Of a stretch of 64,000 bases of DNA, positions 1 through 64,000 are shown in pieces (position 1 is the stretch's first letter; every line of letters begins with the position of its first letter). The position numbers were made by a program, and so were the translations under genes. The notes below the pieces were generated by a model. The model had not been told where the DNA came from. It ran no database searches and saw only the letters and a program-made list of their open reading frames with translations. This DNA comes from Streptomyces liliiviolaceus (lineage in GTDB: Bacteria; Actinomycetota; Actinomycetes; Streptomycetales; Streptomycetaceae), in NCBI RefSeq assembly GCF_018070025.1, contig NZ_JAGPYQ010000001.1, positions 7,626,001 to 7,690,000 on the forward strand. The letters run 5' to 3'.

Positions 1-197
1 TCAGCCAGGCCGGAGACTTTTCGGGGAGCCGCTCCGTCATCAACGCGGTGCTGTGCACCAGGGCGACGGCGACCATCTGCGACCTCCTGCATCGTGTAAA
101 CCTGGAGGCTTAATTGTTGGCCAGGTTCCGACCGTCAGGGCTCAGTGGCCGTCAACCGGCCATGCGAATGGCGATGATTCGACGGTGACGGACCTCA
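1..197. other. Left edge, no gene recognised
   Basis: I see no convincing coding sequence between the window edge and the stop of drmC. Short open frames here lack a plausible start context or recognisable protein. It is downstream of the DISARM operon and may hold its terminator, but no strong hairpin with a T-tract is evident. Confidence 0.4.
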
Positions 198-965
198 TCA
201 TGCGCCTGGCCACCGCGCGAGAACCCCTCGGCGCTGCAACTCCCTTATGTGGTCCGCCATCCGTCCCGGCATGGGACCGCCGTTCAGCAGGACGCCCGCT
301 TCGATGTTGCGCTCAGCGCCCGCCGCCGTGAGGTTGGCGCTGGAGAGGAAGAGGATCCGGTCGTCGGCCACGGCCAGTTTCGCATGCAACCGGCTGCCGG
401 GAGTGGGACGTTGGCCCGTCGGCCAGTGCCAGAGCCGCAAGCCCGGTATACGGGAGAAAGCGTCGCCCGGTTCGCTCCCAGAGAGAAGCCCACCCGCACC
501 TTTCAGCGTCTCCACGACGATGTCCACCGTGACGCCTCGGGCCACGGCCTCGGACAACGCTGCGGTCAACGGTGCGTACGAGCGGGCCGAGTAGGTAACG
601 GCGACGAGCCGGTGCTGCGCCGCGCCGACCACCTCCGTCAGCACCTGGGCCGTGGAGCGGCCGGGTGTCCCGGGTGTGGAGGGGCCGCTCCACACCGCAC
701 GGGCCTCGGTGTCCTCACGCCGCCGGGTCCAGGCCGCCGCGTAACCCCGCAGATACGCCGCCGTCTCCGCCGAGGGAACGCCGTCCTCCGTCATCGACGC
801 CAACAACTCCGATACGGCTTCCAGCGCGGCTGGCGTCTGGAGCCTACCGAGGATGTACGCGGGGGAACGGCCCTGGGAGAGGAGCGTGGCCAGCGCCTTA
901 GTCCGTGTGAGCCCGAGCGAGGCGGCGGCCGTCGCTGCCGCCGCCTCGAAGCGTTTGCGGCTCAC
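198..965 (-). CDS. drmC: DrmC, phospholipase D-like DISARM protein
   Basis: DrmC is the PLD-superfamily member of the DISARM defence system; the family uses an HKD motif for phosphodiester hydrolysis or transfer, though DrmC is reported as dispensable in some systems. The C-terminal half shows one HxKxxxxD motif (His194, Lys196, Asp201) followed by SSANLT and a conserved ERNIEAG segment, typical of a single-HKD protein that would act as a dimer. I chose the GTG at 965, 13 bp past the drmB stop; the open frame continues upstream but there it only shadows drmB. About 255 aa. It is the last gene of the drmA-drmB-drmC block, transcribed toward the window edge. Confidence 0.85.
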   Translation of the reverse strand: MSRKRFEAAAATAAASLGLTRTKALATLLSQGRSPAYILGRLQTPAALEAVSELLASMTEDGVPSAETAAYLRGYAAAWTRRREDTEARAVWSGPSTPGTPGRSTAQVLTEVVGAAQHRLVAVTYSARSYAPLTAALSEAVARGVTVDIVVETLKGAGGLLSGSEPGDAFSRIPGLRLWHWPTGQRPTPGSRLHAKLAVADDRILFLSSANLTAAGAERNIEAGVLLNGGPMPGRMADHIRELQRRGVLARWPGA

Positions 966-978
966 CGGGTCGATCCGC

Positions 979-2913
979 TCACCCGAAGTCCGGGATGAGA
1001 GCCAGCGTTTTCGGGTCGCCTGCCAGGTGAGTGATGAACCGCCGGTCCAGGAACCGGTTGCCGCGCTCACACGTCGTCTCGGACACGAACAGGCAGGCGT
1101 GGCAGGCGGCACCGTGCAGGAAGTCCTCCGGCGCCTTGGGAAGACGCTCGCCGCACAGCGGGTCCGAGGAGCACCGCCCCGCCTTGTACAACGCCGTACG
1201 TACGATCCTGGCCAGCCGGTTCTCCCCGGTGCTCGGGTCCTGATCGGCAAGGGAGACCAGCCCGCCAAGCGTGCCCTCCGAGTCCGGGACGGCCGTGTAG
1301 ATGAGGATGCCTGTCCGCCGCTCCTCAGCGTCGCCGCTATAGATCCGCTCGGCCAAACTCGCCGAGTTGTAGCCGCACTCCATCGCGATGGTGCGGATGA
1401 GTAGATGGGAGAGCGTGTGCAGAGCGATGTAGCGACTACCCGGCCAGCCTTGCATCAGGTCGGAGCCGTCCTGGATTCGTTCCGACCTCCGGTGCTCACG
1501 GAACCGGCCGAAAGCCGCGGCGTGTGCGGCGAGGGCGTCACTCGACGCGACCCGCTGCTCCCACTGCTCGATCAGGTGATCGTCCACCCGCAGGAACAGC
1601 CCCTCGCCACGCACCTCGCTGGCCGGCACCCAGCCGCGCTCGCGCCGCCCCAGGTCCACACGGGTGACCAAGCCGGGGTCCTCCGGATCGGGGGCGTCGA
1701 GCCGAGTGAAGCCGATAAGGGCCCGCACCTCGCGCAGTCGTTCCGCCTGCCGAAGCTGGGAGAAGACGGTGGACAAGGGCCCGCTGAGCGAGGCGTCCAC
1801 CAGCGCGAAGTCTTCAGTCGGGTCGGCGGTCTTCGCAGCGGACAGCACCTGCCACTCGGGGGTCAGCAGGTCCGGAGGGCCTGGCGGCTGCTCGGTCTCG
1901 CCCGCATCGCCCGACAAGGCCGCGCGGTAGGCGGACATGGCCTGCCAGACCTGTCCGGGTTCGTAGTCGCGAAGGTAGCGGTGGTGCTTCGACTTCTTGG
2001 CGAACATGGCGATCTCCGCCTCATCCTCGAAGTCCTCCAGGTCCGGCCAGCGTTCCTCGACGAGCTTGCGCAGCGAGTCGGTCCCGGTGTCGGGCAGTGC
2101 CAGTGCGCTGAGCGTCACGGGGAACCACTGGTTGGACGCGCCCACGACCAGCAGATACGGCGTCTCGTCGCAGGCGTCATAGACGCCGTCGAACTGCGGG
2201 TGCCGGCCACGGCAACGGGGCAGGTTCTCGCGGCCCTTGTCGCCCATAGCGTCCCGGATGTTGCGCTTGGCCTTCTTGCATACCAGGCATTCGAGAGAAA
2301 CGTTGGCCGCGAGGTTGCCCCCGTTGTCGCGCATCCGCAGCGTCGGATACGTCGTGTCGGGGCAGGCGCGGCCCTCGTGCACGAATTCCGTGTACGGAAA
2401 CTCGTCGAGGTGTCCTTTGACGCAGGCGAGCGCGAAGCGGGCGGCCACGGCCAGAGGCTTGCGGCCCTTCTTCTTCCGGTAGCAGTTCTCGTGGTAGAAG
2501 CGCGCCTCGTCGGGGCGGCGCGCGTTGATGTTCTCGAACCCCCACTTGCCCGAGCCCAGGGACGCCAGCTCATTGCACGCCGTACAGCGCAGCCACTGCG
2601 GGAAGGGGGTCACGGGCACACCGATCCGTGCCGCGTTGCCCTTCGGGTCGGTGTCGGTGCCGGGGATCCACGGCGCGGCGCGCAGCTCTCCAATCTGGTC
2701 CGCGCCGTAGCGCCGCAGGGCTCGATTGACGGCTCCACGGAGCCGGGGCTCCTCGATCACCGGATCGGGCACACCGGCGTAGTTCCAGTGGTCGAGGCCC
2801 TTGACCATGACGGAGAAGTTGGGCAGGTCGACGAGAGCGCCGACGCCACCAGTGAACATGAGATGGCTCGGCCGTACCGCCCCCACCCGCCTGAAGTATC
2901 CGCCGCCGCTCAT
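979..2913 (-). CDS. drmB: DrmB, DUF1998-domain DISARM protein
   Basis: DrmB is a core DISARM component containing a DUF1998 domain; in published DISARM work it forms a complex with DrmA that binds DNA. The 644-aa product starts MSGGGYFRRVG at an ATG that overlaps the drmA stop by four bases (ATGA), so the two are translationally coupled; the longer open frame upstream is a shadow of drmA. The C-terminal third carries the DUF1998 signature (HTLSHLLI, then ILIYTAVPDSEGTLGGL) and a cysteine set (RCSSDPLCGERL ... CHACL) fitting a metal site. Further cysteine pairs (CTACNE, CLVCKK) lie in the N-terminal half. Normal length, no disruption seen. Confidence 0.9.
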   Translation of the reverse strand: MSGGGYFRRVGAVRPSHLMFTGGVGALVDLPNFSVMVKGLDHWNYAGVPDPVIEEPRLRGAVNRALRRYGADQIGELRAAPWIPGTDTDPKGNAARIGVPVTPFPQWLRCTACNELASLGSGKWGFENINARRPDEARFYHENCYRKKKGRKPLAVAARFALACVKGHLDEFPYTEFVHEGRACPDTTYPTLRMRDNGGNLAANVSLECLVCKKAKRNIRDAMGDKGRENLPRCRGRHPQFDGVYDACDETPYLLVVGASNQWFPVTLSALALPDTGTDSLRKLVEERWPDLEDFEDEAEIAMFAKKSKHHRYLRDYEPGQVWQAMSAYRAALSGDAGETEQPPGPPDLLTPEWQVLSAAKTADPTEDFALVDASLSGPLSTVFSQLRQAERLREVRALIGFTRLDAPDPEDPGLVTRVDLGRRERGWVPASEVRGEGLFLRVDDHLIEQWEQRVASSDALAAHAAAFGRFREHRRSERIQDGSDLMQGWPGSRYIALHTLSHLLIRTIAMECGYNSASLAERIYSGDAEERRTGILIYTAVPDSEGTLGGLVSLADQDPSTGENRLARIVRTALYKAGRCSSDPLCGERLPKAPEDFLHGAACHACLFVSETTCERGNRFLDRRFITHLAGDPKTLALIPDFG

Positions 2914-5900
2914 GAACGCCGCCCCCTGGCCGTGCCGTTGTCGTCGCCGTTCCCGTCCCGGTCCGGCATCTCGCCGTGCTCGTCGCCGCTCGCAGTGTCC
3001 GGGCCGTCTCCACCCTCGGCGGGCGGTCCGAACTCCCAGGGGTTTCCGGCCGGAGCCGACAGCACAGTGTCCGCAGACAACAGCATGTTGATCTCGTTCT
3101 CCGTCTCGCGCATCGACTGCGGGACGGTGAGCACGTCCCATCCACTGCCGTCCGCGTTGCGCAGCAGGCCCAGCACCGTCTGCTTCTGCCGGGTCTGTCC
3201 CCGGTAGCCAAGCCTGCCCTGCTCACCCTTCTTGGCCGTCCAGGCGTCGCGCAGGGCATCGATCCGCTCGGCGAGGTAACCGCGCGCCCGGTCCCCGTCC
3301 ACGGCCTCCGCGCGCGCCAGCATCCGCCGCTCGACGTCCCGCACACGCGGGTCGTCGAGATCTACCCCCTCCGCGTCCACGTTGTCGGAGAACTCGTCGC
3401 AAGCCTGCCGCACGGCGGAAACATACGTGGCGGTGGTGCCCCGGTCGAGCGCCCGCCGCGTGAACGGGGTCACCGACAGCGCCTCGACCTGCCGGTAGAA
3501 CGTCGCGTGGTAGTGCTCGAAGTCCTCGAAGTGAGCGAGATCCCGGGGCCTCGCCCAGTTGTAGAGCGTGATCACGATGCCGGGCCGCTTGGCCTGGCGT
3601 CCGACACGGGAGGACGCCTGGATGTACTCGGCGGTGTTCTTCGGCTGTCCGGTGACGACCATCAGGCCGAACCTTGAGACGTCCACGCCCACCTGGAGCA
3701 TCGACGTGGCCAGCACGTGGTCGACCGGCCTGCGGTGCAGCGGGGCGGGCAGGACCCGGGGCTGACGAGCCCTTCCGGCGTCCCGCAGCTCGTCGACGAT
3801 CGCCTTCTTGCGCACCGACGTGTCGTGCTCCGGGTTGAAGCCGATCTCCAGCCGCTTGAGGGTGGCACTGATCTCCGTCGACGAGATACGGGAGGTCAGC
3901 TCCTGAAGGTTGAGCATGTCGGTGTCGCGCAGCAGCCGGTTGGCGATGCCCCGGCGGCTTCCGTTGGCCCGCAGCCGGCTCGGCACGTCGTCGTCCAGGA
4001 CACGTCGCATACCGGCGAGTTCTTTGGTCGCGTTGAAGTATCCGACCACCGTCATGTAGGGATCGGCGGGAGCGCCGTAGAGGTCGAACATGTGCTGCCC
4101 GGCGAGTAGCAGGATCTCCGCGACACGGATCTCGGCGGCCTTCATACGCACCCCGTGCGCGCAGACACCGTAGTAGCGCCGCCCGGGGTTGTCACGGGTG
4201 ACGTCGACCTGCTGGGAGAAGAAGGTGTCGCCGACGTCGACCACCTGCGGCGGGAAGATCGCCAGGTCCCGAGCGAACACCCCGAGCACCTGGGCGCGGG
4301 CGTTGCGGGTGGTGGCCGTCGACGCGACGATCTTCGGCCCGGTCTCCCTGAGCTGCCCGTGGGCGTCCTTCGTCCGCCAGGTGCACAGCTGGTCGACAGC
4401 CGACTCGAACAACCCCACCGTGGTGCCCAACGCCCCGGAGATCAGGTGCAGCTCGTCCTGGATGATGAAGTCCGGAGGCCGCAGCCGCCGTAGCATCGGC
4501 CGACTGGTCACGGCCTTATGCCGGTCCTTAGCGTTGTGCCGGGACCCGCAACCGATCTCCTCGTCAAGGTCGTCGTGGCGGTAGCCGTGCCGCTCGCAGT
4601 AGGCGCTCACCCGCCCGAACAACATTCCCGCATAGCCGCGCCACGGCAGCTGGGCGAGCTTGTCCACGGTCGCGATCAGCAGGCTCGGCACCAGCCGGTA
4701 GATCTCCTCGTCGACCGTGAGGATCGGCAGCCCCTCACCCCGCGCCCGCATCCGGGAAAACGGGCAGGGGCCCGTGTCCTCTCCCCGGGGGCAATACACG
4801 ATGACACGCCGCCGTACGTCGTCCGGTGCCACGTCCCGCCACGCGCGCAGCTCCTCGCCGCACCACGGGCAGGACAACACCTGCAGGACGTTCGCATGCC
4901 GCCCCGAGGCGGACTCGTTGGCCTCGGCGATCTGCTGCGCCGCGTCTCCGTACCAGTTCGGCGAGACACCGGCACCGACCCACAGCCCAATACGGAACGG
5001 CTTGCTGCCCCAGACCGCCTCATCCTCCCTGCGGAGCACCTCCGTCGCGCACACCAGGGCGGAGGCGCGCTGGAACTGCTGGGCCGTCAGCAGCCGCAGC
5101 GTGTACCGCATCAGTACGGCGACGCCGTCCCGCCCCTCGCGGGCGTCCTCGCCCTCCCCGACGACCTTCTGGAGCCGCCGGATGGCGAACGTGTAAGCCG
5201 TGAGACCGAGATACGCCTCCGTCTTACCGCCACCGGTCGGGAAGAACAGGAGGTCAACCGTGGCAGTGCTGTCCGCCCTGCGCTCCTTGTGCGCGGGGTC
5301 GGTGAGGGAGCACAGGTTGAGCAGCACGAACGCCAGCTGGAAGGGATACCAGCTCGCGGCCAAGGGACCGCGTGCATCGACCTCGGCGTAGGCCGCCGCG
5401 TACGTGGGCGGCTCCTCACCGCCCTCAGCTCGCAGCGCGGCCGTCGCCGTGGCCCGACGCTGCATGGCCATGGCCCGGTTGGCGAAACGGAACGCCCGTA
5501 GCGCGTCGCGGTCGGTGTGCAGCAACTCGATGCCGAGGGCGATCCGGCCGCACGCGTCACGGGCCTCGTCGACCGCCCGCAGCGCGGTGGTCCGCAGTTC
5601 GCCCGACAGCGACTCCGCCTTGACGGCCTGCTGTTGCAACCAGCCGTCGTAGCCGTCGGCCAGCGGCTGCAGGGCCTTCAGCAGCTCGTCGCGCCGCTCC
5701 CAAACGGCCAGTTCGGCGAGCTTGTCCATGCTCACCTCAAGACCGGCGAGCAGCGGCTGCCGAGCCGTGTTCGGCGCGACCGTGGCCGGCACGTCCTTCA
5801 CCGGCAGCCAGGTCGTCTCCAACCTGACCGCGCGCCGCCCCTTCGGCAGGACACTCGCGTGTACGGCGACGTTCCGTCCGTGCGCGTGCTTCAACTCCTG

Positions 5901-6752
5901 CCGGTACAGCAGCCGCAGATGCTGTTCCTCGGGGTTCTCCAGGATGTGGCCAGGCCCATCGGACAACGGGTCGTCGATCGGCAGGAAGACGCTGGACTGC
6001 CCGTCGAAGGAGGTGACTTCCAACTTCGTCTGGAACAGCCATTGTCCGTCCCGTAGTTCACGGGACTCCTCCAGCGCGTTGATCAGCGATACGTCGACGA
6101 AGCGCAGGTTATCCGCGCCATCGACGGTACCGGGGCGCTCCCGTACGTGTACGTCGAGCCGGATGCAGGGTAGGTCCGGGTTGGTGTCGTCGACGCCCTC
6201 CAGAACCTTGCGGACAGTGCCCGGCGAGTCGACGTGAATGTCCACCGCGTACCGGACGGGCTCGCGCGACCACGCGCGCACAGCCCGGCCGTCGTCGGTC
6301 TTACTGTCGCTCTGCCGGTATCGGCCCCACGACGCGACGACGCTGAGAATGCCCACATCGGCCGGCACCAGGAAGCTCAGCCCCATGGACGACGCCCACA
6401 GCCGTCCGGCAGCCTGTGGAGTGAGTCGCTCCGCGAGCTCAGGGTCTCGCCCGTCCCCCTCAGCGCTGACCTCGGTCTCCGCCTGGCCCGCCGCTACGTT
6501 CACGGGCGCGTCGGTCGGTGCGGGCCGGGGCCCAAGAAGTCCGACGAGGTAGCGGTCACGGGGCCCCGCACTGTGTGGGGCCAGCGCCTCGGTCTCGTCC
6601 GCCCACGGCCCCAGCAGATCCCGTGAGATCAGATCGCCGAGCTCCTCCCGGACGTCGTACGACGTCCCGGACCGAAAGGTCTGCGGGACCTCGTCCACGG
6701 GGTGGGGAACGCCCGGCTCCGGAACAGGGGCGTTCTGTGGTGACGACGGCAT
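2910..6752 (-). CDS. drmA: DrmA, DISARM superfamily II helicase
   Basis: DrmA is the large helicase of DISARM and, with DrmB, the core that engages incoming DNA. The 1280-aa protein has a Walker A motif PTGGGKT at about residues 505-511, a DELH box (QDELHLISG) and a helicase C-terminal half with VGRQAKRPG, as in the family. I chose the ATG at 6752 (MPSSPQNAP) because AGGGAGG lies 8-14 bases upstream; the open frame extends 30 codons further without such a site. It is followed by drmB with a 4-bp overlap. It is separated from drmMI, its usual operon partner, by a recombinase gene and a silent specificity cassette, so it probably needs its own promoter in the roughly 190 bp upstream. Confidence 0.9.
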   Translation of the reverse strand: MPSSPQNAPVPEPGVPHPVDEVPQTFRSGTSYDVREELGDLISRDLLGPWADETEALAPHSAGPRDRYLVGLLGPRPAPTDAPVNVAAGQAETEVSAEGDGRDPELAERLTPQAAGRLWASSMGLSFLVPADVGILSVVASWGRYRQSDSKTDDGRAVRAWSREPVRYAVDIHVDSPGTVRKVLEGVDDTNPDLPCIRLDVHVRERPGTVDGADNLRFVDVSLINALEESRELRDGQWLFQTKLEVTSFDGQSSVFLPIDDPLSDGPGHILENPEEQHLRLLYRQELKHAHGRNVAVHASVLPKGRRAVRLETTWLPVKDVPATVAPNTARQPLLAGLEVSMDKLAELAVWERRDELLKALQPLADGYDGWLQQQAVKAESLSGELRTTALRAVDEARDACGRIALGIELLHTDRDALRAFRFANRAMAMQRRATATAALRAEGGEEPPTYAAAYAEVDARGPLAASWYPFQLAFVLLNLCSLTDPAHKERRADSTATVDLLFFPTGGGKTEAYLGLTAYTFAIRRLQKVVGEGEDAREGRDGVAVLMRYTLRLLTAQQFQRASALVCATEVLRREDEAVWGSKPFRIGLWVGAGVSPNWYGDAAQQIAEANESASGRHANVLQVLSCPWCGEELRAWRDVAPDDVRRRVIVYCPRGEDTGPCPFSRMRARGEGLPILTVDEEIYRLVPSLLIATVDKLAQLPWRGYAGMLFGRVSAYCERHGYRHDDLDEEIGCGSRHNAKDRHKAVTSRPMLRRLRPPDFIIQDELHLISGALGTTVGLFESAVDQLCTWRTKDAHGQLRETGPKIVASTATTRNARAQVLGVFARDLAIFPPQVVDVGDTFFSQQVDVTRDNPGRRYYGVCAHGVRMKAAEIRVAEILLLAGQHMFDLYGAPADPYMTVVGYFNATKELAGMRRVLDDDVPSRLRANGSRRGIANRLLRDTDMLNLQELTSRISSTEISATLKRLEIGFNPEHDTSVRKKAIVDELRDAGRARQPRVLPAPLHRRPVDHVLATSMLQVGVDVSRFGLMVVTGQPKNTAEYIQASSRVGRQAKRPGIVITLYNWARPRDLAHFEDFEHYHATFYRQVEALSVTPFTRRALDRGTTATYVSAVRQACDEFSDNVDAEGVDLDDPRVRDVERRMLARAEAVDGDRARGYLAERIDALRDAWTAKKGEQGRLGYRGQTRQKQTVLGLLRNADGSGWDVLTVPQSMRETENEINMLLSADTVLSAPAGNPWEFGPPAEGGDGPDTASGDEHGEMPDRDGNGDDNGTARGRRS

Positions 6753-6940
6753 ACGCGTATCCCTCCCTGGGCGCGAACCAGCACCCGCGAACAACGATAG
6801 GGGGACCCACTGACATTGGTGGGGTCCCGCTGAGCCGCACAAGGCCGTGCCGGTTCGGCAACGACTCGAAGCTGCCTCGAGGGCCCAGCTCGTTTCGTGG
6901 ACTCGCCGAGCTACCGCAAGCCCCGCGGTGGGACACCACT
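6753..6940. promoter_or_regulatory. drmA: Candidate promoter region of drmABC
   Basis: This 188-bp gap separates the end of the recombinase gene from drmA. It holds the drmA ribosome-binding site at its left end. Because the recombinase and the inverted cassette interrupt the operon, drmA-drmB-drmC must be read either from here or by transcription through the recombinase. I cannot name -35 and -10 boxes with confidence. Confidence 0.35.
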
Positions 6941-7804
6941 TCAGACTCGGGCTTCACGGCGGCACGACAGGCATTGGTGCGAGCTTGTTCTCCGCCCCTT
7001 TGGCCGTGATGCGCCCGGGTCAGCTCCTGGAAGATCAAGCACGACCACGTGAACACGGTCGTCCGCGACGGCTGCGTACCCAGCTGTGGTCGCTGGAGAC
7101 GCGTGGCGCATCAGGCGTTGCGTCATGAGCAGGTCTCTGCCGGAAGAGCGGTAGACCATCGTTCCGTATCGGTGTCTCAGCTGGTGGTAGCGCATGCGGA
7201 TGCCGATCTTTGCAGCGATCCCGGCGACAGTTCGGGAGACGGATTCAGCACGCGTTCCTCCCCAGAATCTGCCGCTTCCCGTCAGGTCGAGTGCCTTCAT
7301 GACGACCGGTGGCACCGGGATGGTGTCCGTGCGTCCACCCTTGCCTGTCACGCGGAGTATCGCTGTGCCGTCATCGAGAGTTGATAGGTCTTCCCTGGCA
7401 AGTTTGGCCGTTTCGTGCGCGCGGAGGCCACAGAAGGCCCCTAGCAGGATCCAGGTCCTGTGCGCTCCACGTGTGACTGCGGTAAGCCGCTTGAGTTCAT
7501 CTTCTGGGAGCGGATGAGGTGTTGACCGGGGTGCTGCGGGCTTGCGTATGCCCTCTATGAGGTCCACCCCCAGCCACTTTCCAAACGCCTGGAGATGATT
7601 TAGGTAGGTTCTGCGCGACCATGGGCGTAAAGGGCGTACGGCGAAGTACGCGATGACATGATCGACCTTGAGCTGGCCTGCGGTTACGCCGGCAGAGCGG
7701 GCTATGGCCTTGATGCAACGTACTCGGGCTCCGATGGTGTTGGTCGAGTAGCCGTCCGCTCGCTGAGCCTCAGTGAACTTGTCGAGTGTCATGGGGAACG
7801 TCAT
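6941..7804 (-). CDS. Tyrosine recombinase, probable DNA invertase of the drmMI cassette
   Basis: A 287-aa tyrosine recombinase (phage integrase family). All catalytic positions are visible: Arg128 in CGLRAHE, Lys155 in TGKGG, His207 and Arg210 in HQLRH, His234 in MRHAS and the nucleophile Tyr243 in TTAGYAA. An N-terminal SAM-like core-binding domain covers about residues 1-85. It lies between drmA and the silent drmMI 3' end, with the first inverted repeat starting 92 bp beyond its start. That position and its small XerC/D-like size suggest that it inverts the segment between the repeats, as recombinases next to BREX pglX genes are thought to do. Its role is inferred from position; it could instead be a leftover integrase. 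The ATG at 7804 has only a weak ribosome-binding site; ATG at 7792 is an alternative. Confidence 0.85.
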   Translation of the reverse strand: MTFPMTLDKFTEAQRADGYSTNTIGARVRCIKAIARSAGVTAGQLKVDHVIAYFAVRPLRPWSRRTYLNHLQAFGKWLGVDLIEGIRKPAAPRSTPHPLPEDELKRLTAVTRGAHRTWILLGAFCGLRAHETAKLAREDLSTLDDGTAILRVTGKGGRTDTIPVPPVVMKALDLTGSGRFWGGTRAESVSRTVAGIAAKIGIRMRYHQLRHRYGTMVYRSSGRDLLMTQRLMRHASPATTAGYAAVADDRVHVVVLDLPGADPGASRPKGRRTSSHQCLSCRREARV

Positions 7805-7896
7805 GTGCCTGGTCGTGGAGCGCTTACCGTGACGCGATGAGTTTGGCGAGATCCGCCCCTAAAACGTCCTGAGCTGCACTCTTGGCAACCGGCGAT

Positions 7897-8162
7897 CGTC
7901 TGGTAGCGAACAAGGGCCAGTCGTTCCAGGGGTCCAACGTGCTGGGGAAGGGCTTCATCGTCACCCCTGAACAGGCCCACGCCCTCATCCAGCGCGACCC
8001 TCGCAACAAGGACGTCCTCTTCCCCTACCTCAACGGCGAGGACCTCAACTCCCGCCCAGACTGCTCAGCCAGCCGCTGGGTGATCAACTTCCACGACTGG
8101 AGCGAGGAACGGGCCCGGGGATACCCCGAAGTATTCGCCATCGTCGAGAGAGACGTGAAACC
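7897..8162 (+). repeat. 266-bp inverted repeat, left copy
   Basis: By base-by-base reading this segment is the reverse complement of 9667-9932, with no mismatch that I could find over 266 bp. It encodes about 88 residues of the drmMI C-terminal region (RLVANKGQSF to ERDVKP) in the same codon phase as the expressed copy. Sequence diverges abruptly on both sides. Perfect identity between coding copies implies recent or continuing exchange. Confidence 0.95.
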
Positions 8163-8919
8163 CGAACGACTCAAGAACACCAACCGTCAACGTCGCGAGA
8201 TCTGGTGGCGGTTCACCCGTCCTGCAATGGATCTTTACCGTGCCATCTCCAACTTGGACCGTGTTCTGGTGGTAGCGCTTGTCAGTCGAACGGTCATGCC
8301 AGCTCGTGTACCCAGCCGCCAAGTCCTCTCTCATAAATTGGGAGTCTTCGCTACGGCCGAAGATAGCGACCTCGCCCTACTTTCGAGTTCATTCCACTCA
8401 ATTTGGGCATGGCGCAATTCATCAACGATGAAGGCGGATCTCAATTACTCTCCGTCCGATGTTTACGAGACATTCCCTCGGCCTGCCACCACTGCCGAAG
8501 TCCGAAGCAATGGGGGAATTCTCGACAGGCTGAGATTTGATGTGATGATTGCCAGAAGCGTAGGACTCACAAAGCTATACAACATGGTCCATGACCCTGC
8601 AGTGAAGGATAGCGACATCGAGTCTCTGCGCGAGAATCACCGGAAGATCGACCAGTCTGTACTCGAGTCCTACAATTGGCAAGATGTCGACCTCGCTCAC
8701 GATTTCTATCCAAATCGACAGGGTATGCGATTCACGGTCGCACCATCGGCTCAGATTGAAATCCTAGACAGGCTTCTTGAGCTTAACCATGGTCAGCATG
8801 ATAATAACTCACCAAAAAATTCCCCCCATGCAATGGATCGGCATGCCATTGCGGCCGGATCGGCAGTTCATGGTCAGGAACGTCTAACTCCGGTACGCGA
8901 CGGGGATACTCTGTTCTGA
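7897..8919 (+). pseudogene. drmMI: Silent alternative drmMI 3' end (target-recognition cassette)
   Basis: The open frame (TTG at 7882 through TGA at 8917-8919, 345 codons) encodes only a methyltransferase C-terminus: 88 residues identical to drmMI, then about 250 residues that are related but clearly different (for example MKADLNYSPSDVYETFPRP against LKSDLQYTPSDCFETFPMP in the expressed copy). There is no methyltransferase domain, no ribosome-binding site and no promoter, so it is best read as a silent cassette rather than a gene. If the segment between the repeats inverts, this half joins the drmMI N-terminal part in frame and gives a 1442-aa protein. Its GC content is visibly lower than the flanking defence genes. 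Confidence 0.9.
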
Positions 8920-8946
8920 CATACTTCTCAGAACAGAGTATCCCCG
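8901..8946. terminator. Palindrome at the meeting point of the two drmMI 3' ends
   Basis: A perfect 19-bp stem (8901-8919 with 8928-8946) and an 8-base loop. Each arm encodes the final residues GDTLF and stop codon of one cassette, so the two convergent ends share the same last codons. The hairpin can act as a bidirectional terminator for whichever cassette is expressed, and because it is symmetric it survives inversion unchanged. Confidence 0.75.
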
Positions 8947-11900
8947 TGGAGTGCGACGACTCCTTCACTGTCGCGCATCAGTGATTGCTCCAGTCGTTCA
9001 CGGCTTGCCACATCTGCTTCTCGATTGAATCGCGCATGGTTGAGCTCAAGGAGTCTGTCCAGGATCTCATTTTGCACAACTGGAGCGACAGTGAAGCGGA
9101 CCCCATTGCGGGTTTCATGGAATCCATGACCGAGGTCGAGGTCGCCCCATTCGTAAGCTTCAGCAACCGCCTCATCGACAGCTTTATGACACTCACGAAG
9201 TTTACTTATGTCACTAGCAGAAACCTTTGGATCATTGACCAGGTTATAAAGTTTCGTAAGGCCGCATTCCCGGTTCCGCATGATTACAGTGCGAGTTTCA
9301 CTTAGGTTTTCCCCAAGAGATTCCAAGAGAGGGAGATGTTGCGGCATGGGAAATGTTTCAAAGCAATCGGACGGAGTGTACTGAAGGTCGGATTTCAGAG
9401 TCGCCGAATATTTCCATGCCCATAGTACGTGAATGCTTGAGTTCAGTAGGGCCATTACATCAACACGGTCACTAGCAAAGAGAACGATCTTCTCGTTCAA
9501 TACCTGACCCGTGGGCACGATGGTCGCCATGGCCGTTCGGCTCACCCGTGCTACCACCAGGACACGATCGAGATCCGCAATCGCCCTGTAGAGCTCAGGA
9601 CGGCTTCTTTCGTAGAGCCACCAGCGCTCTCGGGCATTCTTGCTGTGTGTAACGCGAAGGCGGATCGGTTTCACGTCTCTCTCGACGATGGCGAATACTT
9701 CGGGGTATCCCCGGGCCCGTTCCTCGCTCCAGTCGTGGAAGTTGATCACCCAGCGGCTGGCTGAGCAGTCTGGGCGGGAGTTGAGGTCCTCGCCGTTGAG
9801 GTAGGGGAAGAGGACGTCCTTGTTGCGAGGGTCGCGCTGGATGAGGGCGTGGGCCTGTTCAGGGGTGACGATGAAGCCCTTCCCCAGCACGTTGGACCCC
9901 TGGAACGACTGGCCCTTGTTCGCTACCAGACGGTACGGCCGCCCCGAAACCCGAGACCGCGGATCAAGCGACGAAGTGATACCCCGGACCGCGACGCCGT
10001 CCAGCACCCGAGTGGCTTCCGCACCCAAACCCGGCTTGGTGGTCCACACAGCGCAGTACTCCAGCGCCGCAGACCGCGAAGGCCAGCGAGCGCTCTTTAC
10101 TGCTCGACGTACCTGGATGCCATCGTCGAGTAGCTGGTCAAGGCCGACCTCCCTAGTGTCGCCCTGGGCAAGGGTGTTGGTAGCGATCAGGCCCGTCTGG
10201 CCGCGCTCGCTGAGCAACTGGTGGGCCCGGAGCTCGAAGTATGCGACGAGGTCCGCGCTACCTCGCTGCCCTCGCCCCAGTCCAAGCACGAGGTACTCGC
10301 GGTATGCCTGCCCGAGCGCCCCCGTCAGTTTCTGGCCGCCGAGGAAAGGAGGGTTGCCGATGATGGCATCGAAGCCGCTCTGGTCCGGCTCGAAGACCTC
10401 GGGGAAGACGAGAGGCCAGTGCACGGGGAGGCGAACGAAGCCGTCTGTGGGGAGATCCTTGCTCAGCCAGTCCAGAGCGCGCCTCCGCGCGTCGTGAATC
10501 ACGGGGTCGGAGTCCCGGACCGACTCCGAGGCGACCATGCCGGCCAGCTCCGCAGCCTGGATGTAGGTAGCGCTCTGCAATGAGTCCCCGCCACCCGCTG
10601 AGGCGAGACCAGCCCCCGTCGTGAGGTCGCCGATCAGCCGCAGGCGTTGCAGGTGTTCGTTGGTGGCCGCGAGCAGGCGCCGCTTCTCATCCAGGTCGGC
10701 AATGGTGTCGCTCTGGATTCCGGCGATGGCCTGCCGGTTGTCTGCCGCGCCGTGGACGCGAGCACGCGCACGCTCGGTCCACCCCTCCTCGAAGGCTCCC
10801 CGGTGGAGTTTGCGGCCCGCCTTCGGATCGAGATGGACGCTCTCGATCTGCTCCAGGTTGGCGATACCCAGCAGCGAGTCCCCCGCCACCAACCGGTCGT
10901 CCAGAAACGTGAACGGTCGTCCCGGGTCCATGGAGATCAGCCACAGCGACAGCTTGGCCATCTCCACCGCCATGGGATTGATGTCCACCCCGTACAGGCA
11001 GTGCTCGATGATCAGACGTCGGGCGCGGACCATCACCGGGTCGCTCTCGGCGTCCGCCGCGGTCATCGCGCCCGCCTGGTCGCGGTGGCTGCCGCGGAAG
11101 GCCAGGGCCTCCTCGTCCTCTGCCTCGACCCAGGTGTCGACGAGACGGTCCGCAAGGTAGCGGCAGGCGGCGACAAGGAAGGCGGCCGAACCCATCGCGA
11201 TGTCGGCGATCTTAAGCTTCAGGATGTCGTCCGCGCCGATGAGCTTCCACTGCTTGTCGTCCGCAGTCTGGAGCGGGCCCGGACGGTAGACGAGTGGCTC
11301 CAGTGCTCCCACGGCGACCTGCTGGGCCAGGACACGCGGCGTGTAGTGGGTGCCGGTGTTCTTGCGGAGGCGGGACTCTGTGACGTACAAGCCGTCCTCA
11401 GGGATCACCACCGGCAGACCGCGAAGGTCGTCGCGGAGGAGGCCGTGGAAGGGGAGGATGCGCTCGGCCAGGTCGCGGTCGTTCTCAGTGACCGCGAGCA
11501 GGCGGTGGGTCGCCTTGCCCCGCACCTGGTCGTCTCCAGGGGCGAGCAGCTTCTCCATCTTCGACGCCGCGGCCGGCGGCCTGGGATCCTTCAAGTGCTC
11601 GTACAGCTTCTTCGACAAGCCCGGTAGATTGGACTTCTGACCGGAGATGGCGCGTGCGCCCACTCCGAACGGGGCAGCCAGTTCCTCCAGTTCGGTCAGG
11701 CTCACCTCGTGTTCCAGGCCGGGCTTGCCGATGAGCCCGAGCACGGTGTCCTGGGCGCGCTTGCCGTCGTAAGAGAGGAGGCCCTCGTAGACGTAGCCGA
11801 TCTGCTCGACGTCGAGGGCGCGGAACGTCAGCCGGCGCCGCTCCCTGTTGACGACGACGAACTGCACCGAGTCGAGGACGTGCAGGACGGTGCGGTCGTC

Positions 11901-13238
11901 GATCGGGAGGAGGGAGGTGTGGCCGTCGGACACCCGCGTGGCGTCGTCGTCCGTGGCGTCTGCGCCCTCCGGCACCGCCTCCAGCCAGGGGAAGCGCTTC
12001 GGGTCGAAGATCGAGCCGTCGTACGCGGGCAATGTGAGCAGGGGGTGGTTCACTCCGCCGTGGACAGCATGGAAGAGGGCGATCAGCCGGTGCCAGGCGG
12101 CGGTGGTGTGGTCCAGGGAGTCCTCGCCGTCCGCGCGGCGGCGTTTGTCCAGCGTCTCGTACAGCCGTCCAGCCGAGTACGCCTCCGCGTAAAGCTCGTT
12201 GTCAGCGGGCAGTAGGCCCCGTTCCTCGGCGAAGAGGAGGAAGACGACGCGCATCATGACCGCGACGGCGCCCCGGTAGACCTCGCTCGCCGGTACGCCT
12301 GACAATCCCTTACCGCCGCGTTTGACCATCCTGGCCTCGGCGCGGCCGATGGAGTCCACCAGGAGTTCGACGGCCTGGCGGACCTGGATGCCGAGGGCCT
12401 CGGTGACGTCTTCCTGGCCATCCAGGCTCTCGCGCAGCAGCGCCGGGAGGAGTTCGTCCGCCGGGCGTCCGAAGAACCGGCCGCGGCGGAGGAGGGACAC
12501 CCAGGCGCGGACCGCCACTAGGTCTGCCGCCTCGTTCCAGGCAATGGTGTCGAAGGTGGCGCTCGTCGTGACGCCGCCGGGCGGTGCCCAGACCAGGGAC
12601 CACCAGCGGCCGTCGGTGACCAGGCCCAGCTCGACCCCGTGGTGGCGCAGGACATGGGCGAGCCGGTCGACTCCGCTCGCTGCCCAGGAGTCGTCCCTGA
12701 TGCGGCGGGTCGGCACGGTGTCGGGTGGCAGGACCAGGCCGAGGATCGGTACGTGCTGGACGCTGGCAGAGGTGTCCGGTTCGGCGGTCGGGTCGGTTCC
12801 GGGGCGGACGAGGGCGAAGTCGGGGCGGACGGTGATGTCGGCCCCGGGCGGGCTGACGGCGAACCGATCCAGCAGCGTGTCATCCTCGGTCAGGCTCTCG
12901 CCGTTGTCGCCGAACTGTCCGGCGCCCTCCCGCAGATGCAGGGCGTCGTCCCATTCCAGCAGGGTGCGCAGCTGGAAGCCGATCCAGTCGAGGCGGCCGG
13001 CGCCCTTGCGGTCGTCCTGCCAGATGCCGTGGTGGAGACGGATGTCGGCGCGACGGCCACTGGGGACGCCCTCCAGTTGTGGCCAGGTGCGTAGCAAAAC
13101 CGGCAGAGTGAGGAACGGGCCGGACACCTCGACGAGGTTCAGCCAGTCCAGGTGCTGCTGCTTACCGTCGGACGCCTTCGCAGCACGGATCGTGGCGGCG
13201 GAGGGGCGGCGGCTTCCAGAACGGGGCATGGGGCTCAT
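8928..13238 (-). CDS. drmMI: DrmMI, DISARM class 1 adenine-N6 DNA methyltransferase
   Basis: DrmMI marks host DNA by adenine methylation so that DISARM spares it; its presence with DrmD defines class 1 DISARM. The 1436-aa protein has a long N-terminal region, SAM motif I (DIAMGSAAFLVAA, about residues 680-690), a DINPMAVEMAKLSLWL motif and catalytic NPPF at 962-965. The target-recognition region follows. From residue 1103 the gene enters the 266-bp inverted repeat, and its last about 250 residues lie inside the invertible segment. The ATG overlaps the drmD stop by one base (TGATG); ATG at 13229 is also possible. The architecture resembles BREX PglX, but the neighbours are DISARM genes. The variable C-terminal part is lower in GC than the rest. 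Confidence 0.92.
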   Translation of the reverse strand: MSPMPRSGSRRPSAATIRAAKASDGKQQHLDWLNLVEVSGPFLTLPVLLRTWPQLEGVPSGRRADIRLHHGIWQDDRKGAGRLDWIGFQLRTLLEWDDALHLREGAGQFGDNGESLTEDDTLLDRFAVSPPGADITVRPDFALVRPGTDPTAEPDTSASVQHVPILGLVLPPDTVPTRRIRDDSWAASGVDRLAHVLRHHGVELGLVTDGRWWSLVWAPPGGVTTSATFDTIAWNEAADLVAVRAWVSLLRRGRFFGRPADELLPALLRESLDGQEDVTEALGIQVRQAVELLVDSIGRAEARMVKRGGKGLSGVPASEVYRGAVAVMMRVVFLLFAEERGLLPADNELYAEAYSAGRLYETLDKRRRADGEDSLDHTTAAWHRLIALFHAVHGGVNHPLLTLPAYDGSIFDPKRFPWLEAVPEGADATDDDATRVSDGHTSLLPIDDRTVLHVLDSVQFVVVNRERRRLTFRALDVEQIGYVYEGLLSYDGKRAQDTVLGLIGKPGLEHEVSLTELEELAAPFGVGARAISGQKSNLPGLSKKLYEHLKDPRPPAAASKMEKLLAPGDDQVRGKATHRLLAVTENDRDLAERILPFHGLLRDDLRGLPVVIPEDGLYVTESRLRKNTGTHYTPRVLAQQVAVGALEPLVYRPGPLQTADDKQWKLIGADDILKLKIADIAMGSAAFLVAACRYLADRLVDTWVEAEDEEALAFRGSHRDQAGAMTAADAESDPVMVRARRLIIEHCLYGVDINPMAVEMAKLSLWLISMDPGRPFTFLDDRLVAGDSLLGIANLEQIESVHLDPKAGRKLHRGAFEEGWTERARARVHGAADNRQAIAGIQSDTIADLDEKRRLLAATNEHLQRLRLIGDLTTGAGLASAGGGDSLQSATYIQAAELAGMVASESVRDSDPVIHDARRRALDWLSKDLPTDGFVRLPVHWPLVFPEVFEPDQSGFDAIIGNPPFLGGQKLTGALGQAYREYLVLGLGRGQRGSADLVAYFELRAHQLLSERGQTGLIATNTLAQGDTREVGLDQLLDDGIQVRRAVKSARWPSRSAALEYCAVWTTKPGLGAEATRVLDGVAVRGITSSLDPRSRVSGRPYRLVANKGQSFQGSNVLGKGFIVTPEQAHALIQRDPRNKDVLFPYLNGEDLNSRPDCSASRWVINFHDWSEERARGYPEVFAIVERDVKPIRLRVTHSKNARERWWLYERSRPELYRAIADLDRVLVVARVSRTAMATIVPTGQVLNEKIVLFASDRVDVMALLNSSIHVLWAWKYSATLKSDLQYTPSDCFETFPMPQHLPLLESLGENLSETRTVIMRNRECGLTKLYNLVNDPKVSASDISKLRECHKAVDEAVAEAYEWGDLDLGHGFHETRNGVRFTVAPVVQNEILDRLLELNHARFNREADVASRERLEQSLMRDSEGVVALHGDTLF
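9667..9932 (-). repeat. drmMI: 266-bp inverted repeat, right copy (inside expressed drmMI)
   Basis: Partner of 7897-8162 in opposite orientation. The outer boundary at 9932 corresponds to drmMI codon 1103 and the inner boundary at 9667 falls within a Pro codon (CC shared, third base differing), so both copies meet their cassettes in the same phase. The 1504 bp between the repeats (8163-9666) is the predicted invertible segment. Confidence 0.95.
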
Positions 13239-16200
13239 CAGTAGGCTTCCTTGGCGGGGATGACGAAGACGACAGCGACCGGGAAGAGGTGGTCCTGCGG
13301 GGCGCGGTAGCGGGCGGCGATCGCGGCGAGTTCGCGCTCGCGTTCGTCCTCCACTCCGTCGAGCCGGGCGCGCCAGCGTTTGCGGTCGTCGGCGAGCTGG
13401 CGGCGTTCGTCGGGATCCTGTAGCTCGTCCAGGCCAAAGAGCGTGTCCATCCCGCCCGTCGGGGAGGCCGCCGTGACGGAGGAGGTCTCGCCGAGCCGGT
13501 TCCGCAGAGTGCGCTGGAGTCGGTCGAGGGTGGCATTGATGCGCTGCTCCTCATCGGCCTGGCGCTCGGCCAGCCGGTCCATCAGGGACACCTTGCGTTC
13601 CTTCCCGCGCGCGTCGACGGACTGGGTAAGGCCCTCGTAGGTCTTCGGCCAGCTCTGCTGGAGCCGGTGGAGCAGGCGCTCCTTGGCGGGGCGGCCCTCG
13701 GTGAGCGCGCGGTCCAGGATCGAGGCGACCGCCTCCACTCCGCGCAGCCGACGCTGCCAGCCGTTGTCGCCGAGCCAGCCGCCCGCGTGCAGGATCTCCT
13801 CATGGAGGCGCTGCCCGTCCGTGCCGACCAGCACGAAGCGGGCGTATGCGCCGACGAACGTGGTCTCCAGGGCCGGGTCGTCGCTGACGACGGCCGTGAT
13901 CCGGCGCAGGTCGACGTTGTCCGCGTTCCATACGGCTGCGCGCAGCAGCCGCGTCGACATGGCAACCAGCGGATGGTTCAGATGGGCCAGCACGATGTCG
14001 GGGCGTCCCAAGGCTGCCTGTGCGTCGAAGGTGACCGGGCGCAGGACTTCGGGGCGGAGCTTGTCTGGCAGGCCGCGGGTGGCGCGCTCCCACGAGCCGG
14101 TCAGCGAGGGCACAGTGTAAAGGCCCTGCCGGAAGTCGTCCTCGGACGGCGCGTTCTCGTCGAGGCACGGTACGAGGGGCTGCTGGCGGGCCAAGTTCAG
14201 CGCGGTGTTCACCACGCGGGCGACCCGGTCCGGGGTGATGCCGAGTTCTACGGTCGTCTGCTTCAGCTGGGTGCTGAGCCGCCGCACCTGCTCAGTGACG
14301 TTCTGCTCAGCGTCCACCTTGCCGCCCGTGGGACGGCTCTTGATCTTCTTCGCGCGGGCGTGCTCGATGTCGAAGTCGCTGAGCTGGCCCGTCATCCGCA
14401 GCTGCACCTTCTCAGCGAGTACGGCGTTGACCTCGCCGAGGTCCTCCTCCATCTGCGCGACTTTCCTCGCGATACGGGCGAGAAACTCCAGGTCGGCCTC
14501 GTACACGTCCGTCCTGGCTTTGTCCCAGGCTGCGCCGACGAAGTGCATGATCTGCGGGTTGTATCGCTGGCCGTAGCGGTCGATGCGGCCGATGCGCTGT
14601 TCGAGTTTGTTGGGGTTGAACGGGATGTCATAGTTGATCAAATGGCGACAATGATCTTGGAGGTCGATTCCTTCGCTGGCGGCGTCAGTCGCGATGAGGA
14701 TGCGCACCGTGCCCTCAGGACTGGTGGGCGGTTCCTGGAAGGCGAGCCGGATTTGCTCGCGCTCCTCGGCGTTCTTCCCGCCGTGGAGGGTGAGGACGCG
14801 GCCCACCTGGGCCAGGCCCTCCTGCTGGAGCAGGTTCAGCAGCCAGTCCTGGGTGTCGCGGTACTCGGTGAACACGACGACCCGCTCGTTCCCCCATCTC
14901 CCGGCGGTGAGGCAGATGGCCTTGAGGGTCTTGACGAGCTCCTTGGCCTTGGCGTCGGGGGACGCCTGGTGGGCCTGGCCCCAGCGGGCCATCCGCTCCA
15001 GCAGCTCGGCCTCTTCCTCTGACGATCCCGGGGTGACCGTAGCGGCACGGGTGATCGCGTCGTGCTCAGCTTCGGCCAGTTCCTCGTCGTCGAGCTCGGC
15101 GGCGTAGTCCTCGTACTGCGTGATCCACAGCGGGGTCACGACCGGGGCCGGAACCTCCTTGTTCCCGCCTGGCTTTGCCTTGGCGCGTACTGATTCGAGG
15201 TGGACCGCGACGGTGTGCGCGAAGGAGGCGGGGGACGAGAACAGCCGCTTCTTCAGCAGCAGGGTGACCAGGTCGACGGCTTTCCGGCCGCCGCGCCGGT
15301 CAGGCGCGACGCGCTTCTTGCGCAATTCGGCGTAGCGGGTGAGGAGGGCGTGGATCTCGCGCTCGGTGTCGGGGTACTCGACGGGCAGTGCCTTCGACTC
15401 GCGGACATGAAAGCGGGGGTTGCCTTCCTCGTCGGTCACGGAGGTCTTCAAACGTCGTACGACGGTGTCGTCGAGGGCGACCTTGTCGGGTTCGCCGCCG
15501 CGGAAGAAGCGCTGGTTGTCGATCAGTTCCAGCAGAGCCGTGTACGACTCCTGGTAGCCGTTGTGCGGGGTGGCGGAAAGGAAGAGCCGGTGCTCGAAGT
15601 GGGGGGCGAGGCGTCGGATCAGCTTGGTCTGCTGGGAGTCGACGGCGTAGATCTGCTTGGGCGCGCTCGGGGCGACATGGTGCGCCTCGTCCAGGATCAG
15701 CAGATCGAAAGTACGGCGCCCGGGGCGACCCGGCAGCTCCGTCGCCCCTCCCGGGGGCAACACCTCGTCGATGAGCCGCTGCGCCTTGGGCGTGCGCAGC
15801 CAGGGGAGGCTGACGATGGTCAACGGGAATACCCGGAACGGGTTGGCGGCGCTGCTGTGCGTTCGGCGCAGCTCGGCGCAGCAGGCAGAGTCGACCACGG
15901 TAAAGTCGAGGCCGAACTTCTCGGCCATCTCATCTCGCCATTTAAGGGTGAGCCCCGCCGGGCAGACGACCATGACGCGGTGGGCCCGGCCGCGCAGCCG
16001 CAGCTCCTCGGCAACCAGTCCGGCTTCCACGGTCTTGCCGAGACCGACATCGTCGGCAAGCAGCAGATTGACGCGGGGTGCGCCGACGGCGCGGGCGACC
16101 GGTTCCAGCTGGTACGGCTCGATGGCCACCCCTGACCGGAAGGGCGCCTGGAGCGTCTTCACGTCGGCGGAAGCGACGGCGGACCAGCGGACGGCGTCGA

Positions 16201-16486
16201 GGAAGGCCGCGAGCTGCTCCGGCGGGTCGAACGCTCCGGAGGAGGCGTCCGGGAGGGAGCCGGCGGGGAGGACGCGGCGCCCCGGCTCGACCTCCCAGAT
16301 CACGGAGAGGGTGTCGCCGTAACGGCCATCGGCGACGGACTGCAGATGCACCACGGTGACATCGCCAGCAGGGGCGGCTTCGACTCCAGACACCACCCAG
16401 TTCTGGCCGCGTACCTGGACGAGAGCGTTCTCCTCAGGCGGCGCGACTATTGCGGAGGCTTCGGAAGTACGGGTGGTTCCGGGCAT
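13238..16486 (-). CDS. drmD: DrmD, SNF2-family DISARM helicase
   Basis: DrmD is the SNF2-like ATPase that defines class 1 DISARM. The 1082-aa product shows Walker A as DDVGLGKT (about 145-152), DEAH (about 266-269), SATPHNGY, and a C-terminal helicase lobe with ATDAASEGIDLQ and QRIGRIDRYGQ. The C-terminal 400 residues are charged and partly coiled. I chose ATG 16486 because GGAGGA lies seven bases upstream, inside the GTG codon start of the longer frame at 16501. It overlaps drmMI by one base, so the two are likely co-expressed. The 130-bp gap upstream, less GC-rich than the genes, presumably contains its promoter. Confidence 0.9.
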   Translation of the reverse strand: MPGTTRTSEASAIVAPPEENALVQVRGQNWVVSGVEAAPAGDVTVVHLQSVADGRYGDTLSVIWEVEPGRRVLPAGSLPDASSGAFDPPEQLAAFLDAVRWSAVASADVKTLQAPFRSGVAIEPYQLEPVARAVGAPRVNLLLADDVGLGKTVEAGLVAEELRLRGRAHRVMVVCPAGLTLKWRDEMAEKFGLDFTVVDSACCAELRRTHSSAANPFRVFPLTIVSLPWLRTPKAQRLIDEVLPPGGATELPGRPGRRTFDLLILDEAHHVAPSAPKQIYAVDSQQTKLIRRLAPHFEHRLFLSATPHNGYQESYTALLELIDNQRFFRGGEPDKVALDDTVVRRLKTSVTDEEGNPRFHVRESKALPVEYPDTEREIHALLTRYAELRKKRVAPDRRGGRKAVDLVTLLLKKRLFSSPASFAHTVAVHLESVRAKAKPGGNKEVPAPVVTPLWITQYEDYAAELDDEELAEAEHDAITRAATVTPGSSEEEAELLERMARWGQAHQASPDAKAKELVKTLKAICLTAGRWGNERVVVFTEYRDTQDWLLNLLQQEGLAQVGRVLTLHGGKNAEEREQIRLAFQEPPTSPEGTVRILIATDAASEGIDLQDHCRHLINYDIPFNPNKLEQRIGRIDRYGQRYNPQIMHFVGAAWDKARTDVYEADLEFLARIARKVAQMEEDLGEVNAVLAEKVQLRMTGQLSDFDIEHARAKKIKSRPTGGKVDAEQNVTEQVRRLSTQLKQTTVELGITPDRVARVVNTALNLARQQPLVPCLDENAPSEDDFRQGLYTVPSLTGSWERATRGLPDKLRPEVLRPVTFDAQAALGRPDIVLAHLNHPLVAMSTRLLRAAVWNADNVDLRRITAVVSDDPALETTFVGAYARFVLVGTDGQRLHEEILHAGGWLGDNGWQRRLRGVEAVASILDRALTEGRPAKERLLHRLQQSWPKTYEGLTQSVDARGKERKVSLMDRLAERQADEEQRINATLDRLQRTLRNRLGETSSVTAASPTGGMDTLFGLDELQDPDERRQLADDRKRWRARLDGVEDERERELAAIAARYRAPQDHLFPVAVVFVIPAKEAY

Positions 16487-16616
16487 GCGGACATCCTCCA
16501 CTATCGCTATCGGCGAGACAGCGGTGCCTACCAGAGTGCTTCAAATTGACGAGCGATTCGTTCGTTGACCTGGTTCACATATTTTTTCTCCTGGTTGTGG
16601 ATGGGTCGTCGGCGGA
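16487..16616. promoter_or_regulatory. drmD: Intergenic region upstream of drmD
   Basis: A relatively AT-rich 130-bp stretch, including a run of T residues at about 16584-16589, separates the kinase stop from drmD. It is the likely site of the drmD-drmMI promoter and of a kinase terminator. I cannot define boxes reliably. Confidence 0.35.
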
Positions 16617-18275
16617 TCACTGCGGAAGGCGGAGCGCGCGGGTCAGTCTGCCCAGGCGACTGACCAGACGCTCCACCTCGGCATGGGCGGAATGGTCGGG
16701 AGGCAGCGCGGTCCGTTGGTCGTGGGCGAGGTGGCGCAGAGCCTCCAGGGCTTCACCAGCCGAACCTGAGGCCGCCAGGAGGGTGGCGATGTCCCGGCGG
16801 GTCTCCAATACCTCCAGATCCAGCGGGGGAAGCACCTCCTTCTGGAGATCGAGCGCCTCGCGAAGCTCCAGGAGGGCGGCGGAGTTGTGCCCGAGCCGGC
16901 CAAGGCAGCGGGCTGCCATCACCCGGCAAGCCGCGAGGTCCGCGTCCGGCGCGGAACGAGTCGACACGAGGGTTTCCGCGAGCTCCAGGCAGCCCTCGCG
17001 TACCGCTTGCAATTCCTGCGCTTCGAATTGCAACCGAAGGATGGCCAGTCGGCGGGAAATGACCTCCGGATGGGAGGAGTCGAAACGGGGCAGCACCTCG
17101 TTGAGATCCTTGCCCAGCAGCTCCAATGCCTGTGACAACCGTCCTTCTGCCACAAGGCGTTGCGCGCGCTCGCGCAGGTCCACCGACTCCGCAGGCAACC
17201 TGGCCCCGGAGGTGGACGGCGGTTGCGCTGGCCGAACGAGAGGTTGTGCAGTTGCGAGCGGGGTCGTGGCGTGTTCCGGAACGGGTGCGTGCGCTTTGTC
17301 CGGAGGAGGATCGTTCGGAAGGTCGGTGCCATCGTGCGGCAGGCGCGCGGGGGCTTTGCCGGGCCGCCTCGGAGTTCCGGTGCGGGTGGCCTTCGGCACG
17401 GCCTGCTCGGCCCAGGGCGCGAGTGCCTCCCGGACTTCGGCTGCATCCGCGGGTCGGTCCTCCGGGTGCTTCGCGAGTAAGCGGGAGACCAGGTGGCACA
17501 GTTCGGCTGGTGCGTCGTCGCGCAGCCGATCTAGGGGTACCGGAGTATTGGCGATGTGCTGGACCACCAGGGCCAGCGGCTCGTCGGCCGTGAACGGCGG
17601 TCGGCCGCCCAGGATCTCGTACAGCACGCAGCCCAGTGCGTACAGATCGCTGAGGGGAGTGGCCGCCTGCCCCTTGCCTTGTTCTGGAGAGATGAAGCCC
17701 GGGGTTCCGGCCACCATTCCCGCGTCGGTCAACCGTGGCCCGTCCGGTGGTTGCAGGGCGGTGGCGATACCGAAGTCGAGGACGCGTACCGTGCCGTCTG
17801 TTGTGAGCATCACGTTGCGAGGCGTCAGATCCCGGTGGACGAAGCCGCGTCCGTGAGCCTGGACCAGCACGGAGCACACCTGGGCGCCCACCGCGGCGGC
17901 CCACTCCACGGGAAAGGGTCCGCGCTGGGCCACCAGCCGGTCCAGCGTGTGTCCGTACACGCGCTGCATGACCAGATAGAGCCGACTCGCTCGATGGGTG
18001 CCCGCATCATGGATGACCGGTACGTACGGGTGCTCCAGCTTGGCCATCAGTCGTGCTTCTCTGGTGAAGCGGACGACGGCGGGGTCCTGCGGATCAAGCC
18101 TGCGTGGCACCTTGGAGACAGCCGTCCCTGGTGTCAGCAGTTTCACCGCCACAGACCGGTCCAGCCGCTGATCGTACGCCGCCCACACCTCGCCCATGCC
18201 ACCTCTGCCGAGCAGCTCCGCCAGCTCGTAGCGGCCGTCGATCAGTTCGCCCTTCGCCAGGTGATGGTCCCTCAT
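16617..18275 (-). CDS. Serine/threonine protein kinase (PknB-like, soluble)
   Basis: A 552-aa Hanks-type kinase. The N-terminal 270 residues hold the full catalytic set: glycine loop GRGGMGEVW, VAVK lysine, HRDLTPRN catalytic loop, DFG, and the APE equivalent TPGFISPEQG. After a proline-rich linker the C-terminal 170 residues are helical and leucine-rich, similar to TPR-like repeats, with no transmembrane or PASTA segment. Start ATG 18275 has GGGGAAG upstream and overlaps by four bases the stop of a kinase-like fragment. It lies just upstream of drmD in the same direction. Kinases accompany some Streptomyces phage-defence loci (PglW, Stk2), so a role in controlling DISARM is possible but not shown. 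Confidence 0.88.
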   Translation of the reverse strand: MRDHHLAKGELIDGRYELAELLGRGGMGEVWAAYDQRLDRSVAVKLLTPGTAVSKVPRRLDPQDPAVVRFTREARLMAKLEHPYVPVIHDAGTHRASRLYLVMQRVYGHTLDRLVAQRGPFPVEWAAAVGAQVCSVLVQAHGRGFVHRDLTPRNVMLTTDGTVRVLDFGIATALQPPDGPRLTDAGMVAGTPGFISPEQGKGQAATPLSDLYALGCVLYEILGGRPPFTADEPLALVVQHIANTPVPLDRLRDDAPAELCHLVSRLLAKHPEDRPADAAEVREALAPWAEQAVPKATRTGTPRRPGKAPARLPHDGTDLPNDPPPDKAHAPVPEHATTPLATAQPLVRPAQPPSTSGARLPAESVDLRERAQRLVAEGRLSQALELLGKDLNEVLPRFDSSHPEVISRRLAILRLQFEAQELQAVREGCLELAETLVSTRSAPDADLAACRVMAARCLGRLGHNSAALLELREALDLQKEVLPPLDLEVLETRRDIATLLAASGSAGEALEALRHLAHDQRTALPPDHSAHAEVERLVSRLGRLTRALRLPQ

Positions 18276-18805
18276 CGTCTTCCCCGCGCCCTTTTGTCGA
18301 CCCGGGTTGCCAGCGGTCGCGCACAGGCCGGGAATCGGAGTGGGCGCGCAATGTCCATGCCCGGGCCCGGGACGGAATCCCACGGTGTGTCAGGTGCGGA
18401 CGCAGGAAGATGCGGGGCCAGGAGGGACTCCACCGAGGTGGCGTCAGTGTGCCGCTCGCCGGGGTGCTTCGCGAGGAACCGGAGGACCAGATCTTCGAGG
18501 TCTGGTGGGACGTCGTGGCGGAGTGAGGCGAGGACCGGAGGCGAACTGGTCCGGTGCGCCAGCATGACGAGCGCTGGTATCGGGGCGGTGAACGAGGGCT
18601 CTTCGGTCAGTATGAAGTGCAGTAAGCAGCCCGGCGAGTGGAGATCGACACAATAGTCGGCGTGAGAATGGGGACTTCCTTCGAGATGCTGCATCACCTT
18701 CCCTCCACCGTCGTTGTGCACTGGCGCGACGTAGGGATGGCCGGCTCCGGCGACAGAGGCGATCTCACGCCGGGAACGCCGACCGATGCGCTGTCCCCGA
18801 GCCAT
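18272..18805 (-). pseudogene. Truncated kinase-like gene
   Basis: The frame from ATG 18805 encodes about 177 aa that align by eye with parts of the neighbouring kinase: AGHPYVAPVHNDG matches the region before the hinge, and a later stretch (LHSPGCLLHFILTEEPSFTAP ... VLRFLAKHPGERHTDA) matches the C-lobe. The glycine loop, catalytic lysine, HRD and DFG segments between and before these are missing. It appears to be an internally deleted duplicate. Its stop overlaps the intact kinase start (ATGA), so it may still be translated as a leader or pseudokinase fragment. Confidence 0.55.
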
Positions 18806-19334
18806 ACGGGGGCCTCCCCAAAATGTGTACATAACCGGTCCGTCCCGGACCATCACGGTGCGTGCATGGTCGCTGACGATCCTAGGCCAGCACGAGAGAA
18901 CCGGAGAGCGGACGAGTAAGCCGAAAGTCTGGAAGCTGCCGAATACTTCTCCAATGCCCCGCTTCATGAGAGTTGAGTGCCCCTAGGGGCGGTGTACGGC
19001 CTACGGCGCTACGCCGTATTCAAGGGGACCGGACAGAGTGCTGGGGCCTTTCACGGGGGCTCCGCAGCTACGGGTTCGGGGCAGGTCACGGGTTAGCAAT
19101 ATTGACCCTTGTGTTGTGTGCCCTGTTGTCCGTGTTCTGAAGCACGGCCCCTGATGATGTATCAAATTAGCAACCTCCTCCTCCAGACGAAACCAGTCGC
19201 CTGAAGGCCGCTTTCCATTCAGGTCCGGCCGCAAGTCGTCATCCGGCACACGGGCAGCCCGCGCATGGGGCGGCCACGCCAGCATGGATTCCGCAGTCGT
19301 GCAGGAGAGCAGAGTGCAGCGGAGGGTGAAGCCC
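18806..19334. other. Intergenic gap, no gene recognised
   Basis: About 530 bp between the broken kinase-like gene and the divergent zinc-protein gene. Open frames on both strands here look like shadows and none has a convincing start. It must contain the promoters of the two diverging transcription units. Confidence 0.4.
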
Positions 19335-20087
19335 ATGGCCAAGTCCACGGAGGAGCAGAAGCGGCAACGAGCCGCCAAGTGCGCTTTGCGCTCGGCCCTC
19401 GAAGCCGAAGCGGATGACCGGCGACGCCGCGAGCGGGATGAGCAGTGGAAGCGAGAAGGAACACGCCTCACCTGGGCGGAGTACGCGGCTGGTGAGCCCT
19501 GCCGCGGTTGCGGACAGCCCATGACGGATGAACTGGGGAGCTGGCCACCCCTCATGAAGTTGTCCGAGGCGGAGAAGCGCGAGTACGAGGAAGCCGATAA
19601 GAAGTTCCGCGAGCGGCACGCCGACTGCCGGAACTCCCGGTGGACCGTCAGCGGATCTCGGTTAACACACTGCTGTTTCTGTTGCCCACCGCCGCCGCTG
19701 GGGCCGAAGCAGGTGGAGAAGCTCGCCAGACTGTTCGCTTCTGGGCCCTCACGGGAGGAGCGCAAGAAAGACCTCGATAGTTGGGATCTGACTCTTCGTT
19801 GCGACCACGTGGTGGCCTGCATTCAGCATCGCGAGAACACCCACGTTTCCACACGTGTCGTCGAGTGCCCAGAGTGCGGAGAGCGCCGCGGCGTAGTGAG
19901 TAGCGAGCGGGCAGGGCCCGCCTACCGCGATGACGAGACCATCCGTGAGCGCGCGGCAGCCAGCCGAGAGCGGCTTGCCCAGGAACTGACAGCCGCCGAG
20001 GCTAAGCTGACTCGTCAGCAGAAGAATGCGGCGGCGACCCAACGGCGCATCGCCGGGCTCCAGGAACAGCTCGGCAGTGAGCCCTGA
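19335..20087 (+). CDS. Hypothetical protein with zinc-binding cysteine pairs and coiled coil
   Basis: A 250-aa protein of unknown function. The start ATG at 19335 (MAKSTEEQK) has GGAGGG about ten bases upstream. The N-terminal 60 residues are highly charged and helical. A CRGCGQPM knuckle, a cysteine/histidine-rich block (CCFCCPPPP) and a C-terminal CPECGERRG knuckle suggest one or two zinc ribbons, and the last 50 residues are a predicted coiled coil. It precedes the Wadjet genes in the same direction by about 210 bp, so it could be an accessory gene, but I know of no such link. Confidence 0.7.
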   Translation: MAKSTEEQKRQRAAKCALRSALEAEADDRRRRERDEQWKREGTRLTWAEYAAGEPCRGCGQPMTDELGSWPPLMKLSEAEKREYEEADKKFRERHADCRNSRWTVSGSRLTHCCFCCPPPPLGPKQVEKLARLFASGPSREERKKDLDSWDLTLRCDHVVACIQHRENTHVSTRVVECPECGERRGVVSSERAGPAYRDDETIRERAAASRERLAQELTAAEAKLTRQQKNAAATQRRIAGLQEQLGSEP

Positions 20088-20279
20088 TGACACGAAGCCC
20101 AGCCAGCAGCACCGCGCCATTCACTGGCTTCGCTTGCAACGGGTTGCCGGCCGGGAACCCTCGTGAACGTACCCCGTTCTCCTCGAAGCCACTCGGTACA
20201 GAAGCCGAGGGACCCATTCAGGGGGTTTGCCACACGTCCGCGGCATTTTCGGCCACTCACCGGCGGCGCCCGGCTGCGC

Positions 20280-20297
20280 CGCGTAACCTCACGGGCA
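20280..20297 (+). promoter_or_regulatory. Possible leaderless promoter of jetA
   Basis: The sequence TAACCT at about 20284-20289 fits the TANNNT -10 consensus and ends seven bases before the ATG at 20297. No ribosome-binding site is visible before this ATG. Together these suggest a leaderless transcript, which is common in Streptomyces. No clear -35 box is seen, so this is an inference. Confidence 0.35.
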
Positions 20298-21952
20298 TGG
20301 GGGCATCAGCATCCGGTGCAGGTCAGGACGCCGGCAAGGAGGCGCGGCGGCTGGACGCGTACACGTACCTGAGCGCGAGCGAGCGGCTGGAGCACATCGC
20401 GATCATGCGGGTCTTCTGCGGAACGCTGCTGGCGGATCTTGCCGTCCCGGACATCCTGACGAAGCTGCATCACAGCAGTGGTTGCGCCGCGGGACTCGAC
20501 GCCGACACCCTCACGGTCCGGCTGGAACAGCTGGTGCAGTGGGGGAACCTGCTGCGCAGCAGCCACACGGTGAAGGCGTCCACCATCAGCGAGTACCAGC
20601 GTTCCCGCTCGCGCTACCAGCTGTCGAAACTGGGCGAACGCATCCAGCGGGACGCCGATGGGGTCCTGGCCGAGGCTGACGCCGCCCGCGAGGTGAGCAA
20701 CGAACTGCTGGCCCTCGTCGAGCGCGGGCTGCGTGAGCTGGCCGACCTCGTGACCGCGCCGGGCGGCGTCGAGCCGCAGGACGGACTGGAGCGGATCAGC
20801 TCGCTGTTCGTGCAGTTCACCGAGTTCGCGGACTCCATACGCGACTTCTACGCCTATCTCGGCCAGGTGCTGTCCCGCTACGACCTGGACAGCGCCGAGT
20901 ACCAGGGCTTCAAGGAGCTGCTCCTGGACTACGTCGAGGCAATCACGGAGGACGTGGCATTCCGTGCGCCCCGGATCTCGGCGACGTTGGACATCCTGTG
21001 GCCGCGCATCCCGGCTCTGCTGGATCGGCTGGACGCCCACGCCCAGGGGCTCACCGGGCTGACGGCGCAGGGCGAAGGACGCCTGGAGGTCCGGGTGCAG
21101 CGCAGCCGGGGCCGCGAGTTCACGGACTGGGAAGGCATGCGCGGCTGGTTCAGGGACACCGATGGTCAGGGCAGCCAGGTCGATCAGCTGCGGGACGCCA
21201 CGCTGCGCGCGTTGCAGTCACTGCTCGCCAACGCCAAGCGGATGCTGCGATCGGCCACCGGGGAGATGTCCCGGCGCAAGGATCTGCTACGGCTCGCCCG
21301 CTGGTTCGAGGAGGCGGCGCCGCAGGACGCCCACGACATCGCCGTCGCCGCTTTCGGTCTGTACGGCGCCCGACACCTGGGCATCCCCCCGGCCACCGAC
21401 GAGGTGGTGCCCGCCTATACGAGCTGGTGGACCGGTCCGGTGGTCGAGGTGCCGGTGGCTCTGCGAGAGAGGGGCAGCCGTTCCCAGCGGGGCCGGCCTT
21501 CCGCGGTGGAGGACCATTCCGCGCAGAAGGAGCGGTTGCGGGAGGCCGCCCGGCAGCGGGCGGCGGCCAGGACAGCGGCGGCGGACGAACTGCGCAGCGC
21601 GTCGGGTCGGTTCGCCGATGTACGACTCACCTCGGCGGCGCTCGGGCTGCTCTTGGAACTGCTGGCCACGGCACTCGGGAACGCTCAGCTCAGGCGACTC
21701 GCCGATACGGACGGGGAGGGGCCTGCGGGCTTCGGACTCGACTCGGCGCGCAGCGAGGACGCCGAACTGGGCATCCGGCTCACCGTGCTTCGGGTGGCGG
21801 GCGCGCGGACGGTGCTGTACTCGGCCGACGGTGACCTGCTGCTGGACGACCTGGAGCTGGACATCAGCCGTATCGCAGCCGCAGTCGACGGTGAAGGAGC
21901 TCGCGACGGTGAAGGCGTTGTTGGCAGCGAGGCCGAGGTGAGCGTGTCATGA
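20297..21952 (+). CDS. jetA: JetA, Wadjet subunit (DUF2397 family)
   Basis: First gene of a Wadjet operon, an SMC-like complex that senses and cleaves circular plasmids. The 551-aa product resembles the DUF2397/TIGR02677 family, the kleisin-like JetA of type II Wadjet: it opens with YLSASERLEHIAIMRVF and contains the long helical middle and FxxLARWFEEA segment typical of it. I chose ATG 20297 (MGASASGAG) because the upstream 70 codons of open frame are atypical; ribosome-binding signals are weak. It overlaps jetB by four bases. Assignment rests on gene order and family resemblance. Confidence 0.87.
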   Translation: MGASASGAGQDAGKEARRLDAYTYLSASERLEHIAIMRVFCGTLLADLAVPDILTKLHHSSGCAAGLDADTLTVRLEQLVQWGNLLRSSHTVKASTISEYQRSRSRYQLSKLGERIQRDADGVLAEADAAREVSNELLALVERGLRELADLVTAPGGVEPQDGLERISSLFVQFTEFADSIRDFYAYLGQVLSRYDLDSAEYQGFKELLLDYVEAITEDVAFRAPRISATLDILWPRIPALLDRLDAHAQGLTGLTAQGEGRLEVRVQRSRGREFTDWEGMRGWFRDTDGQGSQVDQLRDATLRALQSLLANAKRMLRSATGEMSRRKDLLRLARWFEEAAPQDAHDIAVAAFGLYGARHLGIPPATDEVVPAYTSWWTGPVVEVPVALRERGSRSQRGRPSAVEDHSAQKERLREAARQRAAARTAAADELRSASGRFADVRLTSAALGLLLELLATALGNAQLRRLADTDGEGPAGFGLDSARSEDAELGIRLTVLRVAGARTVLYSADGDLLLDDLELDISRIAAAVDGEGARDGEGVVGSEAEVSVS

Positions 21953-23274
21953 CCCTTCCCTCGGCTCACGACGTGGCCTTGGCCGCCGAACGCCGTACCG
22001 CCGCCCGGCTGTTGCTCGCCCACCCCCTGGTCGCATCGAACGGCCCGCATGCCGACCTCTTCCCTCTGATCCGCAGGCATGCCGACTGGCTGGGCAAACG
22101 GTTCCAGCAGGTGCTCGGCTACCGCCTGTTGGTCGATGGCTCGTTCGCCCGGCTGTTCAAGGCGGGATTGGGAGCGGGATCGGGTCGCAGGCTGGAGCGT
22201 TCCAGCGGCACCCCGTTCACCCCGCACACGTACGCCTGTCTCGCGCTGGCCCTGTCTGTTCTGGTTACCGCGCCCGAGCAGATGCTGTTGTCGCACCTGG
22301 TCGCCGACATCAGGGCCGCTGCCGCTGACGCGGGGATCGAGCTGGAGGAGACGGGCCGGGCGGCCGGGAAGCGGACCCTGGTGGCGGCTCTGCGCCGGCT
22401 CGTCGAGTGGGGTGTCCTCGTCGAGACCGAGGGCCAGGTGGCCGCGATCGCGCAGGAGGCGGGCGGGGAGGCCCTGATCACGGTGGACCGGGAGCTGGCA
22501 CGCGTGGTCGTCGCCGGCCCGCTCGCGCAAGCGCGGGACGGCGCCGACCTGGTGCGGCGGGCGGCGGACCCGGGGTTCAGCGGGCCGCGCACCTACGTGC
22601 GCCGGATGCTCGTGGAGACACCTGTTGTCCACCTTGACGAGCTGACCGATGCCGAGCGTGACTGGCTGCGCACCCGGCAGCGCCGGGAAGCCCAGGCTTT
22701 CTCCGAACTCCTGGGTCTGGAGATGGAGATCCGGGCCGAGGGCGTGGCTCTGGTGGACCCCGAGGAGGAGCTGACGGATCTGCACCTGCCGGGCACCGGA
22801 ACCGTTGCACAGGCCGCGCTGCTGCTGGTGGAACGGCTCGTGGAACGGCTTCGGCCCCAGGAACCGGGGCATCCGGCGACCGGCGGGAGGCTCGTCATCG
22901 GGGTAGCCGTCCCGGACGGCCTGGTGGACGAGGTGGTCACCGAGCTCATCGCCGAGTACGGGCAGCGCAGCAACTGGCAGCGCGGCTACCTGGAGGACCT
23001 TCCCTCCCTGCGGGAGGCCGTACTGGACCTGTTGGTCCGCATGCGGCTGATGGCCTGTGCCGGGCGGCTGCGCGCCGAGGGAGAAGGTCTGCCGGAGGGG
23101 TACGTCGAGGAGGCGTCGCAAGGACGCACGGTGACCGATGTCCATGGCGCACGGCCCGGCGGCGAGGGCTGGGTGTTGCTGGCCGCGGCGGCACGCTACG
23201 CCACCCTCGTGACCGTGCGACCGGCTGCCAAAGCTCGCCAAGGAACCGATGTGCAAGAGGAGTTGCCGCTATGA
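21949..23274 (+). CDS. jetB: JetB, Wadjet subunit (DUF2398 family)
   Basis: The 441-aa protein matches the DUF2398/TIGR02678 family, the KITE-like partner of JetA and JetC in type II Wadjet. Visible family features are the N-terminal AERRTAARLLLAHPLV, a winged-helix-like middle (TLVAALRRLVEWGVL) and the FSGPRTYVRRMLVETPVV segment. Both ends overlap neighbours by four bases (ATGA), which indicates translational coupling and fixed stoichiometry in the complex. Confidence 0.88.
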   Translation: MTLPSAHDVALAAERRTAARLLLAHPLVASNGPHADLFPLIRRHADWLGKRFQQVLGYRLLVDGSFARLFKAGLGAGSGRRLERSSGTPFTPHTYACLALALSVLVTAPEQMLLSHLVADIRAAAADAGIELEETGRAAGKRTLVAALRRLVEWGVLVETEGQVAAIAQEAGGEALITVDRELARVVVAGPLAQARDGADLVRRAADPGFSGPRTYVRRMLVETPVVHLDELTDAERDWLRTRQRREAQAFSELLGLEMEIRAEGVALVDPEEELTDLHLPGTGTVAQAALLLVERLVERLRPQEPGHPATGGRLVIGVAVPDGLVDEVVTELIAEYGQRSNWQRGYLEDLPSLREAVLDLLVRMRLMACAGRLRAEGEGLPEGYVEEASQGRTVTDVHGARPGGEGWVLLAAAARYATLVTVRPAAKARQGTDVQEELPL

Positions 23275-26200
23275 CCACCGACGCGCGTGGCCTCGTTCCG
23301 CTGCCGCGTTCCGGCCCCGCGGCAAACACCACCCCCGCGACCACCACCGGCACCCGCTTCCGACTGCACCGGGCAGGCATCCAGAACGTCTGGCAGTACG
23401 ACGCCCAGGAGTTCTCCTTCGGCGAAGGACGGCTGCTCCTGCGCGGCAAGAACGGCGCGGGCAAGTCCAAGGCCCTGGAGATGCTGCTCCCGTATCTCCT
23501 GGACGGCGACTCCCGGGCACTGGACGCAACCGGCACCGGCCGCACCACGCTCCCCTGGCTGATGCTGGACGGGTTCGAGCAGACCAATCGTCTCGGGTAC
23601 CTGTGGGTGGAGTTCCGGGGCACGGCCGACGACGGCGGCCAACGTTTCCTGACGCTCGGTGTCGCCATCCGTGCCTCGAAGTCGACGCAGAAGGCGCTGC
23701 CGACGTTCTTCGTCACCCCGCTGCGGATCGGTGAGGATCTGCACCTGGTCGACGGTGGGAAGCCGTTGCCGGTCGACCGGCTCAAGGAGCTCGTCGGCTC
23801 CGACAACACGACCGAGCGTGCCGTCATGCACCGCTCCCGGGTGGCCCGCGACCTGTTCGGCATCACCGACGCGACGCGCTACCGCAACCTCACCCAGCTC
23901 CTCCACCGGCTGCGGCGCCCCACGGTCGGGGACCGCATCGAGCACGGCGGCCTGGCCTCCCTGCTGAGCGAGACCCTGCCAGCGCTCGACGAAGACGTGG
24001 TCGAGAAGGTGGCACGCAACCTCCACGACCTCGACGCCGTACGGGACGAACTCGGCCGCCTGGAACGCACCGACACAGCACTGCGCACGTTCCTCACCAG
24101 TTACCGCGGCTACCTGGCCGGAGTCCTGCGCGCCTCCGCGCAGCGAGTCAGCCACGAGCTGGGCGTCCTCGCGCAGCGGCGCCGGGTGGCCGGAGACGCC
24201 GCACAGCGGACGAGCGACCTGCGGACGCAGGAGGAGGAGGCGAAGGGCCGGCTGGAGACCCTGCGCGAGGAGGAACAGGCCGCCAGGACCGACCTGGCCG
24301 CCTTGCATGCCAGTCACGCCTACCGCAGCCTGCGCGAACTGTCGGAACGCCGCGGCACGGTCGAGGCGCTGCACACCGCCGCCGTGGCCGCCTTCACCAC
24401 CCTGCGCAACGCGCACGACACGGAGGAGAGCACGGCGGAGCGGCTCGCCGAAGGGGTCGAACACCTGGGGAGTCGGCTGGCCGAGCTGGGAACCGAACAC
24501 CGCGAGCTGCTGACGCACGCGGAGAAAGCCGGGCTCCCCACCGGTCATCTCGGCGAGGCGATGGCCCTGTCACGCACCGCCCTGTCCCAGGCCGCCGAGG
24601 CGGAGCTGACGACTCCGGACGGGGAGACGAGCACCGTACGGCACCGGTCGGCAGCCCGCGTGAACACGGCCACCACGCGGGAGGGGCTGCGGTCCTGGCA
24701 GAACCAGCTGGAGGACGCCGAGACGGTCGCGAAAAACCGGGCCCGTATGGTCCAGGAAGTGAACCGCCTCATCTCACGGGCGGATGCGGCCCGCGCCGGA
24801 GCGGCTCAGGCCGATGCCGAGCGGGAACGGCTGGAGGGCGAGGCGGAAGAGACCGCCGGCCGTCTCGACGTCAGCCGCCAGAATGTGGCCGAGGAGAGCG
24901 ACGTCTATGCGGGCAGTGTCGCCGAGTGGACAGCGCACACGCGGACCGTGCTGGGGCCCGACTGCCCGCCGCTGGACGCCGTCCATGCCACGGTCGGCCA
25001 CGAGACCTCCGCCGACGCACCGTTCGCGGACCGCACGCTGCCCCCCGACATCGACAGTCAGGCGTGGCGAACCGCCCAGACCGCACTCGAACCGTACGGC
25101 GAGGAACTCACCGCACGCCGGGACGCACTGGCGCTCGGCGCCGGCCGACTCAACGAGGAAGCCGACCGCCTGACGAAGCAGAAACGGGACTGGGAGCAAC
25201 GTACCGACCCCGAGCCGTCGGCCCCGCACCATCGCGTCGCCGAAAGGACGCCGGGCAGCGGAGCACCCTTCTACCGGCTCGTGGACTTCGCGGACAACCT
25301 GGCACCGGCCGACCGAGCCGGTCTCGAAGGGGCGCTGGAAGCAAGCGGAATCCTGGACGCGTGGGTAGGCGCGGACGGCATCCTTCTCGACCCCCGCACC
25401 CGGGACACCCTCCTCCAGCCCGGTCCCGCTCTGTCCGACGGACCGACTCTCGCATCGGCGCTACGCCCGGCACCTGAACCGGGGTGCGGTGTGACGTCCG
25501 AGCGCGTGGAGGGTCTGCTGGCCGCTGTCGCACTCGCACCGGCAGCACAGACCACCACACACAACGCGGTCTACTACGACGGCAGTTGGCGTCTGGGCGT
25601 ACTCAGCGGCCGTCACGACAAGGGCGACACCGAGTACGTGGGGGCCGCCGTACGCGCAGCGACCCGGCGCCGCATCCTCGCCGAGCTGGAGGAGCGGATC
25701 ACGCGGACGAAACAGCGGCTCGCCGACGTCCGCGCCGAACTCGCCGTAACCGATGCCATGCGTCGGGCTCTCACACTCGCCGAACGGAACTTCCCCCGGG
25801 CACAAGATCTCGCGAAAGCATGGAGCAGGGCCGAATCAGCCGACAAGGCCCTGCGTGACCTGACCGTCAAGGCGACCCGGGCGGCACGGCAGGCCGAGGA
25901 GGCCCGCGCTCTCGCGGTGTCGGCGCGTGCCGAGGCGGACGCCACCGCGACCGCCCACGACCTGCCCGGCGCCCCTGACGCACTGGACCGCGTACGCACC
26001 GCACTGGCTGCCCTGCTCAGCGGTGTGGGGCATCTGCGCAGGGCGGTCGGCGGCACGGGCGAGCGGCTCGGCGCGAATCAGACGGATGCCGAACGGTACG
26101 AGCGTGCCTGTGAGGATCGCCTGGTCGCGGAAGAGAGCTACAAGGTCCATCTCACCCGACTGCGCACCGCTGAGCAGGACCTGCGGACCCGCGAGGAGGC

Positions 26201-27527
26201 CATCGGATCGTCCGCGGAGGAGATCCTCACCCGCGAGCAGGAGACCAAGCAGCGCATCGCGAACGCCGTCCGCGCCCTGCCTGGGGCTGGGCGAGCCCGC
26301 GACGACCTCCACGACCTGCGCGTGCGCGCGGAAGAGGACGAGAAGCGTCTGCGCGGGACCCTGGCGGACCAGGAGACAGCGGTCATCGACACCGGCGGCG
26401 CTCTGCGCAGCGCTCTCGGCCGACCGGAGGTGGTACTCGGCGCCGGACTGGACCGGTCCTCGCTGCCCGAGTATGTGTCGGACGATCCCAGTGTGGACGT
26501 CCGCAGCCGTCTGCGCGCGCTACGGGCTCTCGCCGACGCCGTGGAGCAGGCCCTCGGCCGTCCGAAGAACGAGGTGTCGGACAGTACCCTGCTCAACCGG
26601 CACACCGATCTGCGCGACCAGCTGGCCGGCGGATTCGACGCACAGCTGGAGGAACGCGACGGGATCAAGGTCTGCCGACTGGTCGACGACCACGGGTCCC
26701 ATGACGTCGCGGCCGTCGGCGAGCGGATCGCGGGCCAGGCTGCGGAGGCCCGAGGACGGCTCACCGAACGCGAACGCGAGGTGTTCCAGCGGTTCCTGAC
26801 CGGCGAGCTCGGCGACCATCTCTCAACTCAGGTCATCACCGCGGCGAACCTGATCGCGGCTCTCAACGACACCCTGCGGACCGTGCGCACCTCCCACGGT
26901 CTCGGCGTCGAGCTGCTGTGGAAGCTGGACGAAGACGTGGACGCGGACGTCCGGGCAGCCGTGGACCTGCTGCGCAGTCCGTCGAGCCTCCGAACGCGCG
27001 AGGAGACCGAGCAGCTCCGCGAAGTCCTGCAACGCCGGATCGAGGACGCCCGACGGGCCGATCCCTCAGCCGGTTACGCCGCCCACCTTCGGACCGCGCT
27101 GGACTACCGCGACTGGTTCCGCTTCCACACCTTCGTGGTCGAGGACGCGGCTCCGGGTCGCCGTAGGAAGCTGACCGGCCGGACCGGGCTGAGCCAGGGC
27201 GAACAGCGAGTGCTCTCCTACCTCGTGCTCTTCGCCGCAGCCGCCGCCCACTTCACCAGCCTCGCCGAGTCGGCACCGCACGCGCCACGGCTGATCCTCC
27301 TGGACGACGCCTTCGCCAAGGTCGACGAACCCACCCACGGTCGACTGGGTCGTATCCTCGTCGACCTCGATCTCGACTTCGTCCTCACCAGCGAACGACT
27401 CATGGGCAACTGGCCCGAGGTTCCATCCCTGCACATCTACGAGTGCCTGCGTGATCCCCATGTCCGAGGCGTGGCCACCCTGCACTACACCTGGAACGGC
27501 CGCCACCGGCGTCTGGTATCCGTGTGA
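23271..27527 (+). CDS. jetC: JetC, SMC/MukB-like ATPase of Wadjet
   Basis: The motor subunit of Wadjet: an SMC-like ATPase thought to extrude DNA loops and hand small circles to JetD. The 1418-aa product has an N-terminal ATPase half with Walker A GKNGAGKSKALEM, a long pair of coiled-coil arms (about residues 240-560 and 780-1100) around a hinge-like middle, and a C-terminal half with the ABC signature LSQGEQR and Walker B LILLDDAFAKVD. It belongs to the TIGR02680 family. It starts within the jetB stop and its own stop overlaps the jetD GTG. Confidence 0.92.
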   Translation: MTTDARGLVPLPRSGPAANTTPATTTGTRFRLHRAGIQNVWQYDAQEFSFGEGRLLLRGKNGAGKSKALEMLLPYLLDGDSRALDATGTGRTTLPWLMLDGFEQTNRLGYLWVEFRGTADDGGQRFLTLGVAIRASKSTQKALPTFFVTPLRIGEDLHLVDGGKPLPVDRLKELVGSDNTTERAVMHRSRVARDLFGITDATRYRNLTQLLHRLRRPTVGDRIEHGGLASLLSETLPALDEDVVEKVARNLHDLDAVRDELGRLERTDTALRTFLTSYRGYLAGVLRASAQRVSHELGVLAQRRRVAGDAAQRTSDLRTQEEEAKGRLETLREEEQAARTDLAALHASHAYRSLRELSERRGTVEALHTAAVAAFTTLRNAHDTEESTAERLAEGVEHLGSRLAELGTEHRELLTHAEKAGLPTGHLGEAMALSRTALSQAAEAELTTPDGETSTVRHRSAARVNTATTREGLRSWQNQLEDAETVAKNRARMVQEVNRLISRADAARAGAAQADAERERLEGEAEETAGRLDVSRQNVAEESDVYAGSVAEWTAHTRTVLGPDCPPLDAVHATVGHETSADAPFADRTLPPDIDSQAWRTAQTALEPYGEELTARRDALALGAGRLNEEADRLTKQKRDWEQRTDPEPSAPHHRVAERTPGSGAPFYRLVDFADNLAPADRAGLEGALEASGILDAWVGADGILLDPRTRDTLLQPGPALSDGPTLASALRPAPEPGCGVTSERVEGLLAAVALAPAAQTTTHNAVYYDGSWRLGVLSGRHDKGDTEYVGAAVRAATRRRILAELEERITRTKQRLADVRAELAVTDAMRRALTLAERNFPRAQDLAKAWSRAESADKALRDLTVKATRAARQAEEARALAVSARAEADATATAHDLPGAPDALDRVRTALAALLSGVGHLRRAVGGTGERLGANQTDAERYERACEDRLVAEESYKVHLTRLRTAEQDLRTREEAIGSSAEEILTREQETKQRIANAVRALPGAGRARDDLHDLRVRAEEDEKRLRGTLADQETAVIDTGGALRSALGRPEVVLGAGLDRSSLPEYVSDDPSVDVRSRLRALRALADAVEQALGRPKNEVSDSTLLNRHTDLRDQLAGGFDAQLEERDGIKVCRLVDDHGSHDVAAVGERIAGQAAEARGRLTEREREVFQRFLTGELGDHLSTQVITAANLIAALNDTLRTVRTSHGLGVELLWKLDEDVDADVRAAVDLLRSPSSLRTREETEQLREVLQRRIEDARRADPSAGYAAHLRTALDYRDWFRFHTFVVEDAAPGRRRKLTGRTGLSQGEQRVLSYLVLFAAAAAHFTSLAESAPHAPRLILLDDAFAKVDEPTHGRLGRILVDLDLDFVLTSERLMGNWPEVPSLHIYECLRDPHVRGVATLHYTWNGRHRRLVSV

Positions 27528-28795
27528 GCACACTGCCCACCGCGACCCGCGAATGGCTGACGGGTCCCGGGCTCACCCGGCTCTGGTCGAGCGTACGCAA
27601 ACGACTGGAGAGCAACGGCGTACAGGCCACCGGCTCCCTCCGGCTCACCGCGATGAACCTGCAAGAACGCAACGACCTGTCACTCCTGCTGGGCAAACCT
27701 CTCACCGGTGCCGCCGTGACGGTGCGGCTCGACATGCTCGACGCACGGCTTCGCGCCTCGGCGGCCGGACTCGGGCTGAGACAGACCCTGGAGGAAATCG
27801 GACCGCCCCTCGCCAACCGCCGCGCTGCCCGGGCAGACGAGACGGCGCGGCGGGAGCAGGTGTGGTCTTCTCTCGCTTCATCACTGGACGCCTCCCCACT
27901 CGTCGGCCAGGAATGGCCCCAACAGTGGTACGACCTGGTGCGCCGGGCCGGCGTTCCGCGAGGAGTGACACCCGAAGCAGCGGTCTGGACACTCCAGCAG
28001 GCGGTCCAGATCCTCACCACCCTCCTCGGACCCGAGCGCGGCGGTGCACGCGGCCGAGGTGAACTCGCCGCAATGGCGACCGGCTCCGCGCACGGCCTGG
28101 ACGACGGCACCTGGCTCGCCCGCCTCGTCCAACGCGGTGTCGCCCTCGCCCACGGCACCGAGTTCCCCGACAACGCGGCCGGTCGACGCGCTCTGTGGCG
28201 GCTGGTCTCCGTCACTCCGGACGAGGTCTCCAGCACGGTGCTGACGTACGGACTGCGACCCGAGGGCGAAAGCTGGCGGGAGCGGGCTCTGCGGGAGCGG
28301 GCCGAGCATCACGCCGAACTTCACGTCACACCACGCGACCTGCATGACCTCCAACTGCAACTCCCCGCCGCAACGCTCATCCACATCTGTGAGAATCCGC
28401 GCGTGGTGGAAGCCGCAGCGGACGCGGCCTGCGTCCAGCCACTCGTGTGCACTTCCGGCAGCGCCGCCACGGTGGTCTTCACGCTTCTCGACACCCTCGC
28501 CGCCACGGGCTGCCGCTTCGCGTACCACGGCGATTTCGACTGGCCGGGGATCGCTCTGGCCAACCGGGTCATCCGCCGCTACGAAGCCCAGCCGTGGCGC
28601 ATGAGCACTGCGGATTACGAGCACCTGGCCGCTCGCAGCCAGGCTGAGGGCACCCCTCAACTGGCACTCGCCGGCCAGCCTGTCAGCGCGGACTGGGACC
28701 CGGATCTCGCCCCTGCCATGACCGCCCTCGGCGTCGCGCTCCACGAGGAGGCCACTCTCGATCTCTTGGTGGCCGACCTGTCACGCCAGACGTAG
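27524..28795 (+). CDS. jetD: JetD, Toprim-like nuclease of Wadjet (DUF3323/DUF2399)
   Basis: The cleavage subunit of Wadjet. The 423-aa protein has an N-terminal DUF3323-like region and a C-terminal DUF2399 Toprim-like domain; the acidic motif HGDFDWPGIALANRV is the expected metal-binding DxD element and CTSGSAATVV precedes it as in the family (TIGR02679). GTG start overlaps the jetC stop (GTGA). With jetA, jetB and jetC it completes an intact type II-like operon of 8.5 kb. Confidence 0.9.
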   Translation: MSTLPTATREWLTGPGLTRLWSSVRKRLESNGVQATGSLRLTAMNLQERNDLSLLLGKPLTGAAVTVRLDMLDARLRASAAGLGLRQTLEEIGPPLANRRAARADETARREQVWSSLASSLDASPLVGQEWPQQWYDLVRRAGVPRGVTPEAAVWTLQQAVQILTTLLGPERGGARGRGELAAMATGSAHGLDDGTWLARLVQRGVALAHGTEFPDNAAGRRALWRLVSVTPDEVSSTVLTYGLRPEGESWRERALRERAEHHAELHVTPRDLHDLQLQLPAATLIHICENPRVVEAAADAACVQPLVCTSGSAATVVFTLLDTLAATGCRFAYHGDFDWPGIALANRVIRRYEAQPWRMSTADYEHLAARSQAEGTPQLALAGQPVSADWDPDLAPAMTALGVALHEEATLDLLVADLSRQT

Positions 28796-29191
28796 AGGGA
28801 CATCGGCGTCGTTCCGAACTCGCGTGGGTTGTCAGTCCTTTTCTGCATGATTGACGCCAACACCTGATACATCGCCGCGCCCAGGTCGCTCCGACCAGAG
28901 GATCACGTCACGGGTACGGTGCCGACGATTGGAGCCCGATGGCCGCCGCGGAATCACGCTCGTCTCTTCCCTTCGATTTCCTGCGTACGGCCATCGCGCA
29001 GGCGTCCGGCGATTCCGGGCCGTCATTTGACAGCACCCAGCCCACACCGCACAGGCACGCCCTGTCCAGACCAGATAGGGCGGCTCCCTGCTGTGGGAGT
29101 ATCCCTCGGACGGCTCTGGGACTTCCGGCTGCACCGCCGAGAGCGTCACCAGCCCTCAACACCCCGCCTGCAGTTGCCATGTGGCTAGGGC
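28796..29191. other. Non-coding gap after Wadjet
   Basis: About 400 bp with no open frame that resembles a protein. It lies between the Wadjet stop and the left flanking repeat of the next module and may contain decayed sequence. Confidence 0.4.
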
Positions 29192-29382
29192 CTGACGTGC
29201 CCAAGAGTCGCCTGACGACCCATCAGAACGAGCGTCAAATGAGCGTCACGGGCGTCATTTCAGCGTCAAGATACCGCCCGTAACGCCCACACCACACATA
29301 ACGCGCACGCGCAAAACCCCAGCTCAGGCGCCCTTCGCCACCGGCTCCAGGATCGCCACGCACTCCACATGATGCGTCATCG
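29192..29382 (-). repeat. Left direct repeat with duplicated rumA-like 3' end
   Basis: About 191 bp that match 45121-45311 with roughly 85-90 percent identity by eye. On the minus strand it encodes the last 18 codons of the RNA methyltransferase (MTHHVECVAILEPVAKGA, stop) and its downstream sequence, including four AGCGTCA-type elements at 29231, 29242, 29251 and 29262. Upstream coding sequence is absent, so this is a displaced gene end, as left by integration at the 3' end of a gene or by a duplication. Confidence 0.85.
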
Positions 29383-30197
29383 TAATCCATCAGAGGTATC
29401 AAGAGAGACGCCAGGCCAGAACGGATGCATTGGCCCGCCCGGAGCCGTGGCGAGCCCCAGAACCTCCAGAGCAGACCAGTTTCGACGGGCGTCTCGCAGG
29501 CCAGCCAGATACCCATCAGCAGTCGCAGTCTGCGGGGCCTTCCCGAAAACGCCGGAAGATTCACCGGCGGTCGACCAGGGCAGCACGTATGGGCAGGTCA
29601 CAGGCGCAGCATGCATGTCTTCGCCAGGCGCCTTCTAAGCACCTGGTGCCTTCGGCGCGGCGCGATACATCTGTGCTAGCGGCACCATCCTGACTCAGGT
29701 TCGATTTTCCGGCACAAGTCGCTTGCAATGTACGACGATCGTTCGGACGTCCGGAAGTCAGCCGACGCGGTCGGCACCGCGTCGTTCGTACCACTACCCG
29801 GCCGTTCCTCAGCTGTATGCCTGCAAGGACTTACGACTCGTTCCATCGAACTCGCTGCCCGTCAACGAATTCGCGACGCTGCAATCGAGGGCGGGGTACG
29901 TCTCCTGGCGCGGGAGCCACCCGGCAGCGCCCGCCGCCTCCCCCAGCCCCAGTGGACGCATCGAACACACCAGAGATAGAAATCGAGCAGGCATACACAT
30001 TGGAGTGAGGCGATTAGTGCACCTTCGATGGAAATAATCAGAGGACATTAGGCGGATTGCCCGACAGGCGCACCAAGCGGAATTCGAACTGGTGATAGAT
30101 AACGCGTTGCAGCAATGAAGGGACTGTCAGTGCCGCTTGGTACACAGTTCGTCGCTCGGGGAGCAGGTCCCCGACGTGACGAGTGGAGGGCACCTCG
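29383..30197. other. Non-coding gap before the helicase gene
   Basis: About 815 bp without a convincing gene. Composition is less GC-rich than the flanks, particularly near 29980-30120, which suits foreign or decayed DNA plus the promoter of the helicase gene. The helicase ribosome-binding site GGAGGG is at 30185-30190. Confidence 0.45.
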
Positions 30198-33002
30198 GTG
30201 CAACTGACCTCTAATCAGCTGGCAGCGATCGACACCGTGGACAGGCACCTGGGAATCGTCGCGTGCGCCGGATCCGGAAAGACAGAAGTCATCGCCCGGC
30301 GGGTGGTGAAGTTGCTCCGACTGCCCGGTGTTGAGCCGCGGCACATTGTCGCCTTCACGTTCACCGACCGGGCGGCCGGAGAGCTGAAGCAGCGCATCGT
30401 CTCTCGCGTCCGAGAGGAACTGGGAGATGTCCGTGGATTGGCCGAGCTTTTCGTCGGCACCATGCACGGCTACGCATTGAGCATGCTGCAGTCCCAGGTG
30501 CCGGAAACGTTCAAGTGCACTGTCCTCAGCGATGTACAGGCTCGTGTTCTGATCGACCGCAACAGCCGGGCCAGCGGTCTGACGACAACACAGATCCGCA
30601 CCAAGGGCAAACCGACCCGCCCGATGAAGCGATACGTCAACTCCCGTCTCTACCAACGAGTTTTGGGCATGCTCCGCGAGGACGAGATCGACCAGGACGA
30701 GTCGCCGTCGGACGTACTCGACGGCCTGAGCAGTTACCGGGCGTTGCTCCAGCGCCTTCACTACCTCGACTACAGCGAGATCCTCCGCCTCGCCGCGGAC
30801 CTGCTGCTCCCGCCGCCGAGTACGGGAGGGCCGGCCAGCGAACCCGTGGTCAATCTGCGTGCCCACGTGCAGGACACGGTCCGGTACGTCGTGGTGGACG
30901 AATACCAGGACACCAACCCCGTCCAAGAGCAGTTGATCGCCGGCCTCATCCAGTTCGGCGCGAACCTGTGCGTCGTGGGGGACGACGACCAGACGATCTA
31001 CCAGTGGCGTGGAAGCGCGGTGAACAACATCCTGACGTTCACCACCCGCCACAGCAGCGCCAAGACCGTGACGCTCAACGAGAACTTCCGCTCGTCCAAG
31101 GCGGTGGTGGACCTTGCACGCCGGGTGGCGGAGGGCATCGATCCCTCGCGTCGGCTGAGCAAGTCGATGATCGCCAGTGGCCACCAGAGCTATGACCGCG
31201 GCGACCTGCTGGCCCTCTCCTTCGGTACGCCGCAGGAGGAGGCCGCGTGGATCTGCGACCGCATCGAGTGGATGATCGGCCTGCCCTTCACCGACCGTGC
31301 CAGCGCGCCATCACGGGGCCTGGCGTACTCTGACTTCGCCGTCCTCTTCCGCAGCGTGTCGGGCGACGCCGACCCGCTGGTCACAGAGATGCGCGCCCGG
31401 GGCATCCGCTACATCATCAAGGGCCTGAGCCGCCTGTTCCAGACGCCCGAGGTCCAGGCCGCCAAGACCTGCTTCGACTACATCGCTGGAACCGTCGACG
31501 GCGACGCCGTCGTCACGGCCTGGACGGACGCCCGGCTCGGGCTCCGCGAGGAAGCCCTGAAACGCGGGGTGAAGATCCTCGACGAGGCCCGCGGCTGGGC
31601 GGAGGGCATGCCCTGGGACACCTACACGATCCAGGGCACCTACCAGCGTTTCCTGGGCGAGGTCGGCGTCCGCGAGGAACACCTCACGGCCGAGGTCGGC
31701 CGCGAGCGCAGCGAGCTCGCCTTCTACAACCTGGGACGATTCAGCACCGCCATCGGCGACTACGAGCGCATCCACTTCCTCAGCAGCCCGCCGGACCGGT
31801 TCGCCACCTTCGCCAAGTGGCTGGAGCACCAGGCCGGCGACTACTACGAGGAGAGTGACGCCGACGCCGGATACGCCCGGCCCGACGCCGTCACGATCGC
31901 CACCGTCCACCAGGCCAAGGGCATGCAGTGGCCGGCGGTGTTCGTGCCCTGTATGCGCCGCAACCGCTTTCCCAGCAAACGGCAGGGCGGACTCGGTGTG
32001 TTCCACATCGTCCCGGAGGCCGCCGTCAACGACGCCGACCGCTACCGCGGCAGCGAGGACGACGAGCGCCGGCTCTTCTACGTGGCCGCGACCCGCGCCC
32101 AGAAGTACCTCGCCCTCTCCTTCTCTCCTGGGCCAGGCAAGCTCTACCAGCGGGAGTCGCAGTTCTTCGCCGAGGCGACCCGCAACACCTACGTCCTGAC
32201 CCGGGAGGCCGCCAGGCCCGACGAGTCCACGCTGAACCGGCTGCCCTCAACCCCTCTGGCCGACACGCCCGACATCGTCTTCAGCTTCAGCGAGCTGAAG
32301 TACCTGTTCGAATGTCCGTACCAGTTCAAGCTGCGGTTCCTGTACGGCTTCGACTCGCCGTTGCAGAAGGAACTCGGGTATGGCAAGTCACTCCATGACG
32401 TGATGGCCGAGGTGCACAAGCGCGCTGTGAAGGGCGACATCGTCGACACGACGGAGGTGGAGGCGCTCGTCGACCGGCACCTGCACGCTCCGTTCGCACC
32501 GGAGCCGCTCAAGGAACAGCTGCGCAACGCGGCCATCCGCTCCGTCCACCGCTACCTCCGCGAAAACGGCTCGCGACTGGCCCTCACCGTGCACTCCGAG
32601 CAGCCGGTGGAGGTGCACCTCACGCCGGGGGTGACCGTCAGCGGACGCATCGACCTGATCCGCCGGATCGACACCGGTGAGCAGTCCATCGTGGACTTCA
32701 AGTCCAAGGAACGCGCCCAGGCTGACGCTGTCACCCGCGATCAACTGCACATCTACGTTGCGGGGTACGAGGAACTGAGCGGCAAACGCGCCGACCTCGT
32801 CGAGGTCCTGAACCTCGACGAGGGCAGCCGCAGCAGCCGCGAGGAGGTCAACGACACCCTGCTGAAGGAGATCTCCGGCAAGGTCGCCAAGGCCGGGGAC
32901 CAACTCCGCCACAACGACATGCCCCGCAAGACCTCGTGGTGCGGCACCTGCGCCGCCTGCGACTTCGCCGCAATCTGCCGGGACCGGCCCAGCACTCCGT
33001 AA
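30198..33002 (+). CDS. UvrD/PcrA-type helicase fused to Fe-S PD-(D/E)XK nuclease
   Basis: A 934-aa superfamily I helicase with a RecB/Cas4-like nuclease tail. Helicase motifs are AGSGKT (residues 24-29), DEYQDTNP, GDDDQTIYQWRG, NFRSS, ATVHQAKGMQWPAVF and VAATRAQKYL. The last 230 residues show the nuclease set GKSLHDVMAE, GRIDLI, IVDFKSK and QLHIYVAGY. A cysteine in FECPYQ plus CGTCAACDFAAIC fits the Fe-S cluster of AddB and Cas4. GTG 30198 was chosen for its GGAGGG site seven bases upstream. It faces the Trypco2 gene convergently and lies beside a CRISPR locus that has no cas4. It may be a stand-alone defence or repair enzyme. Confidence 0.87.
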   Translation: MQLTSNQLAAIDTVDRHLGIVACAGSGKTEVIARRVVKLLRLPGVEPRHIVAFTFTDRAAGELKQRIVSRVREELGDVRGLAELFVGTMHGYALSMLQSQVPETFKCTVLSDVQARVLIDRNSRASGLTTTQIRTKGKPTRPMKRYVNSRLYQRVLGMLREDEIDQDESPSDVLDGLSSYRALLQRLHYLDYSEILRLAADLLLPPPSTGGPASEPVVNLRAHVQDTVRYVVVDEYQDTNPVQEQLIAGLIQFGANLCVVGDDDQTIYQWRGSAVNNILTFTTRHSSAKTVTLNENFRSSKAVVDLARRVAEGIDPSRRLSKSMIASGHQSYDRGDLLALSFGTPQEEAAWICDRIEWMIGLPFTDRASAPSRGLAYSDFAVLFRSVSGDADPLVTEMRARGIRYIIKGLSRLFQTPEVQAAKTCFDYIAGTVDGDAVVTAWTDARLGLREEALKRGVKILDEARGWAEGMPWDTYTIQGTYQRFLGEVGVREEHLTAEVGRERSELAFYNLGRFSTAIGDYERIHFLSSPPDRFATFAKWLEHQAGDYYEESDADAGYARPDAVTIATVHQAKGMQWPAVFVPCMRRNRFPSKRQGGLGVFHIVPEAAVNDADRYRGSEDDERRLFYVAATRAQKYLALSFSPGPGKLYQRESQFFAEATRNTYVLTREAARPDESTLNRLPSTPLADTPDIVFSFSELKYLFECPYQFKLRFLYGFDSPLQKELGYGKSLHDVMAEVHKRAVKGDIVDTTEVEALVDRHLHAPFAPEPLKEQLRNAAIRSVHRYLRENGSRLALTVHSEQPVEVHLTPGVTVSGRIDLIRRIDTGEQSIVDFKSKERAQADAVTRDQLHIYVAGYEELSGKRADLVEVLNLDEGSRSSREEVNDTLLKEISGKVAKAGDQLRHNDMPRKTSWCGTCAACDFAAICRDRPSTP

Positions 33003-33135
33003 CACTGCTCGACCATGTCGGCCCGTTGGGCCGCGGTGTTGTGCGATACCGGCACCACGGCCCAACCTCCACACCTCCGACGCGACCGGCGAGGGCGTCT
33101 GGAACCCGGACCAGGTCGAGGCGTGCTGAAGGTGA

Positions 33136-33417
33136 TCACTCGTGCACCGTGTAGGCGACTTCTCCCCCGGCGGAGGTGTGCGGCTCGATGGTGACCCGGA
33201 CCGTGTGCGTAGAGGTCTTGCCGCGAATCCGTTTCCGGAAGCCGTCCAAGACCCAGACCTTCAGTCCTCCCTGGCGCTCTCGTGAGTCGCTCATAGCGAT
33301 GGTCATCTCCAGCTCGATGCTGCTGTACTGAAAGCGCAGGGGGTTATGGGCGCCCCCGTCTGCCGCAGCCGTCAGCTCGTCATACGTGGCCTGGATGGCT
33401 TCCTTCAGACCGATCAC
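33136..33417 (-). CDS. Trypco2-domain protein
   Basis: A 93-aa protein starting VIGLKEAIQATYDEL, followed by FQYSSIELEMTIAM, LKVWVL and a closing THTVRVTIEPH strand. This pattern fits the trypsin-co-occurring domain 2 (Trypco2), a small effector-associated module found in actinobacterial conflict systems. GTG 33417 was chosen because the conserved domain starts there and a G-run lies about ten bases upstream. No partner protease or NACHT/TPR protein is adjacent, so it appears orphaned between the helicase and the CRISPR array. Confidence 0.65.
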   Translation of the reverse strand: MIGLKEAIQATYDELTAAADGGAHNPLRFQYSSIELEMTIAMSDSRERQGGLKVWVLDGFRKRIRGKTSTHTVRVTIEPHTSAGGEVAYTVHE

Positions 33418-33626
33418 CGCGAGTGCCCCCGTCGTCAAGGATTAGAAGGACAAACGCTAGACCACGTCGGCAAGTTGTTGTTGCTCGGACGCCGAAGGCC
33501 GGGAGGCTTTCCCCTCTGCCTATGCCCTTGCCCCTTCGCGAACCGTGGCGACTTGGCATCGGGCGGCGGATCGGGGATGTCGCTCATCCACGTCGTCAAC
33601 CGCACCTGGCCCGACGGGGCCACGGT

Positions 33627-36054
33627 GTAGCGGTCCCCAGCCGCCCCGAAGGACGACCGCCACCCGCGCAGCCACTCCGTCAGCGTGTTGGCGTGCCCGT
33701 TGCGATTCTCGGTCGCCTCGGAAGGCGACCGCCACCACATGGCCGCGCCCGGCGGCCCCGCGCAGAGCGCGGTTGCGATCCTTGGTCGCCCCGGAGGGCG
33801 ACCGCCACGCCGGGTCACACCACGCTGAACCCAACCAACGACAAGTTGCAATCCTCGGTCACCCGGAGGGCGACCGCCACCATGGCGACGGTGTCGTCGA
33901 GGTCGCCAATCCACTGGTTGCGATCCTCGATCGCCCCTGGAGGACCACCGCCACAAGAACCCCGTCATGGAGGCGTGGGCGCCGACGCTGTCGCGAACCT
34001 CGGTCGCCTCAGAGGACGACCGCGCCACCAGGTCCGCGCCGAATCCGACGCCATCCTGATCGGCGCGTTCCGATCCTCGGTCGCCCTGGAGAGCGACCGC
34101 CACCCCGCGCGGGCTGTTCAACGCGTTGCTGCGCAAGGAGTTGCGATTCTCGGTCGCCCTGGAGGGCGACCGCCACCCGGTGGGTTTCCGCCCAGCGGGC
34201 CTGGAACTGGTCGTTGCGATCCTCGATCGCCCCGAAGGGCGACCGCCACTCATGGCCGGCGCCACCTTCGCCGACGCCAGCTACATGTTGCGATCCTCGG
34301 TCGCCCCGAAGGGCGACCACCACAGTGCTTGATCAGCAGCCCCAGCGCGGTCCAGTTGAGGTTGCGATGCTCGGTCGCTCCGGAGGGCGACCGCCGCGCT
34401 CTCATCGACCCGGTACGTCCACCCGCTGGGGGTGTTGCGATCCTTGATCGCCCCGAAGGGCACACCACGTTCGCAACAGCTGTGCTGTCCCACTTCGGAC
34501 TGTGGTTGCGACCCTCAGTCGCCCGGAGGGCGACCGCCACCACCATCACCGCAGGGTTCCCCTGCCAGGACATTTCGTTGCGATACTCGGTCGCCCCGAA
34601 GGACGACCGTCACCGTCCGGCAGGCCGTGCGTCTTCTCGACGTCGTCGATGTTGGGATCCTCGGTCGCACTGAAGGGCGACCGCCACACGCCGGGGTGTA
34701 GGGGGCGGCGGAGGAGGTGAGCCAGTTGCGATCCTCGGTCGCGCCGCAGGGCGACCGCCACCTTCTGCCAGCGGACTACGGACTTGATCGCGGACATGTT
34801 GCTATCCTCGGCCGCCCGGAGGGCGACCGCCACGTTGCCGTCCTTGTCGACCGACTTGGCCGGTTCGAAGTTGCGATCCTCGGTCGCCCCGGGAGAGCGA
34901 CCGCCACCCTCGATGATGATGTTGCCGTGCCCGGTGTACCCGCCGTTGCGATCCTCGGTCGCCTCGGAAGGCGACCGCCACCCCTTGACCTCGTCGTAAT
35001 CCGCCAGCTCCACCCAGACATTGCGATCCTCGGCCACGCCAGAGGGCGACCCCCACCTGTACGCGGGGCTGACTAAGTCCGGGCGCGCCGATCTGTTGCG
35101 ATCCTCGGTTGCCCTGGAAAGCGGCCACCACCTTACCGCCGGAGCTGCCGCCGCCCGCGTGGCAGATGTTGCGATCCTCGGTCGCCCCCGAGGACGACCG
35201 CCGCTACGCGTCACAGGCGCTGCCCTACGACCCGTGGGCGTTGCGATCCTCGGTCGCCCCGGGAGAGCGACCGTCACATGGCCTCCTCGCGCAGCTTGAG
35301 TGCGAGTTCGTCGTTGCGATCCTCGGTCCGCCACGTCCTCGGCGGTGTCCCAGACGCTGAAGCCGACGCTGTTCCTCAGTCGCCCCGGAAGGAAACCTCC
35401 ACAGGGGCGTCAGCTCCTGGAACCCCTGCCACACCCGGAGTTGCGATCCACGGTCGCCCCGAAGGACGACCGCCACACGTGCTCGTTGACCACTCCATCA
35501 TCCCGGACGTGGTGTTGCGTTTCCCCCCGGAGGACCATCGCCTCCAGCCTTCCGGCGCCCTCGGCCTGCTTGCCCATGTTTCGATCCTCGGTCGCGCCGG
35601 AGGGCGACCGCCGCACACGTGGGCAGGGCCCAGTGCGGTGTTTTCTGGTCGTTGCGATCCTCGGACGCCCCCCAGAGCGACCGCCAGGCTGGAGGATGGG
35701 GGACTTGCCCGCCCCGGTTGTGCCGTTGTGATCCTCGGTCACCCCGGCAAGCGGCCGCCACCCAGTTCGGGCCGTCGCACTTCGACGCGGCGTTGGAGTT
35801 GCGATCCTCCATCGTCCCGGAAGACGACCGCCACATCCCAGCCGCTCGCATCGATCCCAGTGGACTCGGTGTTATCGCGATCCCGGTCGTCCCAGTGGAC
35901 GACCGCCACCGGCTGAAGCCCACAACCCGTCAGGGCCTGCTGCAGTTGCGATCCTCGGTCAACCCTGAGGGCGACCGCCACTTCGAACTGCCACAGGTGC
36001 AACCCCGGCGCGGTCGGGGTTGCGATCCTCGGTCGCACGGAAGACGACCACCGC
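33627..36054 (-). CRISPR. CRISPR array 1, degenerate type I-C-like, about 34 repeats
   Basis: I count 34 repeat units of 35-39 bp (two or three badly damaged) separated by spacers of about 33-37 bp. Most units keep a GGTCGCCC/GGGCGACC stem and, read on the minus strand, end in GAGGATCGCAAC, close to the I-C tail GTGGATTGAAAC. Hardly any two repeats are identical. The unit at 35313-35334 has lost about 15 bp including the stem; units near 35368 and 35514 are barely recognisable. Orientation puts the leader end beside cas3, so transcription runs away from the cas genes. Long open frames across the array are artefacts. Confidence 0.9.
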
Positions 36055-36181
36055 GACGGATTCGGGTTTTCCAAACACTCGAAATTTCACTGCTACAAGC
36101 TGATCACCGCACTTTGGCGGCCCGCTGGCGGTTTCAGTTCCGCAAGCGTGCTGGTGAGGCATTGCTTGGTGGTCTGAATGG
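36055..36181 (-). promoter_or_regulatory. Probable leader of CRISPR array 1
   Basis: The 127 bp between the cas3 stop and the first repeat are less GC-rich than their surroundings, with T and A runs near 36070-36092. On the minus strand this is directly upstream of the array, the position expected of a leader and promoter. No promoter boxes are assigned. Confidence 0.5.
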
Positions 36182-38485
36182 TTATGCAGGAGGTTCGATG
36201 CCCCGTTGCGGGTGGTAGGGGCCGACCCAGTGGTGCAGGTCACCGGCGATTTCGATTGCGTGGCCGGCGTCGATCGCCAGTCCCAATTCCCGCTCGGGGA
36301 TGGATGCCATGTGTTCCTGCAGGGTGCGGTAGGTCGCTGGCGTTGGTAGGTCGCTGCGGAGCTGGTCGACGGCCTTCTGGGCGGCCTGTCGGGTTTCTTC
36401 TTCGAGGTGAGGGCGGATGGCGACCACGGCGACGGAGTGTTCGTTGTCGATGATTCGCATTCTGTGCGCGACCTCTGGATAGTGCAGCTTTGCTCGCAGC
36501 GCTTCGATGACTTCTCCGGTGGCTCCGTTGGGGTCCTTGGAGTGTTGTCCTGCCTGGAGGCGGTAGCGGTGCTGGTAGTACGAGCGGAGGACGTCCAGAT
36601 CGTCGGGGTCGGCCAGCCCGTCGCCGAAGCGGCGGAACGCTGCTGCGATGGCGCACGTGTTGTAGACCATCTCCGGGTTGAGGCCGTCCCGGGGATCGAA
36701 GATGGTCATGACGCTGTCCTTCGCGGGGCGTTTGCCCTCGCGGTTGACCCGTCCGGCGGCCTGCTGTTCGGACTCTGGTGTTGATCTGGCGCGGTATCCG
36801 CGGGGGAAGTCGAGGTTGACGCCGGCTTCGATGAGCGAGGTGGCCACGAGGAGGGTGTCCATGCCCCGCTCCAGGCGTTGTTTCGTCGCCTGGATGGTTT
36901 CTCGGCGGTGGCCGCCGGTCATGCGGGTCGACAGGTGTACGACGCCTGGGTCCTCGTCGCGGTTCGTGCTGAGCCAGGTGCGGTGGACCTGGTTGGCGTC
37001 CTTGGTCCCGTTGACCACGACGAGGGCTTGGTCGTACTCGGCCGCCTCGGCGGCGATGCTTGCGAGGGTCACTTCCGGGCCGGTCCGCCACTCGTATCTG
37101 ACGCGGCGCAGCTGCTTGAAGAGGGGTGCGGGGTCGGCGACGACGTCACGTTGCGGAAGGCCGGAGCGCCAGGGGTTCAGTGCGGCGAGTTCCGGCTGGG
37201 TCGCCGATGACAGTACGAGGGTGACGCCGTAGTGCTCCACGAGTTCCCGTAGGCCCGAGAGGATCGGGGTCAGGAGCCTGTCGGGGAGAGCCTGGACCTC
37301 GTCGAGGACGATCACGGAGTTGGCGAGCCGGTGGAGTCGGCGGGTGGCCCAGGGGGTGCTTCCGAAGATCGTTTCGATCAGGCGGACGGTGGTGGTGACG
37401 ATGAAGGGGGCGTCCCAGTTCTCGGTGGCCAGTTTCGCCCACCGGTTGGGCTGACCCCCTTTCTGGCCGTGGCGCATGTTCATCGAGGGGCCGGCGGACT
37501 GCGGCGCGCGTTGCTGCGGAGCTTCGACGTTCACGGCTGAGTGGTGTTCCAACACCACCGGCGGTCCTTGCTCCGGGTCCAGGAGGCTTCGGTACTCCGC
37601 TGCGTTCTGCTCGGTGATCGAGATGAACGGGACCGCGACAATGACGCGCCGCAGTCCGTGCAGGGAGGCATGGCGTAGGGCGAAGCCTCCGCCGGTGAAC
37701 GTCTTTCCGGCGCCGGTCGGAAGGTGCAGCCGGTACACGCCCGGCTTGCCGGCAGCGGCTTCAAGTGCCTCCTGGTAGACGTTCTCGCGGAGCTTGTCCA
37801 GCCAGGAGGCACCCTTGGAGCGCTGGCGTTCGGCGAGGGCCTCTTGGCGGCGGTCCTCGTACCGCTCCCACAGTTCTGGCATCCCGACGTGCGGCCGGAT
37901 GTGCGTGCCGGGTCTGAAGTGGGCGGCGGTGTCAAGCCGGTCGGCGTCGACCACGACCGAGTAGGTCATGCGGACCAACATCTCCACAGCGATCTTGTCA
38001 CGTGGGTCGAGCCAGTCCGGGGCGGCCGAGCATGAGCCGTCCAGGATTTCCGGCATGACCGCGGCGACTCGGTGGATGGCTTCGTCCGCCTCGCTGGAGT
38101 CGGCCATCAGGGCCTTCAGCCGGAGGCGGACTTCCGACCACGCGGACAGACCGGCGTGGTGTCCCTCGATCACACCGGCGCAGGGCAGCAGAGCGGGGAA
38201 CTGCTCGGCCGCCCGAGCGAACAGGAGGGCTCCGGCGTCGTTGTGCGGGGGCCGTCTGGTCTTGCGGCCGGAGGTTACCTCCTCGATCAGCCCCTCCTGC
38301 CAGGCACAGGCCCCTTTGCCCGTGTCGTGGTCGCGTCCGAGCCGGTAGGCAAGGTCACCGCCTCCCCACGGCTCTGCGAACCGACGGGCCAGCTCGCCCG
38401 TACCGCGGGCGTGGTCTTCGTACCAGTGCCATGCCCCTTGGTGGCCCGGCGAGTGAGCCACGAGCCTGCCTTCCGGAACCGGCAT
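36182..38485 (-). CDS. cas3: Cas3, type I-C helicase-nuclease
   Basis: Cas3 unwinds and degrades DNA bound by Cascade. The 767-aa protein has an N-terminal HD nuclease domain (AHSPGHQGAWHWYEDHARGT, then GRDHDTGK and EGHHAGL) and a superfamily II helicase with LPTGAGKTFTGGG, DEVQALPD in place of DEAD, SSAT and an AAGRVNREGKR motif VI. I prefer ATG 38485 (MPVPEGRLVAHS) because GGTGGGG precedes it closely; ATG 38533 lacks a ribosome-binding site. It is divergent from cas5-cas8c-cas7, which is unusual since type I-C cas3 normally leads that operon. No disruption is visible. Confidence 0.92.
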   Translation of the reverse strand: MPVPEGRLVAHSPGHQGAWHWYEDHARGTGELARRFAEPWGGGDLAYRLGRDHDTGKGACAWQEGLIEEVTSGRKTRRPPHNDAGALLFARAAEQFPALLPCAGVIEGHHAGLSAWSEVRLRLKALMADSSEADEAIHRVAAVMPEILDGSCSAAPDWLDPRDKIAVEMLVRMTYSVVVDADRLDTAAHFRPGTHIRPHVGMPELWERYEDRRQEALAERQRSKGASWLDKLRENVYQEALEAAAGKPGVYRLHLPTGAGKTFTGGGFALRHASLHGLRRVIVAVPFISITEQNAAEYRSLLDPEQGPPVVLEHHSAVNVEAPQQRAPQSAGPSMNMRHGQKGGQPNRWAKLATENWDAPFIVTTTVRLIETIFGSTPWATRRLHRLANSVIVLDEVQALPDRLLTPILSGLRELVEHYGVTLVLSSATQPELAALNPWRSGLPQRDVVADPAPLFKQLRRVRYEWRTGPEVTLASIAAEAAEYDQALVVVNGTKDANQVHRTWLSTNRDEDPGVVHLSTRMTGGHRRETIQATKQRLERGMDTLLVATSLIEAGVNLDFPRGYRARSTPESEQQAAGRVNREGKRPAKDSVMTIFDPRDGLNPEMVYNTCAIAAAFRRFGDGLADPDDLDVLRSYYQHRYRLQAGQHSKDPNGATGEVIEALRAKLHYPEVAHRMRIIDNEHSVAVVAIRPHLEEETRQAAQKAVDQLRSDLPTPATYRTLQEHMASIPERELGLAIDAGHAIEIAGDLHHWVGPYHPQRGIEPPA

Positions 38486-38743
38486 CGCCCCACCTATCGG
38501 ATCAACTGCCGTCCATACAAGGCAATTTGACATCTCATCATTTATGCGCCGAGAATCCACCAGACCACCACATTTCGTTACCGGTCCACCCGGGTCACGT
38601 GAGTCGCGGATCGGCCAGCTGCCGACCCGGGGTCATAGCGACGCTTTGGGTGGCTGCAGGAAATCCGGGTCGATCGCCAGTGTCGTGACGGTAACGGGCA
38701 CCACTGACAACCGGCCGAGCCGCACATGGAAGGGGAAGTTTGT
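38486..38743. promoter_or_regulatory. Divergent promoter region between cas3 and cas5
   Basis: About 260 bp separating the diverging cas transcription units. A TTGACA hexamer at 38527-38532 on the plus strand with GAGAAT 18 bp downstream is a weak candidate promoter for the effector operon. The cas5 ribosome-binding site GGGGAAG lies at its right end. Confidence 0.4.
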
Positions 38744-39514
38744 ATGACCAGAGAGCAGACCCGGCGGCGCGGTGAGCGCGCGGACCGGCCGCTACACGTT
38801 GAGGTGGAGGCGTGGGGGCCGTTGGCGTGCTTCACCCGCCCGGAACTCAAGGTCGAACGTGTTTCCTATCCGACCATGACCCCCTCCGCGGCGAGGGGAG
38901 TGCTGGAGGCCATCTTCTGGAAGCCGGAGATGACCTACCGGGTCGAACGGATCGAGCAGCTCAAGCCGGTGAGGTGGACTCGTTTTCGACGCAACGAGGT
39001 CAACAACTCGATCATCACCAAGAACGCCTACGAGAGCCTGCGGGCCAACAACGGCTACCGCTACGACGTCGTCGAAGACCGCGGCCAGCGGGTCACCGTC
39101 GCCCTGAGCGACGTCGCCTACCGCATCCACGCGACCATCCACGCCACCGACCGGTGCACCGCGCCCCTGCCGAAGTACCGCGACCAGTTCGACCGCCGGC
39201 TCGCACGTGGTGCCTGCTACGAGCAGCCCCATTTCGGCTGCCGCGAGTTCGCAGCCTTCTTCGGGCCTCGTGGATCGGCGGAGGAGGCCAGCGTGGTCAC
39301 GGCCGCCGACCAGGCGGGCATTCCGCCCATCGACGAGGTCGGGCTGATGCTCCACCACATCGAGTACCTCCCGAAGGGCAAAGAGCGCTACCACTGGTTC
39401 CGAGCCAGCCTCGAGCACGGCGTTCTCCACGTGCCCGACCGTCCACTCGCCCCCGCCGAGGTCAGTGGCATGCCTGGGGCCGAGGGCCGCGCCTCCGCGG
39501 AGGAGGTGGCCTGA
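38744..39514 (+). CDS. cas5: Cas5d (Cas5c), crRNA-processing Cascade subunit
   Basis: In type I-C systems, which lack Cas6, Cas5d cuts pre-crRNA within the repeat and caps the 5' handle. The 256-aa product has the typical start HVEVEAWGPLACFTRPELKVERVSYPTMTPSAARGVLEAIFW and the family features RRNEV and HFGCREF. ATG 38744 has GGGGAAG upstream. The cas8c GTG begins two bases after its stop. Given the large repeat variation in both arrays, this enzyme must tolerate altered stems if the arrays are functional. Confidence 0.92.
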   Translation: MTREQTRRRGERADRPLHVEVEAWGPLACFTRPELKVERVSYPTMTPSAARGVLEAIFWKPEMTYRVERIEQLKPVRWTRFRRNEVNNSIITKNAYESLRANNGYRYDVVEDRGQRVTVALSDVAYRIHATIHATDRCTAPLPKYRDQFDRRLARGACYEQPHFGCREFAAFFGPRGSAEEASVVTAADQAGIPPIDEVGLMLHHIEYLPKGKERYHWFRASLEHGVLHVPDRPLAPAEVSGMPGAEGRASAEEVA

Positions 39515-39515
39515 C

Positions 39516-41348
39516 GTGCTGCTGCAGAGCCTCGTCCAGCAAGCCGACAGCCGCCAGGGCGACACGCCCGAGTACTATCTCGCGCGCCGGGTCATGTGGC
39601 AGATCGATCTCTCTGGCACGGCTATCGGGAACGCCGAACCACTGGTCATCGACCTCCGTCAGGAACAGCGGAAGATCACCGCCCCGTACACCGGACGCTC
39701 GGGGTCCAAGCCGGCACCGATCCTGTTCGCCGACACCGCCCAGTTCGCGCTCGCCCATCACGGCCTGGTGAAAGGGCCGGACGGGGAGAAGGTCCTCTCG
39801 GTCAACTCTGCCGCCGTCACCAAGGCGAGGACCCGGCACGCCGCCTACCGTGACCTGGTCACTTCCTGGTGCAATGACCACCCCCACCTTCCTCAGGCGC
39901 AGACGGTGGCCGCATGGCTGAACAGCCACGCGCCGACCGCATGGCCGCTGGAGATGGACAAGGACCACCTTGTTGCCATCAGCGTGGACGGCGAGTGGGT
40001 CCACGACCTGCCGGAAGCCAGAAGCTGGTGGGCTGACAAGGTCAAGAAGGCGAAGAGCGGGAAGGCGGGCAAGGCGAACCAAGGGCTCTGCCTCGTGTGC
40101 GGACACGTCATGCCGTTGCTGTCCACGCTCCCGGTTCCCATCAAGGGCATCCCCAACTCCGGGATGAACACCCAGCTGGTCTGCCTCAACCAACCCGCCC
40201 ACTTCCGGGCCGGCACCAAGCAGCTCGGTGCCACACCCATCTGCGTCGACTGCGGCACCAAGTCCGCTACCGCCCTCAACATGCTGCTCGCCGACCCCGA
40301 ACACCGCGCCTTTGCCGACGACTGCGCCATCGTCTGGTGGACCCGTGACCCCGGCACCGACACAGCCATGTGGACCCTGCGCGACCCCCGACCCGAGGAA
40401 GTGGCCCAGCTCGTCGCCGGAGTGCGCTACCCCCGGCGGGGACGAGACGCGCTGGCAGTCCTCGACGAGGACGCCTTCCACGCCCTCACCCTGCGCGTGA
40501 ACACCAACAGGGTCATCGTCGCCGACTGGATCACCATCCCCGTCCCCGAACTGAAACGGAGACTCGGGACCTGGTTCGCCGACCAGCAGACCTGGGACGG
40601 CTGGAACAACACCTACACCTACTGGTCGGTCTGGCGACTCGCCCTCGCCTGCGCCCGCTGGGACAAGCGCAAGAACAAGTACGTCGACACCACCGTCCCC
40701 AAGCACCTGCAGGCCGACCTCACCAAAGCCGCACTCCACGGAGCCGCCCCACCGGCCCATCTCCTGCCGGTCCTCCTGCAGCGCATCCGCGCCGACCACC
40801 ACCTCGACCGACCCCGCCTCGCCCTGCTCCGCCTCGCCCTGATCCGTACGACCACTCGCCACAAGGAGCTCTGTGTGCCCCAGCTGAACCCCCAGTCGAC
40901 CGAGCCCGGCTACGTATGCGGACGGATCATGGCCATGCTCGAAGCGATCCAGCGCAAGGCCATGCCCAAGGTCAACACCACCATCACCGACAAGTACTTG
41001 AGCACCGCGGTCGTCTCCCCCAGAGCCGTCCTCACTCGCCTCCGTATCGGAGCACGACCGCACCTGCGCACCATCGCCCGCACCAGTGGCCCTGCGGCCA
41101 AGGCCATGGACAGTCGGCTGCGGGACGCCTTCGACCTGCTCGACACCATCCCCGCCCACTTGAGCACCGAACAGCAGGCCCTGTTCATCCTCGGCTACGA
41201 CCACCAGCGGGCTCACTCCGCACGCGCTGCGGCAGAAGCCATCAAAGCGCGGGAAGCTGGCAAGGAACTCGCCGCAGAACAGCAAGCGGACGCCCTCCCC
41301 GAAGCCTCCGCCGAGGACGCCGACGCTTCGGACAACACCCGCTGGTAA
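39516..41348 (+). CDS. cas8c: Cas8c (Csd1), type I-C large subunit
   Basis: Cas8c recognises the PAM and anchors Cascade. The 610-aa protein carries Csd1 features: LARRVMWQIDLSG, a CXXC pair CLVCG followed by CVDCGTKSATALNMLL, and the C-terminal AYDLLDTIPA-like region FDLLDTIPAHLSTEQQALFILGYDHQ. GTG 39516 follows the cas5 stop by one base with GGAGGAGG upstream inside cas5. Length is normal for the family. A long unrelated frame in +2 overlaps its end but is a high-GC shadow. Confidence 0.92.
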   Translation: MLLQSLVQQADSRQGDTPEYYLARRVMWQIDLSGTAIGNAEPLVIDLRQEQRKITAPYTGRSGSKPAPILFADTAQFALAHHGLVKGPDGEKVLSVNSAAVTKARTRHAAYRDLVTSWCNDHPHLPQAQTVAAWLNSHAPTAWPLEMDKDHLVAISVDGEWVHDLPEARSWWADKVKKAKSGKAGKANQGLCLVCGHVMPLLSTLPVPIKGIPNSGMNTQLVCLNQPAHFRAGTKQLGATPICVDCGTKSATALNMLLADPEHRAFADDCAIVWWTRDPGTDTAMWTLRDPRPEEVAQLVAGVRYPRRGRDALAVLDEDAFHALTLRVNTNRVIVADWITIPVPELKRRLGTWFADQQTWDGWNNTYTYWSVWRLALACARWDKRKNKYVDTTVPKHLQADLTKAALHGAAPPAHLLPVLLQRIRADHHLDRPRLALLRLALIRTTTRHKELCVPQLNPQSTEPGYVCGRIMAMLEAIQRKAMPKVNTTITDKYLSTAVVSPRAVLTRLRIGARPHLRTIARTSGPAAKAMDSRLRDAFDLLDTIPAHLSTEQQALFILGYDHQRAHSARAAAEAIKAREAGKELAAEQQADALPEASAEDADASDNTRW

Positions 41349-41405
41349 CACGCCGCCGCCAACTCACCACAACGCCACAGCCCCGGAAGGACACCGAGCA
41401 CAGCC

Positions 41406-42275
41406 ATGACCGACGCGCACCTGGACCCCACCCGCAAGCACGACTACGTCTTCCTCATCGACGTCAAGGACGGCAACCCCAACGGCGACCCCGACGCCGG
41501 CGGCATGCCCCGCACCGACCCCATCACCGGCCAGGGCCTCGTCACCGACGTCGCTCTCAAGCGCAAGATCCGCAACACCGTGACTCTCGTCCACCAGGGC
41601 CGGCCCGGCTTCGAGATGTACGTAGAACAGGGCGTCGCCCTCAACCCGCAGATCCAGCGCGCCTACGTCGAAGGGGGCGCCAAGGAAGGCGAGACCGCCA
41701 CCGCGCAGGAGTGGATGATCCGCAACTTCTGGGACGTGCGCCTGTTCGGAGCCGTCATGTCCGTGGGCGACCAGAAGAAGCACGCGGGAAGGGCCCGCGG
41801 GCCCATGCAGCTCACCTTCTCCCGCTCCATCGACCCGATCACTCCGCTCGAGGCCGGCATCACCCGTGTCGCCCCGAACAAGCCCGAGGACCTGGCCAAG
41901 GGCAAGGTCACCGAGATGGGCAACAAGCACTACGTCCCCTACGGGCTCTACCGCGGACACGGCTTCTACTCCGGAGCACTCGGCGCCAAGGCGGGAATCA
42001 CCCCGGAAGACCTCGCCTCCTACTGGCAGGCCCTGACCATGATGTTCGACCACGACCGGGCATCCTCCCGCGGCGAAATGGCCATCCGCGGCCTGTACGT
42101 CTTCTCCCACGACGACGCCTACGGACGAGCCCCCGCCCACAAGCTCTTCGACCTGATCCGCATCAAACCACTCGGCCACAGCGAAGCACGCTCCTGGGAC
42201 GACTACGCCGACCGGGTCACCATGGACGAAGACAACGTGCCCGCCGGGGTGACGCTGGCCCGGCTCATCGACTGA
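41406..42275 (+). CDS. cas7: Cas7 (Csd2), Cascade backbone subunit
   Basis: Cas7 polymerises along the crRNA spacer. The 289-aa protein has the hallmark KHDYVFLIDVKDGNPNGDPDAGGMPRTDP start, the QEWMIRNFWDVRLFGAVMSVG and GPMQLTFSRSIDPI segments, and HYVPYGLYRGHGFYS, all standard for Csd2. GGAAGGA lies upstream of the ATG. In canonical type I-C operons cas4-cas1-cas2 follow; here repeat remnants begin about ten bases after the stop, so the adaptation genes are absent. Confidence 0.94.
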   Translation: MTDAHLDPTRKHDYVFLIDVKDGNPNGDPDAGGMPRTDPITGQGLVTDVALKRKIRNTVTLVHQGRPGFEMYVEQGVALNPQIQRAYVEGGAKEGETATAQEWMIRNFWDVRLFGAVMSVGDQKKHAGRARGPMQLTFSRSIDPITPLEAGITRVAPNKPEDLAKGKVTEMGNKHYVPYGLYRGHGFYSGALGAKAGITPEDLASYWQALTMMFDHDRASSRGEMAIRGLYVFSHDDAYGRAPAHKLFDLIRIKPLGHSEARSWDDYADRVTMDEDNVPAGVTLARLID

Positions 42276-42285
42276 ACTCCCGGGC

Positions 42286-44977
42286 TGTGGGGGCCAAGGG
42301 TCGCAACCGTCGATTCCATCCGCCAGCTCCAGACATGGTGCCGCCCTCCGGGGGAGCGGAGGATGGAAACGAGCACGCCTGATGCCTGACACCGGACGGC
42401 CGCGTGCTGGCGGTCGCCCTCCGAGGTGACTGAGGATCGCAACCCCGAATATCATCCGCACGATCGGGACTGTGTGCTCCGGTGGCGGTTGCCCCCTCAG
42501 AGCGGCCGAGGATCGCAACGTCATGAACGCGCAGATGGTCATGTCCTGCTGGCTAATGGCGGTCGGCCCCCAGGGCAGCCGAGGATCGCGACGTATATGT
42601 AACGCGGAGTTGCGGCGGATTAGTCTGCCGTGCTCGGCCGCCCCTCCGGGGCGGCCAGGAACCGCAACACGATCACTGTCCACTGTGCGGACAGCGCTTC
42701 AGCGTAGCGGTCGCTGCTCGGGGGCCAGGGGATTGTCGCCTGCACCGAACAGCACGACGCCTACGTCAAGGTTGCGGTTGTCCTCCGGGACGACCGAGGA
42801 TCGCAACCCCGACCTCGCCACCATGGCCCTCTCCGTGGGCACCGGGAGGTGGTCGTCTTGCCTGACGGCCGAGGATCTTAACGTCATGTGCGACGAAACC
42901 AACAACACGGCGCAGAGCAACGGTTCGTCCTAGGGAGCAACGGAGAATCGCAACCACATCGTGGCGGGCCCCATCGTCGGCAAACTCGTCGTGGCAGTCG
43001 CTCGCCGGGATGCCCGAAAATCGCAATACCCCATGGGGTTACACGGCTCCGATCCGCACCACCATCACGCTCGCCCTTCAAGATGACCGAGAGTCGCAAC
43101 CTGTAGGAAGAAGCGGGAGACGCGTGCAACGGGTGTCGTGGCGTTCGCCTTCAAGGGTGATCGAGGATCGCAACCACACACCGACGATGCCCTGGTTGTA
43201 CACGGTATCGAGTGACGGTCGTCCCCTGGGGTGGCCGAGGATCGCAACTGAAACGGCTGCGTCTTTGACGAGATGGTGGTGGTCGCACTTCGGAGCGACC
43301 AAGGATCGCAACTACGGCGTAGAGGTCATGTACGGCGGCTCGCACCAGTGGTTTTCTGGGGCGGCCGAGAATCGCAACGGCGGATTTGGACCCGACGATC
43401 ACACCCTTTGTGAGGATGGCGGTCGCCCACTCGGGCGATCGAGGATCGCAACGCCAACGGCGACATCTTCGGGTAGATCAGTTCGCCCGGTGACTGGTCG
43501 CCCCTTGGGGCGACCCGGGGATCCCAGCCTCGGCTTCGGCCTGGACATAAGTGCCGAACAGCAAGTGGCGGTCGCCCTCCAGGTGGCCGAGGATCGCACC
43601 CCGCCTACGAAGGCACGGGCGCCACACTAGGCTCCACTGACGGTCTTTCTCCGAGGCGACCAAGGATCGCAACATCGACTTCCAGCGCAAGGTGCGCACC
43701 AACTTCTTCGCTGGCGGCCACCCTCTGGGGTGGCTGAGGGTCGAAACCGCCGAATGCGGCTTTGGGGCGTCACCCTCTACCCAAGGGCGGTCGGCCCTCC
43801 GGGGTGCCCGAGAATCGCAACACCGGCCGGGCGTCCGGCTGGTGGCGGAACTCGGCTGCTGGTTGCCTTCTCTGGGCCGCGCCTTGGAGCGCGCGGTTGT
43901 CCTCTGAGGCGGCCAGAGATGCAACCTACTCTTGGCCGACGAAAGGGACAAGGATCGCGACGCAGCTGTCGTCGCCTTTGATATGCGCCCGACCTTGAGG
44001 GGCGTTGCCCTCTAAGGCTGGCCAGGTATCGCAACGAGCGACCGCGCCAGCGAGGATCACAACACTGGCCTGTACGACGCACCAACAAGCCGAAGATGTG
44101 GCGGTCGCCTTCCCGGAGGGGCCGAGAATCGCAACGTCGGGACCTGCGTTCACGCTAGCCTTGCCGACATTTTGGCAGTCATTCTCCGGGACAGCCGGGG
44201 AGCGCAACAGAACTGCCGCGTGGACGTGCAGCAGCAGGACGTCGTGGTGGTCATCCTTCTGGAGGACTGAGGATTGTGACCGGCTTACACACCGGTGGCT
44301 GTCGTCCTTCGAGGCACCCGAGGATCGCAACGCCCCCCGCACCTGGGTTGTCGGTAAGGTCGTCACACTGGCGGTCGCTCTCCGGTGTGGAAAGATCAAA
44401 CCTGGCTGGCGTGGACGTCCACACCGCCACTACAGCGCTGGCGGTCACCCGCCCGGAGGCGACCGCCAATGGCAGCGTATCGGTTTGCGGACTTTCTGGT
44501 GGTCGCCTCTGGGGCGACCGAGAATGGCAACGACCCCACCGACGTCCCGGTCGGCTCCAACACCACCCCCTTATCGCATGCCTGGTTGTCGTCCTCCAGA
44601 GTGACCGCCAGGAACGCAACCGTTTCGGGTCCAGCCAGCGCCGCTTCGCCGCCCCTGGCGGTCGGCCTTTGGATCGCAACACCGCCAACGGCGTACGTAC
44701 TCCATGCGTCACCTAGCCTGACGGTCTCCCTCCTCGAGGTGGCCGAGGATCGCAACGACAACCTCATGGACTTCGAAAGCACCGAGACCGACTAGCGGTC
44801 GCCCTCCGGAGCGGTTGAGGATCGCAACGTCTGTAACGCCGACGCCAAGGCGAACGGCGTCTACAGTGGCGGTCGTCCTCCGGGGTAACCGAGGATCGCA
44901 ACGTCGGCCACGTCTCTACGCAAGGACAATCAAGACCCCACTGAGGGTCGTACTTCGGAGCGGCCGAGGATCTCAAC
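42286..44977 (+). CRISPR. CRISPR array 2, strongly degenerate, about 39 repeats
   Basis: I count about 39 units on the plus strand, most of 34-39 bp ending in a variant of GAGGATCGCAAC, with spacers of about 30-38 bp. Repeat consensus is the reverse complement of array 1 as read on the plus strand, so both arrays point away from the cas genes. The first unit (to 42307) is truncated, the second ends GGATGGAAAC, and others near 42704, 43940, 44038 and 44655 have lost part of the stem. There is practically no room for a leader, since cas7 stops at 42275. The array may be read through from the cas operon. Confidence 0.88.
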
Positions 44978-45120
44978 GACGCTGCTGACCACACCGAATA
45001 CAAGAGGGCACCGCGCTCACTGGTCTCTCCCGGGACATCTGACCAGCAGGACTCAGCAGGTCTGCGCTCAGCGTCACCTGCCCTCTGCGCCCCATCGATG
45101 CTCGTCACTCTTGACAGGGT
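44978..45120. other. Gap between array 2 and the right flanking repeat
   Basis: About 140 bp of non-coding sequence beyond the last recognisable CRISPR repeat. Nothing further is identified. Confidence 0.4.
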
Positions 45121-45311
45121 CTGACCTGCCGACAAGGCGCCTGACACCCCATCAGAACGAGCGTCAAATGAGCGTCACGAGCGTCATTTCAGCGTCAAGA
45201 TATCGCCCGTAACGCCCACACCGCACATAATGCGCACGCGCAAAAGTGCAGGTCAGGAGCCCTTAGCCGCCGGTTCGAGGATCGCGACGCACTCCACATG
45301 GTGGGTCATCG
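45121..45311 (-). repeat. Right direct repeat spanning the rumA-like 3' end
   Basis: Matches 29192-29382 in the same orientation over about 191 bp. It covers the final codons of the RNA methyltransferase gene (MTHHVECVAILEPAAKGS, stop) and about 130 bp beyond. AGCGTCA-type elements recur at 45160, 45171, 45180 and 45191 with 9-11-bp spacing and are conserved in the left copy. The two repeats bracket the helicase and CRISPR-Cas module. Confidence 0.85.
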
Positions 45312-46593
45312 GAAACAGATCGAACGCCCGCAGCGTCCGCACCCGGTATCCGCCCTCCTTGAAGTACGCCAGGTCCCGGGCCAGCGCCGCCGGGTCGCAG
45401 GCCACGTATGCGATCTTGCGGGCGCCCAGTGACGTCAGTTGCTGGACCGTCTTCTTGCCGGCGCCGGAGCGCGGCGGGTCCAGGACGATGAGGTTGACCT
45501 CGGTGATGCCGGTGCGCGGCAGGACCGCCTCGACCTTGCCCTGTTCGATGCGGACGCGGTCGAACGCGGCGAGGTTGTGCCGGGCGTCCTCCACCGCGCG
45601 CTTGCCGGACTCGATGCCGAGCACCGCGCCCTTGTCGCCGATGCGGTCGGCCAGCGCGCCGGCGAAGAGGCCGACGCCGCAGTACAGGTCGAGCGCCATG
45701 TCGCCCTTGCGCGGCAGCAGGCCCTGCATCACGGCCTTGACCAGCGTGTCGGCAGCCTGAGGGTGGACCTGCCAGAAGCCGCCGCTGCCGACCCGGTGCG
45801 TACGGCCGTCGGCGCGCTCGCGGACGAAGGCGCGGCCGTGCACCCGGTGGATGCCGCCGTCGTGCTCCTCGACGCGCATCACGGAGGCGGGCCTGTCGAG
45901 TTCGACGAGCGGCAGCCGGGCGCCGGGCTTCGGTTCGAGGATGACCATGCGGTCCTGCGAACCCGTCGCGGCGATCGCGTCGACGGACTCCATGCCGGAC
46001 CAGTCGTGCTTCTCGATACCCAGCTCGGAGATCCCGGGGGCGGCGATCATGCAGTGCTCGATCGGCTCGACCTCGTGCGAACGGTGGCGGCGCAGACCGG
46101 CGTTGCCGTCCTCGTCGACCGCGTACTGCACGCGCGTGCGCCAGGCGGGCACCTCGCCGGGCGGCAGCTTGTCGCCCTCGGCCGGCATCACCGTGCCGTC
46201 CCAGCCGGCCTCCTCCGGGGTCAGGCCCGCGAGCCGCTTCAGCTGCTCGGCGACGACCTCGCCCTTCAGCCGCCGCTGCGCACCCGGCTTGGCGTGCTGC
46301 CAGTCGCAGCCGCCGCAGCGCCCAGGTCCCGCGTAGGGGCACGGGGCCTCGACCCGGTCCTTGGAGGCCTCCCGGATCTCGACCGCGTCCGCGCGCAGGA
46401 ACCGCGAGTCCTCCTCGCCGTCCGTCACCCGCGCGAGCACCCGCTCACCGGGCAGCGCATGCCGTACGAAGAGGACCTGGCCGGCGTCGGTGCGGGCGAC
46501 GCAGTGCCCGCCGTGCGCGACGGGGCCGACCTCTACCTCGTACTCCTGCCCCACGAGCGACCCCGCCGGCGTTTTCTTCGGTTCTGCCTGCAT
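45253..46593 (-). CDS. Class I SAM-dependent RNA methyltransferase (TrmA/RlmD family) with TRAM domain
   Basis: Predicted to methylate uridine C5 in tRNA or 23S rRNA. The 446-aa protein has an N-terminal TRAM domain (YEVEVGPVAHGGHCVAR), a cysteine cluster CPYAGPGRCGGCDWQH fitting the 4Fe-4S site of RumA, SAM motif DLYCGVGLFAGALA, DPPRSGAG and the catalytic cysteine in YVACDPAALARDL. ATG 46593 (MQAEPKK) has GGAG upstream; the longer frame includes a repetitive non-conserved stretch. Its last codons are duplicated at 29.2 kb, marking it as the apparent insertion point of the CRISPR module. Confidence 0.88.
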   Translation of the reverse strand: MQAEPKKTPAGSLVGQEYEVEVGPVAHGGHCVARTDAGQVLFVRHALPGERVLARVTDGEEDSRFLRADAVEIREASKDRVEAPCPYAGPGRCGGCDWQHAKPGAQRRLKGEVVAEQLKRLAGLTPEEAGWDGTVMPAEGDKLPPGEVPAWRTRVQYAVDEDGNAGLRRHRSHEVEPIEHCMIAAPGISELGIEKHDWSGMESVDAIAATGSQDRMVILEPKPGARLPLVELDRPASVMRVEEHDGGIHRVHGRAFVRERADGRTHRVGSGGFWQVHPQAADTLVKAVMQGLLPRKGDMALDLYCGVGLFAGALADRIGDKGAVLGIESGKRAVEDARHNLAAFDRVRIEQGKVEAVLPRTGITEVNLIVLDPPRSGAGKKTVQQLTSLGARKIAYVACDPAALARDLAYFKEGGYRVRTLRAFDLFPMTHHVECVAILEPAAKGS

Positions 46594-46692
46594 TACGGGG
46601 TGACTCCAGATGCGAATGGGAACGGACTGCCGGAACTGACGGCCGGGGCTACCGAGGCGGCCGGTACTGCCGACGGCGGCCGAAACCGCCGG

Positions 46693-46728
46693 GCAGCCGG
46701 AGCAGCCGGAGCAGCCGGAGCAGCCGGA
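46693..46728. repeat. Four tandem 9-bp repeats
   Basis: The unit GCAGCCGGA is repeated four times in the short gap between the methyltransferase start and the transporter stop. It is probably a simple slippage repeat. Confidence 0.7.
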
Positions 46729-46801
46729 CAACAGCCCACCAGTCTACGTGGACACCGCCCGACCGCTCACCACGAGCACATCGACCCGGCCGCCCGGGTC
46801 C

Positions 46802-48871
46802 TCAGCGCTTGGGCCCCGACGACCCCGACGACCCCGACGGCTCCTTCGGCCGGTGCTCCGCCGGACCGCGCCGCACCGAGCCCGGAGCGGTCCACTCCGA
46901 ACGCCTGCGGGCCCGCTTCTTGGCCACCTCGGAGGACTCCAGCTGGTACGGCACGGACGTCACCATCACGCCCGGCGTGAACAGCAGCCGGCCCTTGAGC
47001 CGCAGCGCGCTCTGGTTGTGCAGCAGGTGCTCGTACCAGTGGCCGACCACGTACTCGGGGATGATCACCGACACCACGTCGCGCGGGGACTCCCGGCGCA
47101 GCCCCTTCACGTACTCGATGACCGGTCGGGTGATCTCGCGGTACGGCGAGTCGAGGATCTTCAGCGGGACGGTGAATCCACGTCGCTCCCACTCGTCGCG
47201 CAGGGCCTTCGTCTCGGCCGGGTCGACGTTGACGCTGAGCGCCTCCAGGGTGTCGGAGCGCATCAGCTTGGCGTAGCCGAGGGCCCGCAGCGCCGGTCGG
47301 TGGATCTTGGAGATCAGGACGACGGAGTGGACGCGCGAGGGACGCAGGCTGTCGTCGGACGGGCCCTCGGGCGCGGCGATCTCCTCGGCCACCCGGTCGT
47401 AGTGCTTCCGGATCGCGGACATCGTCGCGTAGAAGATGACCATGCCGAGCAGGGCGACCCAGGCGCCGTGCGTGAACTTGGTGCCGAGGACGACGACCAG
47501 GACCAGGCCGGTGAAGAAGGCGCCGAACGCGTTGATGGCCCGGGAGCGGACCATGTGGCGGCGCTTGGCCTGGTCCTTCTCGGTGGCCAGGTGGCGGTTC
47601 CAGTGCCGGACCATGCCGGTCTGGCTCAGCGTGAAGGACACGAACACGCCGACGATGTAGAGCTGGATGAGGCGGGTCGAGTCGGCGCCGTAGATCCAGA
47701 TCAGCAGGATGGCCGCGCCGGCCAGCAGCACGATGCCGTTCGAGAAGGCGAGCCGGTCGCCGCGGGTGTGCAGCTGCCGCGGCAGATAGCGGTCCTGGGC
47801 GAGGATCGAGCCGAGCAGCGGGAAGCCGTTGTACGCGGTGTTCGCGGCCAGGAAGAGTACGAGCGCGGTGGCCGCGGCGAGCACGATGAACAGGAAGCTG
47901 CCGCTGCCGAACACGGCCTCGGCGACCTGGGAGATCACCGGGTTCTGGACGTAGTCCGAGCCGACCGCGACCCCGTTCTCCAGCAGGTCGTGCGCCGGGC
48001 GCTCGGCCATGCGGACGTTGGTCGCCATGGCGAGGGCGATGATGCCGCAGAACATGGTGACGGCCAGCAGGCCCATCGCGGCGAGGGTGGTCGCCGCGTT
48101 CCTGGACTTGGGCTTGCGGAAGGCCGGGACGCCGTTGCTGATCGCCTCGACGCCTGTGAGCGCCGCACAGCCGGAGGAGAAGGCGCGCAGCAGCAGGAAG
48201 ACGAGGGCGAAGCCCGCGAGCCCTTGGTGCTCGGCCTTGATCGTGAAGTCGGCGGTCGGTGCCTTCATGGTGTCGCCGAGGACGAGTCCGCGGAACGCAC
48301 CCCACGCGATCATCAGGAAGACACCGGTCACGAAGACGTACGTCGGGATCGCGAAGAGCTTGCCCGACTCCTTGACCCCGCGCAGGTTCATCAGCGTGAG
48401 CAGCACGATGACGGCGATCGCGCACAGGACCTTGTGCTCGACGACGAACGGGATGGCCGAGCCGAGGTTCTCGATGCCCGAGGCGATCGACACGGCGACG
48501 GTGAGCACGTAGTCGACGAGCAGCGCGCTGGCGACGGTGAGACCGGCCTTGGGGCCGAGGTTGGTGTTGGCCACCTCGTAGTCGCCGCCGCCGCTGGGGT
48601 AGGCGTGCACGTTCTGCCGGTAGGAGGCCACGACGGTGAACATCAGCACGACGACCGCGACGGCGATCCAGGGGCTGAAGTGATAGGCCGACACGCCCGC
48701 GATGGACAGGACGAGCAGCACTTCTCCCGGCGCGTACGCCACGGAGGAGAGCGGGTCGGAAGCGAAAACGGGGAGTGCGATGCGCTTCGGCAGGAGAGTT
48801 TCTCCGAGCCGATCACTGCGCAGTGCGCGCCCGATCAGGATCCGTTTGGGCACGTCGGTCAGTTTGGACAC
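46802..48871 (-). CDS. APC-superfamily transporter, KimA-like potassium importer
   Basis: A 689-aa membrane protein with about 12 hydrophobic segments in residues 30-460 and a cytosolic C-terminal domain of about 200 residues. The N-terminal signature PVFASDPLSSVAYAPGE and SGGGDYEVANTNLG fit the KimA/YdaO branch of APC transporters, known as K+/H+ symporters, sometimes annotated as amino acid permeases. GTG start. It is divergent from two TrkA-type regulator genes, which supports potassium as substrate. The tail ends in a low-complexity SGSSGSSG stretch. Confidence 0.8.
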   Translation of the reverse strand: MSKLTDVPKRILIGRALRSDRLGETLLPKRIALPVFASDPLSSVAYAPGEVLLVLSIAGVSAYHFSPWIAVAVVVLMFTVVASYRQNVHAYPSGGGDYEVANTNLGPKAGLTVASALLVDYVLTVAVSIASGIENLGSAIPFVVEHKVLCAIAVIVLLTLMNLRGVKESGKLFAIPTYVFVTGVFLMIAWGAFRGLVLGDTMKAPTADFTIKAEHQGLAGFALVFLLLRAFSSGCAALTGVEAISNGVPAFRKPKSRNAATTLAAMGLLAVTMFCGIIALAMATNVRMAERPAHDLLENGVAVGSDYVQNPVISQVAEAVFGSGSFLFIVLAAATALVLFLAANTAYNGFPLLGSILAQDRYLPRQLHTRGDRLAFSNGIVLLAGAAILLIWIYGADSTRLIQLYIVGVFVSFTLSQTGMVRHWNRHLATEKDQAKRRHMVRSRAINAFGAFFTGLVLVVVLGTKFTHGAWVALLGMVIFYATMSAIRKHYDRVAEEIAAPEGPSDDSLRPSRVHSVVLISKIHRPALRALGYAKLMRSDTLEALSVNVDPAETKALRDEWERRGFTVPLKILDSPYREITRPVIEYVKGLRRESPRDVVSVIIPEYVVGHWYEHLLHNQSALRLKGRLLFTPGVMVTSVPYQLESSEVAKKRARRRSEWTAPGSVRRGPAEHRPKEPSGSSGSSGPKR

Positions 48872-49077
48872 GGTGAGGATCGTAAGCGCTCGAACACGGC
48901 CTCGCCCACCCTCCCCCGCCCACCGGGACGCCTGATCGGTGGGATCCGTGACCGGGATCTGCTCTACGAGTGAAATCCGGTGTGCGCTCGCTTATGTAAT
49001 CCCTGGCCAGACGAATGTCCGTGCCTATATGAAAAAAGCCAAAACTTTGCTCCCCTTTGCCAATTCATGGAGGTTCC
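48872..49077. promoter_or_regulatory. Divergent intergenic region between transporter and trkA cluster
   Basis: About 200 bp with an AT-richer stretch near 48990-49060 that probably holds promoters for both directions. No c-di-AMP riboswitch could be recognised by eye. The GGAGG site for the small membrane peptide lies at the right end. Confidence 0.4.
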
Positions 49078-49194
49078 ATGCTCGCCACCGCGGAACTCAC
49101 CGGCGCCACCGCCGAGCTCATCGGCGCCGCGGCCGGACTGGTCGTGCTGAGCGTCCTGGCCCTCGTCAGCGTGCGCAGCATCAGCCGCCGCTGA
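49078..49194 (+). CDS. 38-aa single-span membrane peptide
   Basis: An ATG preceded by GGAGG opens a 39-codon frame that encodes one hydrophobic helix (AGLVVLSVLALVSV) followed by basic residues SISRR. It stands alone upstream of the TrkA genes and near a potassium transporter. Size and topology resemble small transporter-associated peptides such as KdpF, but there is no sequence basis for a name. Confidence 0.55.
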   Translation: MLATAELTGATAELIGAAAGLVVLSVLALVSVRSISRR

Positions 49195-49249
49195 CCGCCG
49201 ACGGCGCCGGGACAGCACCGGAACAGCACCAGAACAGCACCGGCCCGCC

Positions 49250-49364
49250 GATCGTCGCCACGCCGTCGGGCCGATCGTCATCACGGGGTCAGGCAGATCG
49301 TCATCACGGGGTCAGGCAGATCGTCATCACCGGGTCGGGCCGATCGTCATCACGGTGTGGGGCC
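49250..49364. repeat. Five tandem 23-bp repeats upstream of trkA
   Basis: Five head-to-tail copies of a 23-bp unit beginning GATCGTCATCACGGGGTCAG, the middle ones nearly identical and the outer ones diverged. They lie about 110 bp before the first TrkA gene, in its probable promoter region. Confidence 0.85.
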
Positions 49365-49470
49365 AATGTGCACGGGGGTGCCGCCGACGGACCGCGCGTG
49401 TGTAGCTTGGGCGTCGGTCTGAGACCCTGTTTCAGCCTGAGCAGTAACTTTTCACACCGGAAGGACGGTC

Positions 49471-50142
49471 GTGCACATCGTCATCATGGGCTGCGGCAGA
49501 GTGGGTTCCGCTCTCGCCCAGACCCTGGAGCAACAGGGGCACACGGTCGCCGTGATCGACCAGGACCCCACCGCCTTCCGACGACTGGGCTCCGGTTTCG
49601 GCGGCCGTCGTGTGACCGGCGTCGGTTTCGACCAGGACACCCTGCGCGAGGCGGGCATCGAGGAGGCGGGCGCCTTCGCCGCCGTCTCCAGCGGCGACAA
49701 TTCGAACATCATCGCCGCCCGGGTGGCCCGCGAGATGTTCGGCATCGAGAACGTGGCGGCGCGTATCTACGACCCGCGCCGCGCCGAGGTGTACCAGCGC
49801 CTGGGCATCCCCACCGTGGCCACCGTCCGCTGGACGGCCGACCAGATGCTGCGCCGGCTGCTGCCCTCGGGCGCCGAGCCGCTGTGGCGCGACCCCACCG
49901 GCGGGGTGCAGCTCGCCGAGGTGCACGCGTCGACCGCGTGGGTGGGCCAGCGGATCAGCCGGCTCCAGGAGGAGACCGGCGTACGCGTGGCCTTCCTCAC
50001 CCGCCTGGGCGAGGCGGTGCTGCCCTCCTCGCAGACGGTTCTCCAGGAGGGCGACCTCGTGCACGTGATGATGCGCACGGACGACATCGAGAAGGTCGAG
50101 GCGTCGTTCGCCGAGGGCCCCGAAGAGGAGAGCGGTCACTGA
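49471..50142 (+). CDS. TrkA-family potassium channel/transport subunit 1
   Basis: A 223-aa RCK protein. The N-terminal Rossmann motif GCGRVGSALAQTLEQQGHTVAVIDQD binds nucleotide (NAD or ATP), and the C-terminal part (about 150-215) matches the TrkA-C domain that in many RCK proteins binds c-di-AMP. GTG start with GGAAGGA upstream. Its stop overlaps the ATG of the second TrkA gene (TGATG). The pair probably gates a potassium transporter, possibly the divergent KimA-like one. Confidence 0.88.
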   Translation: MHIVIMGCGRVGSALAQTLEQQGHTVAVIDQDPTAFRRLGSGFGGRRVTGVGFDQDTLREAGIEEAGAFAAVSSGDNSNIIAARVAREMFGIENVAARIYDPRRAEVYQRLGIPTVATVRWTADQMLRRLLPSGAEPLWRDPTGGVQLAEVHASTAWVGQRISRLQEETGVRVAFLTRLGEAVLPSSQTVLQEGDLVHVMMRTDDIEKVEASFAEGPEEESGH

Positions 50143-50819
50143 TGAGGGTCGCCATTGCCGGTGCCGGCGCCGTGGGCCGCTCGATCGCGGGCGAGCTCCT
50201 GGAGAACGGGCACGAGATCCTGCTGATCGACAAGGCGCCGACCGCCATCTCGGTCGAGCGCGTCCCGATGGCGGAGTGGCTGCTCGCCGACGCCTGCGAG
50301 ATCACGTCCCTGGACGAGGCGGCGCTCCAGCGCTGCAACGTGGTGATCGCGGCCACGGGTGACGACAAGGTCAACCTCGTCGTCTCCCTGCTCGCGAAGA
50401 CCGAGTACGGGGTCCCGCGGGTCGTTGCCCGCGTCAACAACCCCAAGAACGAATGGCTGTTCAACGAGTCGTGGGGTGTGGACGTCGCCGTCTCGACCCC
50501 GCGCCTGATGTCGGCCCTGGTCGAGGAGGCGGTGAGCGTCGGCGACCTGGTCCGGCTGCTCCGCTTCAGCCACGGCGACGCCAACCTCGTCGAACTGACC
50601 CTGCCCCCGGAGTCCGCGCTGGCCGGCACCCAGGTCGGCGACGTGGCCTGGCCCGAGGACACCTCGCTGGTCACGATCATCCGCGGCACCCGGGTCCTCA
50701 CCCCGACGCGCGAGGACTCCCTGGAAGCGGGTGACGAGCTGCTGTTCGTCGCGGCCCAGGCCCGCGAGGAACAACTGGAGGACCTGCTGTCGGTACGCCG
50801 CGAGTCCACGACGGACTGA
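50142..50819 (+). CDS. TrkA-family potassium channel/transport subunit 2
   Basis: A 225-aa RCK protein with GAGAVGRSIAGELLENGHEILLIDK as nucleotide-binding motif and a C-terminal TrkA-C domain (LPPESALAGTQVGDVAWPEDTSLVTIIRG). Translationally coupled to the first TrkA gene. Two consecutive, diverged TrkA genes suggest a hetero-oligomeric gating ring. A strong hairpin follows its stop. Confidence 0.88.
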   Translation: MRVAIAGAGAVGRSIAGELLENGHEILLIDKAPTAISVERVPMAEWLLADACEITSLDEAALQRCNVVIAATGDDKVNLVVSLLAKTEYGVPRVVARVNNPKNEWLFNESWGVDVAVSTPRLMSALVEEAVSVGDLVRLLRFSHGDANLVELTLPPESALAGTQVGDVAWPEDTSLVTIIRGTRVLTPTREDSLEAGDELLFVAAQAREEQLEDLLSVRRESTTD

Positions 50820-50842
50820 CGAGCAGCAGCACCAGCAGATAC

Positions 50843-50880
50843 GAGGAGGGGGCGCCCGGATTTCTCCGGGCGCCCTCCTC
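50843..50880. terminator. Bidirectional hairpin after trkA pair
   Basis: A stem of about 16 bp (GAGGAGGG...CGCCCGGA pairing with TCCGGGCGCCCTCCTC) closes 24 bases after the TrkA stop. It has no long T-tract, as usual in Streptomyces. Confidence 0.75.
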
Positions 50881-50948
50881 TTCACGCGTGGACCTTCTTC
50901 ACGCGTGGACCTTCTTCACGCGTGGACCTTCTTCATGCGTGGACGCAG
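50881..50948. repeat. Four tandem 17-bp repeats
   Basis: Four copies of a unit starting TTCACGCGTGGACC, the last with two changes. They lie between the trkA terminator and the stop of the DUF3159 gene. Confidence 0.85.
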
Positions 50949-50953
50949 GGCAC

Positions 50954-51691
50954 CTAGTCCGCGGACCGAGCCGCGGCCTGCCGTTCCTTCTCGGCCTTCT
51001 CCGCGGCCTCCATCTCGGCGAAGACATCGATCGGCGGCGGCGCCTTCGCGAGGAACACCCACGTCAGCCACACCGCGAGCAGGAAGGGCGGGATCTTCAG
51101 CGCGATCAGGACCCAGCCGAACTGCGTCGTGTCGGCCCACCAGTAGAGCGGGAAGAGGATCGCGCACTTGGCGAGCAGGATCAGCCCCCACGCGTAACTG
51201 GCCTTCGCGTACGCCTTCTTGCGGCCGGGGTTGCGCGTACGCCAGGAGAGGTTCTCCTTGAAGACCGGCCCGAGGATCAGGCCGATCAGCGGCACTCCGG
51301 CGAGCGTCGTGACGATGTACGCGAGGGCGAGCCCGAGCGTGTACAGCATGCCCGGCAGATAGAAGTCCTTCGCGTTGCCCGTCATCATCGCGAAGACGAC
51401 ACCGAAGGCGACACCGAAGACACCGCTGAACGCATGCTTGACGGTGTCCTTCATGACCAGACGGACCACGACGAGCAGGATCGAGACACCGAGGGCCGCG
51501 ATGGCCGCCGAGTGCAGATCCTTGTTGATCGTGAAGATCGTGACGAAGAGCAGGCCCGGCAGGACCGTCTCGATCATGCCCCGCAGACCGCCGAACGCCT
51601 CGAAGAGGGCGGCTTCGGTCACCGCCCGTGAGTCCTGCGCATCCTGCGCGTCCCGCTGGGCGTCTTCGGTCGGCTTGTCGAGCGACGTCAC
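50954..51691 (-). CDS. DUF3159 family membrane protein
   Basis: A 245-aa integral membrane protein with about six hydrophobic segments between residues 40 and 210 and an alanine/glutamate-rich cytosolic tail. The segment AFGGLRGMIETVLPGLLFVTIF is typical of DUF3159, an actinobacterial family of unknown function usually found next to an OB-fold protein, as here. GTG start, three bases after the OB-fold stop. Confidence 0.82.
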   Translation of the reverse strand: MTSLDKPTEDAQRDAQDAQDSRAVTEAALFEAFGGLRGMIETVLPGLLFVTIFTINKDLHSAAIAALGVSILLVVVRLVMKDTVKHAFSGVFGVAFGVVFAMMTGNAKDFYLPGMLYTLGLALAYIVTTLAGVPLIGLILGPVFKENLSWRTRNPGRKKAYAKASYAWGLILLAKCAILFPLYWWADTTQFGWVLIALKIPPFLLAVWLTWVFLAKAPPPIDVFAEMEAAEKAEKERQAAARSAD

Positions 51692-51694
51692 CGG

Positions 51695-52093
51695 CTACTC
51701 CCGTCCGAGGGGTCTGAGTTCGTACTTCGGATTGAACAGCACGCGCCGGCCCCGGCTCATCGAGATACGGCCCGACGCCATCAGCTTGCGCCCCGGTTCT
51801 ATCCCCACGATGGAACGCCTGCCGAGCCACACCACGTCCAGGGCGGCCGAACCGTCGAACAGCTCGGCCTCCAGGGCCGGGACACCGGCCCTCGGGCGCA
51901 GGGTGACCGTGCGCAAGGTACCAGTAACCGTGACCACCTGTCGGTCGCGGCAGTCACCGATACGGGTGCAGCCCGCGGTCTCGGCGTCCTCGCGCAGCTC
52001 CTCCGACTCCAGGTCCTCCTGGGAGGAGGAGAGCCGGTCGATCATGCGCCGGAACCGGCCCGCCGGCTTTTCGGATCGAGGGACAGCACTCAT
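51695..52093 (-). CDS. OB-fold nucleic-acid-binding domain protein
   Basis: A 132-aa protein whose residues 45-125 form an OB-fold (VVTVTGTLRTVTLRPRAGVPALEAELFDGSAALDVVWLGRR). It begins with a charged helix, and ends RRVLFNPKYEL. In actinobacteria this gene pairs with DUF3159; function is unknown. ATG start, immediately upstream of and probably co-transcribed with the DUF3159 gene. Confidence 0.82.
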   Translation of the reverse strand: MSAVPRSEKPAGRFRRMIDRLSSSQEDLESEELREDAETAGCTRIGDCRDRQVVTVTGTLRTVTLRPRAGVPALEAELFDGSAALDVVWLGRRSIVGIEPGRKLMASGRISMSRGRRVLFNPKYELRPLGRE

Positions 52094-52139
52094 AGCTCAA
52101 AGCGTACCGGGGGCCGCTGACAGGAACGTACCCGTAGCA

Positions 52140-52823
52140 CTAACGCTCGAACCGGTAGCCCATCCCCGGTTCGGTGACGAAGTGCCGCGGATGCGAGGGG
52201 TCCACCTCCAGTTTGCGGCGGAGCTGGGCCATGTAGACCCGCAGGTAGTTCGTCTCGGTGCCGTAGGAGGGGCCCCAGACCTCCTGGAGCAGCTGTTTCT
52301 GGCTGACCAGGCGGCCCGTGTTGCGCACCAGGACCTCCAGGAGGTGCCACTCGGTCGGGGTGAGGCGTACGTCGCGGCCGTCCCGGTGGACCTTCTTGGC
52401 GGCCAGGTCGACGGTGAAGTCCTCCGTCGTGACGATCACGTCGTCCTCGCCGCCGCCGGTGGGCTCGGCCCGGCGGACGGCCGCGCGCAGCCGGGCGAGC
52501 AGCTCGTCCATGCCGAAGGGCTTGGTCACGTAGTCGTCGGCGCCCGCGTCCAGGGCCTCGACCTTCTCGTCGGAGGAGTGCCGCGCGGACAGGACGAGGA
52601 TCGGTACGCGCGTCCAGCCGCGCAGTCCCCTGATCACCTCGACGCCGTCCATGTCGGGCAGGCCCAGGTCGAGCACGACGACGTCGGGGTGACGGGCGGC
52701 GGCGAGCTGGAGGGCGGTGGCGCCGTCGGGGGCCGCGTCGACCTCGTACTTGCGTGCCTTGAGATTGATCACGAGTGCTCGGGTGATCTGCGGCTCGTCG
52801 TCGACCACGAGGACCCGGGTCAT
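52140..52823 (-). CDS. kdpE: KdpE, response regulator for potassium limitation
   Basis: A 227-aa OmpR/PhoB-type regulator. The receiver domain (VLVVDDEPQITRALVINL; phospho-acceptor Asp in VVLDLGLPDMDG; Lys in VTKPFG) is followed by a winged helix ending QKQLLQEVWGPSYGTETNYLRVYMAQLRRKLE. It overlaps kdpD by four bases. No kdpFABC genes are in the window, so the target transporter is elsewhere or may be the K+ genes nearby. Confidence 0.92.
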   Translation of the reverse strand: MTRVLVVDDEPQITRALVINLKARKYEVDAAPDGATALQLAAARHPDVVVLDLGLPDMDGVEVIRGLRGWTRVPILVLSARHSSDEKVEALDAGADDYVTKPFGMDELLARLRAAVRRAEPTGGGEDDVIVTTEDFTVDLAAKKVHRDGRDVRLTPTEWHLLEVLVRNTGRLVSQKQLLQEVWGPSYGTETNYLRVYMAQLRRKLEVDPSHPRHFVTEPGMGYRFER

Positions 52824-55450
52824 GAAGCCTGCCTTTCCGGTTGTACGGGTTCTTCTTGTACGCGTTCCGCCTGAAGGGCCTCTTCTTGTACGGCTTCTTC
52901 TTGTACGGCCTCTTCTTGTACGGGTTCCGCGGCGTCCGGGGCTTTCGGGCGGGCTGAGCCCACCCTGAGCGTGAGGACCATGGTGAGGCCCCCTCCAGGG
53001 GTGTCCTCGGCGTTCAGCGTGCCGCCCATGGCCTCGGCGAACCCCCGGGCGACCGCGAGGCCGAGGCCGACCCCGGCACCGCGCGGGGCGTCGCCGTACC
53101 GCTGGAAGGGAGCGAATATACGGTCCTTCGCCTCGTCCGGGACGCCCCGGCCCCGGTCCACGACCCGTACCTCCACCCGGTCGCCGAGCGTGCTGGCGGC
53201 GACGAGGACACGTTCGTCCTCGGGGCTGTACTTGACGGCGTTCTCGACGAGGTTGGCGACCGAGCGCTCCAGCAGGCCCGGGTCGACGGCGACCATGGGC
53301 AGCGTCTCGGGGATCTCCAGTTCGACGCTGTGCTCGGGTACGCCGCCCAGGGCCATCGGGACGACCTCGTCGAGGTCGATCTCGCGGATCAGCGGGGTGA
53401 CCGTGCCGGTCTGGAGGCGGGACATGTCGAGCAGGTTGCCCACCAGGTGGTCGAGCCGGTCGGCGCCCGCCTCGATGCCCTCAAGGAGTTCCGCCTCGTC
53501 CTCCTCGGACCAGGCCACGTCGTCCGACCTGAGGGACGACACGGCGGCCTTAATCGCGGCCAGCGGCGTCCGCAGGTCGTGGCTGACGGCGGCCAGCAGC
53601 GCCGTGCGGATGCGGTTGCCCTCGGCGAGCGTACGGGCCTGGTCGGCCTCCTGCTGGAGGCGCTTGCGGTCGAGGACGACGACGGCCTGGGCGGCGAAGG
53701 CGGCCAGCACCCGGCGGTCCTCGGCGGGCAGCACCCGGCCGGAGAGGGCCAGCGCGGTGTGGTCGCCGACGGGCATGTCCACGTGGGCGGCCTCGGGGAG
53801 CGTCGGCGGGCGCGGGCCCACGCTGCCCGCGCAGGTCCACGGGTCGACGTCGCCGGCCCGCTCCAGCAGGGCGACCGACTCCATGCCGAAGGTCTCGCGG
53901 ACCCGTTCCAGGAGGGCGTCGAGGCTGGTCTCGCCGCGCAGGACGCTGCCCGCGAGGAAGGAGAGGATCTCGGACTCGGCACGCAGCCGGGCCGCCTGAT
54001 GGGTACGGCGGGCCGCCAGGTCCACCACCGAGGCGACCGAGATGGCCACCCCGACGAAGATCACGATGGCGACGATGTTCTTGGGGTCCGAGACGGTCAG
54101 CCGGTGCAGCGGCGGGGTGAAGAAGTAGTTCAGCAGCAGGGAGCCGAAGGCCGCCGAGGCGAGGGCCGGGAGCAGTCCGCCGAGCAGGGCCGCCGCCACG
54201 GTCAGCGTCAGGAACAGCAGCATGTCGTTGGCGAGCCCGAGATCCGCGTCGGCGTTGATCAGCAGCAGCGCGAGCACCGCCGGGCCGACGACACCGGTCA
54301 GCCAGCCCGCGATGATCCGGGACCGGCCCAGGCGCGCGCCCCGAGCGACCGGCAGGCCGCGCCCCTTGCCCGCCTCGTCGTGCGTGACGATGTGCACGTC
54401 CAGGTCGGGCCCCGACTCACGGGCGACCGTGGCACCGACGCCGGGCCCGAACACGTACTGCCAGGCCTTGCGGCGGGAGGAGCCCAGCACGATCTGGCTG
54501 GCGTTGACGCCGCGGGCGAACTCAAGGAGCGCGGACGGGATGTCGTCGCCCACGACGTGGTGGAAGGTGCCGCCCAGGTCCTCGGCGAGGGTCCGCTGGA
54601 CGGCCAGTTCCTTGGGCGAGGCGGAGGTGAGGCCGTCGCTGCGGGCGATGTAGACGGCCAGTACCTCGCCGCCGGCGCCCTTCTCGGCCAGCCGGGCGGC
54701 CCGGCGGATCAGCGTACGGCCCTCGGGTCCGCCGGTGAGGCCGACGACGATGCGTTCGCGGGCCTGCCAGGTGGAGCGGATGCCGTGCTCGCCCCGGTAC
54801 TGCTGGAGGTACTCGTCGACGCGGTCGGCGACCCAGAGGAGGGCCAGCTCGCGCAGCGCGGTGAGGTTTCCGGGGCGGAAGTAGTTGGACAGGGCCGCGT
54901 CGACCTTGTCCGGCTTGTAGATGTTGCCGTGCGCCATCCGGCGGCGGAGCGCCTGGGGCGACATGTCGACCAGCTCGATCTGGTCGGCCCGCCGCACCAC
55001 CTCGTCCGGCAGGGTCTCGCGCTGGCGTACGCCCGTTATCGACTCCACGACGTCACCCAGCGATTCGAGGTGCTGGATGTTGACCGTCGAGACGACGTCG
55101 ATGCCGGCGGCGAGCAGTTCCTCGACGTCCTGCCAGCGCTTGGTGTTGCGGGAGCCGGGCACATTGGTGTGCGCCAGTTCGTCCACCAGGGCGACGGCGG
55201 GGGCGCGCTCCAGGACCGCGTCGACGTCCATCTCGGTGAAGGCGGCGTCGCGGTGGACGAGCTCCCTGCGGGGGATCTGCTCAAGACCGTGGAGCATCAC
55301 CTCCGTGCGCGGCCGGTCGTGGTGCTCCACGAAGGCCACCACGCAGTCCGCGCCCCGCTCGACCCGGCGGTGCGCCTCGGACAACATCGCGTACGTCTTG
55401 CCGACGCCGGGTGCCGCACCGAGGTAGATCCGAAGCTTGCCGCGTCCCAT
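52820..55450 (-). CDS. kdpD: KdpD, turgor/K+-sensing histidine kinase
   Basis: An 876-aa sensor with the standard order: KdpD domain with Walker A GAAPGVGKT (residues 11-19), universal stress protein-like domain (about 250-370), four transmembrane segments (about 400-500), GAF region, HisKA with AVSHDLRTPLAAIKAAV and an HATPase domain. ATG 55450 (MGRGKLRIY) was chosen because the conserved domain begins there. The tail contains a QEEAV-type pentapeptide repeat encoded by tandem DNA repeats at about 52845-52930, likely expansion-prone. Overlaps kdpE by four bases. Confidence 0.92.
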   Translation of the reverse strand: MGRGKLRIYLGAAPGVGKTYAMLSEAHRRVERGADCVVAFVEHHDRPRTEVMLHGLEQIPRRELVHRDAAFTEMDVDAVLERAPAVALVDELAHTNVPGSRNTKRWQDVEELLAAGIDVVSTVNIQHLESLGDVVESITGVRQRETLPDEVVRRADQIELVDMSPQALRRRMAHGNIYKPDKVDAALSNYFRPGNLTALRELALLWVADRVDEYLQQYRGEHGIRSTWQARERIVVGLTGGPEGRTLIRRAARLAEKGAGGEVLAVYIARSDGLTSASPKELAVQRTLAEDLGGTFHHVVGDDIPSALLEFARGVNASQIVLGSSRRKAWQYVFGPGVGATVARESGPDLDVHIVTHDEAGKGRGLPVARGARLGRSRIIAGWLTGVVGPAVLALLLINADADLGLANDMLLFLTLTVAAALLGGLLPALASAAFGSLLLNYFFTPPLHRLTVSDPKNIVAIVIFVGVAISVASVVDLAARRTHQAARLRAESEILSFLAGSVLRGETSLDALLERVRETFGMESVALLERAGDVDPWTCAGSVGPRPPTLPEAAHVDMPVGDHTALALSGRVLPAEDRRVLAAFAAQAVVVLDRKRLQQEADQARTLAEGNRIRTALLAAVSHDLRTPLAAIKAAVSSLRSDDVAWSEEDEAELLEGIEAGADRLDHLVGNLLDMSRLQTGTVTPLIREIDLDEVVPMALGGVPEHSVELEIPETLPMVAVDPGLLERSVANLVENAVKYSPEDERVLVAASTLGDRVEVRVVDRGRGVPDEAKDRIFAPFQRYGDAPRGAGVGLGLAVARGFAEAMGGTLNAEDTPGGGLTMVLTLRVGSARPKAPDAAEPVQEEAVQEEAVQEEALQAERVQEEPVQPERQAS
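52845..52930 (-). repeat. kdpD: Short tandem repeats in the kdpD 3' end
   Basis: Imperfect units containing CTTCTTGTACGG recur four to five times in frame and encode repeated VQEEA segments at the KdpD C-terminus. Multiples of three allow length change without loss of frame. Confidence 0.75.
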
Positions 55451-55570
55451 GGCCTCATTGTCTTCCCAAACACACTGCGTGGCTGGATAGACCATACGAC
55501 CGACGATCCGGACAAACGAGACAGCAGGCATGGACAGGGATGACCTTGACACAACCCTGACGCGCACGGA

Positions 55571-55641
55571 CCTTCAGGGGCGCGGGGAACGGCGCAGTCT
55601 TTTGCCTTCAGGGGCGCGGGGAACGGCGCGACCAGCCCCCA
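55571..55641. repeat. Two tandem copies of a dispersed Streptomyces GC-rich element
   Basis: TTCAGGGGCGCGGGGAACGG occurs at 55571 and again at 55605, the second followed by CGCGACCAGCCCCCACC. This sequence resembles a short element I recognise from many Streptomyces intergenic regions. It separates kdpD from the ABC ATPase gene. Confidence 0.7.
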
Positions 55642-55706
55642 CCGGACCCGCGGACGAATCCCAGGGACCAGCCCCCACCCCCCTCCCCCCCCAAGCGGCC
55701 AGCACC

Positions 55707-56417
55707 TCAGTGCACGACGATCTCCCCGTCACTCAGCTCCAGAACCCGATCGGCCAGATCCAGGAGCGCCGCGTCATGCGTAGCCACCAGCGCGGTGACC
55801 CGCTCACTGCGCACCACCGCCCGCAACAGTTCCATCACCCCGATCCCGGTCTCGGCATCGAGCTGCCCGGTCGGCTCGTCGGCGATGAGAAGCGCGGGAT
55901 TGTTGGCGAGCGCGCGAGCGATGGCGACCCGCTGCTGCTGCCCTCCGGACAGCTCCCCCGGCCGCTGCGCCGCATGGTCGGCGAGCCCGACCAGCGAGAG
56001 CAGCAGCTCGACGCGCTCCTCGCGCTCACGCGGATCGGCCCGGCGCAGCCGCATGGGCACGCCCACGTTCTCGGCGGCCGTCAGGATCGGGATCAGCCCG
56101 AAGGACTGGAAGACGAAGCCGATACGGTCCCGGCGCAGTTCGAGGAGCCCGTTCTCGCCGAGTCCGGAGAGGTCGAGCCCGTCGACCGTGATCCGCCCCC
56201 CGTCCGGCTCGTCGAGCCCGCCGACGAGATTCAGCAGGGTGGTCTTGCCCGACCCCGAACGCCCCTTGAGCGCGACGAGTTCCCCGCGCGGTATGTCGAA
56301 CGACACCCCGCGCAGGGCGTGCACGGCGGTGGCGCCGCTCCCGTACGAGCGGCGGACGTCCTCCACCCGCACCATCGTGTCGGTGGCGACCGTGTCCGTG
56401 ACGACCTGAGTGCTCAT
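55707..56417 (-). CDS. ABC transporter ATP-binding protein (MacB/LolD-like)
   Basis: A 236-aa ATPase with Walker A GRSGSGKT, Q-loop FVFQSFGLIP, signature LSGGQQQRVAIARAL, Walker B LLIADEPTGQLD and the switch histidine in VATHDAALL. It fits the MacB/LolD/FtsE group that pairs with FtsX-like permeases, but no permease gene is adjacent, so its partner is elsewhere. ATG 56417 has GGGAGGGG upstream. A much longer frame through here merges two genes and is an artefact. Confidence 0.88.
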   Translation of the reverse strand: MSTQVVTDTVATDTMVRVEDVRRSYGSGATAVHALRGVSFDIPRGELVALKGRSGSGKTTLLNLVGGLDEPDGGRITVDGLDLSGLGENGLLELRRDRIGFVFQSFGLIPILTAAENVGVPMRLRRADPREREERVELLLSLVGLADHAAQRPGELSGGQQQRVAIARALANNPALLIADEPTGQLDAETGIGVMELLRAVVRSERVTALVATHDAALLDLADRVLELSDGEIVVH

Positions 56418-56476
56418 GCCCCTCCCCCGTGGACCGGGCGCCAGTATCACCGTCCGGCGCCCGGACCTGCAACGGT

Positions 56477-57721
56477 TCAGCTCGGGTTGTCGCCGTGCGT
56501 GAGCGTCTCCCAGGCGACGAACAGGTTGTTGCTGCCCGCCGGACGGTTCTGCGCCGTCAGCCGCTCGGTGTTGCTCATGGCGATGCCGAGACGGTTGTGC
56601 AGGGCGTTGTAGCCGACCTCGGTGACCGGTCCGAGCCCGAGGTTCAGCGACCCGCCGCACAGCCAGCTCGGGGCCGCCTCGCCGAGCTGGTACTTCGCCT
56701 GGAAGCCGAGCGCGTGCCGCAGCCGCTCGCCGACGTCGGTGCCGTACAGATCCTGGCCCTGGATGCGGCTGGTCTCGGCGATGTGCGCGATCGCGGAGAT
56801 GCCGTACCCGGTGTGCGTGAAGTCGCGGCAGGTCTCCTGGGTGACCCCGTTGACGAAGGTGGACTGCCCCTGCCAGTAGTTGACGATCTTCTGGGTGGTG
56901 TCGAGATTCTGGCTCGGCACGGTCTTCGGCAGGGCGCCGTCGGAGGCTATGTAGACGTAGGCGGCCGTGCGCGTGCGGAACTTGGCCATGGCCTTGTCGT
57001 ACGAGGCCTTGTCCTCCAGGAAGACGGAGATGCCGACGGCGGCCTCCATCATCGACAGCTCCCAGTTGCCGTTGGAGTTCGAGCCGTTGATGACCTTGGG
57101 CAGATAGACGTCGCGCAGCATCGTCGAGAAGCGCCCGGAGTTCGCCCAGCCGCCGTCGTACGTGTACTTGATGATCTCGGCGGCCTTGGGCCAGGACGAG
57201 CCGGCCCAGCCGGTCTGCAGCGGCGCGTTGCTGTTGGTGTGGTCCCTGATGGTCGCGGACCAGGCGTCCATCAGCTCGATCGCCTTCTTCGCGTACCGGG
57301 CGTCGCGCGTGACGTACCAGGCGAGCGCCTGGGTGTACGCGGCGATCGCGTCCTCGCGCTCGTCGGTGCAGCCGTAGTTGGGGTTCGAGTACGAGCCGCA
57401 CTCCACGACCGCGCGGGGCTTGGCGGTGCGCGTGAGCGAGCCGTACTTGCTCGCCATCATCTGGTCGTACGCGCCCTTCCAGGGCTGCGCACCCGCGTTG
57501 ACCTGCTGTCGGGCGAAGTCCAACTGGCCGCGGGAGACGGTGACTCCGGGGTGCGCGAAGGTCGCGGGGGCGGCCTCGGCGCGCTCGGCGGCGGGCCAGG
57601 CGAGGGCGCCGGCCAGCAGGGCGGTGACGGTGGCGAGGAGCGCGAAGCGGGAGGCTCCGCGGTGACGGGCGGGGCGTGCCGTGCGGGAGGAACGTGGAGG
57701 GACCGGAGCGGTCGGCTTCAT
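56477..57721 (-). CDS. Secreted alginate-lyase-family protein
   Basis: A 414-aa protein with a twin-region signal peptide: basic start, hydrophobic FALLATVTALLAGALAW, then an AEA-A cleavage site near residue 50. The mature part resembles the alginate lyase (PL5-like) alpha/alpha-toroid family, with helical motifs YTQALAWYVTRDARYAKKAIELMDAWS, NSNGNWELSMMEAAVGISVFLED and a late CRDFTHTGYGISAIAHIAE. Substrate cannot be inferred. ATG 57721 (MKPTAPV) starts the signal peptide; the frame extends upstream without signal features. Confidence 0.8.
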   Translation of the reverse strand: MKPTAPVPPRSSRTARPARHRGASRFALLATVTALLAGALAWPAAERAEAAPATFAHPGVTVSRGQLDFARQQVNAGAQPWKGAYDQMMASKYGSLTRTAKPRAVVECGSYSNPNYGCTDEREDAIAAYTQALAWYVTRDARYAKKAIELMDAWSATIRDHTNSNAPLQTGWAGSSWPKAAEIIKYTYDGGWANSGRFSTMLRDVYLPKVINGSNSNGNWELSMMEAAVGISVFLEDKASYDKAMAKFRTRTAAYVYIASDGALPKTVPSQNLDTTQKIVNYWQGQSTFVNGVTQETCRDFTHTGYGISAIAHIAETSRIQGQDLYGTDVGERLRHALGFQAKYQLGEAAPSWLCGGSLNLGLGPVTEVGYNALHNRLGIAMSNTERLTAQNRPAGSNNLFVAWETLTHGDNPS

Positions 57722-57900
57722 GGGGGGGCCATCCGTTCTCGTATGTGAACACGGAATGCCTTTATGAACACAGGCGTTGGCCGGGACCATAGGTACAGAC
57801 CATGTCCGCGTCAAGAGAAACGGCGGGCACCGACAGCGGGCCGGCACCCGACCACCCCCCGACTACCCCCGACCGCCCGGCGGACCGCTCACCGGACCGC

Positions 57901-58791
57901 TCAAGCCTTGACGGTGAACCCGTGCTGCCGGCCGAGCTTCTTGAGGGTGGTCTGCCCCGGGATGCCGTTCGCCTCCGCGCCACTGAAGCCGTAGCGGCGC
58001 TGGAGGGCCGCGTACGCCTCGACGGTCCTGCTGCCGAAGGAGCCGTCCGCCCACTGTGCGGGCAGCAACCCCTCGGCCACCAACGCCTTCTCGACAACCA
58101 GGACGTCGGATTTGTGCGTCTTGCCGCCCTGCGGCAGCCCCGGGTCACGGCGCGCGGCGGCGACCAGATTGCTGAGGTCGACGACGGGCCCGGTCGGCGC
58201 GCCACCGCTGTCCGGCTTCTGCACCGGAGCCGCTTCGAAGAGGGCGGACCTGTCGATGTTCCCCGGGTCCCAGTGGTCGTTGCCCGGGATGTTCGCGTGG
58301 CCGTAGTGGCCGCCCTTGCTCATCCAGACCGAGCGGGGGCGGTTGGTGGCGTCGGCGGCCGAGGTCGCGAGGCGCCCGGCCGGGAAGGTGTCCGGGATCT
58401 TCCAGGAGCGGATCGCGGCCATCATGGCCCGGTAGTTCGGGCCCGGCTCCCAGGTCTTGGTGAACGGCTTGGCGGCCCGCCCCAGCACCTCGATCTGGAT
58501 GCAGACCTTTCCGACGCGATTGGTCCTCGTCGAACCGTCGTTGAGCAGTGCGCGGGCGCTGTGGTTCAGCGGGCCGAACTGTCCGAGGCGGTCGGTCGTC
58601 GGGTCATAGAGCAGGTGCGGCTCGGCGGTCTTGCGGATCAGATGCGCCGCCACGGCCTTGAAGGCGTCGTCGCCCGTGCCGCTCTCCGTGGTGTGCCAGA
58701 CGACACGGCCCGGAACCGACGGAAGATCCATCGCGCCTCCGATGCTCCCGTCGCCCAGGCGCTGTGCCTTCTCGATCCAGTTCGTACCCAC
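57901..58791 (-). CDS. Amidase-like protein with C-terminal peptidoglycan-binding domain
   Basis: A 296-aa protein. Residues 1-190 resemble a zinc-dependent N-acetylmuramoyl-L-alanine amidase fold (VVWHTTESG with His, later GGHYGHANIPGNDHWDPGNID with His and Asp), and residues 225-290 are a helical PG_binding_1 domain. No signal peptide is seen, so it may be phage-endolysin derived or exported otherwise. I chose GTG 58791 (VGTNWIEK) because GGGGGA lies six bases upstream; ATG 58815 is an alternative without such a site. Confidence 0.75.
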   Translation of the reverse strand: MGTNWIEKAQRLGDGSIGGAMDLPSVPGRVVWHTTESGTGDDAFKAVAAHLIRKTAEPHLLYDPTTDRLGQFGPLNHSARALLNDGSTRTNRVGKVCIQIEVLGRAAKPFTKTWEPGPNYRAMMAAIRSWKIPDTFPAGRLATSAADATNRPRSVWMSKGGHYGHANIPGNDHWDPGNIDRSALFEAAPVQKPDSGGAPTGPVVDLSNLVAAARRDPGLPQGGKTHKSDVLVVEKALVAEGLLPAQWADGSFGSRTVEAYAALQRRYGFSGAEANGIPGQTTLKKLGRQHGFTVKA

Positions 58792-59245
58792 TTCGCATCC
58801 CCCATGGATTCGCATGATCGGCAAGTCGGGTGTGGGTCAAGGGAGTTGCGAGCCCCACCCTCCTTCGTCATGCCCAGGGTGACGCAGCGTAGCCACATCC
58901 GGGTTGCGACTCGGGGTCTTCTTCACTCATTTGGCCCACACGCAGCCCCTCGAAAGACATCAATGTCCAGACATGAATGAGGGAGGACCGGCAGTGAAGA
59001 GCGCTCCCCGGCCACCATTCCCACCGCTCCGACCACCCTCGCCGCGCCCACCACCCCCCTCACCCCGCCCCGGCCCGTTCGCCGGCGCCCATGCCCCGTC
59101 CGCCGCCCCGCACACCCGTGTCGACCTGCGGTTCACGACCCCTAGGGCATCGCCCGGGCGCAGGAGCGGCACACGACGACGGGCCGCACCCCCCGAAGGG
59201 AATGCGGCCCGTCGCACACGTACGGGTACGCGGCCGTCGAGGCGC
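58792..59245. other. Intergenic gap with terminator hairpin
   Basis: About 450 bp without a recognisable gene. It contains the upstream region of the amidase-like gene and, near its right end, a strong hairpin at 59178-59213. A proline-rich open frame near 59000 has atypical composition and no support. Confidence 0.5.
59178..59213. terminator. Terminator hairpin downstream of the DUF3710 operon
   Basis: An 11-bp stem (GACGGGCCGCA with TGCGGCCCGTC) around a loop that itself can pair C- and G-runs. It lies 33 bp past the stop of the DUF3710 gene on the minus strand. Confidence 0.75.
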
Positions 59246-60004
59246 CTAGCGGACCTCGGTGATCTCCGGTCCGCGCTGCAACTGCCCCATGCCGCCGGAG
59301 AAACGGGACCCGGCCTGCTCCTCCTGCTGAACACCCTCAGCGACCATCTGCGCGTCGTCCGGCAGCTTCAGCACGATCGGGTCGCGCGGGGCCATCGGGC
59401 CCTCACCGCGGACCACCACGGTGTCCCGGAAGATCTGCTCCAGCAGACCGGCGGCCTGCGGCTGCACCGCGCCCTGCCCGGAGATCACTCCGCGCAGGAA
59501 CCAGCGGGGACCGTCCACACCGATGAACCGGACGACCTGGAAGCCGCCCGTGCCGTCCGGCAGCTGCACCGGCACCTGCGCGCGCAGCTCCCAGCCCAGC
59601 GGCCCCTCGACCTCGTCGATGACACCGCCCTGCTGGGTGATGCCGGTGGCGATCTCCTCGCGCACCTCGCCCCAGATGCCCTCGCGCTTGGGAGCGGCGA
59701 AGGCCTGCAGCTGGACGGCGCTGTCCTTGAGCACCACGGTGGCCGCGACGATCGCGTCGCCCGCGACCTCCACCCGGAGCTCCATGCCGTCGACCCCGGG
59801 CACGAAAAGACCGCCCAGGTCGACCCGGCCGTCGGCCGGATCGCGCACCTCGGTGCTGTCCCAGGGACCGTCGGGGCGCGGCTCCGGTTCGAGCCTCACG
59901 CGCTCGCGCTCCGCCCCGTCCGCCTCAGTGCCGACTCCGTCGACCTGCTCGGCCTCGCCCGCCGCGTCCTCGGCGGCACTGCCCTTCTTGCGACGTCCGA
60001 ACAC
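59246..60004 (-). CDS. DUF3710 family protein
   Basis: A 252-aa actinobacterial protein of unknown function. It starts VFGRRKKGS, has an acidic linker, then the conserved block GPWDSTEV, VDLGGLFVPGVDGMELRVE and WFLRGVISGQGA of DUF3710. GTG 60004 has GGAAGGA upstream and lies one base after the dut stop. It is regularly found beside dut in actinobacteria. Confidence 0.85.
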   Translation of the reverse strand: MFGRRKKGSAAEDAAGEAEQVDGVGTEADGAERERVRLEPEPRPDGPWDSTEVRDPADGRVDLGGLFVPGVDGMELRVEVAGDAIVAATVVLKDSAVQLQAFAAPKREGIWGEVREEIATGITQQGGVIDEVEGPLGWELRAQVPVQLPDGTGGFQVVRFIGVDGPRWFLRGVISGQGAVQPQAAGLLEQIFRDTVVVRGEGPMAPRDPIVLKLPDDAQMVAEGVQQEEQAGSRFSGGMGQLQRGPEITEVR

Positions 60005-60005
60005 G

Positions 60006-60527
60006 TCACTGTCCTTCCCGGTCGGATACGACCGAAGCGTATCGATTCCCACCCGTTGTGCCGCCCACCGCGGAATGCCCGCCGGTGGACCCGAAGCCCC
60101 CTGCGGCCCGCGCCGAGTCGGGAAGCTCCGCGACTTCCTGGAAGCTCACCTTCTCGACCTGCTGGACGACCAGTTGGGCAATCCGGTCGAAGCGCTCGAA
60201 CCGCACGGACTCGCGCGGGTCGAGATTCACCACGATCACCTTGATCTCCCCACGGTACCCGGCATCAACCGTCCCCGGGGCATTCACGAGAGCGACACCG
60301 CAGCGGGCGGCCAGCCCCGAACGAGGGTGCACGAAGGCCGCGTACCCCTCGGGGAGCGCGATGCACACCCCGGTGGGGAGCACGGCGCGTTCGCCGGGCT
60401 CCAGCACCCGGCTCTCGGTGGTCCGCAGGTCCGCGCCGGCGTCGCCGGGATGCGCGTAGTGCGGAAGCGGTACGTCCGGGTCGACGCGCTTGATCAGCAC
60501 GCCCACCGGGGCCTGGGCGGGGGTCAC
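60006..60527 (-). CDS. dut: dUTP diphosphatase
   Basis: Hydrolyses dUTP to dUMP and pyrophosphate, keeping uracil out of DNA and feeding thymidylate synthesis. All five trimeric dUTPase motifs are present: AGADLRT, PRSGLA, GTVDAGYRGEI, RIAQLVVQ and the C-terminal RAAGGFGSTGGH. 173 aa. GTG start overlaps the thioesterase stop (GTGA) and has GAGGTGA upstream. Confidence 0.95.
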   Translation of the reverse strand: MTPAQAPVGVLIKRVDPDVPLPHYAHPGDAGADLRTTESRVLEPGERAVLPTGVCIALPEGYAAFVHPRSGLAARCGVALVNAPGTVDAGYRGEIKVIVVNLDPRESVRFERFDRIAQLVVQQVEKVSFQEVAELPDSARAAGGFGSTGGHSAVGGTTGGNRYASVVSDREGQ

Positions 60528-61108
60528 GGGTTCACCTCGAAAGCACGGGCACGACGGACCTGGTCGGGGTCGTCCATGGCCGCCCGGATCTCCTCCGGCC
60601 GGCCGTTGTCGACGAAGTGGTCGACCTTCACCTCGATGAAGAGAGCGTCCGCGCGGACGGCGACGGGCCCCTCGGGGCCGCCGATCCGTCCCGTGGCGGA
60701 CGAGTAGATCTTGCGTCCGGCCACCGCGGTGACCTCGGCCTCCAGATACAGCACGGTGCCCACGGGCACGGGCCGTACGAAGTCGGTCTCCAGGCGGCCG
60801 GTGACGGCGATGGTGCGCAGCAGCCAGTTCAGCGAGCCGAGGGTCTCGTCGAGGGCGCTGGCGAGGACGCCGCCGTGGGCGAGGCCCGGAGCACCCTGGT
60901 GCGCGCTCTGCACGGTGAACTCGGCGGTGATCCGCACGCCGTCGCCCGCGCGGGCCTCAAGGTGCAGTCCGTGCGGCTGTCCGCCGCCGCAGCCGAAGCA
61001 CTGGTCGTAGTGCGCACCGAGGAGCTCGCCCGGGGCGGGCGCGTCGGGATGGCGCACCGGCGCCACGGCGTCGGCCGGGGGCCGCAGGGCCGAAGATGTA
61101 CCACTCAC
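60524..61108 (-). CDS. PaaI-family hotdog thioesterase
   Basis: A 194-aa single-domain hotdog protein. The core GAPGLAHGGVLASALDETLGSL carries the HGG motif of PaaI/4HBT enzymes. An N-terminal cysteine-containing CFGCG precedes it. GTG 61108 (VSGTSSALRPP) was chosen since upstream codons overlap the divergent DUF3093 promoter. The acyl-CoA substrate is unknown. First gene of the thioesterase-dut-DUF3710 operon. Confidence 0.82.
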   Translation of the reverse strand: MSGTSSALRPPADAVAPVRHPDAPAPGELLGAHYDQCFGCGGGQPHGLHLEARAGDGVRITAEFTVQSAHQGAPGLAHGGVLASALDETLGSLNWLLRTIAVTGRLETDFVRPVPVGTVLYLEAEVTAVAGRKIYSSATGRIGGPEGPVAVRADALFIEVKVDHFVDNGRPEEIRAAMDDPDQVRRARAFEVNP

Positions 61109-61166
61109 AGGCGCAGACCTTACCTCCGCGTCAGCGGCCCGTACGCACCGTGGCAGGCTTGGCGGT

Positions 61167-61628
61167 ATGCAGCCCTCCGCCTCGCCGTACGAAGAACGTC
61201 TGACCGCGCCCCGATCCTGGTGGTTCGTCTGCCTGCTGGTGGGCGTCTCGATGGCGCTGATCCTGCTCCCCTTCGGCACGCTGCCCCTGCTGGGCGGGCT
61301 CGTCGGCGGCACGGCGGTGTCGGCGGTGGTGGCCAGTTCGTACGGCTCCGCGCGGATCCGTGTGGTGGGCGGCGCGCTGATCGCCGGGGAGGCCAGGATC
61401 CCGGTCTCCGCTCTGGGCGAGGCACAGGTCCTCGACCCCGAAGAGGCCCGCGCCTGGCGGTCGTTCAAGGCCGACGCGCGCGCCCACATGCTGTTGCGGG
61501 CGTACATCCCGACGGCTCTGCGCGTGGACATCACGGACCCGGCGGACCCGACTCCGTACGTCTATCTGTCGACCCGTGACCCGGAGCGTCTGGCGGCGGC
61601 CCTGGAGGCCGCGCGCACGGCCGCGTAG
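61167..61628 (+). CDS. DUF3093 family membrane protein
   Basis: A 153-aa protein with two hydrophobic segments (about 20-60) and a cytosolic domain with EARIPVSALGEAQVL and DPTPYVYLSTRDPERLAAAL, typical of DUF3093. Function is unknown. It is divergent from the thioesterase gene with a gap of only 58 bp. Confidence 0.85.
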   Translation: MQPSASPYEERLTAPRSWWFVCLLVGVSMALILLPFGTLPLLGGLVGGTAVSAVVASSYGSARIRVVGGALIAGEARIPVSALGEAQVLDPEEARAWRSFKADARAHMLLRAYIPTALRVDITDPADPTPYVYLSTRDPERLAAALEAARTAA

Positions 61629-61733
61629 ACGGGCGGCGACCGCGGCCGGACCGCACCGGGACGGTCCCGGTGTCCACCACGTCGTCCGGCCCGGGGTCCG
61701 ACCCGGATCCGCGCCCGAGCCCGAAACCGAACA

Positions 61734-61765
61734 AGTTTCCGTACGCGTACCCGTACGGAAACTTT
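61734..61765. terminator. Terminator after DUF3093
   Basis: A perfect 13-bp stem (61734-61746 with 61753-61765), six-base loop, followed by a short T-run. It serves the DUF3093 gene and, in reverse, the convergent gene. Confidence 0.85.
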
Positions 61766-61841
61766 TCCTTCGGGCGGTCAGAACTTTGCCCGCCGCGAGA
61801 GGCCGAGGGCCAGAAGCCGGTGACCGGCGGCCCGTGCGGGG

Positions 61842-62738
61842 TCAGCGCCCCAGCTCGCCGCGGAGGTCGCCCATGCTCAGCGGGTCGGCCGGCTCCTCCA
61901 GGGGCGGCAGCGCCGGGAGGGCGTCCCAGGGCACCTGCACCTTGCGGAGATCCTTGCGGACCCGGTCCGCGAGCTTTCTCGTGTCACGGCGGTTCATGAG
62001 CGCCCCGACGGCCGCGCCCACCATGAACGGCATCAGGTTCGGCAGGTTGCGGACCGTGCGCTTCATGATCTGCTGGCGCAGCTCGCGCTTCATCTGGCCC
62101 CCGAGGGCCGCGTTGAGCGTCGACGGCTTGGTCACGTCGATGCCGCGCTCCTCCGACCACGAGTTCAGATATGTGGTCGAGCGCTCTTTCAGGTTGCCGG
62201 GCGGTCGCAGGCCGTAGACCTCGTACAGCTCGGCGATCAGCTTCAGTTCGATCGCGGCGACGCCGGTGACCTCGGCGGCCAGCTCGGTGGGCATGGCCGG
62301 CGGTACGGGCATCATCGCGGCGGCGCCGACGCCCGCGCCCACGGTGGACGTGGCGTTGCACGCGCCCGCGACGAGTTTGTCCGCGAGCTGTTCGGGCCCG
62401 AGGCCCGGGAACTGCCTGCGGAGTGCGGCGAGGTCGCGTACGGGGATCCGCGGGGCGATCTCGATGATGCGGTCGGTGACGTACGCCAGGGCGGCCCTGG
62501 CCCGGCTGCCGCCCTTACGGACGCCTTCCGCGACCCCGTGGCCGACGGCGGCCGCCCGGCGTCTGGCGACAGGCGCCTTGGTCACCGGCACCTCCAGGGC
62601 GCCGGAAGCGCCTGTCGCGTCCGCTGCTTCGAGCGAGGCCGGGAGGCCCCGCTCGTCGTCGTGCAAGCCGTCCTGGGACGGACCGGCCGCTCCCCGGTCA
62701 CGGAAGCGGCGCTTCCAGGGCGGGGTCGAGCCTGTCAC
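61842..62738 (-). CDS. Conserved actinobacterial hypothetical protein
   Basis: A 298-aa protein with GTG start. After a variable N-terminal 70 residues it is helical; a glycine/alanine/proline-rich segment (TVGAGVGAAAMMPVPPAMPTELAAEVTGVAAIELKL) and a late hydrophobic stretch (LPNLMPFMVGAAVGALMN) suggest membrane association. I recognise it as conserved near dut in Streptomyces but can assign no function. Stands 13 bp downstream of the DUF4193 gene. Confidence 0.75.
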   Translation of the reverse strand: MTGSTPPWKRRFRDRGAAGPSQDGLHDDERGLPASLEAADATGASGALEVPVTKAPVARRRAAAVGHGVAEGVRKGGSRARAALAYVTDRIIEIAPRIPVRDLAALRRQFPGLGPEQLADKLVAGACNATSTVGAGVGAAAMMPVPPAMPTELAAEVTGVAAIELKLIAELYEVYGLRPPGNLKERSTTYLNSWSEERGIDVTKPSTLNAALGGQMKRELRQQIMKRTVRNLPNLMPFMVGAAVGALMNRRDTRKLADRVRKDLRKVQVPWDALPALPPLEEPADPLSMGDLRGELGR

Positions 62739-62751
62739 GGCCGACCCTGCC

Positions 62752-63048
62752 TCAGTCGCAGTCGCGGCAGATCGGCTGACCGTTCTTCTCGCGGGCCAGC
62801 TGACTGCGGTGGTGGACCAGGAAGCAGCTCATGCAGGTGAACTCGTCCTGCTGCTTCGGCAGGACCCGGACGGCCAGTTCCTCGTTCGAAAGGTCCGCTC
62901 CGGGCAGTTCCAGGCCTTCGGCCGCCTCGAACTCGTCCACGTCGACCGCCGAAGTCGACTTGTCGTTCCGGCGAGCCTTCAGTTCTTCAAGGCTGTCCGA
63001 GTCGACGTCGTCGTCGGTCTTGCGTGGGGTGTCGTAATCCGTTGCCAT
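62752..63048 (-). CDS. DUF4193 family protein
   Basis: A 98-aa acidic protein beginning MATDYDTPRKTDDD with a C-terminal zinc-ribbon-like motif CMSCFLVHHRSQLA ... CRDCD. This is the DUF4193 signature; function is unknown. GGGGAGAG lies a few bases before the ATG. Confidence 0.88.
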   Translation of the reverse strand: MATDYDTPRKTDDDVDSDSLEELKARRNDKSTSAVDVDEFEAAEGLELPGADLSNEELAVRVLPKQQDEFTCMSCFLVHHRSQLAREKNGQPICRDCD

Positions 63049-63440
63049 TGTCGCTCTCCCCCTCTGGGTGTCTGCGGTGTCTCAGCGCAGGTAACGCGTG
63101 AGAGGCCGGACTTGTGCCCGACCTGAGGCGGAGATTTTGCCTCACATCAAGGTCTGTTACTCAATCGACACCCAACCGGACTCCTGAGGAGTGATCGGCT
63201 TGGATGGCGAAGCGGACCGTACACGGTCCGAATGCCGCACTTCAAAGGCGTCTCACCGTGTACTTCCCGTGATCTCGACCCCCGAAAACCCGGATTTTCC
63301 CGGCTTTACGGCAGTCCCGTTGATCACGGAGGGTAGATGACCGGAAATTGGCCCTGTGATCGATCACACACGAGCGTGCCTTTCGTCTGCCCGGGAAATT
63401 CCGCGCAAAGCGAACATCCTCGCGTGTCGGCGACATGGTC
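63049..63440. other. Intergenic region between DUF4193 and cutS-like gene
   Basis: About 390 bp without a gene. It contains the DUF4193 promoter region at its left end and the terminator zone of the sensor kinase at its right end. Short frames across it have no support. Confidence 0.45.
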
Positions 63441-64000
63441 TCAGATAGGTAGGGCTACTCGCATCACCAGGCCACCCCCCTCGCGCGGTTCCGCGACGAT
63501 GTGGCCACCGTGGGCGCGGGCCACCGACCTGGCGATCGACAGGCCGAGACCCACCCCCTTGTCGCTTCCCGTCCGCTCGGTGCGCAGCCGCCGGAACGGC
63601 TCGAAAAGATTGTCGACCTCGTACGCGGGGACCACGGGTCCGGTGTTCGACACCGTGAGGACCGCCTGGCCGTGCTGCACCTGCGTGACGACCTCGACCC
63701 AGCCGTCCTGGGCCACGTTGTAGCGCACGGCGTTCTGGACGAGGTTCAGGGCGATCCGCTCCAGGAGGACGCCGTTGCCCTGGACGACCGCGGCGGCCCG
63801 CTCCCCGCGGACCTCCACGCCCTTCACGTCCGCCTCGCCGCGCACCTGGTCTATGGCCTGCGAGGCGACCTCGGCGAGGTCGACCGGCTTGCGCTCGACG
63901 ATCTGGTTGTCGCTGCGGGCGAGCAGCAGCAGGCCCTCGACCAGCTGCTCACTGCGCTCGTTGGTGGCGAGCAGGGTCTTGCCCAGCTGCTGCAGCTCCA
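63441..64000 (-). CDS. cutS: Sensor histidine kinase, CutS-like (3' part only)
   Basis: The C-terminal 185 residues of a two-component sensor; the gene continues past the right window edge. Visible are a leucine-rich HisKA helix remnant (ERSEQLVEGLLLLARSDNQ) and a complete HATPase domain with N-box RIALNLVQNAVRYN, DKGVGLGLSIA (G2) and a closing GGGLVMRVALPI. Gene order beside DUF4193 and dut matches the cutRS region of Streptomyces coelicolor as I remember it, so CutS is likely. Confidence 0.75.
   Translation of the reverse strand, partial: ELQQLGKTLLATNERSEQLVEGLLLLARSDNQIVERKPVDLAEVASQAIDQVRGEADVKGVEVRGERAAAVVQGNGVLLERIALNLVQNAVRYNVAQDGWVEVVTQVQHGQAVLTVSNTGPVVPAYEVDNLFEPFRRLRTERTGSDKGVGLGLSIARSVARAHGGHIVAEPREGGGLVMRVALPI

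Follow-up and report, generated by a model that had tools for sequence, protein, structure and literature searches.

A DISARM operon of Streptomyces liliiviolaceus very probably contains a programmed inversion switch of its methylation specificity, driven by a tyrosine recombinase encoded next to the switched gene. We analysed a stretch of 64,000 nucleotides (hereafter the window; contig NZ_JAGPYQ010000001.1, positions 7,626,001 to 7,690,000), in which two inverted-repeat arms enclose two alternative 3' ends of the adenine methyltransferase gene drmMI, one expressed and one silent. We infer that the recombinase would flip the enclosed segment in the living strain, that the flip would change the methylated motif, and that the host would be better protected as a result.

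The operon runs in the order drmD, drmMI, the cassettes, the tyrosine recombinase, drmA, drmB and drmC (Table 1). It holds the core genes drmA, drmB and drmC together with drmD and drmMI (both with E=0 against their PADLOC profiles), and we take the combination of drmD with the adenine methyltransferase drmMI to be the definition of DISARM class 1; judged by its gene content, the operon is a complete DISARM of the drmD/drmMI type (class 1). DrmMI also matches the Pfam families Eco57I (1.7e-19) and MmeI_Mtase (2.1e-13). An identity as the BREX methyltransferase PglX was considered and rejected, the best family among the PADLOC profiles being DrmMI with 1721.9 bits, as against 38.9 bits for PglX.

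Table 1 Features of the DISARM locus, in positions of the window
Feature	Position	Strand	Evidence or remark
drmC, PLD-family protein	198-1268	-	PADLOC DrmC 8.3e-109; Pfam PLDc_2 2.3e-10
drmB	979-3141	-	PADLOC DrmB 6.9e-63; Pfam MZB (MrfA Zn-binding) 4.9e-11
drmA helicase	2910-6842	-	PADLOC DrmA 4.9e-287; longest frame, actual start may be internal to it
Tyrosine recombinase, likely invertase, 287 aa	6941-7804	-	PF00589 2e-9
Left inverted-repeat arm (silent side)	7897-8162	+	266 nt, 100% complementary to 9667-9932
38-nt stretch where arms of compared loci overlap	8125-8162 (left), 9667-9704 (right)	+ (left)	8-locus arm alignment
Silent drmMI 3' cassette B	8163-8919	+	Open, in frame with arm
Cassette B, module 1	8163-8277		
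Cassette B, module 2	8278-8919		
25-nt imperfect inverted repeat	8895-8919/8928-8952		92% identity
Expressed drmMI 3' cassette A	8928-9666	-	
Cassette A, module 2	8928-9548		
Cassette A, module 1	9549-9666		
Right inverted-repeat arm, drmMI codons about 1103-1191	9667-9932	-	Repeat match
drmMI as it stands	8928-13238	-	1436 aa
Constant part of drmMI with adenine-methyltransferase domain	9933-13238	-	PADLOC DrmMI E=0
drmD, SNF2-type helicase	13238-16501	-	PADLOC DrmD E=0; SNF2-rel_dom, Helicase_C

A repeat search, re-checked by string comparison, found the 266-nt arms to be 100% complementary with 1504 nt between them, in agreement with an earlier sequence-only reading of the same DNA, which had described two identical 266-bp inverted repeats around a 1504-bp segment. 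A perfect 266-bp inverted repeat is not a product of chance. That reading had further claimed an equal codon phase at both arms and a full-length frame in either orientation (1436 versus 1442 aa), and in-silico inversion gave the same result: the codon phase at the entry to the cassette is identical for both arms, and the inverted frame has the same start and ends at 8910, giving 1442 aa. Since the first 1191 residues are common to both forms of DrmMI and the frame is kept after the flip, with the last 245 or 251 residues changing, the other cassette is a complete in-frame alternative C-terminus. The arms are thus inverted repeats that bound alternative in-frame gene ends, the arrangement by which programmed inversion is recognised. 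The short imperfect inverted repeat between the cassettes codes for the C-terminal end common to both of them.

The variable part of DrmMI lies downstream of a GNPPF motif in the sequence, which is where it had been placed from the letters alone, and the accompanying proposal that it carries target recognition was borne out by sequence and by predicted fold. Both cassettes match MmeI_TRD by sequence profile, and structure searches with the predicted structures of the expressed and the silent cassette both returned the MmeI fold, which assigns the variable part to the MmeI-type (IIL) target-recognition domains; the part of the expressed cassette ahead of residue 110 is modelled with low confidence, and the MmeI match begins at that residue. 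When the MmeI contacts are taken from the available sections of PMC4833311, those for base pairs 1, 3, 4, 5 and 6 fall within the exchanged part. K-x-D is present in both cassettes, and by analogy with MmeI the two marks would have their last base in common and differ in earlier ones. The same structure searches rank adenine methyltransferases such as CamA and M.BseCI below MmeI, and we take these matches to represent the same domain class. A flip would exchange most of an MmeI-type target-recognition domain while keeping the frame.

The recombinase gene lies between the cassettes and drmA and is the only gene of the window's genome to match the recombinase profile (E<=1e-5). Residues R128, K155, H207xxR210H211, H234 and Y243, which we take to be the catalytic residues of the tyrosine recombinase family, are invariant in three aligned sequences; together with the PF00589 match, this upholds the earlier description of an adjacent tyrosine recombinase with all its catalytic residues, and provides the locus with a neighbouring site-specific recombinase whose predicted active site is intact. 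No match to the recombinase reached 60% identity in the plasmid and phage collections (among the 5000 records listed and among 468 records, respectively), and nothing in the plasmid collection came close to the drmMI body at the DNA level.

The 38-nt stretch in which the arms of the compared loci overlap, ending at the DVKP codons, may hold the crossover site and is our candidate for it; the crossover would most likely fall within it. No clear dyad could be seen by eye in this arm core. A constraint on its synonymous codons was considered as a trace of the recombination site and rejected, codon identity being 0.59 in the core and 0.63 in the body (15 pairs, 6 loci). One valine codon of the core is GTA in 6 of 8 loci, compared with 6.8% of upstream valine codons (7 genes), although this is a single position picked post hoc.

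Recombinase, arms and silent cassette were found together in related genomes. Among 392 genomes of the same genus, 35 have a DrmMI-like match (E<=1e-30), and a second sample of the genus gave 23 of 286, all 23 of them already found in the first. Inverted repeats 20 nt or longer with over 150 nt between them occur at 4 of 31 loci, which are that of the window (counted twice) and those of the genomes G110 and G225; the recombinase (E<=1e-40) is present in 3 of the 392 genomes, again the window's, G110 and G225, and all three have the arms and a silent cassette. At the same threshold, the recombinase was found in 2 of 296 relatives from 72 genera (the window's genome and G110) and in 1 of 296 genomes of a class sample covering 114 genera, the window's own. 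These multi-genome searches scored 2–8 candidates per genome, so that some partial or weak matches may have gone undetected.

A recombinase-based scan of species genomes, which used two exact peptide patterns that diverged recombinases would escape, led to six named Streptomyces loci (L054–L059). The arms are present in all five evaluable ones (L054, L056, L057, L058 and L059) and the silent cassette is readable in four, falling in an assembly gap in L057, while L055 breaks off within the arm region, next to a fragment of the DrmMI arm. With the window's locus included, nine recombinase loci were read and eight were evaluable, with arms in 8 of 8 and a readable silent cassette in 7 of 8. A search of other loci for a recombinase with an inverted drmMI fragment, which the sequence-only reading had suggested, was therefore productive: among the eight loci besides the window's, arms occur in 7 of 7 evaluable ones and the silent cassette is readable in 6. 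By comparison, 18 recombinase-free DrmMI loci contained no inverted repeats of at least 25 nt, no recombinase matches and no partial second copy of DrmMI. At one recombinase-free locus, L043, the opposite strand encodes a second DrmMI of full length.

Protein clusters point to a wider distribution. Among 41 recombinase clusters with contigs longer than 10 kb, 8 have a longest contig exactly as long as that of a DrmMI cluster (n=157; P0087, which was left out of the DrmMI clusters compared, has no recombinase contig of equal size), whereas shifting the sizes by 1–500 bases produced 0.03 such coincidences on average and never more than 3. Because these exact coincidences in contig size include Nocardiopsis sp. 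FR4 and Actinocorallia sp. A-T 12471, the pairing of recombinase and DrmMI probably extends beyond Streptomyces.

The length and likeness of the arms also bear on a different explanation, in which the silent cassette serves as a reservoir for exchange between the arms, by RecA or by gene conversion, with the recombinase a bystander from a mobile element; we regard this as unlikely. In seven of the eight loci, the matching runs within a genome are 234–334 nt long (exact in six, with 1 mismatch in G110; the arm ends are set by the match itself, so that the run length alone is informative), which would suffice for homologous exchange, and the 266-bp arms of the window could recombine by RecA alone. 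The arm sequences of the six other long-arm genomes diverge from the window's by 1.9–21.1%, which suggests that the arms have been kept alike after divergence (the L056 contig begins inside an arm, and its body was outside the comparison); such near-identity within genomes suggests homogenisation of the arms, an effect that inversion at a specific site would not produce by itself. A mobile origin would also fit the relatives of the recombinase, since the closest solved structures by sequence are Gp33 (5vfz), the nearest, followed by XerC-like and XerA, and its ten phage matches listed of 468 are annotated as integrases. A bystander, however, would not be expected to adjoin drmMI arm sequence in 9 of 9 loci read while being absent from the 18 arm-free loci, nor to keep the HxxRH...H...Y motif in 101 of its 103 relatives in the protein collection (E<=1e-50). 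G225 argues in the same direction: its DrmMI is 57–63% and its recombinase 65.6% identical to those of the window, and its outer arms measure only 41 nt, yet arms, silent cassette and recombinase stand in the same order, with drmA, drmB and drmC about 8 kb further on. Inversion by the recombinase thus remains our preferred reading.

Natural proteins carry both of the C-terminal ends that such an inversion would produce. A protein collection was queried with the inverted and the expressed DrmMI and the C-terminal parts were scored (the best 120 of 1215 and of 1966 matches). Two proteins from different strains, P0001 and P0053 (Streptomyces sp. FT1), are equal in 1186 of their 1192 leading residues (99.5%) and in 37 of the next 38, and agree in only 99 of 204 residues of the last part, where P0001 resembles the window's silent cassette (95.8% identity) and P0053 its expressed one (94.2%). 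Residues 1193–1230 of both are 45–51% identical to either window cassette, so a simple flip of the window's pair does not account for the two proteins; their difference is that expected from an inversion past residue 1230. As this is a comparison of different strains at the protein level, it indicates that both ends are used in nature and does not speak to flipping within one cell. Likewise, in a comparison covering 13 of 14 cassettes (the expressed cassette of G225 is missing), the expressed cassette of L059 has a higher identity to the window's silent cassette (78%) than to its expressed one (50%) over the first 150 alignment columns.

That the switch is dead or used only very rarely, with the silent cassette an inactive remnant of a duplication, is very unlikely. 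G110, which carries the whole operon at 93–98% protein identity, has both cassettes oriented as in the window, and P0125 (S. olivaceus) occurs as one and the same sequence on 9 contigs, both of which would fit a switch at rest. On the other hand, the silent cassette is open over 251 codons, is predicted to fold like MmeI, and shares 96.2% of its DNA sequence with the silent cassette of G110, much as the drmMI bodies do at 96.0%; moreover, P0001 carries a close homolog of its larger part as the expressed end. Of the orientation difference among close relatives that the sequence-only reading had asked for, a possible counterpart is seen between P0001 and P0053, at the protein level only; the window and G110 do not differ. 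An assembly artefact, by which a repeat was collapsed or made chimeric, is extremely unlikely. Some draft contigs do break or have gaps at the arms (L055, L056 and L057), but the arrangement lies inside contigs of 8.4, 9.9 and 8.5 Mb (the window's, in a 4-contig assembly, and those of G110 and G225) and has counterparts in other assemblies, with sequences that differ.

The more surprising part of the finding is that the recognition domain appears to consist of two modules. We compared 17 proteins, namely those of the window and G110 and 15 others, out of 176 distinct ones listed, whose bodies reach an identity of at least 92% with that of the window (P0008 and P0038 are short, their body matches covering only 734 and 1017 aa). 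Over the 136 pairs, identity averages 95.4% in the body (minimum 92.2), 62.2% in residues 1192–1230 and 56.2% in the next stretch. Greedy clustering (80%, 72%) yielded 5 types of module 1 and 10 types of module 2 in 15 combinations among the 17 proteins, with one complete four-gamete set formed by P0065 or P0125, P0045, P0025 and P0008; P0065 is 100% identical to P0045 in module 1 and 51% in module 2, and 55% and 96% identical, respectively, to P0025. As far as these sequences tell, the variable part of DrmMI is a mosaic of two reassorting modules, and this mosaic constitutes a natural library tying recognition-domain sequence to motif.

The break between the modules falls at DRVLVVA, just before the MmeI base-pair-3 contact, within an uncertainty of one residue. 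DRVLVVA is common to both window cassettes, with an exact DNA match of 11 nt there, and exact runs at the same place measure 20 nt in L058 and 14 nt in L056. The arms of L054 (334 nt) run through module 1, so that an inversion there would alter module 2 alone. It is possible, if rather doubtful, that the locus acts as a two-point shuffler, in which an outer exchange at DVKP would swap both modules and an inner one at DRVLVVA the large module only, making four marks possible. The small module (about aa 1192–1230) aligns with the MmeI base-pair-1 contacts and the large one (from about aa 1231) with those for base pairs 3–6, and all four DNA marks would keep the base-pair-2 contact in common.

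In the switch that we favour, the recombinase encoded between drmMI and drmA would recombine the two inverted arms, and the 1.5-kb segment would flip, replacing the last 245 residues of DrmMI by 251 others. The population would then hold cells with two DNA marks, and phage released from cells with one mark would count as self only to cells with that mark, while still being exposed to DISARM in cells with the other. Methylation of self DNA is reported to repress DISARM (available sections of PMC9142583), so that cells with a second mark would prevent phages bearing the first from escaping everywhere. The switch would probably swap the self-mark, making phage adaptation harder, and a heritable, reversible change of mark would make immunity bet-hedged, with one-mark phages left open to attack in some of the cells. 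Phage without methylation sites can be restricted by DISARM as well (as described in the same sections of PMC9142583), so the mark may matter less and the benefit of switching may be weaker. The locus makes it testable how far DISARM depends on the specific mark of DrmMI: if it does, two isogenic forms that differ in nothing but their mark should give unequal protection against phage raised on one form or the other.

One known counterpart is the arrangement of BREX pglX (available sections of PMC7513527 and PMC11341690), with L. rhamnosus BREX having a full PglX and a partial PglX with an integrase between them (PMC7513527). Like drmMI, pglX encodes the adenine methyltransferase of a multi-gene anti-phage system and has a partial second copy beside a recombinase. 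Invertons of S-subunit genes have also been reported (available sections of PMC11892184). The sequence-only reading held that invertible pglX genes are known in BREX and named no described case in DISARM, and the open-access literature, in the sections available of the matches listed, agrees, with no description found there of an invertible DISARM gene. The DISARM of Serratia sp. SCBI is not known to have an invertible cassette or a recombinase. Like the window's locus, that operon has drmA, drmB, drmC and an m6A methyltransferase, for which the motif ACAC(mA)G is reported in Serratia, and unlike it has an additional 5-cytosine methyltransferase (available sections of PMC9142583). What appears to be new here is a probably invertible drmMI in DISARM, invertible hsdS and pglX being already known. 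A survey by Milman et al. 2023 (NAR) is said to have identified type II restriction-modification genes as a new target of gene-altering programmed inversions, and drmMI genes could be among its loci. In the invertible hsdS genes of type I restriction-modification systems, the specificity gene contains inverted repeats and is accompanied by silent cassettes and, in many cases, by a neighbouring tyrosine recombinase, and the drmMI locus resembles them in all three respects. HsdS, however, is a subunit of its own and has two complete recognition domains, whereas DrmMI would exchange one recognition domain inside the methyltransferase itself, apparently split into two modules.

Counts of putatively invertible drmMI loci taken from short-read assemblies are probably too low, because the draft contigs of Streptomyces loci found through the recombinase either break off in the arms, the inverted repeats that flank the cassettes (L055 and L056), or carry an N-gap spanning the cassettes (L057). 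Both cassettes of the window end by encoding GDTLF, and a C-terminal LF is present in 137 of 176 distinct DrmMI homologs among the matches listed (best 120 of 1215 and best 120 of 1966); this C-terminal tail is conserved. A single genome (locus L043, G122:C85:164000-183900) holds two full-length DrmMI homologs on opposite strands, separated by ~4 kb.

Features at and around the DISARM operon (window coordinates)
Feature	Position	Strand	PADLOC match
C-terminal tail of both drmMI cassettes	8895-8952
Protein-kinase gene, directly upstream of drmD	16617-18383	-	PD-T4-6/mad6-like
Wadjet-type jetA, jetB, jetC	20087-27527	+	E 6.4e-217, 1.6e-122, 0

The adjoining jetABC genes and the DISARM operon constitute a defence island. 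Kinase matches also precede drmD-drmMI, with no DrmA match in the fetched stretch, at 12 of the 18 recombinase-free DrmMI loci of relatives, and these loci may represent a different kinase-linked system.
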